Translations under genes and position numbers: made by a program
Virus record (IMG/VR): IMGVR_UViG_3300046722_000137
Span: 1-26,825 of that record
Strand: one strand, 5' to 3'
Source: a virus
Length of the DNA: 26,825 nt
Notes under the pieces: generated by a model
Told to the model about the DNA's origin: nothing
What the model saw: only the letters and a program-made list of their open reading frames with translations
The model's database searches: none
Shown: in pieces, positions 1-26,825 of the stretch
How positions within the stretch are numbered: position 1 is the stretch's first letter
Layout of the letters: each line of letters opens with the position of its first letter

Positions 1-240
1 GTCACCGGCTTCAAGGCCGACGACGCCATCAAGGCGGTCGAGGCCGACGACTACACCCTGCTCATCGGGAACCACACCGGACTGTTCAGCGTGCAGCTGC
101 AGGCCCCGGGCAGCACCAAGATGCCGGAGGGCGAGGCACCCGGCGAGACGCCCATCGAGGGCACCGTCCCGGCCGTGCTCAAGAAGCCGGTCCCCACCAA
201 CGGGACGAAGCCGCCGATCCCCGCAGGAGGGAAGCCATGA
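1..240 (+). CDS. Portal protein, C-terminal fragment (partial)
   Basis: The window opens inside this gene; 79 codons in frame 1 run to a TGA at 238-240. The visible part has a short alpha/beta stretch ending in a proline-, glycine- and lysine-rich tail, as HK97-family portal proteins often have. No diagnostic portal motif lies in this fragment, so the call rests mainly on position: the next gene is the prohead protease-capsid fusion, and portal-protease-capsid is the standard order. Its stop overlaps the ATG of the next gene (ATGA, 237-240), and GCAGGAGGG just upstream is the SD of that next gene. A portal would form the dodecameric DNA gate of the capsid. Alternative: another head protein next to the capsid. 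Confidence 0.6.
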   Translation, partial: VTGFKADDAIKAVEADDYTLLIGNHTGLFSVQLQAPGSTKMPEGEAPGETPIEGTVPAVLKKPVPTNGTKPPIPAGGKP

Positions 241-2669
241 TCGAGGAAGTCGCGCCGCCGCCGCGCGAGGGCTACCGGGCGATGTCCTGGCCGGCCGAGC
301 TCCGGGCCGAGGACGGCCAGCCGCCGCGGCTCGTCGGACACTTCGCCCGCTATGGCGTCTTCAACGAGATCGACTCGGCCATCGAGGGTCGGTTCATGGA
401 GCGCATCGACCCGGGCGCCTTCAGTCGCACGTTCAAGAACAACCGCGACCGGATCCGGGTGCTGTTCCAGCACGGCAAGGGCTCGCTCGGCGAGTCGCCG
501 ATCGCCACCGTCACCACCCTCCGCTCGGACAGCACCGGGCCGTACTACGAGGCGGAACTGCTCGACGGCGTCCCGCCGCTCATCCTCGACGGGCTGCGGA
601 AGGGCCAGTACGGCGTGTCGTACCGCTTCCAGGTCGAGCGCGAGGACTGGGAGCCGAAGCCGACCCGCTCGCCGGCCAACCCGAAGGGCCTGCCCGAGCG
701 GACGATCCGCGAGGCCAAGGTCTTCGAGTTCGGCCCTGTCACCTTCCCGGCCGACGCAGGCGCCGACATCGCGGTCCGGTCGCTGTCCGACGAGATGGCG
801 AAGCGGACGGCATTGCCCCGCCGCTTGCGGCGCAGCATCGACGACCTGGCAGCCTTCCTGCTCGCGGACAAGGCGGCACTCCAGGCCGCCATCGACAAGC
901 TCGGCAACGGCGAGCCACTCATGGCCCAGGAAGCCGAGATGCTCGAGGCCGCGATCGAACACCTTGAGCCACCCGATGCGGACGAGGACGACATGACCAT
1001 GTCGAGCCTGCCGCGCCATAGCCCGGTTGCACCCTCCGACGAGCTCGCGGCATCGCCGCACCCCGTCGACGAGGCCCGCGATGAGCCGGACCCGCCGCCA
1101 GGTGCGGCAGTCATCGCAGCCACGGACCCGCCGGAAGGCGGGTCTTCTGATTCAGGGAGCAAGCGCATGGCCGAACCAGAGCAGAAGTACTTCACCCTCG
1201 AGGACATGGGCGCCCGCGTCCGTGAGCTCGACGAGGCGATCGGACGCGACGCCAAGGAACCCGAGCTGTCCAACGCCGAGGAGGTCGCGCACGAGGCGCG
1301 GGTCACCGAGCGGTCGGAGCTCAGGCTCAAGATGGCGAAGTGGCAGGCCCGGATCGCGGCGGCCGGCGAGTCCGCCAAGGATCCCGAGCGGACCGTCGAA
1401 CCCTACGCGCCGTCACCGGTCGCATCCTTCGTCCGCAAGACCGAGAGCGACATCTACGACTTCGACGCGGTCGATCGCGTCGCCAAGAACCTGGAGCACC
1501 GGGCCGGACTGTATCGCGACAACGCGATGCGGGCGACCGAGATCGCCTCGTTCCCGAACCCCTACACCGACGTCGAGAGGACGCGCGATCGGATCGCCAC
1601 GATCCTCGACCACCACGACACCGAGGACCACCAGTTCGGGCAGCGCGTCATGGCGACCGGCTCGCCGCTCTACCGGCGGGCGTTCCGCAAGATGCTGATG
1701 GGCCAGCCGCTGACCCCCGAGGAGCAGCGCGGCACGGCCCTCGCGGTCGGCGTCGACGGCACCGGCGGCTTCACCGTCCCGTTCGCCTTCGACCCGACGA
1801 TCATCGCCATCGGCATCCACACCGGTGCCATCAACCCGTACCGGCGAGCCTGCCGCGTCGTGCCGATCGTCGGCACCGACACGTGGAACGCCGTGACGGC
1901 CACCGTGGTCACCGCGACCCGGACGACAGAAGCGGCTCCCGCCATCGAGCAGGGCCCGACCTTCGCCCAGCCGCAGTACATCGTTACCCGCGTCCAGGCA
2001 CAGGTCACCTACAGCTTCGAGGAAGCGCAGGACCGGCCCGACATCGATACCGAGATGGCGCGGCTGATCGGCGAGGCCAAGGACAACGAGGAAGAGAACC
2101 AGTTCGCCATCGGCGTCGGCGGGGCCATCGGCCCGGCCGTGGCACCGATCGGCGTCTGTTCGGTCTACGGCACCTCGGGCGCCTACACCCAGATGGACAC
2201 CATCGGCTCGACCGTCCTCGCGGCGGCCGATGCCTACGCCGTGGAAGCGGCGCTGCCGGTCCGCCATCGGCTGACCGCGCAGTGGTTCATGAACCGCGCC
2301 AACATCCGCAAGTTCCAGGCCCTCGAGACGACGGGCGGCATCCTGTTCAACAGCATGCTCGGCTACCCGGCCGTGGGCAGTCCCGACAACGCGACCGATG
2401 GCAACACCGGCCTGAAGTTGCTGGGCTACCCGGTCAACGAGTCGCCCTCGGCCCCGACGGCGGGCACCTCGCACATCATCGTCGCGACGCTGTGCGCCCC
2501 CTCCTCCTACGTCATCGTCGAGCGGGTCGGCATGACCGTCCGCCTGATCAGCGACATCATCAACAGCTCCGCCCTGGCCACCGGCCAGTCGGCGGTGTAC
2601 GCCATGTGGCGGAACACGGCCCACCCGTTGAACGTCGACGCTGGCCGGATGCTGGATTACAAGACGTAG
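237..2669 (+). CDS. Prohead protease-major capsid protein fusion (HK97 type)
   Basis: The 810-residue product joins two head-maturation functions usually made by separate genes. Residues about 15-185 match the HK97 prohead protease family (S78-type serine protease): His79 in LFQHG and Ser128 in YGVSYRF fit the catalytic residues, and a FGPVTFPA strand follows. Residues about 190-310 are a charged, helical then proline-rich linker. Residues about 311-810 are the capsid part, with a helical, charged N-terminal segment (like a scaffolding delta domain) and an HK97-fold core starting near GVDGTGGFTVP at about 505. The protease would cut the scaffold segment during capsid maturation. The start has an ideal SD (CAGGAGGG). 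An in-frame ATG at 1167 with its own SD may yield the 500-residue capsid precursor alone. I see no frameshift; the frame is continuous. Confidence 0.9.
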   Translation: MIEEVAPPPREGYRAMSWPAELRAEDGQPPRLVGHFARYGVFNEIDSAIEGRFMERIDPGAFSRTFKNNRDRIRVLFQHGKGSLGESPIATVTTLRSDSTGPYYEAELLDGVPPLILDGLRKGQYGVSYRFQVEREDWEPKPTRSPANPKGLPERTIREAKVFEFGPVTFPADAGADIAVRSLSDEMAKRTALPRRLRRSIDDLAAFLLADKAALQAAIDKLGNGEPLMAQEAEMLEAAIEHLEPPDADEDDMTMSSLPRHSPVAPSDELAASPHPVDEARDEPDPPPGAAVIAATDPPEGGSSDSGSKRMAEPEQKYFTLEDMGARVRELDEAIGRDAKEPELSNAEEVAHEARVTERSELRLKMAKWQARIAAAGESAKDPERTVEPYAPSPVASFVRKTESDIYDFDAVDRVAKNLEHRAGLYRDNAMRATEIASFPNPYTDVERTRDRIATILDHHDTEDHQFGQRVMATGSPLYRRAFRKMLMGQPLTPEEQRGTALAVGVDGTGGFTVPFAFDPTIIAIGIHTGAINPYRRACRVVPIVGTDTWNAVTATVVTATRTTEAAPAIEQGPTFAQPQYIVTRVQAQVTYSFEEAQDRPDIDTEMARLIGEAKDNEEENQFAIGVGGAIGPAVAPIGVCSVYGTSGAYTQMDTIGSTVLAAADAYAVEAALPVRHRLTAQWFMNRANIRKFQALETTGGILFNSMLGYPAVGSPDNATDGNTGLKLLGYPVNESPSAPTAGTSHIIVATLCAPSSYVIVERVGMTVRLISDIINSSALATGQSAVYAMWRNTAHPLNVDAGRMLDYKT
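1154..1169 (+). promoter_or_regulatory. Internal ribosome binding site and in-frame start for capsid part
   Basis: AGGGAG at 1154-1159 sits 7 nt before an in-frame ATG at 1167-1169 (residue 311 of the fusion). It falls exactly at the end of the proline-rich linker and the start of the capsid part (MAEPEQKYFTLEDMG). Translation from here would give a 500-residue capsid precursor in excess over the fusion, solving the stoichiometry problem of a protease-capsid fusion. Spacing and position support it; use is inferred. Confidence 0.55.
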
Positions 2670-2689
2670 ACCGCTGACGGTTTACTGAC

Positions 2690-2727
2690 GTCGCGGGGGC
2701 GGCTCCCCCCGGTCCGTCCCCCGCGAC
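2690..2727 (+). terminator. Hairpin after the capsid gene (attenuating terminator-like)
   Basis: A perfect 10-bp stem, GTCGCGGGGG (2690-2699) with CCCCCGCGAC (2718-2727), encloses an 18-nt loop 20 nt after the capsid stop. There is no T tract, so it may be a partial terminator or an mRNA 3'-end stabiliser, not a full stop. A second strong hairpin follows the tail tube genes (10037-10066). Confidence 0.55.
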
Positions 2728-2752
2728 ACCTATCCCCCTCGAGGAGCGACGC

Positions 2753-2962
2753 ATGGCGAAGACCGCCTACTACCAGGTCCGCGAGTCGTTCGTCGGCACC
2801 TCCGACGGCGAGCCCGTGGAGTACTACAAGGGCGAGGTCATCGCCGCCGACGACCCTGCCCTCAAGCGCTGGCCCGAGAGCTTCGTGCCGCTGGTCGTCC
2901 GCGGCCAGCCGCCCGAGGTCGAGCAGGCGACCGCCGCGCCCGGCGAGAAGCGGGGCGCCTGA
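2753..2962 (+). CDS. Small head-region protein, 69 aa, unknown function
   Basis: The product starts MAKTAYYQVRESFVGTSDGE and has an early beta-rich part (residues about 5-50) and a charged alanine/glutamate C-terminus. GAGGAG at 2740-2745 is a good SD. Small proteins of this style, with a conserved tyrosine/valine-rich start, sit after the capsid gene in many siphoviruses and are thought to be structural or decoration proteins, but I cannot name a family. Its stop overlaps the next ATG (TGATG at 2960-2964), so it is translationally coupled to the next head gene. Confidence 0.7.
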   Translation: MAKTAYYQVRESFVGTSDGEPVEYYKGEVIAADDPALKRWPESFVPLVVRGQPPEVEQATAAPGEKRGA

Positions 2963-3564
2963 TGGGCTACACCTTCACCAACACGGCGGCGACCACCGCA
3001 GCTGTCCCCAACCGCTTCGTGACCAGCGTCAACATGGCGAACGGCGCCTACTCCGTCGCCAATGCCTCGCCGACATGGTCCGGCGGCTGTCTCGTCACCG
3101 CGACGATCACCGGCATCGCCGGCAACGACACGCCGGGCACGGCGACCATCGTCGGCACCGCCGTGAACGGCCAGGCCCTGACCGAGGTCCTGACCCTCGT
3201 CGCGGGCAGCCTGGCGACCAGCGCCAACGCCTTCCGTACCGTCACGTCCATCACCCAGGCGGGCTGGGTCGCCGTCAGCACCGTCGACACGATCGTGTTC
3301 GGCTGCGCTGCGGGCAACGTCGCCTGCGGATCCTCGGGCAACCTCGGGGGCGTGCTGGTCAACAACCTCGTGGCCGCCACGGTGACCATCAGCGACGGTG
3401 CGCGCACGATCATGACCATCCCTGCCTCGCAGGCGGCCGGCACCTACTACTCGTTCGGCAACCAGGGCGTCGACTTCGGCGGCCGGCTGGTCGTGGCGAC
3501 GACGAACACCAACGACATCACCGTCTTCCACACCGGCACCATGCCGAGCACCTACGCCCCGTGA
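2962..3564 (+). CDS. Probable capsid decoration or head-surface protein, 200 aa
   Basis: The product is almost entirely beta-prone, rich in Thr, Ala, Val and Gly, with few charged residues, a typical composition for phage surface and decoration proteins. Regular strands such as TATITGIAGNDTPGTATIVG suggest an Ig-like or jelly-roll beta sandwich. No signal peptide or transmembrane segment is visible. The position just after the capsid gene fits a capsid-bound protein. The ATG overlaps the upstream stop and there is no strong SD, so expression is probably coupled. Alternative: a head completion protein. I do not recognise a named family. Confidence 0.7.
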   Translation: MGYTFTNTAATTAAVPNRFVTSVNMANGAYSVANASPTWSGGCLVTATITGIAGNDTPGTATIVGTAVNGQALTEVLTLVAGSLATSANAFRTVTSITQAGWVAVSTVDTIVFGCAAGNVACGSSGNLGGVLVNNLVAATVTISDGARTIMTIPASQAAGTYYSFGNQGVDFGGRLVVATTNTNDITVFHTGTMPSTYAP

Positions 3565-3902
3565 CCGTCCCGCTGCTGTTCGCGACCGAATCGTGGCACT
3601 GCCCGCTGTGCCGCTTCGAGGAGACGATCCCGCGGATCGCCGGGCCGCATACCCGGATGCACATCTGCCCGAAGCTCAACGGGCTCACCACGCCGCTCGT
3701 CGCGGCCGGCGTCAAGGCCAAGGTCGAGCGGCGTGATCCCGAGGACTACGTCGGCGGCTCGCTGCTCACCTTCGACGACACCGGCCGCCCGGTGCAGTCC
3801 GTCGTGACGACCCGCGACGAGGGCCAGGACTGCGCCGTCTACCCGCCCACCGCCACCGCCTTCGGCACCGTCAACGAGATCAAGGAGGAACTCCGGCTAT
3901 GA
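3561..3902 (+). CDS. Small zinc-binding-like head-region protein, 113 aa
   Basis: Translation most likely starts at GTG 3561, which overlaps the upstream stop (GTGA); the reading frame stays open upstream but only as a shadow of the preceding gene. Residues about 13-36 carry CPLC followed by HTRMHIC, a Cys2...His-Cys arrangement compatible with a zinc finger. The rest is a beta-rich segment ending in an acidic helix. Its role is unknown; small zinc-finger proteins occur in actinobacteriophage head operons. The stop overlaps the ATG of the next gene, and the AAGGAGGA at 3882-3889 inside its 3' end serves that gene. Confidence 0.65.
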   Translation: MTVPLLFATESWHCPLCRFEETIPRIAGPHTRMHICPKLNGLTTPLVAAGVKAKVERRDPEDYVGGSLLTFDDTGRPVQSVVTTRDEGQDCAVYPPTATAFGTVNEIKEELRL

Positions 3903-4162
3903 CTGACACCGCGGGCGGGAAGGGCGCTGCCCACAACCCGACCATCGTCGTCGAGGACAGCTTCGCGGCGCTCGACGCCGCGGCGCAGGCCGCCCGCGAG
4001 CGCGAGGAAGCGGAACGCGCGGCGACCGAGCCGGCCCGCAACATCGCCAGCCTCGAGGCCGGCATCGCCAAGCTCGAGGGCCACCTCGCGCACCACCACG
4101 AACTGCTCGACGCGGCGAAGGCCGCGGCCGAGGCGGCACCGGCCGCGGAAGGGACCGTCTGA
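3899..4162 (+). CDS. Short coiled-coil protein in the head operon, 87 aa
   Basis: After a disordered Gly/Thr-rich start, residues about 20-80 are nearly all helix-forming (Ala, Glu, Leu, Arg, Lys) with heptad-like spacing of Leu, Ile and Ala, predicting a coiled coil. There is no membrane segment. AAGGAGGA at 3882-3889 with about 9 nt spacing is a strong SD. It could be a minor structural or assembly factor; no catalytic motif is visible. Start and stop each overlap a neighbour by 4 nt or less. Confidence 0.65.
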   Translation: MTDTAGGKGAAHNPTIVVEDSFAALDAAAQAAREREEAERAATEPARNIASLEAGIAKLEGHLAHHHELLDAAKAAAEAAPAAEGTV

Positions 4163-4656
4163 TGGCCTTCGGTGCCGTCTCCAAGATCTTCACCAGCTAC
4201 CTCCAGACGATCATCGCCAACACGTCGGCGGCCGACCTCGACACCGACGCGCTGCTCGAGATCGCGCTGTTCGACAACACCATCACGCCGCTCCAGACCG
4301 ACACCGCGGCCCATGCGGCCTACGCCGGCGTCGGCGGTCCGTGGGCGGCCGGCGGCGTCGTCGACACCGGAACCGGCGGCCCGGCCGGCTGGCCCGCGCT
4401 CGGCCGGCCGCTTGTCACCGTGGCGCTGTCGACGGCCGTGACCAACCCGATCACCTTCGGCGCCGCGTCCACCGTGAGCGCGAGCGCGACGACGACGCTG
4501 ACCAACGCCTACGGCTGCCTGTGCTACGACCACACGGCCGGGACGCCGACCGACCAGGGCATCGCGTACCTGTCCTTCAACGGCGGCAACAACGTGACCC
4601 TCGGCACGTTCACGATCGTGTGGGCGTCGGGCAACCTCTTCTCGATCACCCTGTGA
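4162..4656 (+). CDS. Phage structural protein, beta-rich, 164 aa
   Basis: The N-terminal 35 residues are helical (MAFGAVSKIFTSYLQTIIAN) and the remainder is beta-prone and Gly/Thr/Ala-rich, ending in GTFTIVWASGNLFSITL. Proteins with this layout, a short helix followed by a beta domain with a CLCYDHTAGTP-like loop, are common in head operons of high-GC siphoviruses and are taken to be structural. I cannot assign a specific role. The ATG overlaps the preceding stop (TGATG). Confidence 0.7.
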   Translation: MAFGAVSKIFTSYLQTIIANTSAADLDTDALLEIALFDNTITPLQTDTAAHAAYAGVGGPWAAGGVVDTGTGGPAGWPALGRPLVTVALSTAVTNPITFGAASTVSASATTTLTNAYGCLCYDHTAGTPTDQGIAYLSFNGGNNVTLGTFTIVWASGNLFSITL

Positions 4657-4667
4657 GGGAGGCTCGC

Positions 4668-4985
4668 GTGGCGACCGGCTCGATCTCGCTCCAGACGTCC
4701 ACCCCCACCTACCAGCAGCCCGTCACGTTCGACTGGTCCGTGTCCGGCAAGGTCAAGGGCTACCAGTACCCGCTCATCCTCGTCGAGGCGTTCCAGGGCG
4801 AGGACAAGGTCTACGCCCAGCTCGCCGCACCCGACGACGCGTTCCTGCTCGGCGGCGGCTCGTCGGAGTGGGTCAGCCGTGGCGGGGGTCCGGCCGACTG
4901 CATCGCCCGGTTGATGATCTACCCCGGCCTGCACAGCGACCCCATCCTCGAACTCGCGAGCGTGACGTTCCGCGCCGAGGGCTAG
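4668..4985 (+). CDS. Small beta-sandwich-like head protein, 105 aa
   Basis: GTG at 4668 is chosen over the in-frame GTG at 4653 because GGGAGG at 4657-4662 lies 5 nt before it. The product has alternating beta strands (FDWSVSGKVKGYQYPLILVE, ARLMIYPG, LASVTFRAEG) like an Ig-type fold and no cysteine pairs, signal or membrane segment. It lies directly upstream of the large fibre-like gene, which has its own start 29 nt downstream. Function unknown; a decoration protein or an adaptor for the following fibre is a reasonable guess. Confidence 0.65.
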   Translation: MATGSISLQTSTPTYQQPVTFDWSVSGKVKGYQYPLILVEAFQGEDKVYAQLAAPDDAFLLGGGSSEWVSRGGGPADCIARLMIYPGLHSDPILELASVTFRAEG

Positions 4986-5014
4986 GCCCGTTCCCTTCGT
5001 GAGGGGCTGACCCG

Positions 5015-7534
5015 ATGGCCGTCATCTTCCTGACCGGCTTCGACGGTCGACTCATCGAGCTCGACCAGGACGGCGCGGTCGCACGCCAGGTCGCCCTCAG
5101 CGGCACGGCCGCCATCAGCACGCTCCAGCATCGGACCGGGCCGGCGGCGCTGCGGTGCAACCCGGCCTCGGGCGCCAGCGGCTACATGCAGCTCCAGACC
5201 CCGTCGACCAAGGGCTGGGTCCACTTCGGGCTGTACATCGCGACCATGCCGAGCGTGGCGCGGGTCATCTGCGGCGCCGCCGGCTCGGGCTCCAACGTCA
5301 AGTTGAACAGCACGGGCAAGCTCGAGGCGTTCGACGGGAGCACGACGCGCGGGACGACGACCACCACCCTGACGACCGGGGTGTGGTACTGGATCGGCTG
5401 GCGGGCCGCGGCCGGGACGACGGTCCCGCTCATCCAGATCGCTGGGACGACCGAGGTCACGGGCACCGTCGCTGTCGCGCCGAACACCAACATCGGCTTG
5501 TCGGGCACCGAGGCGTCGGCCGCCGACATCTACATCGACGACGTCATCATCGACGGCGCGGGCTTCCTCGGGCCGTCCAACGTCGGCCTGCTCCTGCCGA
5601 TCAGCGATAACGGGACGCACACCGGCTGGCAGGCGGGCGCCGGCGGCACGACCAACCTGTGGCAGGGCGTCGACAACGTCCCGCCCGCCGGCCTGGCCTC
5701 GGCCAGCGAGACGAACACCAGCAACATCGAGAACACCGGCACTGCCGGGACGTATACAGCGAACCTCCAGACCTACACGACGGGTGGCGTCGGGGCATCC
5801 GACACGGTCCTCGCGGTCCAGTCGCTCATCCGCCACGGCGAGGACATCATCACCGGCACCAAGACCGGGACGGTCGGTGCGGCCACCAACCCGACCATCA
5901 CGGGTGTCGGGATCACCTTCGGCAGCGACCTCGGCGCCCACGGCGCGGATCCCGGCTCGACCTTCTGGGTCACTCAGCCGGGAACGCTGACGACCAGTCC
6001 GAGCGTGACCCTCGGCACCAGCCCGACGCTCGCCGCGGTCCGCCCGTCCGAATCGCGGACCGCCTGCATCGACTTCATGGGGCTGCTGGTCGCATGGACG
6101 CCGGCGGTCGGCTCGCCATCGACGACCGCCAACGCCGTCCTCGCCACCGGGACAGGTGCAGCTGCGAACCCGGCGCCGTCTGCAAGCCTCTACGCCGTCC
6201 TCGCGACCGCCACCGGGGCCAGCACCGATCCAGCAGCCCAACCCGGCAAGCAGGCCAACGCGGTCCTCGCCACGGCTACCGGGGCGTCGACCGATCCGAC
6301 GCTGACCAACCTGTCGAACACCAACGCCGTCCTCGCGACCGGGACCGGGAGCGCAGCGGTCGCTGGTCCGTCACTGGGCAGGGGCGCGGTCCTCGCGACG
6401 GGGACAGGAGCGAGCGCGGATCCAGCGCCGTCGCTCGGTCGGCCCGCCGTCCTGGCAACTGGAACGGGAGCCTCGGCGGACCCGGCTCCGTCGACGAGCA
6501 TCTACGCCATCCTCGCCACAGGAACGGGTGCCTCGGCGGACCCGGCCATCACGACCACCGCCGGGACGACCGTCAACGCCATCCTCGCGACCGGGACGGG
6601 AGCCTCGACGGACCCGGCATCGAGTCTCGCGCCGGGAGCGGTACTCGCGACAGGGACAGGTGCCTCGACTGATCCGGCGCTGTCCCTCGCAGCCGGTGCC
6701 GTGCTGGCGTCAGGCACGGGTGCGGCAACTGACCCGGCACCGTCACTGGGCCGCCCTGCGGTGCTCGCAACGGGGAGTGGCACAAGTATCAGTCCTGCGC
6801 CGTCTCTGGCGCCTGGGGCCGTCCTGGCGGCCGCCACGGGCACCAGCGCCGACCCCGCGATCACGATCAGCGCCGGGACGACGGCCAGCGCCGTCCTTGC
6901 GACCGGGACGGGTGCGAGCACTGACCCGGCACTGACCAACCTGTCGAATGCGAACGCCGTCCTCGCCAGCGCGACGGGCGCGAGCACCGACCCGGCCATC
7001 ACGACGTCGTCCGGGACCACCGCCAACGCGGTCCTGGCGTCGGGCACGGGCGCCAGCACCGACCCGGCGCCGACTGTCGCTCCGGGCGGGGTGACCGCGA
7101 CAGGCGCGGGCGCGAGTGCCGACCCGGCCATCATCTCGGGCGTCATCGCCAACGCCGTCCTCTCGAGCGGGACCGGGTCGAGTGCCGATCCCGCGCCCAA
7201 GGTGGCCCCCGGTGCTGTTCTGGCGACCGGCACCGGGGCCGCCACCGATCCCGCGGTGTCGCCGGGCGTCATCGCCCACGCCGTCCTCGCGACGGCACTC
7301 GCCAACGCGACCGTCGGCGGTCCGTGGGTCAGCGCATCGGCGCTGGCCGCGCTCGGGACCGCGACCGCGTTCATCCCGTTCGTCCACTCGAGCGATGCCG
7401 TGCCCGGCGGCTTCGCGCCGATCACCCGCGCGGCGGTCATCGTCCTGTCCGGCAGCGCCCTGCCCGAGCGCATCGGCATCGCGGGCGAGGTCCCGCGACC
7501 GTCCGGCGACCTGCCACGCATCCGAGGAGCCTGA
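5015..7534 (+). CDS. Large head- or fibre-associated protein: LamG-like domain plus 19 tandem repeats
   Basis: The 839-residue protein has three parts. Residues about 1-190 look like a concanavalin A-like (LamG/lectin-type) beta sandwich, including KGWVHFGLYIATMP, GVWYWIGWR and an ADIYIDDVIIDG strand. Residues about 190-370 are a second beta-rich domain. Residues about 371-770 hold about 19 degenerate repeats of 19-25 residues with core AVLATGTGASTDPA. A short C-terminal domain follows. A lectin-like fold with a thin repetitive stalk is what one expects of a surface fibre that binds sugars. Unusually it is encoded between the capsid and the connector, not after the tape measure gene, so a capsid fibre or decoration is more likely than a tail fibre. 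Copy number probably varies by recombination. Confidence 0.7.
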   Translation: MAVIFLTGFDGRLIELDQDGAVARQVALSGTAAISTLQHRTGPAALRCNPASGASGYMQLQTPSTKGWVHFGLYIATMPSVARVICGAAGSGSNVKLNSTGKLEAFDGSTTRGTTTTTLTTGVWYWIGWRAAAGTTVPLIQIAGTTEVTGTVAVAPNTNIGLSGTEASAADIYIDDVIIDGAGFLGPSNVGLLLPISDNGTHTGWQAGAGGTTNLWQGVDNVPPAGLASASETNTSNIENTGTAGTYTANLQTYTTGGVGASDTVLAVQSLIRHGEDIITGTKTGTVGAATNPTITGVGITFGSDLGAHGADPGSTFWVTQPGTLTTSPSVTLGTSPTLAAVRPSESRTACIDFMGLLVAWTPAVGSPSTTANAVLATGTGAAANPAPSASLYAVLATATGASTDPAAQPGKQANAVLATATGASTDPTLTNLSNTNAVLATGTGSAAVAGPSLGRGAVLATGTGASADPAPSLGRPAVLATGTGASADPAPSTSIYAILATGTGASADPAITTTAGTTVNAILATGTGASTDPASSLAPGAVLATGTGASTDPALSLAAGAVLASGTGAATDPAPSLGRPAVLATGSGTSISPAPSLAPGAVLAAATGTSADPAITISAGTTASAVLATGTGASTDPALTNLSNANAVLASATGASTDPAITTSSGTTANAVLASGTGASTDPAPTVAPGGVTATGAGASADPAIISGVIANAVLSSGTGSSADPAPKVAPGAVLATGTGAATDPAVSPGVIAHAVLATALANATVGGPWVSASALAALGTATAFIPFVHSSDAVPGGFAPITRAAVIVLSGSALPERIGIAGEVPRPSGDLPRIRGA
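6124..7300 (+). repeat. Tandem coding repeats (about 19 copies of a 57-75 bp unit)
   Basis: Each unit encodes (A/P)xAVLATGTGAS(T/A)DPA followed by a variable 3-11 residue linker such as PSLG or ITTSSGTTA. Units come in a short form (19 residues) and longer forms (22-25 residues), and the last one is degenerate. The DNA copies differ mostly at third positions, so the array is old enough to have diverged yet keeps its protein motif. Counted by eye. Confidence 0.9.
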
Positions 7535-7537
7535 CCG

Positions 7538-8461
7538 ATGCCGATGCCGCTCACGCTCACGGTCGACGACCCGGACGGCGTCCTCAACGCAGGCCAGTAC
7601 GGCGCGGGCGCGCTCATGCGACTGCAATGGTCCGCCACCCAGGCGGGCGTCTACGCCGACGTGTCGGGCACGGGCTCGACCCCGACGATCAACATCGTCT
7701 CGGGCCAGAGCTCCTATCCCGGCTATGACCCGGCCGGCACGACGTCGCTGTGGTATCGGACCCGGTTCGAGAATGTCGGCGCCACCCGCCTGTCGGACTG
7801 GTTCCCGTCCTTCCAGCCCGGCGGCGGGACGACCTACGCCTCGCTGGCCATGTTCCGCTCGTTCATCCGCAACCAGCAGGCGGCGTCCACGGACGAGGAC
7901 GGCGCCCTCGAGCTGCTCGCCCTCGAGGCGGCGGCCCGGGCGATCGACCGCGAGTGCGGGCGCCGCTTCGGGGTCATGAGCACGGCCACCGCGCGGGTCT
8001 ACACCGCGGGGCTCTACACCGGTCCGGTCGGCTGGCCGTTCTACGGCCGCCGCTATGCGGTCGACGTCGACGACTTCAGCGATCCCAGTCCCACGGTCGC
8101 CTTCGACTCCAACGGCAACGGCAGCTACACGATCGCCACGACGGCGTTCCGGGCGATGCCGGCCAACGCGCCCGCCTACGACGGGCGGCCGTACACCGCG
8201 CTCCTGTTCGACCTCGGGGTCCTGCCGCCGTTCAACGCCAACGGCATCCAGGTCACGGCCAAGTGGGGCTGGATCGAGACGCCGTCGGCGGTCGTGTACG
8301 CCAACCTCCTCCAGGCGTCCCGGTTCCTCAAGCGCCGCGACTCGCCCTACGGCGTTGCCGGCAGTCCTGACATGGGCAACGAGATCCGGCTCCTGGCCAA
8401 GCTCGACCCGGACGTCGCGCTGTCGCTCCGGTCGTACAGGGCCGAATGGGGCAACCAGTAG
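7538..8461 (+). CDS. Head-tail connector (gp6-like) with extra N-terminal Ig/Fn3-like domain
   Basis: Residues about 1-95 form a beta-rich domain (LTLTVDDPDG, LMRLQWSAT, SLWYRTRFENVG) like a fibronectin-III or Ig repeat. Residues about 100-300 resemble the gp6/gp15 adaptor family that docks under the portal: ASLAMFRSFIRNQQ, the helix LELLALEAAARAIDRECGRR and a C-terminal helical region ending in LDPDVALSLRSYR. Connectors are usually 100-200 residues, so the N-terminal domain is an addition that may project from the neck. The gene starts 4 nt after the fibre-like gene and overlaps the next. Confidence 0.75.
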   Translation: MPMPLTLTVDDPDGVLNAGQYGAGALMRLQWSATQAGVYADVSGTGSTPTINIVSGQSSYPGYDPAGTTSLWYRTRFENVGATRLSDWFPSFQPGGGTTYASLAMFRSFIRNQQAASTDEDGALELLALEAAARAIDRECGRRFGVMSTATARVYTAGLYTGPVGWPFYGRRYAVDVDDFSDPSPTVAFDSNGNGSYTIATTAFRAMPANAPAYDGRPYTALLFDLGVLPPFNANGIQVTAKWGWIETPSAVVYANLLQASRFLKRRDSPYGVAGSPDMGNEIRLLAKLDPDVALSLRSYRAEWGNQ

Positions 8462-8865
8462 TGGCTGAGTTCGACCTCAGCGCGACGATGGACGGGATCG
8501 GGACCGCGCTCGTGGCGTCGGGCCTCGTGCCCAACGTCTACGCCTACCCGGTCGAGTCGGTGTCGGTGCCGTGCGCGCTCGTCGACTACCCGACCGGGAA
8601 GATCGAGCTGTCCGTCACCTTCGGCGGCCTCGCCGACCGGGCCGACCACATCGTCATCCCGGTCTTCTACCTCGTCGGCCTGACCGGGACCAAGGACGGC
8701 CGCGACGCGCTGTCGGCGGCGATGCACGGTGCGACCGACCTCGTCCGCGTCCTCGAGACGGCATCGCCCGGCGACATGGTCGTGACCGATGGCGAGATCG
8801 CCCAGGTCAAGATCGGCGAGGCGACCTACCTCGGGCTCAAGTTCAGCCTCGACATCCTGACGTAG
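8446..8865 (+). CDS. Probable tail terminator / tail completion protein, 139 aa
   Basis: The product is a mixed alpha/beta protein with an N-terminal helix (ATMDGIGTALVAS), central strands (DHIVIPVFYLVG) and a C-terminal strand (ATYLGLKFSLDILT). That pattern and size suit tail terminator proteins (lambda gpU or HK97 gp10 neighbourhood) that cap the tail tube and join it to the head. It lies between the connector and the tube genes, where this protein is expected. Start is ATG 8446 or GTG 8461; the latter overlaps the upstream TAG by 1 nt. The call is from position and fold pattern, not from a diagnostic motif. Confidence 0.6.
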   Translation: MGQPVVAEFDLSATMDGIGTALVASGLVPNVYAYPVESVSVPCALVDYPTGKIELSVTFGGLADRADHIVIPVFYLVGLTGTKDGRDALSAAMHGATDLVRVLETASPGDMVVTDGEIAQVKIGEATYLGLKFSLDILT

Positions 8866-8875
8866 GAGGCCGCCC

Positions 8876-9610
8876 GTGCCGTTCGTTCATGGCTCCAAGA
8901 GCTCGGTCTACATCGACGGGCTCGACGTGTCGCCCTATCTCAACGCCGCCGACTGGTCGACCGACCAGGACACCGCCGAGGTCACCACGTTCGGTTCCAG
9001 CTGGAAGTCGTACATCGCGGGCGAGCAGGGCGCCAAGATCAGCTTCACGGGCTTCTACGACCCGCTCGTGCTCGACCTCGAGAACCTGATCACCGACGAC
9101 TGGTCGCTGACCAACGGCGTCCTGACGTACTGCCCGAAGGGTTCGGCCATCGGCGACGACGCGCGGCTGTTCAGCGTCGGCGCCACCAACTACGGCCAGA
9201 CCTCGCCGATCGGCGGCGCGGTGGCGATCAAGTGGGAACCCGAGGTCTCGAGCCAGGTCGGCTTCGGCTCGGTGCTCCACCCGATGGGCACCGACACCAA
9301 CACCACGACCGGCGCCGGCCAGGACAACGCGGTGCAGAGCGCGACGGGCTGGATCGCCCACCTCCACGTCACCGGCATCACCGGCGGCGGCTCGTGGGTC
9401 ATCAAGCTCCAGGACTCGACGACCAACTCGGGCTTCGTGGACGTGACCGGCGCGGCGTTCACGACGACCGCGGTCAAGTCGAGCCAGCGGCTCGTGTCGG
9501 CGACGAACACGACTGTCCTGCGGCGCTGGCTCATCTACGTCGCGACCCGGACCGGCGGCAGCGCCGGCGACAGCATCCACTTCCAACTCAGCGTCGCGCG
9601 CAACAGCTAG
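8876..9610 (+). CDS. Major tail tube protein 1, 244 aa
   Basis: GTG start with TAGGAGG at 8863-8869. Residues about 1-110 carry VHGSKSSVYIDGLDVSPY and a TTFGSSWKSYIAG segment shared with the next gene. Residues about 110-140 hold the TNYGQTSPIGGAVAIKWEPE segment typical of tail tube proteins. A further beta domain (residues about 140-244) resembles an Ig-like or sugar-binding extension. The protein would polymerise into the tail tube or a tube-associated ring. It is longer than its paralogue because of the C-terminal domain. Confidence 0.75.
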   Translation: MPFVHGSKSSVYIDGLDVSPYLNAADWSTDQDTAEVTTFGSSWKSYIAGEQGAKISFTGFYDPLVLDLENLITDDWSLTNGVLTYCPKGSAIGDDARLFSVGATNYGQTSPIGGAVAIKWEPEVSSQVGFGSVLHPMGTDTNTTTGAGQDNAVQSATGWIAHLHVTGITGGGSWVIKLQDSTTNSGFVDVTGAAFTTTAVKSSQRLVSATNTTVLRRWLIYVATRTGGSAGDSIHFQLSVARNS

Positions 9611-9622
9611 GAGGAGTTCACG

Positions 9623-10030
9623 GTGGCGTTCCGACATGGTTCACGCGCCAGCATCTTGGTCAACTCGGTCGACATCTCGACGTTCTGCACGTCGCTCGAC
9701 CTCAACATCGACCAGGACAGCGCCGAGACGACGACGTTCGGCTCGACGTGGAAGTCCTACATCGCCGGCGTGTCCGGCGGCAAGCTCTCGATCGTCGGTG
9801 ACTACGACGGCACGGTGACGACCGGACCCGGTTCGGCGCTGCTGCTGGCGCAGGCCACCGCCGTCCCGGTCGCGGTCGTCCACAAGCCGGGTGGCACCCT
9901 GACCGGCCAGCGCACCAACTCGTTCAACGCGCTCATCACCAGCTACGGCGAGACGAGCCCGGTCGGCGGGGTCATCACGTTCAAGGCCGAGCTGCTGGCG
10001 AGCGGCGCGATCGCCTCGATCACCCAGTAA
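9623..10030 (+). CDS. Major tail tube protein 2, 135 aa (paralogue of the preceding gene)
   Basis: GTG start with AGGAG at 9610-9614. It shares with its upstream neighbour the FRHGSRASILVNSVDIS start, the DQDSAETTTFGSTWKSYIAG block and the ITSYGETSPVGGVITFKAE segment, so the two arose by duplication. It lacks the C-terminal extension and has the compact size of an ordinary tube protein, so it may form the bulk of the tube with the longer paralogue as a minor or decorated subunit. A very stable hairpin follows the stop (10037-10066), as often seen after major virion genes. Confidence 0.8.
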   Translation: MAFRHGSRASILVNSVDISTFCTSLDLNIDQDSAETTTFGSTWKSYIAGVSGGKLSIVGDYDGTVTTGPGSALLLAQATAVPVAVVHKPGGTLTGQRTNSFNALITSYGETSPVGGVITFKAELLASGAIASITQ

Positions 10031-10036
10031 TCCGGG

Positions 10037-10066
10037 TGGGGGTGGGCGCTCGCCCGCCCGCCCCCA
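10037..10066 (+). terminator. Very stable hairpin after the tail tube genes
   Basis: TGGGGGTGGGCG (10037-10048) pairs with CGCCCGCCCCCA (10055-10066) as a 12-bp stem with one G-U pair and a 6-nt loop. It begins 7 nt after the tube gene stop and ends 24 nt before the chaperone start. There is no T tract, so partial termination or mRNA end protection would explain higher tube expression. Confidence 0.65.
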
Positions 10067-10089
10067 TCACCCTCGGCGAGGAGGCAGCC

Positions 10090-10389
10090 ATGCTCCCGAA
10101 GATCCCGCTCCCGACCGGTGCCGTCGACGTCGACGGCCAGACGGTCATCATCCGCGGCCTGTCGCGGACCGAGTACCTGGCCGTCGGCCGCTTCGGGCGT
10201 GACGGCTTCGAGGACGGCGAGGCGCTCATCCTGTCGGCCGGCACGGGCGTCACGGTCGACGAGGCCAAGACTTGGCTGAACACGACCGACCCGCAGACCG
10301 CCGGCACGGTCCTCGACGCGATCGTCGCGCTGTCCGGCGGCATCGGAAGCGACGGCACGAACCCCAAACCCGATACGAGCGAGCCCTGA
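10090..10389 (+). CDS. Tail assembly chaperone, short form (gpG-like), 99 aa
   Basis: ATG 10090 follows GGCGAGGAGG with good spacing; the open frame extends upstream to a GTG at 10036 but only through the hairpin region. The product (MLPKIPLPTGAVDVDGQTVI, then a helical C-terminal part, TVDEAKTWLNTTDP and LDAIVALSGGIG) matches short tail chaperones in size and place: right after the tube genes and before the tape measure gene. Such proteins bind and scaffold the tape measure during tail assembly and are not in the virion. A second frame continues past its stop; see the long form. Confidence 0.75.
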   Translation: MLPKIPLPTGAVDVDGQTVIIRGLSRTEYLAVGRFGRDGFEDGEALILSAGTGVTVDEAKTWLNTTDPQTAGTVLDAIVALSGGIGSDGTNPKPDTSEP

Positions 10390-10535
10390 TCGAGGGGACG
10401 CTCGACACGTTCGACTTCCTGCTGGCCGAGCACCTGCACAAGTCGCTGGCCGAGATCGGCGAGCTGCCCAACGACGAGATCGTGCGCTGGCAGGCGTTCT
10501 TTGTCTGGCGAGCGGCCATGAAGGAGATCGAGTGA
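10090..10535 (+). CDS. Tail assembly chaperone, long form by -1 frameshift (gpGT-like)
   Basis: The -1 frame is open across the 3' end of the short form and continues to a TGA at 10533-10535. Its downstream part (ALIEGTLDTFDFLLAEHL, SLAEIGELPNDEIVRWQAFF) has the look of the T portion of tail chaperones and no plausible start of its own. A slip at CCCCAAA (10362-10368; frame AAC_CCC_AAA) would give about 148 residues. This heptamer is not the classical X_XXY_YYZ pattern: only the P-site CCC re-pairs perfectly. Frameshifted chaperones are nearly universal in long-tailed phages, so the event is likely even if the exact site is uncertain. Confidence 0.7.
10362..10368 (+). other. Candidate -1 slippery site in the tail chaperone gene
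   Basis: CCCCAAA, read AAC_CCC_AAA in the zero frame and GAA_CCC_CAA after a -1 slip. It lies 18 nt before the short-form stop. P-site re-pairing is perfect; A-site re-pairing is not. No other homopolymeric run lies in the overlap of the two frames. Confidence 0.5.
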
Positions 10536-10972
10536 TGGCTGCCGAGGACGTCAAGCTCAGCGTCACCGGGCTGCGCGAGTTCCGCAACGCCATCAAGAAG
10601 CTCGACGCCGAGTTCCCGCGCCAGATGCGGGCCGGCTTCAAGGGCATCGCGGGCGTGCTCGCGTCCAAGATCGCGGGCAAGGTCCCGTCGGGCGCCACCC
10701 GCCGCGCCTCGATGTCGGTCAAGCCGCGGGCCGACACGACCAGCGCCAGCATCGTCGCCGGCGGCTCGCGGGCGCCGTACTACCCGTGGCTCGACTTCGG
10801 CGGCACCACCGGCCGCGGCCACACGCCCGGCAAGGCGTTCTCAGGCGCGATCCACCGCCCGTTCACGCCCGAGGGTCGCTACATCTTCCCGACGATCAGG
10901 GACAACCGACCGTACATCCAGGCGGCGGCTGCGGCCGTGCTCGAGGACGCCATCAAGAACGCGGGGCTGTAG
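10535..10972 (+). CDS. HK97 gp10-like head-tail joining protein, 145 aa
   Basis: ATG 10535 overlaps the chaperone stop (TGATG) and AAGGAG at 10521-10526 is a good SD; a GTG one codon earlier is possible. The N-terminal helical part (LREFRNAIKKLDAEFPRQMR), the basic GATRRASMSVKPRAD stretch and the YYPWLDFGGTTGRG...GRYIFPTI segment match the HK97 gp10/minor capsid family that joins heads to tails. In most siphoviruses this gene precedes the tube genes; here it lies after the chaperone, next to the tape measure gene, an unusual order. It would act in the neck of the virion. Confidence 0.7.
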   Translation: MAAEDVKLSVTGLREFRNAIKKLDAEFPRQMRAGFKGIAGVLASKIAGKVPSGATRRASMSVKPRADTTSASIVAGGSRAPYYPWLDFGGTTGRGHTPGKAFSGAIHRPFTPEGRYIFPTIRDNRPYIQAAAAAVLEDAIKNAGL

Positions 10973-12787
10973 GTGGCCTCGCAGGTCGTCGTCAACTTCA
11001 TCGGCAACGCGGCCTCGTTCGTCGGCGCGACCCAGAAGGTCGAGTCGTCGGCGGGCCAGCTCCAGACCAAGCTCACGCCGCTCGGCAAGGGGCTCGCCGC
11101 CGGTCTCGGCTTCGGCTTCGCCACCACGGCGGCCGGGCTGTTCCAGACCGCGGTCGGCAAGGTCACCGACTTCATCGGCGACAGCGTCGCCGCGTTCAAC
11201 GAGGACCAGGCGTCGGTCGCTGCGCTCGGTCAGTCGCTCAAGGCCAACATCCCGGGCTGGGACGGCAACACGACCGCGATCGAGAGGGTCATCGAGGCCC
11301 AGATGAAGCTGGGCTTCACCGACGACGAGCAGCGGTCCTCGTTGCAACTGCTGGTCGCCGCCACCCATGACGTCACCGAGGCGCAGCGGATCCAGTCCGT
11401 GGCGATGGACCTCGCCCGGTTCAAGAGCATCAGCCTCCAGGAGGCGTCGGCGGCGCTGGTCAACATCGAGGCGGGCAAGGCGCGCGGACTCGCGACCCTC
11501 GGCATCAACACCAAGGACTACGCGACGACGACCGAGCGGCTGGCCGCGGTCGAGAAGGTGGTCAGCGGGGCCGCTGCCGATTTCGCCAAGACCAACGAGG
11601 GCGAGCTGCTCATCAGCCAGGTCAAGGTCAACGAGGCGATGGAGACGTTCGGCAAGTCCATCGCGCCGGTGCAGGTCAAGGTCATGACCGAACTGGCCGA
11701 CCGGACGACGGACCTCGCCAACGTCCTCGGCATCCTCCAGGACGGGATGTCGACGAATAGCGACACGGCGACCGAGCAGGCCACCTCCGTCCTCGACCTC
11801 GCCGGTGCGTTCGGAGTGCTGATCCCGGGCCTCGGCCAGATGGCCGACGCCGCCAAGCAGGCGGCGACCGACCAGCAGAACCTCGGAGCCCAGACCGACC
11901 ACACGGGCAAGAACCTCGACGACTTGGTCACCACCGTCGCCACCGTCTCGAGCACGGCATCGGACGGCATGGACTCCTTCCACGGCCATGCGAGTGCGGC
12001 GCTCGATGCCGTCGGCGCGTCCTCGCTCCAACTGGCCCGTGACTACGACGCGAACCAGCGCCGGATCCGCGCCGCCAGCGACGCCACGGTGCACCAGCTC
12101 GTGACCGACACCAACGCCATGATCCGGGGCTACTTCGACCCGATCGAACTCGCCAACAAGCTGGCCGACCAGCGGGCGACGGCATCGGCGGACCTGTTCA
12201 GCCTGCTCCATGCCAAGAACAAGAACGCCAGCCGCGTCGCACGCGAGGCGATCGTCCAGGACCTCGACGACCAGGCGACATCGCTGGCCGGGCTCGGCGA
12301 CCAGCACAGGCTGACCCAGAAGCAGGTCGACACCTACGCCAGGGACGTGACGGCGGCCTACAAGGCGATGGGGCTCAAGGTGCCGGCCGACATCCAGAAG
12401 ATCATCGACCACCTCCACGAGGTCGCCAAGATCCACGCCGCGCCGACCGTCACCGTCAAGATCTACGGGGCGCAGGCGCTGACCACGCTCGCCAAGCAGC
12501 TCGGCTACATCGGCAACACCGACCTGTACAAGACGAACCCGTTCCGTGCCGGTGGCGGACCGGTCGCAGCGAACCAGCCGTATATCGTCGGCGAGCAGGG
12601 TCCCGAATGGTTCGTGCCGGGTTCCTCGGGCGCGGTCATGCCCAACGGCACGCTGCCCGGGTCACGATCCGGTGGCGGCGCAGGCCAGACCGTCATCAAC
12701 GTCTACGGCACCGTGATCGACGGGCCGGCGCTCGACCGCTTCACCAACGAGATCGCGCGCCGACTGCGCTACGCCCCGGCAGTCTGA
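10973..12787 (+). CDS. Tape measure protein, 604 aa
   Basis: GTG start abutting the previous stop. The start (VVVNFIGNAASFVGATQKVE) is the usual beginning of tape measure proteins, followed by a Gly/Ala-rich hydrophobic helix (residues about 37-60) and long amphipathic helices (about 65-500). The C-terminal block AGGGPVAANQPYIVGEQGPE near residues 525-545 is the family hallmark. It sets tail length and enters the cell with the DNA. At 604 residues it predicts a short tail, roughly 90 nm if the usual 1.5 angstrom per helical residue holds. It overlaps the next start by 1 nt (TGATG). Confidence 0.9.
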   Translation: MASQVVVNFIGNAASFVGATQKVESSAGQLQTKLTPLGKGLAAGLGFGFATTAAGLFQTAVGKVTDFIGDSVAAFNEDQASVAALGQSLKANIPGWDGNTTAIERVIEAQMKLGFTDDEQRSSLQLLVAATHDVTEAQRIQSVAMDLARFKSISLQEASAALVNIEAGKARGLATLGINTKDYATTTERLAAVEKVVSGAAADFAKTNEGELLISQVKVNEAMETFGKSIAPVQVKVMTELADRTTDLANVLGILQDGMSTNSDTATEQATSVLDLAGAFGVLIPGLGQMADAAKQAATDQQNLGAQTDHTGKNLDDLVTTVATVSSTASDGMDSFHGHASAALDAVGASSLQLARDYDANQRRIRAASDATVHQLVTDTNAMIRGYFDPIELANKLADQRATASADLFSLLHAKNKNASRVAREAIVQDLDDQATSLAGLGDQHRLTQKQVDTYARDVTAAYKAMGLKVPADIQKIIDHLHEVAKIHAAPTVTVKIYGAQALTTLAKQLGYIGNTDLYKTNPFRAGGGPVAANQPYIVGEQGPEWFVPGSSGAVMPNGTLPGSRSGGGAGQTVINVYGTVIDGPALDRFTNEIARRLRYAPAV

Positions 12788-14394
12788 TGGCGCTCGCGCT
12801 CGTCATCGGCGGCATCACCCAGACGACCAAGATCCTCGAGGGCTCGGCGTCGCTCAAGTACAACACGCTCGATCTGACCCTCGTCGACCCGGCGACCTTC
12901 CCGCTCGTGGGCGACGCGGTCACGCTGACCACCCCGTCGTGGACCGGTGTCGTGACCTCACGCACGATCTACCCCGGGCCGCGCGTCGGTCACAAGTACT
13001 GCACCGTCACCGCCACCAACACCAACGTCCCCTCGGCATCGGCCGGTCCGTGGGGGCTGTCGGACGTGCCGAACGGCACGACCCTGCGCGGGTACAAGGA
13101 CCTCAGGGTCACCGAGAGCGACAACCTCGACGGGACCAGCACCACGACCGGGACGGCCACGCTGTACACGACCGGGCTGTGGCCGGCCATGACGTTCACC
13201 CTGACCAACGCCGACCTCGGCTACGCCGCCTACTCGTTCAGCGTCACCGGGATGGAGGTGACCTGGAAGAAGGGCGTGCCGTTCTACAACCTGACCTTCG
13301 GCTCGCCGATCGTGACCATGTCGGTGTGGATGGCCGACACCGTGATCAACGTGGCCGACGGCACCATCAGCGGGACCAAGATCACCGACGGCTCGGTGAC
13401 CACGCCGAAGCTCGCCGCGAACAGCGTCACCACGACCGTCCTCGGCGTGGGCGACATCGGCAACAACGTCACCAACCCGGGCTTCGAGACCGGCGACCTG
13501 ACCGGCTGGGGCACGAACAACTCGGGCGGCGGCGTCACGTCCGTCTGGAGCGGCCACGTCCACGCCGGCAAGTATGCGGCCCACCTCGTCACCAATGGCG
13601 GCAACGCGGCCGTCGTCGGGACCGCGACGGCGTCGCTCGCCGGCGAGAGTGTCACCGTCGGGGCGTGGCTGTACGGCTCGGGCTCGGGCACGGCCGACAT
13701 GGGCGTCCTCTGCTACGACGGGGCAATGGGCTACCTCGGCCACCCGACGCTCCTGTCGACCGGCGTCCTGGCCGGGTCGTTCACGCACTACTCGGTCACC
13801 TCCGTCACGCTCGCGAGCACGGTCTACGTCGTGCCCTACGTGGTCGCGACCGGGGGGACCTACGTCGACGTCGACGACGTCACGCTCCAGCGCGGCTCGG
13901 TGGTCATGGACTCGAGCGGCATCACGGTGAACAACGGCGCCCTGACCGTGACCAACGGCAGTTCGATCGTCATCATCGACGGCACGTCCGACATGTTCAA
14001 GATCGCGGCGAGCGGATCCCTGTCCTCGACGTGCGCCGCATTGTCGGGCGCCAACTACTCGACCTCGGTCGCCACCGCGACACTGAGCGGCCTCGGGACC
14101 CTGGCGGCCACGCCGATGCACCTGAGTTCGATCGCCGACAACAACGGCAACACCGGCACGCGGTCGGTCGGCCACGACCTGCTGTACAACGTCCCGGCCG
14201 CCGCCTGGACCGGTGTCACCAGTGGCGGGGCCACGTCGGGGCAGGCGATCCTGCCCACGTCCATCGCGGGCAACATGGCGACGCACCTCAACGGCAGTTC
14301 GATCTGCGTCGTGCAGCTCGACGTCAACAACGCCTACACGTCCAGCGAGACCCTGTACGGCTACTACTACATCCTCGTGGAGTCGGCGCTGTGA
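12787..14394 (+). CDS. Tail tip / baseplate hub protein with carbohydrate-binding-like domain, 535 aa
   Basis: ATG 12787 overlaps the tape measure stop; the frame is open further upstream but only as a shadow. Residues about 1-100 (ILEGSASLKYNTLDLTLVDP, then VGDAVTLTTPSWTGVVTSRT) look like the hub domain of siphovirus tail tips. A linker with GTISGTKITDGSVTTPKLAA resembles trimeric fibre collars. Residues about 230-380 (NPGFETGDLTGWGTNN, then DVDDVTLQ) match family 4/9/22-like carbohydrate-binding modules. The C-terminal 150 residues are a beta-rich receptor-binding-like domain. Hub, adhesin and binding module are therefore in one chain, replacing the usual two to four tail-tip genes. It probably binds host cell-wall sugars. 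Confidence 0.75.
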   Translation: MALALVIGGITQTTKILEGSASLKYNTLDLTLVDPATFPLVGDAVTLTTPSWTGVVTSRTIYPGPRVGHKYCTVTATNTNVPSASAGPWGLSDVPNGTTLRGYKDLRVTESDNLDGTSTTTGTATLYTTGLWPAMTFTLTNADLGYAAYSFSVTGMEVTWKKGVPFYNLTFGSPIVTMSVWMADTVINVADGTISGTKITDGSVTTPKLAANSVTTTVLGVGDIGNNVTNPGFETGDLTGWGTNNSGGGVTSVWSGHVHAGKYAAHLVTNGGNAAVVGTATASLAGESVTVGAWLYGSGSGTADMGVLCYDGAMGYLGHPTLLSTGVLAGSFTHYSVTSVTLASTVYVVPYVVATGGTYVDVDDVTLQRGSVVMDSSGITVNNGALTVTNGSSIVIIDGTSDMFKIAASGSLSSTCAALSGANYSTSVATATLSGLGTLAATPMHLSSIADNNGNTGTRSVGHDLLYNVPAAAWTGVTSGGATSGQAILPTSIAGNMATHLNGSSICVVQLDVNNAYTSSETLYGYYYILVESAL

Positions 14395-14807
14395 TGCTGG
14401 TCGCCTACGATGCCGACGGGAACGTCATCGGCCACCTCGACCACATGGTCGCGCGCGGCCCGGACGGGTCGGTGGCCGGCCTGATCGACTTCGCGGCGCA
14501 CGAGGCCGCCGGTGGCGACCACACCGACATCTGGCTGGTGGACACCCACGACCCAGCGCATCCGGTCAAGGGCTCGAAGGTGTGGCCCGAAGCCATCGGC
14601 AGCGGCATCTACGACTTCCGCGTCGAGCTCGCCGGCCCACCCGGTGCCAGGCACATCGCCGCGCTCGTCCACAAGACCTCGGGGCACCGCCGCGAGCGGG
14701 CCGCGGTCGAGCCGGGCAAGCTCGCCCTCGACGCCGACGGCAGGACGGTGCCCCGTCCGACCGATGCCGGCACGCCCGCCCACCTGCCGCTGGTGCCCGG
14801 TGCATGA
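14394..14807 (+). CDS. Tail-associated protein of unknown function, 137 aa
   Basis: The start overlaps the hub gene stop (TGATG). The product begins MLVAYDADGNVIGHLDHMVA, a pattern seen in small proteins downstream of tail-tip genes, contains an acidic, histidine-rich middle (AAHEAAGGDHTDIWLVDTHD) and ends in a proline-rich tail. There is no signal peptide. It overlaps the next ATG by 4 nt. It could be a tail-tip accessory or chaperone; I do not recognise a family. Confidence 0.65.
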   Translation: MLVAYDADGNVIGHLDHMVARGPDGSVAGLIDFAAHEAAGGDHTDIWLVDTHDPAHPVKGSKVWPEAIGSGIYDFRVELAGPPGARHIAALVHKTSGHRRERAAVEPGKLALDADGRTVPRPTDAGTPAHLPLVPGA

Positions 14808-15271
14808 AGCGCAAGCGGATCGTCAGTCGGCGCAACCTCGCCGACCGGCTGGCCACGGTCGACCAGAAGCTTGTCGATCATGCGCTCTTCGACGACGAGC
14901 GGTGGTCGGCGCACAAGGACTCGCACGTCACCGTCGCCGAATCGCTGCGTGACTACAAGCGCGACGCCAACGAATGGCGCGCCAGCCTGTCGGACCTCCG
15001 GCAGACGTTCATACCGCGCAGCGAGTTCGGGTCCGGGCATCGCGCCCTCGAGGCCAAGTTGCACACCGAGATCGTCGCGCTCGCCGGCGTCGTCGCCGCG
15101 CTGGACGCCAAGGTCGACGTCAACACCAGCGACATCAAGGACACCAAGGTCGAGGCGGCCACCAGGCGCTCGGTCTTCAGCGACACCCGCTCGATCGTGA
15201 CCGTCGTCGGGCTGGCGCTCGGCATCGCCATCTCGGCACTGCTCCTGATCGACCGGCTCTCGACACCCTAG
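14804..15271 (+). CDS. Coiled-coil protein with C-terminal membrane anchor, 155 aa
   Basis: Residues 1-10 are strongly basic (MKRKRIVSRR). Residues about 15-125 are helical with heptad spacing (ADRLATVDQKLVDH, HTEIVALAGVVAALDAKVD). Residues about 130-150 (VTVVGLALGIAISALLLI) form one transmembrane helix near the C-terminus. This layout, basic and coiled then tail-anchored, is common just before the endolysin in phages of high-GC hosts and may serve lysis (holin accessory or spanin-like role) or tail function. No catalytic motif. Confidence 0.65.
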   Translation: MKRKRIVSRRNLADRLATVDQKLVDHALFDDERWSAHKDSHVTVAESLRDYKRDANEWRASLSDLRQTFIPRSEFGSGHRALEAKLHTEIVALAGVVAALDAKVDVNTSDIKDTKVEAATRRSVFSDTRSIVTVVGLALGIAISALLLIDRLSTP

Positions 15272-15287
15272 AAAGGAGGCGAGTCCG

Positions 15288-16094
15288 ATGACCTACCGTC
15301 CCGCGTTCCAGGTCGAGGGACCGGCCACCGCCTGCGTCCTGCACGGGCAGGCGCTCGGCTGGAAGAACTGCACCCCGCTCTCGGGCGGGATGGTGCTCGA
15401 CGCCGCGACGGGCGGCAGGACCGTCGTCTCGGGCTGCCAGCTCCGCGACGAGACCGGCGACTACTACGGCGGCGTGACGCTGCCACAGGTCGCCGCAGCC
15501 ATCGAGACGCACGGCGTCCATGTCGAGGTGCACGTCGGGGCGGGTGTCTGCACCCCCGGCTATGCCGCCACGCAGCTCCGCGCCGGGCGCCCGCTCATCC
15601 TCCAGGGCAACACGCTGCCGGACGGCAGGGGCAACGTCAACCATGCCGTCGAGGTCAACGGCGTGTCGGGCGGGACGCTCACCGTGCCGGCCTACGCGGA
15701 TGTCGGCGATCCTTGGTCGAAGGGCTTCGCGGCGTGGCCGTGGTGGAAGGTGCTGACCTTCGCCGCCGCGCTGCACCCGTGGGGCGAGACCGACCCGCGC
15801 ACGCTCGGTCCGGGCAAGTTCTACGCGGGCATCCTGCCGGCTCCGCCACCGACCAGCCACGTCGTCCACTTCGCACCGCTGGCGCGCGTCCGCTCGTACC
15901 AACTGACCGGCGCCTGCATCGCGAGCTGGTCCGACACCCACTGGAGCAACCGGGCATCGGCGGCCCTGTGCGAGCCGCCGGTCCACCGGCGGACGTGCGA
16001 CGGGACATCGGCGGCGACCACCGTCAAGGTGACCAGCGGCGTCTACGCCGGCCATACGATCCAGGTCTACCCGCCGAGCGTGACGGTCAGCTAG
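15288..16094 (+). CDS. Endolysin-like cysteine peptidase (C39/NlpC-like), 268 aa
   Basis: A very strong SD (AAAGGAGG at 15271-15278) precedes the ATG. Cys28 in WKNCTPLSGGMVLDAATGG and His119 in NVNHAVEVNGV fit the Cys-His pair of papain-like C39 or NlpC/P60-like peptidases, with a beta core between. Residues about 185-268 contain paired cysteines (CIASWSD, ALCEPP, RRTCDG) and a final beta strand region, possibly a cell-wall-binding domain. No signal peptide, so export through the downstream holin is expected. Substrate is presumably peptidoglycan cross-links. Position directly before two small membrane proteins supports a lysis role. Alternative: a virion peptidase. Confidence 0.7.
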   Translation: MTYRPAFQVEGPATACVLHGQALGWKNCTPLSGGMVLDAATGGRTVVSGCQLRDETGDYYGGVTLPQVAAAIETHGVHVEVHVGAGVCTPGYAATQLRAGRPLILQGNTLPDGRGNVNHAVEVNGVSGGTLTVPAYADVGDPWSKGFAAWPWWKVLTFAAALHPWGETDPRTLGPGKFYAGILPAPPPTSHVVHFAPLARVRSYQLTGACIASWSDTHWSNRASAALCEPPVHRRTCDGTSAATTVKVTSGVYAGHTIQVYPPSVTVS

Positions 16095-16103
16095 GAGGCA
16101 CTG

Positions 16104-16277
16104 ATGACCGAGGAAACCGATACCGACGAGATCCTGGTGGAGGCGATCGAGGCGGCCAAGACGCCGCCCGAGCCGGTCCCCGACGCGGCTGGGCTGCCCG
16201 ATGACGTGGAAGACGGCGAGATCCCCGGAGCCGACAGCGACGACGGGGCGGTCACGCACACGGGCGAGGACACCTGA
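16104..16277 (+). CDS. Small acidic protein in lysis cassette, 57 aa
   Basis: ATG 16104 follows AGGAGG (16093-16098) and the stop overlaps the next ATG (TGATG). The product is extremely acidic (MTEETDTDEILVEAIEAAKT, then many Asp and Glu) and probably disordered apart from one short helix. It has no membrane segment. Placed between endolysin and holin it could modulate either; function unknown. Confidence 0.6.
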   Translation: MTEETDTDEILVEAIEAAKTPPEPVPDAAGLPDDVEDGEIPGADSDDGAVTHTGEDT

Positions 16278-16537
16278 TGCAGACCGACCTGTTCAAGCTC
16301 GTCTTCACCTACACGATCGCGCTGGTCGTGGTCGTCGGGGGCGGGCTGTTCCTGTTCATGTCGATGGGCCAGGCCGACGCCGAGTCGACACGGCTGGCCG
16401 TCGTCGGCTTCATGGGCGGCGCGCTCGCGTTCGTGTTCAACCAGGAGTCGGCCAAGGCCGCGACCCGGGCGGCGCAGAGCTCGGCGGCCTCGGGGGCCGA
16501 GCAGGCGCTGGCGACGCCGACACCGCCGGCGTCCTGA
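16277..16537 (+). CDS. Holin-like small membrane protein, 86 aa
   Basis: Two hydrophobic helices (residues about 9-30, LVFTYTIALVVVVGGGLFLF, and about 40-57, LAVVGFMGGALAFVFNQ) are separated by a short polar turn and followed by an alanine/serine-rich cytoplasmic tail. Size and topology fit a class II holin, which forms the membrane lesion that releases the endolysin. It is coupled to both neighbours by TGATG overlaps. Confidence 0.7.
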   Translation: MQTDLFKLVFTYTIALVVVVGGGLFLFMSMGQADAESTRLAVVGFMGGALAFVFNQESAKAATRAAQSSAASGAEQALATPTPPAS

Positions 16538-16758
16538 TGGCGGGCTGGCTCGCGCTCATCGTCGTCGTGGTCGGATTGGTCGCGCTCCTGATCGTCGAGG
16601 GCTGGGCGGTCTACACCGGCCGGCGGACGATCAGCGCGGACACCCAGACGGTCACGTCGCTGGCGGACCGGCCCGGGCTGATGGGCCTGTCGTTCCTGCT
16701 CGGTGCGCTCGCCATGTGGTTCGTGATCCATATGACCGGTCCGCCACCCGGCGGCTAG
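16537..16758 (+). CDS. Second small membrane protein of lysis cassette, 73 aa
   Basis: Two transmembrane helices are predicted, residues about 4-26 (LALIVVVVGLVALLIVEGWA) and about 48-66 (GLMGLSFLLGALAMWFVIHM), linked by a polar loop with basic and acidic residues. It directly follows the holin-like gene and is the last gene before the terminator. It may be an antiholin or a second holin component; the sequence does not decide which. Confidence 0.65.
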   Translation: MAGWLALIVVVVGLVALLIVEGWAVYTGRRTISADTQTVTSLADRPGLMGLSFLLGALAMWFVIHMTGPPPGG

Positions 16759-16770
16759 CCTGCCCTCAAC

Positions 16771-16808
16771 ACGCCCCCTCCTGCTGATGGGCCAGCGGGA
16801 GGGGGCGT
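16771..16808. terminator. Strong intrinsic (probably bidirectional) terminator between convergent operons
   Basis: ACGCCCCCTCCTGCTG (16771-16786) pairs with CAGCGGGAGGGGGCGT (16793-16808): a 16-bp stem with one G-U pair and a 6-nt loop, followed by CTTCGTGTCT on the plus strand. It lies between the stop of the last lysis gene (16758) and the stop of the minus-strand gene (16817), so it can end both transcripts. Confidence 0.85.
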
Positions 16809-16816
16809 CTTCGTGT

Positions 16817-17140
16817 CTACGGGCAGCCGAGGACCACGAGGCGCGCCTGTGCCGCCTCCATGTAGCCGAGCGTCCATGCCTTGCCGTTCGAGCCCGGGGG
16901 CGCGGCCTGGTTGTCGCTGTACGCCTGGTTGAACGCGGCCTGCACCGAGGCGCAGTCGGTGTCGGCTGCAATCTGCTGGTAGACGGCCTGCGAGCCGGGT
17001 CCGTTGACGGTGACCGGGGACGCGCCGCCGGCGAGCGTGCCGCGGATGACGTTGAACACGAGCAGCCCGACGACGAGGGCGCCCAGGCCCCACTTGAGCT
17101 GGCGCTGGGTGACGGTGCGCGGGATCTGGATCTGAGACAT
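16817..17140 (-). CDS. Membrane-anchored small extracytoplasmic protein, 107 aa
   Basis: The product has a basic N-terminus, one transmembrane or signal-anchor helix (residues about 18-35, GLGALVVGLLVFNVI), and an outer helical domain containing a Cys pair (Cys63 in TDCASVQAAF and Cys106 in VVLGCP) that could form a disulfide. Small proteins with TDCxxxQxxF and a GYMxAA segment occur in actinobacteria and their phages, function unknown. It is the second gene of the repressor transcript, 7 nt after its stop, so it is probably made in the lysogen. A superinfection exclusion role is a plausible inference from that context only. Confidence 0.7.
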   Translation of the reverse strand: MSQIQIPRTVTQRQLKWGLGALVVGLLVFNVIRGTLAGGASPVTVNGPGSQAVYQQIAADTDCASVQAAFNQAYSDNQAAPPGSNGKAWTLGYMEAAQARLVVLGCP

Positions 17141-17147
17141 GGCGAAC

Positions 17148-17528
17148 CTATCCTATTCCGGGACGCTTGATCGGCACGGAGCCGTTCGATGCAGGGCCTG
17201 TCAGGGCCATCAGCAGCCGCTCGAGCATGGCGGTCTGGCGGTCGATCGCGGCGACCAGCACCTCGTTGCTCTCCGTGGCTCCAGCGGCCTCTGGAACGTC
17301 CGTGGACGGCCAGCCGAAGACCGACGCGAGATAGGCCGCCTCTCGCTCGTTCGGTTGCCGGTCGCCCATGTCGATCGCCAGGTATGCCGACCGGCTACGG
17401 GGTGACAGGCCGAGTCCCTCGTACAGCAACTCGAAGGCCGCGGATTGCGACAGTCCGCGATCGCGACGCTTCTCATGTATGTGGCGGGCCCACGCCCCTC
17501 GTGGGCTCCGTGATGGCGGCCGGTACAT
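17148..17528 (-). CDS. Putative immunity repressor (helix-turn-helix-like), 126 aa
   Basis: ATG at 17528 is preferred; a TTG at 17558 would extend the frame over the promoter. Residues about 10-80 are helical with RGLSQSAAFELLYEGLGLSP and EREAAYLASVFGWP, resembling a Cro/CI-type HTH domain with an extended turn. Residues about 85-110 form an amphipathic helix (VLVAAIDRQTAMLERLLMAL) suitable for dimerisation. It is transcribed divergently from an XRE-like gene across a 123-bp region with two facing promoters, the standard lysogeny switch layout. The HTH is not canonical, so the repressor call comes partly from context. No cleavage domain is seen. Confidence 0.65.
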   Translation of the reverse strand: MYRPPSRSPRGAWARHIHEKRRDRGLSQSAAFELLYEGLGLSPRSRSAYLAIDMGDRQPNEREAAYLASVFGWPSTDVPEAAGATESNEVLVAAIDRQTAMLERLLMALTGPASNGSVPIKRPGIG

Positions 17529-17537
17529 AGTCCTGAG

Positions 17538-17565
17538 AGTGTACGAAGGTTGTGACAACTGTCAA
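17538..17565 (-). promoter_or_regulatory. Promoter for the repressor operon
   Basis: On the minus strand, TTGACA (17565-17560), a 16-bp spacer and TACACT (17543-17538). The predicted start near 17531 leaves only about 3 nt before the ATG at 17528, so the mRNA would be nearly leaderless. The inverted repeat TGACAACTGTCA (17553-17564) overlaps the -35 and is a candidate operator. Confidence 0.7.
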
Positions 17566-17615
17566 GTGCCGTCGCGCATGGACTGGTAGCAGTTGCCACG
17601 TCGTCACGTACCGGC

Positions 17616-17644
17616 TTGACATACGTCACCGGGGTCGCTAGAGT
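17616..17644 (+). promoter_or_regulatory. Divergent promoter for the early (cro-side) operon
   Basis: TTGACA (17616-17621), a 17-bp spacer and TAGAGT (17639-17644). The predicted start point, about 7 nt later, falls on or next to the ATG at 17652, and no SD precedes that ATG. A leaderless mRNA is therefore predicted. Confidence 0.75.
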
Positions 17645-17651
17645 CTGCGAC

Positions 17652-17855
17652 ATGCCACTGACCGGCCGCGAACTACGAGCCGAACGGCGCCTCGCGGACA
17701 TCACCCAGGTCGACCTCGCAGCACGGATGGGGGTATCGCGGATGACGGTCTGGAGCATCGAGAGCGGACGCGTCGTCCTGACCCCCGATCGGATCCGCGC
17801 CTACCATGCCGCCTTGCATGACGCCATCGTGGCGGCAAAGGAGCGCGTGGCATGA
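17652..17855 (+). CDS. XRE-family helix-turn-helix regulator (Cro-like), 67 aa
   Basis: Residues about 5-45 hold a clear HTH_3 domain: GRELRAERRLADITQVDLAA, then ARMGVSRMTVWSIESGR. The rest is one helix. It is the first gene of the rightward operon and faces the putative repressor, so a Cro-like role is likely. The frame extends upstream to a TTG at 17616, but that codon is the -35 of the promoter, so ATG 17652 is the start. The stop overlaps the next ATG. Confidence 0.8.
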   Translation: MPLTGRELRAERRLADITQVDLAARMGVSRMTVWSIESGRVVLTPDRIRAYHAALHDAIVAAKERVA

Positions 17856-18064
17856 CACGTCTCCCCTACCCCCAAGGTGAGTTATGTCTGACTCGCTGTC
17901 AGACAGGTGTAAACGCGACTGTCACCCGACTGTCACGCTCTGCTGACAGGTCTGTCACCAGCTCACCGGTTATGTCTGCGTTCGCCCGTCGCGGCGGTGC
18001 CGGTGACCGGCTGCTGATCCCGACCCTCGACGAGTGGGCCGCGTGGAAGGCGGCCGTGGCATGA
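17852..18064 (+). CDS. Small protein spanning the operator-like cluster, 70 aa
   Basis: ATG 17852 overlaps the regulator stop and has AAAGGAG at 17837-17843 with 8 nt spacing. The first 40 residues are Ser/Thr/Arg-rich without clear structure and are encoded by the TGTCA repeat cluster; the last 30 (from ATG 17972, MSAFARRGGAGDRLLIPTLD) look more protein-like and end in a DEWAAWKAAVA helix. Real translation could begin at either ATG. No family recognised. Confidence 0.5.
   Translation: MTRLPYPQGELCLTRCQTGVNATVTRLSRSADRSVTSSPVMSAFARRGGAGDRLLIPTLDEWAAWKAAVA
17885..17959 (+). promoter_or_regulatory. Cluster of CTGTCA/TGACAG operator-like motifs
   Basis: Within 75 bp lie an 8-bp perfect inverted repeat, TGTCTGAC (17885-17892) with GTCAGACA (17898-17905); two GACTGTCAC direct repeats exactly 11 bp apart (17917-17925 and 17928-17936); CTGACAG (17943-17949); and TCTGTCACC (17951-17959). 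The same TGTCA core forms TGACAACTGTCA at the repressor promoter. An 11-bp period puts sites on one DNA face, as for operators. Confidence 0.55.
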
Positions 18065-18171
18065 CCACCCACGTCACCACGGTCATGGACGCGATCAGCG
18101 CACTGACGCCGATGCTCATCGCGGGCCTGCTCGCCCTGTCGGCCCGCTGGTCGCTGCGGCGGATCCGATGA
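18061..18171 (+). CDS. Very small membrane protein, 36 aa
   Basis: ATG overlaps the upstream stop (ATGA) and the stop overlaps the next ATG. The product has one hydrophobic helix (residues about 10-28, DAISALTPMLIAGLLALSA) and a basic C-terminus (RWSLRRIR), predicting one transmembrane segment with a positively charged inside tail. Function unknown. The double coupling in a run of short genes supports its being real. Confidence 0.5.
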   Translation: MTTHVTTVMDAISALTPMLIAGLLALSARWSLRRIR

Positions 18172-18329
18172 AGCCGCAGCCCCGCGTCCAGCGTCGCTCG
18201 CGGCCGTGGATGGCCTACCCGCCCGTCCAGCACCCGGACAGCGCCATGCGTGACGCGGCCGTGATCGCGTGGGCGATCGTGCTGCTGCTGGTCATGTACC
18301 TGATCGCGCCGCTGGTCGTGGCCCGATGA
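18168..18329 (+). CDS. Small membrane protein, 53 aa
   Basis: The N-terminus is basic and proline-rich (MKPQPRVQRRSRPWMAYPP), followed by one transmembrane helix at residues about 28-50 (AAVIAWAIVLLLVMYLIAPL). Start and stop overlap its neighbours by 4 nt. It belongs to the same run of coupled small early genes; function unknown. Confidence 0.55.
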   Translation: MKPQPRVQRRSRPWMAYPPVQHPDSAMRDAAVIAWAIVLLLVMYLIAPLVVAR

Positions 18330-18550
18330 CGCCGACCCCCGGCGCAGTCCAGGGACCGAGCCGTACCCGTGACGGGGACGACCTTCGCACCGGTACTGCG
18401 GAGGCGGTCGCTGGACTGCGCCGGGCGCCGGAGCATCTGCCTGCGCCCGTGCCCGCCCCCGCTGCCGTCTCCCCCGTCGGCAGCGGGGGGCTCGCGGAGT
18501 ATGCCGACTGGACCGAGACCGAGTTGCGGCTGGCGTGGGGCGATCGGTGA
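18326..18550 (+). CDS. Small proline/alanine-rich protein, 74 aa, unknown
   Basis: ATG 18326 overlaps the preceding stop. The first 50 residues are Pro/Ala/Arg-rich and probably disordered; the C-terminus (GGLAEYADWTETELRLAWGD) forms an amphipathic helix, a possible protein-interaction motif. Start and stop overlap neighbours by 4 nt. No family recognised. Confidence 0.5.
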   Translation: MTPTPGAVQGPSRTRDGDDLRTGTAEAVAGLRRAPEHLPAPVPAPAAVSPVGSGGLAEYADWTETELRLAWGDR

Positions 18551-18795
18551 CCGATCCGTGGGCGGACCCCGACTTCGTGCTAGACGACCTCGAGGCCGAG
18601 GGACGCCGACCCGTCACCAGCCGCAACTCAGTCTCGATCTGGATCGCGGAGGGCGACGGCATCGCCCACGCCCGGGCGCATCGGATCAGCACCCGGACCG
18701 CCTGCGGCATCGCGGCCATCGACGAGCGGTACGCCTGGCCGGCGATCGCCAAGTGCGCGCTGTGCGCGGCGGTCCTGAAGCGGGCGGGGCTCTGA
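18547..18795 (+). CDS. Small zinc-ribbon-like early protein, 82 aa
   Basis: GTG start overlapping the upstream stop (GTGA). After an acidic start, the C-terminal half has HARAHRISTRTACG followed by KCALC, a His/Cys then Cys-x2-Cys arrangement seen in many short early proteins of actinobacteriophages. It may bind zinc. It sits directly before the exonuclease gene, with a TGATG overlap. Confidence 0.6.
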   Translation: MTDPWADPDFVLDDLEAEGRRPVTSRNSVSIWIAEGDGIAHARAHRISTRTACGIAAIDERYAWPAIAKCALCAAVLKRAGL

Positions 18796-19397
18796 TGCCG
18801 CCGCTGACGCCGGCCAATGCCGAGATCCGCTCGCAGAACGTGACCGCGTCCGAGGTCGGCGCGCTGCTCGGGCCGCACCCGTACACGACCCCGGAGCTGA
18901 TCTGGGACCGCCTGTGCAGCCCGTTCGCGCTGACGCCGGAGCAGAACGAGTTCATGGAGACCGGGTCGTGGATGGAGCACGCCATCCTGCGCCTGGCCGA
19001 GAAGCGGTTGCACCTGCGTGCCCGCGCCAACGCCCGCACGTTCGTCTCCAAGACGCACCGCCTGTGCGCGACCCCGGACGCGTTCGTGCTCGGGCAACCG
19101 CCCGGGCTCATCGAGATCAAGCTGTCCGGCCGCCCCGAGCTGTGGTGGTCGGTCCCTGAGCACGTCCAGTGGCAGGTCCGCGCCCAGATGCACTGCACCG
19201 ACCGCGACACCGCGGCCGTGTGCGTGCTCGTCGGCGCCGGCCTGCGCACGTTCATCGAGGTGCGGGACCGGGCACAGGAGGACCGGATGCTCGCCGCCGT
19301 CCAGGCGTTCTGGACCGATCACGTCCTGACGGGCATCCGCCCGACCCCCGCTCCCCCACCCGACCCGGTCCTGGACTTCGCAAGCGCAAGGAGATGA
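18795..19397 (+). CDS. YqaJ-like exonuclease / recombinase nuclease, 200 aa
   Basis: Family features appear in order: TASEVGALLGPHPYTTPELI at residues 17-36, Glu61 in GSWMEHAIL, Asp95 in ATPDAF, and Glu107-x-Lys109 in GLIEIKLSG, then the HVQWQVRAQMHCT helix. These are the PD-(D/E)XK catalytic residues of the lambda exonuclease/YqaJ family, which resects double-stranded DNA for recombination. It precedes an SSB- or annealing-like gene, matching two-gene phage recombination systems. Size is normal for the family. Confidence 0.85.
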   Translation: MPPLTPANAEIRSQNVTASEVGALLGPHPYTTPELIWDRLCSPFALTPEQNEFMETGSWMEHAILRLAEKRLHLRARANARTFVSKTHRLCATPDAFVLGQPPGLIEIKLSGRPELWWSVPEHVQWQVRAQMHCTDRDTAAVCVLVGAGLRTFIEVRDRAQEDRMLAAVQAFWTDHVLTGIRPTPAPPPDPVLDFASARR

Positions 19398-19398
19398 C

Positions 19399-19851
19399 AT
19401 GACAACCGAGACCGACCTCGAGCTCAACTTCGGCACCCCGATCCCGAAGGCCGAACCGAACACCTATCCCGCGATCCTCGTGGGCATCGAGCCGTTCCGC
19501 ATCAACGAGGGCACGGCCGACGCCAAGACCCTGATCCGCTGGGAGTTCAGCCTCGACGGCATCGAGGACCCGGAGACGCCGGGCATGAACCTGATCCTCG
19601 ACGGCGTCACGAGCCTCGCCACCGGGCCGCGCTCGAAGATGCGGCCGTGGGTCACGGCCCTGCTCGGGCGCAGCCTCGACGAGGCGGTCAGCCTGTCGGC
19701 GCTCCGCGGCCAGCTGGTCGGGAAGCCGTGCTTGGCCGTGGTCGTCATCAACGACGCCGGCTACAGCAAGGTCGACAACGTCGTGGCGGCACCGAGGGTG
19801 CCCGCGCGACCGAAGCCCGTCGAGGTCCCGGACGAGCTCCCTTTCGCCTAG
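19399..19851 (+). CDS. Single-strand DNA-binding / annealing-like protein, short form, 150 aa
   Basis: Begins 2 nt after the exonuclease stop, with GCAAGGAGA as SD. The core (residues about 20-125) is beta-rich with YPAILVGIEPFRIN, LIRWEFSLDG and LVGKPCLAVVVINDAGYSKV, a pattern like OB-fold phage ssDNA-binding proteins. The end, EVPDELPFA, resembles the acidic tip of bacterial SSB that recruits repair proteins. With the exonuclease it likely serves recombination or replication. A -1 slippery heptamer lies just before the stop; see the long form. Confidence 0.7.
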   Translation: MTTETDLELNFGTPIPKAEPNTYPAILVGIEPFRINEGTADAKTLIRWEFSLDGIEDPETPGMNLILDGVTSLATGPRSKMRPWVTALLGRSLDEAVSLSALRGQLVGKPCLAVVVINDAGYSKVDNVVAAPRVPARPKPVEVPDELPFA

Positions 19852-19964
19852 ACCCCTACCTCGGGCCGTCCCGGGTCCCGCTGCCCTCGGTTTGGGAGCT
19901 GCTGGCAGCGGAACGCGGGACGGTCCACCCATCCGAGGTCGAGCACATGACCGACGAGGCATGA
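19399..19964 (+). CDS. SSB-like protein, long form by candidate -1 frameshift, about 188 aa
   Basis: A slip at C_CCT_TTC (19839-19845) would replace the last alanine with 39 residues (RLDPYLGPSRVPLPSVWELL, then AAERGTVHPSEVEHMTDEA) ending at TGA 19962-19964. That stop overlaps the ATGA of the next gene, as nearly all real genes here do. The -1 frame has no ATG or GTG that could start it separately, except one giving MTDEA. The extension has a helical, acidic part and ordinary-looking composition. The short form keeps the SSB-like acidic tip; the long form hides it. Inference, not shown. Confidence 0.5.
19839..19876 (+). promoter_or_regulatory. Candidate -1 frameshift signal: CCCTTTC plus downstream hairpin
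   Basis: CCCTTTC at 19839-19845 fits X_XXY_YYZ in the zero frame (CTC_CCT_TTC), four nt before the stop at 19849. A stem ACC(t)CGGG (19858-19865) with CCCGGGT (19870-19876), a 4-nt loop and one bulge, starts 12 nt downstream. Both P- and A-site codons re-pair after a -1 slip. Confidence 0.5.
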
Positions 19965-20977
19965 CATGGGGCGTCGACCCGGCGCGGACCGAGCGGTTCC
20001 GCCGCGAGGTCCCGCTGGAGCGGGCACGGCTGGCGCTCGAGGACCCGGAGGGCGAGCTGGATGCGGTCGCGCCCCTGACGCCGATCCGGGCGCGTCAGAT
20101 GCTGCTCGACGGCGGCGTAGAGCCGCCGGAGTCGATCGACATCGCGACGATCGGCATCGAGCCGCCTCCGCCGATGCTGGTCGAGCGGCTGGACCCGGAA
20201 GGGCACACGATCCTGTACGGGACCGGCGGCGTCGGCAAGGGGGCGCTAGCCTGTTGGTGGATCGCAGAACTGGTGAGGTCGGGGCTCGGCGTCCTGATCG
20301 TGGACTACGAGGCGCATCCCGCGGAGTGGAGTCGTCGTATCGCCTCACTGGCACCCGATGTCCACGCCAGTGGACGGGTGCGCCACATCGCGCCGCGCAA
20401 GCCGCTGACGGCCTGTGCCGAGGTCGTGGGCGCGGAGGCGCTCACGTTCGGGCTCGAGGTCGTGGTCGTGGATAGCGCGGTCATGGCCTGCGGCTCGGAT
20501 CCGCTCAAGCCCGAGGTCGCCGGCGACTACCAGGCGGCCGTCATCCGGGTCGGGTTGCCGGTCCTGTCGCTGGCGCACGTCACCAAGGCCGACGACATGC
20601 GCTACCCGTTCGGGTCGATCTTCTGGCACAACCTCGCGCGGACGACGTGGGGCCTCCAGCAGGACCAGTCGGGGGCGGTCGTCCTGAGTCACCGGAAGCA
20701 CAACAACTACGCCAGCCTCGGCCGGTTCCAGATCATCACGACATGGTTCGACGGCAGGCTGACCGAGGTCGACGAACGCAATCACCAGGTCGCGTTGCGG
20801 GAGCGGATGGTCGAGATCCTGACTGCTGGACCGCTGACCCTGACCGAGATCTGCGAGCAGTTGAACGGCGAGGATGAAGGCGTCCCGGTCAAGCGGGAGA
20901 GCGTCAGCCGGGTCCTGCGGAAGCATCTGGTCACGACGTTCCGAATGGTCGGAGACAGGTACGAGGTGCAATCGTGA
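19961..20977 (+). CDS. RepA-like RecA-fold ATPase (phage helicase/replication protein), 338 aa
   Basis: ATG 19961 is chosen because it overlaps the upstream frame; the frame also extends to a GTG at 19892. Walker A is GTGGVGKG (residues 87-94) and Walker B VLIVDYE (111-117). A further VVVVDSA strand and HVTKADDM helix complete a RecA/DnaB-type core as in AAA_25/RepA hexameric helicases. Residues about 265-338 (LTAGPLTLTEICEQLNGEDE, then VKRESVSRVLRKHL) form a winged helix, probably for DNA or origin binding. It would load at or unwind the origin. No primase or polymerase gene is seen here. CGTCCG repeats start right at its end. Confidence 0.8.
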   Translation: MTWGVDPARTERFRREVPLERARLALEDPEGELDAVAPLTPIRARQMLLDGGVEPPESIDIATIGIEPPPPMLVERLDPEGHTILYGTGGVGKGALACWWIAELVRSGLGVLIVDYEAHPAEWSRRIASLAPDVHASGRVRHIAPRKPLTACAEVVGAEALTFGLEVVVVDSAVMACGSDPLKPEVAGDYQAAVIRVGLPVLSLAHVTKADDMRYPFGSIFWHNLARTTWGLQQDQSGAVVLSHRKHNNYASLGRFQIITTWFDGRLTEVDERNHQVALRERMVEILTAGPLTLTEICEQLNGEDEGVPVKRESVSRVLRKHLVTTFRMVGDRYEVQS

Positions 20978-21393
20978 ACCCGTCCGGCAATCGTCCGGGT
21001 TTGAGCGTGACAACCGTCCGATATGCGTCCCCGTCCGATAACCGTCCGGATTTGAGCAGGACGGACGGTCCCCCCCTGAAAGGGGACCGGTCCGTCCGGA
21101 CCGGTGCATTTCTTGAGGCTGTAGCGACCTACCAGCAGACGATGCAGCACATCATGGCCGGTCTCGTTTGCGCGTATTGCGGCGACGATCCTGTCACCTT
21201 CGACCATGTCGTTCCACGGTCCAAGGGTGGCACTGACGACCCGGAGAACCTCGTGCCGGCGTGTCGTCCATGCAATGCATCCAAGTCCGACAAGCCGCTG
21301 GACGAGTGGATCGCCAACCTTGAGCGATACATCAAGGGTTTCGAGAAGGCCGCGATCCGTCTCGAGGGTGCACGAAGGGTCCGCGGGTCGTGA
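20974..21393 (+). CDS. HNH endonuclease 1, 139 aa
   Basis: A canonical HNH domain occupies residues about 62-110: CAYC (66-69), FDHVVPRSKGG with Asp77-His78, Asn92 in PENLVPACRPCN, and Cys97/Cys100. The first 60 residues from GTG 20974 are unusual, being encoded by the CGTCCG repeats and two hairpins; translation may instead begin at ATG 21142 or 21154, leaving just the HNH domain. It lies between the RepA-like ATPase and the PD-(D/E)XK-like gene. It may nick DNA in replication, or be a homing-type nuclease. Confidence 0.75.
   Translation: MNPSGNRPGLSVTTVRYASPSDNRPDLSRTDGPPLKGDRSVRTGAFLEAVATYQQTMQHIMAGLVCAYCGDDPVTFDHVVPRSKGGTDDPENLVPACRPCNASKSDKPLDEWIANLERYIKGFEKAAIRLEGARRVRGS
20981..21105 (+). 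repeat. Iteron-like CGTCCG repeats with two overlapping hairpins (candidate origin)
   Basis: CGTCCG occurs at 20981, 20992, 21015, 21032, 21043 and 21093, and inverted (CGGACG) at 21062. Two 15-bp copies, CGTCCGGGTTTGAGC (20992-21006) and CGTCCGGATTTGAGC (21043-21057), differ at one base. Two 8-bp hairpins follow: CGGTCCCC/GGGGACCG (21066-21089) and ACCGGTCC/GGACCGGT (21086-21105). They share 21086-21089, so only one can form at a time. Confidence 0.65.
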
Positions 21394-21695
21394 CCACGTC
21401 CCGCTCCAAGGCGATCGGATCCGCGGCCGAGCGCGCGGTCGCGGCAGCCCTCGACGGCACCCGTGTCGGCATGGACGGCGGCCCGGTCGACGTCATCGTC
21501 GAGGGCTACCTCGACGTCCAGGTCAAGGCCGTCCGCAGCCTGCCGTCGCTGGCCGCGGTCATCGGCTACCTCGAGGCGATCCCGCGGCGCGATCGGCTGC
21601 GGGCGTGCGTCGTCGTCACCCGTCCCGGCAGCGGCAAGCGGGCGGTGCGGACGATCACGTTCGACCTCGACGAGTTCGCGAGCTGGCACGCATGA
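21390..21695 (+). CDS. Small PD-(D/E)XK nuclease-like protein, 101 aa
   Basis: GTG start overlaps the HNH stop (GTGA). The pattern KAIGSAAERAVAAAL (with Glu14), then GPVDVIVEGYLDVQVKA (Asp34 and Lys46), then ACVVVTRPGSGKRA resembles a minimal restriction-endonuclease fold of the Holliday junction resolvase/VRR type. Glutamine 44 stands where the second acidic residue is usual, so activity is uncertain. In a replication module, a junction-resolving role is likely. It overlaps the next ATG. Confidence 0.65.
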   Translation: MTTSRSKAIGSAAERAVAAALDGTRVGMDGGPVDVIVEGYLDVQVKAVRSLPSLAAVIGYLEAIPRRDRLRACVVVTRPGSGKRAVRTITFDLDEFASWHA

Positions 21696-22033
21696 CCGAC
21701 CTCATCCTCGCCATCGTCCTCGGGCTGCTCGCGCTGCTGCCCGCATCCATCTCAGGCACGGCCACCTGGTACGCCACCGGTCCCGGAGCAGGACACGCGG
21801 CCGCCGGCCCGGCCCTCCGCACCGGCGACTGGCGCGGCCGTCACGTCACCGTCTGCGCGACGCGCTGCGTCCCGGTCGTGCTCGACGACTTCTGTCAGTG
21901 CTACGGGACTCGCGTGATCGACCTTGCCACGAGCGATTTTGCGAGACTGGCCCCCTTGTCGCAGGGCATCGTCACCGTGACTGTGAGCGTCGGTGGCTTG
22001 CCTGTCGCGCCACCGACGGACGTTGCTCCGTGA
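21692..22033 (+). CDS. Secreted RlpA-like double-psi beta-barrel protein, 113 aa
   Basis: Residues 1-20 (MTDLILAIVLGLLALLPASI) are a signal peptide or anchor. The mature part follows the RlpA/expansin-like barrel: SGTATWYATGPGAGHAAAGP, VTVCATRCVPVVLDDF with Asp65-Asp66, then RVIDLATSDFARLAPLSQG. Four cysteines (55, 59, 68, 70) could form disulfides. RlpA proteins bind or cleave peptidoglycan. Its place among replication genes is odd for a cell-wall protein. A 3' copy lies at 23069-23212. Confidence 0.75.
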   Translation: MTDLILAIVLGLLALLPASISGTATWYATGPGAGHAAAGPALRTGDWRGRHVTVCATRCVPVVLDDFCQCYGTRVIDLATSDFARLAPLSQGIVTVTVSVGGLPVAPPTDVAP

Positions 22034-22431
22034 AGCCTCGAGTCGCCTTCCCGAAGGACCCGGACAAGACCGGCCGCGGTCGTGCTCGCGCCCTGTATCC
22101 ACTCGAACCCTGTGAGGTATGCGGCAAGACCGGCAGCGGCCGCGGCAGCATCGACCGCCACCATCGGAATAGCGACCGACTCGACAACGCACCCGAGAAC
22201 ATCGCGTTCCTCTGCCGCAGGCACCATCACGCCGCACACAAACTGACCGACGGCAAGGTCGGCGGCGGTCCGCGACCACGTATCGCTGCGCTGCTGCACG
22301 ACCGGGCCATCGTGTCGGCTATCGAAGCGGCTGCGCTTCGTGATGCGGGACTGACTCAGGCTGCGATCGCGGCACGGATGGGCGTCAATCCCAAGACCGT
22401 CTCGCGCTGGTTCGGGAAGTACGAGCTATGA
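22030..22431 (+). CDS. HNH-type protein 2 with C-terminal helix-turn-helix, 133 aa
   Basis: GTG start overlapping the RlpA-like stop. Residues about 25-75 form an HNH-like zinc domain: CEVC (28-31), DRHH (42-45), Asn57 in PENIAFLCRRHH, Cys62. Residues about 100-130 (LRDAGLTQAAIAARMGVNPK, TVSRWFGKYE) are a canonical helix-turn-helix. The pairing suggests a sequence-specific nicking or homing nuclease. Its stop overlaps the methyltransferase ATG, so the two may be a unit. Confidence 0.75.
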   Translation: MKPRVAFPKDPDKTGRGRARALYPLEPCEVCGKTGSGRGSIDRHHRNSDRLDNAPENIAFLCRRHHHAAHKLTDGKVGGGPRPRIAALLHDRAIVSAIEAAALRDAGLTQAAIAARMGVNPKTVSRWFGKYEL

Positions 22432-23072
22432 CGCCGTACTACCAGGACGACCTCGTCACCATCTACCACGGCGACTGCCGGGAGTGGATGCCCGAGGCGG
22501 ACGTCATCGTCACGGACCCGCCGTACGGCATCGGCTGGTCGCGCGGCATCAATAACGCCCGCCGCAGCAAGGCTCACATCGGCATCGTCAACGATGAGGA
22601 CACGTCGGCCCGTGACGCGGTTCTGGCAACGTTCCGTGGTCCTGCCATCGTGTTCGGCTCGTTCTACGCGCCGTTCCCTTCAGGCGTCCGGCAGGTGCTC
22701 GTTTGGCATAAACCGGCCGACTCCGGTCTTGTCGGGTCGATTACCGGTTACCGTCGTGACGCGGAGCCCATCTTCCTGGTCGGACCGTGGCCGGTTCGGA
22801 CTGTCGAGTGGTCGAGTGTGTTGCGAACAACTGCGGGTCAAGCGTTCACTGCGGCGGAGACAGGGCATCCGCACACAAAGCCGGTGGCGCTCATGGAGTG
22901 GCTCGTCAGTCGGACGACCGGCATCATCCTTGACCCCTTCATGGGCAGCGGCACGACCCTCGTCGCCGCCAAGTCCCTCGGCCGCAAGTCCATCGGCATC
23001 GAGATCGAAGAACGCTACTGCGAGATAGCTGCTCAACGCTGCTCGCAGGAAGTTCTCGGGTTGCTCGGATGA
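22428..23072 (+). CDS. DNA amino-methyltransferase (N6-adenine or N4-cytosine), 214 aa
   Basis: The catalytic motif DPPYGIGW (residues 30-37) precedes the AdoMet-binding motif DPFMGSGTT (169-177), followed by GRKSIGIEIEERYCEIAA. This order is the beta class, and the DPPY form favours N6-adenine without excluding N4-cytosine. The small size, 214 residues, leaves little room for a target recognition domain. It would modify phage DNA, probably against host restriction. No restriction gene is adjacent. It overlaps both neighbours by 4 nt. Confidence 0.9.
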   Translation: MTPYYQDDLVTIYHGDCREWMPEADVIVTDPPYGIGWSRGINNARRSKAHIGIVNDEDTSARDAVLATFRGPAIVFGSFYAPFPSGVRQVLVWHKPADSGLVGSITGYRRDAEPIFLVGPWPVRTVEWSSVLRTTAGQAFTAAETGHPHTKPVALMEWLVSRTTGIILDPFMGSGTTLVAAKSLGRKSIGIEIEERYCEIAAQRCSQEVLGLLG

Positions 23073-23212
23073 GGTGCGCCTGCCCGGACCGGGTCATCGA
23101 CCTTGCCGCGGCGGACTTCATCGAGCTCGCGCCGCTGTCGCAAGGCATCGTCGCGGTCACGATCACGACGGCTGCGGTCCCGGTCGCGCCACCGACGGAC
23201 GCGGCATCGTGA
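23069..23212 (+). pseudogene. Truncated second copy of the RlpA-like 3' end, 47 aa
   Basis: Starting at the ATGA overlap with the methyltransferase stop, residues MRCACPDRVIDLAAADFIEL lead into an LAPLSQGIV block and end in PVAPPTD, as in the RlpA-like gene (26 of 37 positions identical by eye). Exact DNA blocks (12 and 19 bp) are spaced identically in both copies, with no indels. The copy lacks the signal peptide and first barrel half, so it is probably a remnant, though it may still be translated. Confidence 0.7.
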
Positions 23213-23223
23213 AGGAGGACGAG

Positions 23224-23520
23224 ATGAGCGAAGCGAGAGAGCCGGAGACGGAGGCGGGACGACAGATGGTGTTCGCGACAAGACATCCCCTTGCGGCTAT
23301 CCGCGCTGAGAAGCTGATTCTCGCCATCGAGCGCGAAGCCGCCGAGAAGGCGCTGCACTCCGCATTGCCCGAACTGGACGAAACACGGCGACTGCTCGGC
23401 TACCTGTGGACGGCGACCGGCAAGAACTACCTGCGACCAGTGTCGAGCCTGTTCGCTGAGGATGACCCGATCGTCGCGGACATCGAGCGCCTCGCCATCC
23501 TCGAGGGAGCATCCGAATGA
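23224..23520 (+). CDS. Helical hypothetical protein, 98 aa
   Basis: ATG 23224 follows GAAGGAGG (23211-23218); an in-frame GTG at 23209 overlaps the RlpA-remnant stop and is possible. The product is helical and charged (IRAEKLILAIEREAAEKALH, then TRRLLGYLWTATGKNYL) with no membrane segment or known motif. It is coupled to the next gene. Similar short proteins are common in early regions of actinobacteriophages, function unknown. Confidence 0.65.
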   Translation: MSEAREPETEAGRQMVFATRHPLAAIRAEKLILAIEREAAEKALHSALPELDETRRLLGYLWTATGKNYLRPVSSLFAEDDPIVADIERLAILEGASE

Positions 23521-23954
23521 CCGCCGATGACACGCGGGAGGCGCTGCTACACGCTGCCGAGGATGTTGTTGCAAGAGCGGAGACGGACGACGACTTCGAC
23601 GGTAACTACATCGACTTCCTAGTGCCGTCTGATGCCATCGAGGAACTCCGTGCCGCCCTCGCCGCAGCCCGTCGTGACCCCGAGCCGGTCGCGTCGGCGG
23701 ATGCGGCGTGGGAGGCGCTGGGTGCTGCCCTGTTCGACTCAGGCAATGCGGGAGCCGCCGAGGTCGTTGATAAGCACCGTCCCGCCATCGAAGCCGCCAT
23801 CCGGGGCACAGCGGCGCTGGACGTGGAGCGGCTGCGAACCGCCATCTACGACACGAGCATCGTCCATGACTGGGCAAACACGACTGACACCGTGGACCGC
23901 ACGGACGAGATAGCCGACCGGTACGCCCGCCTCGCAGACAACGAGCCGTCGTGA
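23517..23954 (+). CDS. Helical acidic hypothetical protein, 145 aa
   Basis: Mostly helical and acidic (MTADDTREALLHAAEDVVAR, IEELRAALAAARRDPEPV), no cysteines, no membrane segment. The middle (ASADAAWEALGAALFDSGN) resembles small phage early proteins of unknown function. Start and stop overlap neighbours by 4 nt. I cannot propose a role. Confidence 0.65.
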   Translation: MTADDTREALLHAAEDVVARAETDDDFDGNYIDFLVPSDAIEELRAALAAARRDPEPVASADAAWEALGAALFDSGNAGAAEVVDKHRPAIEAAIRGTAALDVERLRTAIYDTSIVHDWANTTDTVDRTDEIADRYARLADNEPS

Positions 23955-24208
23955 TCCTCGCCGTCGCCCTCGCACAACTGCTCGACCTGGCGACGTACAG
24001 CCTCGTCATCGGCAACCCGAACGGCTACGAAGCTGGAGTCCTCGGAGCCGTCAGCCCGCAGCAGGCGGTCATCGTCAAGGCCGCGGCCATCGTCGTGATG
24101 CTGCTGATCCTGGCCGCCCTCCGACCGCGCTGGCGTCGCTGGGGCGCGGTGCTGGCGGTGATCGTGGGATGCGTGGGAGCAGGGACGAATGTGGCGTTCG
24201 GTGGATGA
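23951..24208 (+). CDS. Small membrane protein (DUF5658-like), 85 aa
   Basis: GTG start overlapping the previous stop (GTGA). Three hydrophobic stretches at about residues 3-20, 40-57 and 65-82 with a GNPNGYEAGVL loop after the first predict three membrane segments. The LDLATYSLVI and NGYEA pattern recalls DUF5658 membrane proteins found in phages and bacteria, of unknown function. Its last 20 nt overlap the cytosine methyltransferase start. Confidence 0.6.
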   Translation: MILAVALAQLLDLATYSLVIGNPNGYEAGVLGAVSPQQAVIVKAAAIVVMLLILAALRPRWRRWGAVLAVIVGCVGAGTNVAFGG

Positions 24209-25023
24209 GCGCCCGACGTTCGGCTCGCTCTTCGCCGGGATCGGCGGCATCGACCTCGGCTTCGAGCGGGCCGGATGGCGCGGCAAGTGGCAAGTCGAAT
24301 ATGAGCCTTTCTGTACCCGAGTCCTCGCCAGGCACTGGCCCGATGTGGCCCGATATGGAGACATCCACGATGTCCACGGAGCCGGGGCTTGCGGTGTTCC
24401 CGACCCCGACTCGTGGCGACGCATGGTCGCCATCGACACCGCAGAGCGCATCGCGGGAGTGGCGGAAGAAGAATCTTCGCGGTATCTCCGCTGCCCCAAC
24501 TGCCTCCCGCCCGTCGATCTCCTCGCCGGCGGCTTCCCTTGCCAGCCGTTCAGCAACGCCGGGAAGCGGCAGGGCAAGGACGATGTTCGCTGGCTCTGGC
24601 CCGAGTTCGCCCGAGTCATTCGCGAGCTACGACCCCGCTACGTCCTCGTGGAGAACGTCCCAGGACTCCTGGCTGGACACGGAGGGATGGGGGCAGTCCT
24701 TGGCGACCTGGCCGCCCTCGGGTATGACGCGGAATGGGACAGCATCCCAGCTTCAGCCGTTGGTGCCCCGCACCTCCGCTACCGCGTCTGGATCGTGGCC
24801 TACGCCACGTCCTGGGACTGCGGAGGGATTGGCGAAGCGACAGGCCGAGTCGCGCCGGGGCCAACCATTGACGGAACAGGCTGGTGGGCAGCTGAACCCG
24901 ACGTGGGTCGAGTGGCTCATGGGGTTCCCGCTCGGGTGGACCGACTTAGGGCCCTCGGCAATGCCGTCGTCCCGCAAGTCGTCGAGTGGATCGGCCGGCG
25001 CATCCTCGAAGCGGAAGCGATGA
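24169..25023 (+). CDS. Overprinted protein in the +1 frame of the cytosine methyltransferase gene, up to 284 aa
   Basis: A second frame (+1 to the enzyme) is open from ATG 24169 to TGA 25021-25023. Its latter half reads SPESFASYDPATSSWRTSQ, TWPPSGMTRNGTASQLQPLV, SGSWPTPRPG and LNPTWVEWLMGFPLGWTDLG. From memory this matches a recurrent phage protein family found beside or within dcm-like genes, with tryptophan-rich WPTP and WLMGFPxGWT motifs. The N-terminal third is Ser-rich and less convincing; later starts (24205, 24301) are possible. No SD is obvious. It may be real overprinting or an echo of DNA-level conservation of the enzyme gene; see findings. Confidence 0.45.
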   Translation: MRGSRDECGVRWMSARRSARSSPGSAASTSASSGPDGAASGKSNMSLSVPESSPGTGPMWPDMETSTMSTEPGLAVFPTPTRGDAWSPSTPQSASREWRKKNLRGISAAPTASRPSISSPAASLASRSATPGSGRARTMFAGSGPSSPESFASYDPATSSWRTSQDSWLDTEGWGQSLATWPPSGMTRNGTASQLQPLVPRTSATASGSWPTPRPGTAEGLAKRQAESRRGQPLTEQAGGQLNPTWVEWLMGFPLGWTDLGPSAMPSSRKSSSGSAGASSKRKR

Positions 25024-25028
25024 CGTGA
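24189..25028 (+). CDS. C5-cytosine DNA methyltransferase, 279 aa
   Basis: Motif I is FAGIGGIDLGFERAG (residues 15-29), motif IV GGFPCQPFSNAG with catalytic Cys118, motif VI ENVPG (155-159), motif VIII HLRYRVWIVA and motif X RLRALGNAVVPQVVEWIG. All key blocks are present, so the enzyme should be active, adding methyl groups to phage cytosines. Residues about 63-107 (with CPNC) are an insertion before motif IV. The ATG lies inside the 3' end of the previous gene; GTG 24201 is an alternative. Codons here use A/T third positions more than the genome average, consistent with the second open frame. It ends 2 nt before the convergent excisionase-like gene. Confidence 0.9.
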   Translation: MWRSVDERPTFGSLFAGIGGIDLGFERAGWRGKWQVEYEPFCTRVLARHWPDVARYGDIHDVHGAGACGVPDPDSWRRMVAIDTAERIAGVAEEESSRYLRCPNCLPPVDLLAGGFPCQPFSNAGKRQGKDDVRWLWPEFARVIRELRPRYVLVENVPGLLAGHGGMGAVLGDLAALGYDAEWDSIPASAVGAPHLRYRVWIVAYATSWDCGGIGEATGRVAPGPTIDGTGWWAAEPDVGRVAHGVPARVDRLRALGNAVVPQVVEWIGRRILEAEAMT

Positions 25029-25030
25029 AC

Positions 25031-25210
25031 CTACTTGGGCGTGCGTCCGACCCGACCGAGCGAGTCGGCGCGATACCGCTCGACCTCGCGCTCGCTGACA
25101 GTCCACGTTTTGCCGACGAGCCGTCCGTGCAACTTTCCCTTGCCGATCTGTCCGCGCAACGTCGAAGGCGACACCCCGAGTCGGGATGCCGCCTGAGCGA
25201 GAGTGAGCAT
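25031..25210 (-). CDS. Excisionase-like small HTH protein (MerR/HTH_17 type), 59 aa
   Basis: The product starts MLTLAQAASRLGVSPSTLRG, then QIGKGKLHGRLVGKTWTVSE and EVERYR, the classical winged HTH pattern of the excisionase/HTH_17 family, including the final 'tryptophan-strand-helix' segment. It is read from ATG 25210, immediately after the TAG of the upstream minus gene. Such proteins direct excision or regulate transcription. No integrase is visible in the window, so excision partners, if any, lie elsewhere. It ends 2 nt from the convergent methyltransferase stop. Confidence 0.8.
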   Translation of the reverse strand: MLTLAQAASRLGVSPSTLRGQIGKGKLHGRLVGKTWTVSEREVERYRADSLGRVGRTPK

Positions 25211-25450
25211 CTAGCGGGCCATCCAGCGAAGATCGAACCGGATGCCAGCCGCGAGGCGCTTGGCCTCGGACTCGGCCAAGAGCCGACCAGCCTCGCCCGT
25301 GCCGCACTGGAACCGCGGGTGGAACTCCCAGTCCTTGGGGTTGCGGATATGGGTGATGCCGACCCAGTGCTCGCCGACTTCGCTGACGTGGACTTCCACG
25401 GCGCGATGGCTGTCGATGGGTTCGCTGTAGGTCTCGGTCATCGGAAGCAT
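25211..25450 (-). CDS. Small hypothetical protein in the excisionase-like operon, 79 aa
   Basis: ATG 25450 is preferred because AAGGAG (25462-25457) lies 6 nt upstream; in-frame ATGs at 25483 and 25477 lie at or before the predicted transcript start. The product is beta then helical (AVEVHVSEVGEHWVGITHIR, then EAGRLLAESEAKRLAAG) with no membrane segment. It is the first gene of a two-gene transcript, with the excisionase-like gene following directly. Function unknown. Confidence 0.65.
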   Translation of the reverse strand: MLPMTETYSEPIDSHRAVEVHVSEVGEHWVGITHIRNPKDWEFHPRFQCGTGEAGRLLAESEAKRLAAGIRFDLRWMAR

Positions 25451-25483
25451 CTTGGTCTCCTTCGTGGTGCGCCTCATGTCCAT

Positions 25484-25512
25484 AATGTACGCGCTATCGC
25501 CTACGTTGTCAA
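25484..25512 (-). promoter_or_regulatory. Promoter for the excisionase-like operon
   Basis: On the minus strand, TTGACA (25512-25507), a 17-bp spacer and TACATT (25489-25484). The start point near 25477 leaves a leader of about 26 nt carrying the SD at 25462-25457. Its -35 sits in CTTGACA, as in the early promoter at 17616. Confidence 0.75.
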
Positions 25513-25524
25513 GAGGCTAGTCGC

Positions 25525-25650
25525 GTGACGACCCGCATCCTCCTCCTCGCAGCCGCCGTCCTCGGCATCCTCTGGCTCGCATCACGAGCGCACGACGAGC
25601 CGGTGGCGGATACGGGCTGGCGCGACCTCGAGCGGGTGGACTGGGCGTGA
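25525..25650 (+). CDS. Very small membrane or secreted protein, 41 aa
   Basis: GTG start with AAGAGG at 25511-25516. Residues 4-20 (RILLLAAAVLGILWLAS) form one hydrophobic helix, followed by an acidic segment (HDEPVADTGWRDLERVDWA). It could be a single-pass membrane peptide. The stop overlaps the next GTG (GTGA). Function unknown. Confidence 0.55.
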   Translation: MTTRILLLAAAVLGILWLASRAHDEPVADTGWRDLERVDWA

Positions 25651-26240
25651 CCGTGCTGGCGTCCCTGCCCGAGGCGATCGCCTGGCTCGAGTCGTGCTGG
25701 GACGGCCAGCGCGCGGCGCCGGTGCGGCTGCACGTCCGCGGCACCGAGGGCCGCTTCAGCGTCCAGGGCAGCCTCGACACCGGGACCGCGACCTATGCTG
25801 ACGAGCGCCTCGGCTCGCCTCCGTTCAGCCATGCCTTCGCGTCCACGCTCGACGGATCCGCGGCGGCCGTGATGGTCGTCACGATCACGACGACGTGCGC
25901 CCACCCGGGCCGCGCGCCGGGCAAGGCGTGCCCGATGTGCGCGATCTACGACGGCGAGGGCAACGCCCTGGTCGAGACGGGCGTCTACGAGCACGACGCC
26001 GAGCGGTATCGCTACCCGATGACGCTGGCCTTGACGCGGCTCGCCAACAGCCGCTACGTCGGCGTGCACCCGTACTGGATCGTGGTCAGCCTCGCCTCGC
26101 ACGGCTGGGATGCCGGCGCCGTGCGCTACACCGGGATCGATATCCTGCGAGCGATCCGCCAGCTGCACAGCCGCTACGAGGAAGCGAGCGTGCCGTATCT
26201 CGAGCAGAGCGACGCGCAACGGAACGCAGAGAGCGCATGA
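25647..26240 (+). CDS. Hypothetical protein with CxxC motif, 197 aa
   Basis: GTG start coupled to the upstream stop. An N-terminal helix (LASLPEAIAWLESCWDGQ region) precedes a beta core (APVRLHVRGTEGRFSVQGSL), a possible zinc site (CAHPGRAPGKACPMC, residues about 85-100), and a C-terminal helical region (VRYTGIDILRAIRQLHSRYE). No signal peptide. It lies between the excisionase-like operon and the terminal HNH gene. Role unknown. Confidence 0.65.
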   Translation: MTVLASLPEAIAWLESCWDGQRAAPVRLHVRGTEGRFSVQGSLDTGTATYADERLGSPPFSHAFASTLDGSAAAVMVVTITTTCAHPGRAPGKACPMCAIYDGEGNALVETGVYEHDAERYRYPMTLALTRLANSRYVGVHPYWIVVSLASHGWDAGAVRYTGIDILRAIRQLHSRYEEASVPYLEQSDAQRNAESA

Positions 26241-26411
26241 CCCGTGCCGTTCGGCCCTTGCACCGTGGGTGTACTGTGTCGGCAATCGAACCAGAGCCTT
26301 GCCGGTACGTCACACCCCGCGCTATGGGCCCGGCACAAAGAACGAGCGCCAAGAACACGGCGTTAGCCTACCCTCTGGCAGCGAAGACCCGGGTGCCTTC
26401 CCCCATCACGC
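26241..26411. other. Non-coding gap before the last HNH gene (possible cos/pac region)
   Basis: A 171-bp stretch without a convincing gene or promoter. It holds a 6-bp inverted repeat, CGGCAA (26280-26285) and TTGCCG (26299-26304), and A-rich runs such as CACAAAGAACGAGCG. Packaging sites of HNH-terminase phages often lie here, but nothing in the sequence proves it. Confidence 0.3.
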
Positions 26412-26786
26412 ATGACATCCGAGCATCATCGTGACGTTGACGTGATCATGCGTCCGTGTCTCGGTTGCGGGCGACTCATGCAGGGCGGCGGACGTCGGCA
26501 CCCTGACTGCCAGCGTGCATACGACCGGGGGCGTCGACCCAGCAGCACGCAACGCTACGGCAGCGGCTACGCCAGGCGCCACAAGGCAGCGGTGGCGGGG
26601 GAGCCGTGGTGTCACACCCCGGGTGGTTGCCCCTACCCTGATGCGGGCAGCACGAGCAACCCGCTGACTGCTGATCACAGCGTACCCGTGTCCCTGCATG
26701 GACAGCACAGCACGCTCGTCGTGTTGTGTCGTCGCTGCAACAGTGCGCGCGGTGCCCGTACGGGGTACCGGTCGCCACTAGTCTGA
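26412..26786 (+). CDS. HNH endonuclease 3 (terminase-adjacent type), 124 aa
   Basis: Two zinc pairs (CLGC at 16-19 and CRRC at 106-109) frame the HNH core: TADHSVPVSLHG with Asp88-His89, then CRRCNSARGARTG with Asn110. A YGSGYARRHKAAV segment typical of phage HNH proteins that work with terminase lies before it. ATG 26448 (MRPCLGCGRL) is an alternative start. These proteins nick at cos and aid packaging. Terminase genes would be expected just after the window. Confidence 0.85.
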   Translation: MTSEHHRDVDVIMRPCLGCGRLMQGGGRRHPDCQRAYDRGRRPSSTQRYGSGYARRHKAAVAGEPWCHTPGGCPYPDAGSTSNPLTADHSVPVSLHGQHSTLVVLCRRCNSARGARTGYRSPLV

Positions 26787-26825
26787 CGACGGGTGCTTGC
26801 AAACCCCCAGCCTTGCACCGGAACC

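What the first reader, a model, noticed from the sequence alone, without database searches (positions are those of the whole stretch)
5015..7534. Lectin-like protein with 19 tandem repeats encoded between capsid and connector
The AVLATGTGASTDPA repeat stalk joined to a LamG-like head resembles a sugar-binding fibre, but it is located among head genes. A head-attached adhesin could help virions stick to cells, particles or mucus-like matrices.
Basis: partly seen in the sequence, partly recalled or inferred. Interest (0 to 1): 0.5.

Follow-up and report, generated by a model that had tools for sequence, protein, structure and literature searches.

The report
Phage head-cluster lectin-like fibre with swappable stalk
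This phage gene encodes a sugar-binding-type domain joined to a long stalk of about 19 repeats; relatives keep the domain and its place among the capsid genes but carry quite different stalks, which suggests an adjustable adhesive fibre on or near the virus head.

Summary
ORF 5015-7534 (839 aa) lies between an HK97-type protease/capsid fusion gene and the head-tail adaptor. Residues 1-369 are a two-domain module whose first domain is modelled as a concanavalin A-like (LamG-type) jelly roll. Residues 374-755 are 18 full repeats of 20, 22 or 24 residues; a degenerate 19th follows.

New here: the module belongs to a wider phage family. Of 24 modules examined, 13 sit in the same slot: major capsid gene upstream, head-tail adaptor downstream (the contig ends first in one). 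Stalk repeats differ in sequence between lineages but mostly keep a 20- or 24-residue period. One phage with a 93%-identical module carries a different stalk, the DNA match ending at the junction; another has exactly one unit fewer. Six module relatives lie downstream of the tape-measure gene, none with such a stalk: three are little more than the module, three continue into other sequence.

Most likely this is a virion adhesion fibre on head or neck, with a lectin-like domain and an exchangeable beta-rich shaft. Virion location, anchoring end and sugar binding are inferred, not shown.

The parts
5015..7534 (+). lectin-like repeat protein, 839 aa (whole gene)
   Evidence: ORF; frame conserved in L002, L003, L004, L012
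5015..5578 (+). domain 1, residues 1 to ~188: concanavalin A-like/LamG-type jelly roll; position 10 is D or E and positions 175, 176 are D in 17 of 17 members, as expected of the usual structural calcium site
   Evidence: model; VIA-align Z 16.9 to Cip1; columns; Cip1 calcium ligands from passages of PMC3764139
5579..6121 (+). domain 2, residues ~189-369: beta-rich second domain of the conserved module, with low-confidence stretches at 223-234 and 278-315
   Evidence: model; alignment A2
6134..7279 (+). repeat stalk, 18 full units of 20/22/24 aa (commonest core AVLATGTGASTDPA plus variable linker), residues 374-755
   Evidence: regular strands in a low-confidence single-sequence model
6952..7023 (+). 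one 72-bp (24-aa) unit that relative L003 does not have
   Evidence: placement ambiguous by some bases
7280..7531 (+). degenerate 19th unit and C-terminal tail, residues 756-839; no likeness seen by eye in L004 or L012
4668..4985 (+). 105-aa protein (GTG start assumed), gene directly upstream; shared with L004 as one DNA block with the module (4646-6125, 93.9%)
   Evidence: homologue in L012
4162..4656 (+). 164-aa protein of PHROG 644 (unknown function), homologue in the same order in L012
237..2669 (+). prohead protease fused to HK97-type major capsid protein, upstream landmark
7538..8461 (+). head-tail adaptor (PHROG 442, matched from residue 101) with extra N-terminal sequence, downstream landmark

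Best explanation
The gene encodes a structural adhesion fibre of the virion, attached to the capsid surface or to the neck next to the adaptor. An N-terminal two-domain module, the first domain a concanavalin A-like jelly roll, binds a glycan or another surface ligand. A long, thin, beta-rich shaft built of ~20-residue units holds it away from the virion (or itself carries contact surface). Shafts are interchangeable cassettes: lineages replace the entire repeat array while keeping the module, and array length changes by whole units. It would help the particle dwell on cells or surrounding polymers before the tail engages. Shown: real coding gene, fold class of domain 1 (by model), repeat architecture, conserved head-cluster slot, a different stalk behind a 93%-identical module, a one-unit length difference. 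Inferred: presence on the virion, head/neck rather than tail attachment, which end is anchored, shaft structure, sugar binding, the benefit.
For: Fold: Z 16.9 to Cip1, about 15.4 to trypanosomal sialidase lectin domains, 15.4 to arabinanase AbnA. Slot, capsid upstream and adaptor downstream: window, L004, L012, Galactica, Hiyaa, Spocter, Keanu (annotations), L016, L017, L025 (adaptor, capsid), L020, L033 = second copy in G003; capsid upstream with the contig ending inside the gene in L019. The capsid genes are of different types (PHROG 10 in window, L004, L012, L033; PHROG 212 in L016, L017, L025). Stalk: lag 20 among the top lags in window, L003, L012, L016, L017, L018, L022, L025, Galactica, Keanu, lag 24 in L004 and L020, in spite of different repeat sequences; 14-16 in L033. 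Replacement: window-L004 DNA match around the gene covers 4646-6125 at 93.9% and stops at the module/stalk junction. One unit fewer in L003. A Streptomyces member has a further domain (residues 408-581) shared with Kromp gp22 and Ponzi gp58, 'glycoside hydrolase'. Precedent: the phiCbK head filament attaches the virion to the flagellum; its candidate gp76 has a lectin-type domain and tandem duplications (passages of PMC3556154) and lies between capsid and adaptor genes.
Against: No virion proteomics or imaging of a stalked member was found. Hiyaa gp13 and Galactica gp11 are annotated 'minor tail protein'. The module occurs downstream of the tape measure in six relatives, so it is not head-specific. 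L018 is a stalked copy beside the terminase gene rather than in the slot, and L014 has a stalk in an undetermined setting. Sugar binding could not be tested. The window protein itself has no Pfam LamG hit. Stalk structure rests on a single-sequence model with pLDDT about 50-75 there and lower towards its C-terminal part. The phiCbK candidate gp76 is not a detectable homologue and was itself not detected in virions in that study (passages).
Confidence: 0.48

Rival explanations
1. Tail or side-tail fibre that happens to be encoded in the head cluster: a receptor-binding protein of the tail.
For: Annotated 'minor tail protein' in Hiyaa and Galactica; the module occurs downstream of the tape measure in six relatives, one of them (L034) with a tail-fibre PHROG match in its C-terminal half.
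Against: The stalked form keeps the slot between capsid and adaptor in 13 of 24 modules, with capsid genes of different types; the six forms after the tape measure have no such stalk.
Confidence: 0.22
2. Reverse orientation: the conserved module (with the 105-aa neighbour) is the virion anchor and the variable stalk is the exposed part, acting as a brush or spacer, or as the binding surface.
For: Module and 105-aa gene form one 93.9% identical DNA block while stalk and capsid differ, as would fit an anchor with its partner; C-termini look different in window, L004 and L012 (by eye).
Against: L004 has the same module with a diverged capsid gene (72% DNA identity in its first part); the module also occurs after the tape measure and almost alone (L013, L027), where a capsid anchor makes no sense; its fold is that of carbohydrate-active proteins; a different gene precedes it in the Streptomyces members.
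Confidence: 0.17
3. Not part of the finished virion: an assembly factor or a secreted/cell-surface protein made during infection.
For: The L012 homologue of the 105-aa neighbour starts with a signal-peptide-like stretch (judged by eye).
Against: It lies among structural genes in the 19 modules placed in slot or downstream of the tape measure; no signal-like start in the lectin itself (by eye).
Confidence: 0.08

Closest known systems
phiCbK head filament and its candidate gp76 (PMC3556154, passages)
   Same: Large repeat-rich protein with a concanavalin A-like domain, tandem duplications, encoded between major capsid and head-tail adaptor; role proposed is head-borne attachment.
   Different: No detectable homology of gp76 to the module (E=16); gp76 is glycine-rich, 2,799 aa; the true module homologue in phiCbK is D865_gp315, downstream of the tail genes.
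Hiyaavirus 'minor tail protein' (Hiyaa gp13, Galactica gp11; PHROG 14065, unknown function)
   Same: Homologous module (30% identity to Galactica over 305 columns), repeat stalk of period 20, same slot.
   Different: Different repeat sequence, an additional central domain, a different small gene upstream.
Head-borne adhesins: T4 Hoc, T5 pb10, phi29 gp8.5, SPP1 gp12 (review PMC7602432, passages)
   Same: Head-borne proteins thought to enhance binding to cell surfaces through carbohydrates.
   Different: Ig-like, coiled-coil or collagen-like folds rather than a jelly-roll domain on a beta-repeat shaft.
Cip1 / ConA-like polysaccharide lyases and sialidase lectin domains (fold only)
   Same: Fold of domain 1, acidic residues at the expected calcium-site positions.
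   Different: About 14% sequence identity; no evidence for catalysis.

Membership tests
Concanavalin A-like (LamG-type) jelly-roll fold | ConA-like beta-sandwich | tested here: met
   Predicted model, residues 4-188, Z 16.9 to 3zyp; all 50 rows shown are at Z 13.1 or more
Concanavalin A-like (LamG-type) jelly-roll fold | Structural calcium site | tested here: inconclusive
   Position 10 D/E and 175, 176 D in 17 of 17; geometry not examined
Pfam Laminin_G_3 (PF13385) | Profile match of the protein itself | tested here: not met
   No hit for the window protein or module; 1 of 17 members of A2 matches at 3.6e-5
Lectins / carbohydrate-binding modules | Binds a sugar | not testable with these tools
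   Fold does not show function
Phage head fibre / decoration protein | Gene in the head cluster near the major capsid gene | tested here: met
   Window and 12 further modules
Phage head fibre / decoration protein | Present on the capsid surface | not testable with these tools
   Needs virion proteomics or imaging
Tail fibre / tail-tip receptor-binding protein | Gene downstream of the tape-measure gene | tested here: not met
   Window gene precedes the tail genes; six unstalked module relatives do lie there
phiCbK head filament candidate gp76 | Homologous domain | tested here: not met
   gp76 E=16 with the module HMM, whereas D865_gp315 scores 9.1e-32
PHROG 14065 / 2448 (unknown function) | Profile match | tested here: inconclusive
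   12 and 13 of the 17 members of A2 match, the window protein itself does not

The most novel reading that the evidence does not exclude
Phages with capsids of different types share a head- or neck-borne fibre system in which a fixed lectin-like module is combined with freely exchangeable tandem-repeat shafts of near-constant ~20-residue rung size, with whole-shaft swaps and unit gain or loss tuning reach and surface chemistry; the same module is moved, without the shaft, to the tail tip.
Probability: 0.35. Interest if true: 0.68.

Novelty: new variant of a known kind. Interest (0 to 1): 0.52.

Why it matters
Head-borne adhesins are documented in only a handful of model phages (review passages). 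This family gives a searchable signature (module plus repeat stalk before the head-tail adaptor) by which candidate head or neck fibres can be found in phages where they are now called 'minor tail' or 'hypothetical', including cultured Streptomyces phages in which the idea can be tested directly. Shafts of different sequence with the same repeat length are also material for the question how fibrous folds are replaced in evolution.

Tried and rejected
Chance or mis-assembly as the cause of the repeats: rejected for the gene as such. L002 carries the same array with 1 residue different, though it may come from the same or a related sample, and unit pairs are nearly saturated at synonymous sites. 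The one-unit difference in L003 could still be an assembly effect, as these are metagenome contigs.

Recent slippage as origin of the array: rejected by the same saturation.

PDB sequence search with the module profile: no hit up to E=1. tblastn of the full protein in 50,697 phage records: no hit at 1e-3; module alone: one weak hit, Galactica, E=0.3, later supported by pairwise BLAST (6e-14), by synteny and by intermediate relatives.

Single-sequence AlphaFold of the whole protein: mean pLDDT 41; module not folded, stalk mostly 50-75 with regular strands to about residue 670; not used for a fold search. An adenovirus-like triple beta-spiral shaft is only a recalled resemblance, untested.

Repeat-region scan of viral contigs: of 52 pattern matches only L002's contig (as L006) and L003 were confirmed.

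Periodicity was not found in the truncated L019 (best lag 57, z 2.9), so it counts as in the slot but not as a shown stalk; L009 (Spocter) was not put through that test. L023 and L026 have low-complexity rather than 20-residue stalks; L014 has lags 14 and 29.

Undetermined setting: L013, L014, L026; L018 lies beside the terminase; L023 lies upstream of a head protease. Dropped as same or near-same before counting: L001, L002, L003, L005, L006, L008, L021, L024, L029, L030. A partial module match in G002 (5082-5642) was not examined or counted.

The sequence after the second domain in L015 and L028 matches only PHROG 14065 and PHROG 5313, both of unknown function; calling it tail-hub-like rests on its place right after the tape measure and on my eye.

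Clostridial toxin binding domains appear among the fold matches; this is the generic ConA-like fold, not kinship, and nothing of them was fetched.

Paper searches (15 of 49 listed) showed no title on this family (open-licence PMC library only; listings, not full texts).

Full report
1. The gene. ORF 5015-7534 encodes 839 residues. Nineteen unit starts occur at residues 374-756: 18 full units of 20, 22 or 24 residues and a degenerate last one. All full units have even length. Lag-20 autocorrelation is z=15.3 against 30 shuffles. Between units synonymous sites are nearly saturated (pS 0.645) and nonsynonymous change is low (pN 0.178; 153 pairs, first 14 codons): an old array held by selection on the protein, not a recent slippage product. 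The module shows dN 0.040 and dS 0.153 against L004.

2. Surroundings. Upstream: protease-capsid fusion (237-2669), then small genes 2962-3564, 3899-4162, 4162-4656 (PHROG 644) and 4668-4985. Downstream: head-tail adaptor 7538-8461, tail proteins 8876 and 9623, a neck-type protein 10532-10972, and 10973-12787, taken as the tape measure from position, length and its two PHROG hits of unknown function, which also hit the tape measure of L033. G000 is a virus record of 26,825 bases. In L004 terminase and portal precede the same cluster.

3. Fold. An alignment of 17 modules, the window included (A2), gave a model with mean pLDDT 71.8 and pTM 0.77. Domain 1 matches concanavalin A-like jelly rolls: Cip1 Z 16.9 (rmsd 2.7, 176 residues), glucuronan lyase 15.5, sialidase lectin domains about 15, AbnA 15.4. 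Position 10 is D or E and 175, 176 are D in 17 of 17; in Cip1 the structural calcium is held among others by acidic residues of the N-terminal loop and the last strand (PMC3764139, passages), so a calcium site is likely but was not checked in coordinates. Viral models with alignments longer than domain 1 include proteins of Sphingomonas phage Kharn and Providencia phage Kokobel1. Fold shows no function.

4. The family. Scans of viral and genome contigs, annotated phages and second copies give 24 distinct modules: window, L004, L007, L009, L010, L012-L020, L022, L023, L025-L028, L033, L034, phiCbK D865_gp315 and Fanboy. Further weak phage hits (other Caulobacter and Brevundimonas phages, uncultured LR756511) were not examined.

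5. Placement of the 24. Thirteen have the major capsid gene upstream, and twelve of them the head-tail adaptor downstream: window, L004, L012, Galactica L007, Hiyaa L022/L008, Spocter L009, Keanu L010 (annotations), L016, L017, L025, L020, L033; in the thirteenth, L019, the contig ends inside the gene. The capsid is of PHROG 10 type in window, L004, L012 and L033 and of PHROG 212 type in L016, L017 and L025. Six lie downstream of the tape measure: L015, L028, L027, L034, phiCbK D865_gp315, Fanboy. Five are elsewhere or undetermined: L013, L014, L018, L023, L026.

6. Stalk and slot. Of the 13 slot members, 10 were shown periodic by autocorrelation (window, L004, L012, L016, L017, L020, L022, L025, Galactica, Keanu) and L033 by 22 motif starts spaced 14-16 residues or about a multiple of that; Spocter was not tested, L019 is truncated and gave no signal. 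Of the six downstream members none has a 14-24-residue stalk: D865_gp315 (362 aa) and Fanboy (334 aa) are little more than the module, L027 ends at 365 aa, its stop codon inside the last part of the profile match, L015 and L028 run on without clear periodicity (best z 3.2 and 2.2) into sequence matching PHROGs of unknown function, and L034 has a low-complexity Ser/Thr linker and then sequence with a tail-fibre PHROG match. In a FastTree of 23 modules, L015 and L028 group with the seven Streptomyces-type slot members apart from all others (local support 1.00), so the split between head-slot and downstream forms is not one deep division; many deep nodes are unsupported.

7. Stalk exchange. Around the gene, window and L004 share 93.9% DNA identity over 4646-6125, i.e. 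the 105-aa gene plus the module; the match stops at the stalk. The first part of the capsid gene is 72% and the adaptor 76.5% identical. L004's stalk has a different repeat (PTAGALTLTGSVPTVTA type, mostly 22-26 residues). L012's repeat (ATGTGAANQP) resembles the window's; other lineages look different by eye: ETDTAQPL..RRKT (Streptomyces), SGIGSLTATGG (L018), SIQSVTFSQPTATI (L020), TKSLKYTVK (L033), YAQAQTQIK (L014). L003, 98.5% identical over 418-7068, has one 24-residue unit fewer and two substitutions in this protein; the breakpoint lies in similar unit-boundary DNA. One phage can hold two modules with different stalks (L018 and L033 in G003).

8. Mechanism. The parsimonious reading is an adhesion fibre. 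For head or neck attachment speak the conserved slot and the phiCbK precedent: its head filament contacts the flagellum, and candidate gp76 lies between capsid and adaptor genes (PMC3556154, passages). gp76 is not a homologue by HMM: an analogy, not membership. For ligand binding speak the fold and the re-use of the module near tail genes. The Douge study (PMC13033339, passages) found glycan-binding domains on several virion parts, and gut phages carry modular Ig-like adhesins (PMC13370021, passages). Against, or open: 'minor tail protein' annotations, absence of proteomics, and uncertainty over which end is anchored; the shared block of 105-aa gene plus module would fit an N-terminal anchor.

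9. Verdict. Observation confirmed; interpretation partly supported. New variant of a known kind (phage head/neck adhesin), interest 0.52.

Noticed in passing
window 26403-26813: 97.6% identical to the first 411 bases of L005, which continues into the same terminase and portal genes as L004; the window end and start probably adjoin in the genome, with terminase and portal missing from the record.
   Followed up: partly
window 8876-9610 and 9623-10030: Two successive tail-tube-type genes matching the same PHROG families, the first about 110 residues longer.
   Followed up: no
window 12787-14394: Protein after the putative tape measure with a weak CBM_4_9 carbohydrate-binding match (E 5.7e-4, below the Pfam cut-off): a possible second sugar-binding protein on the tail side.
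   Followed up: no
window 7538-7831: The head-tail adaptor match begins at residue 101; the residues before it have no Pfam hit.
   Followed up: no
window 22428-23072 and 24189-25028: Two DNA methyltransferase-like genes (DPPYG and PCQPFSN motifs, read by eye).
   Followed up: no
L013 8341-8991: Upstream of an unstalked module: a protein with an internal signal-peptide-like stretch and a QEIGHALGMPDH motif resembling secreted metallopeptidases (by eye).
   Followed up: no
L023 1425-4181: Directly upstream of the module gene, a second protein of 918 aa made mostly of Ser/Thr repeats.
   Followed up: no
L020 and L033, C-termini: Two different stalks end in similar tails of short PY-x-K-type repeats (by eye), possibly a common anchor.
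   Followed up: no
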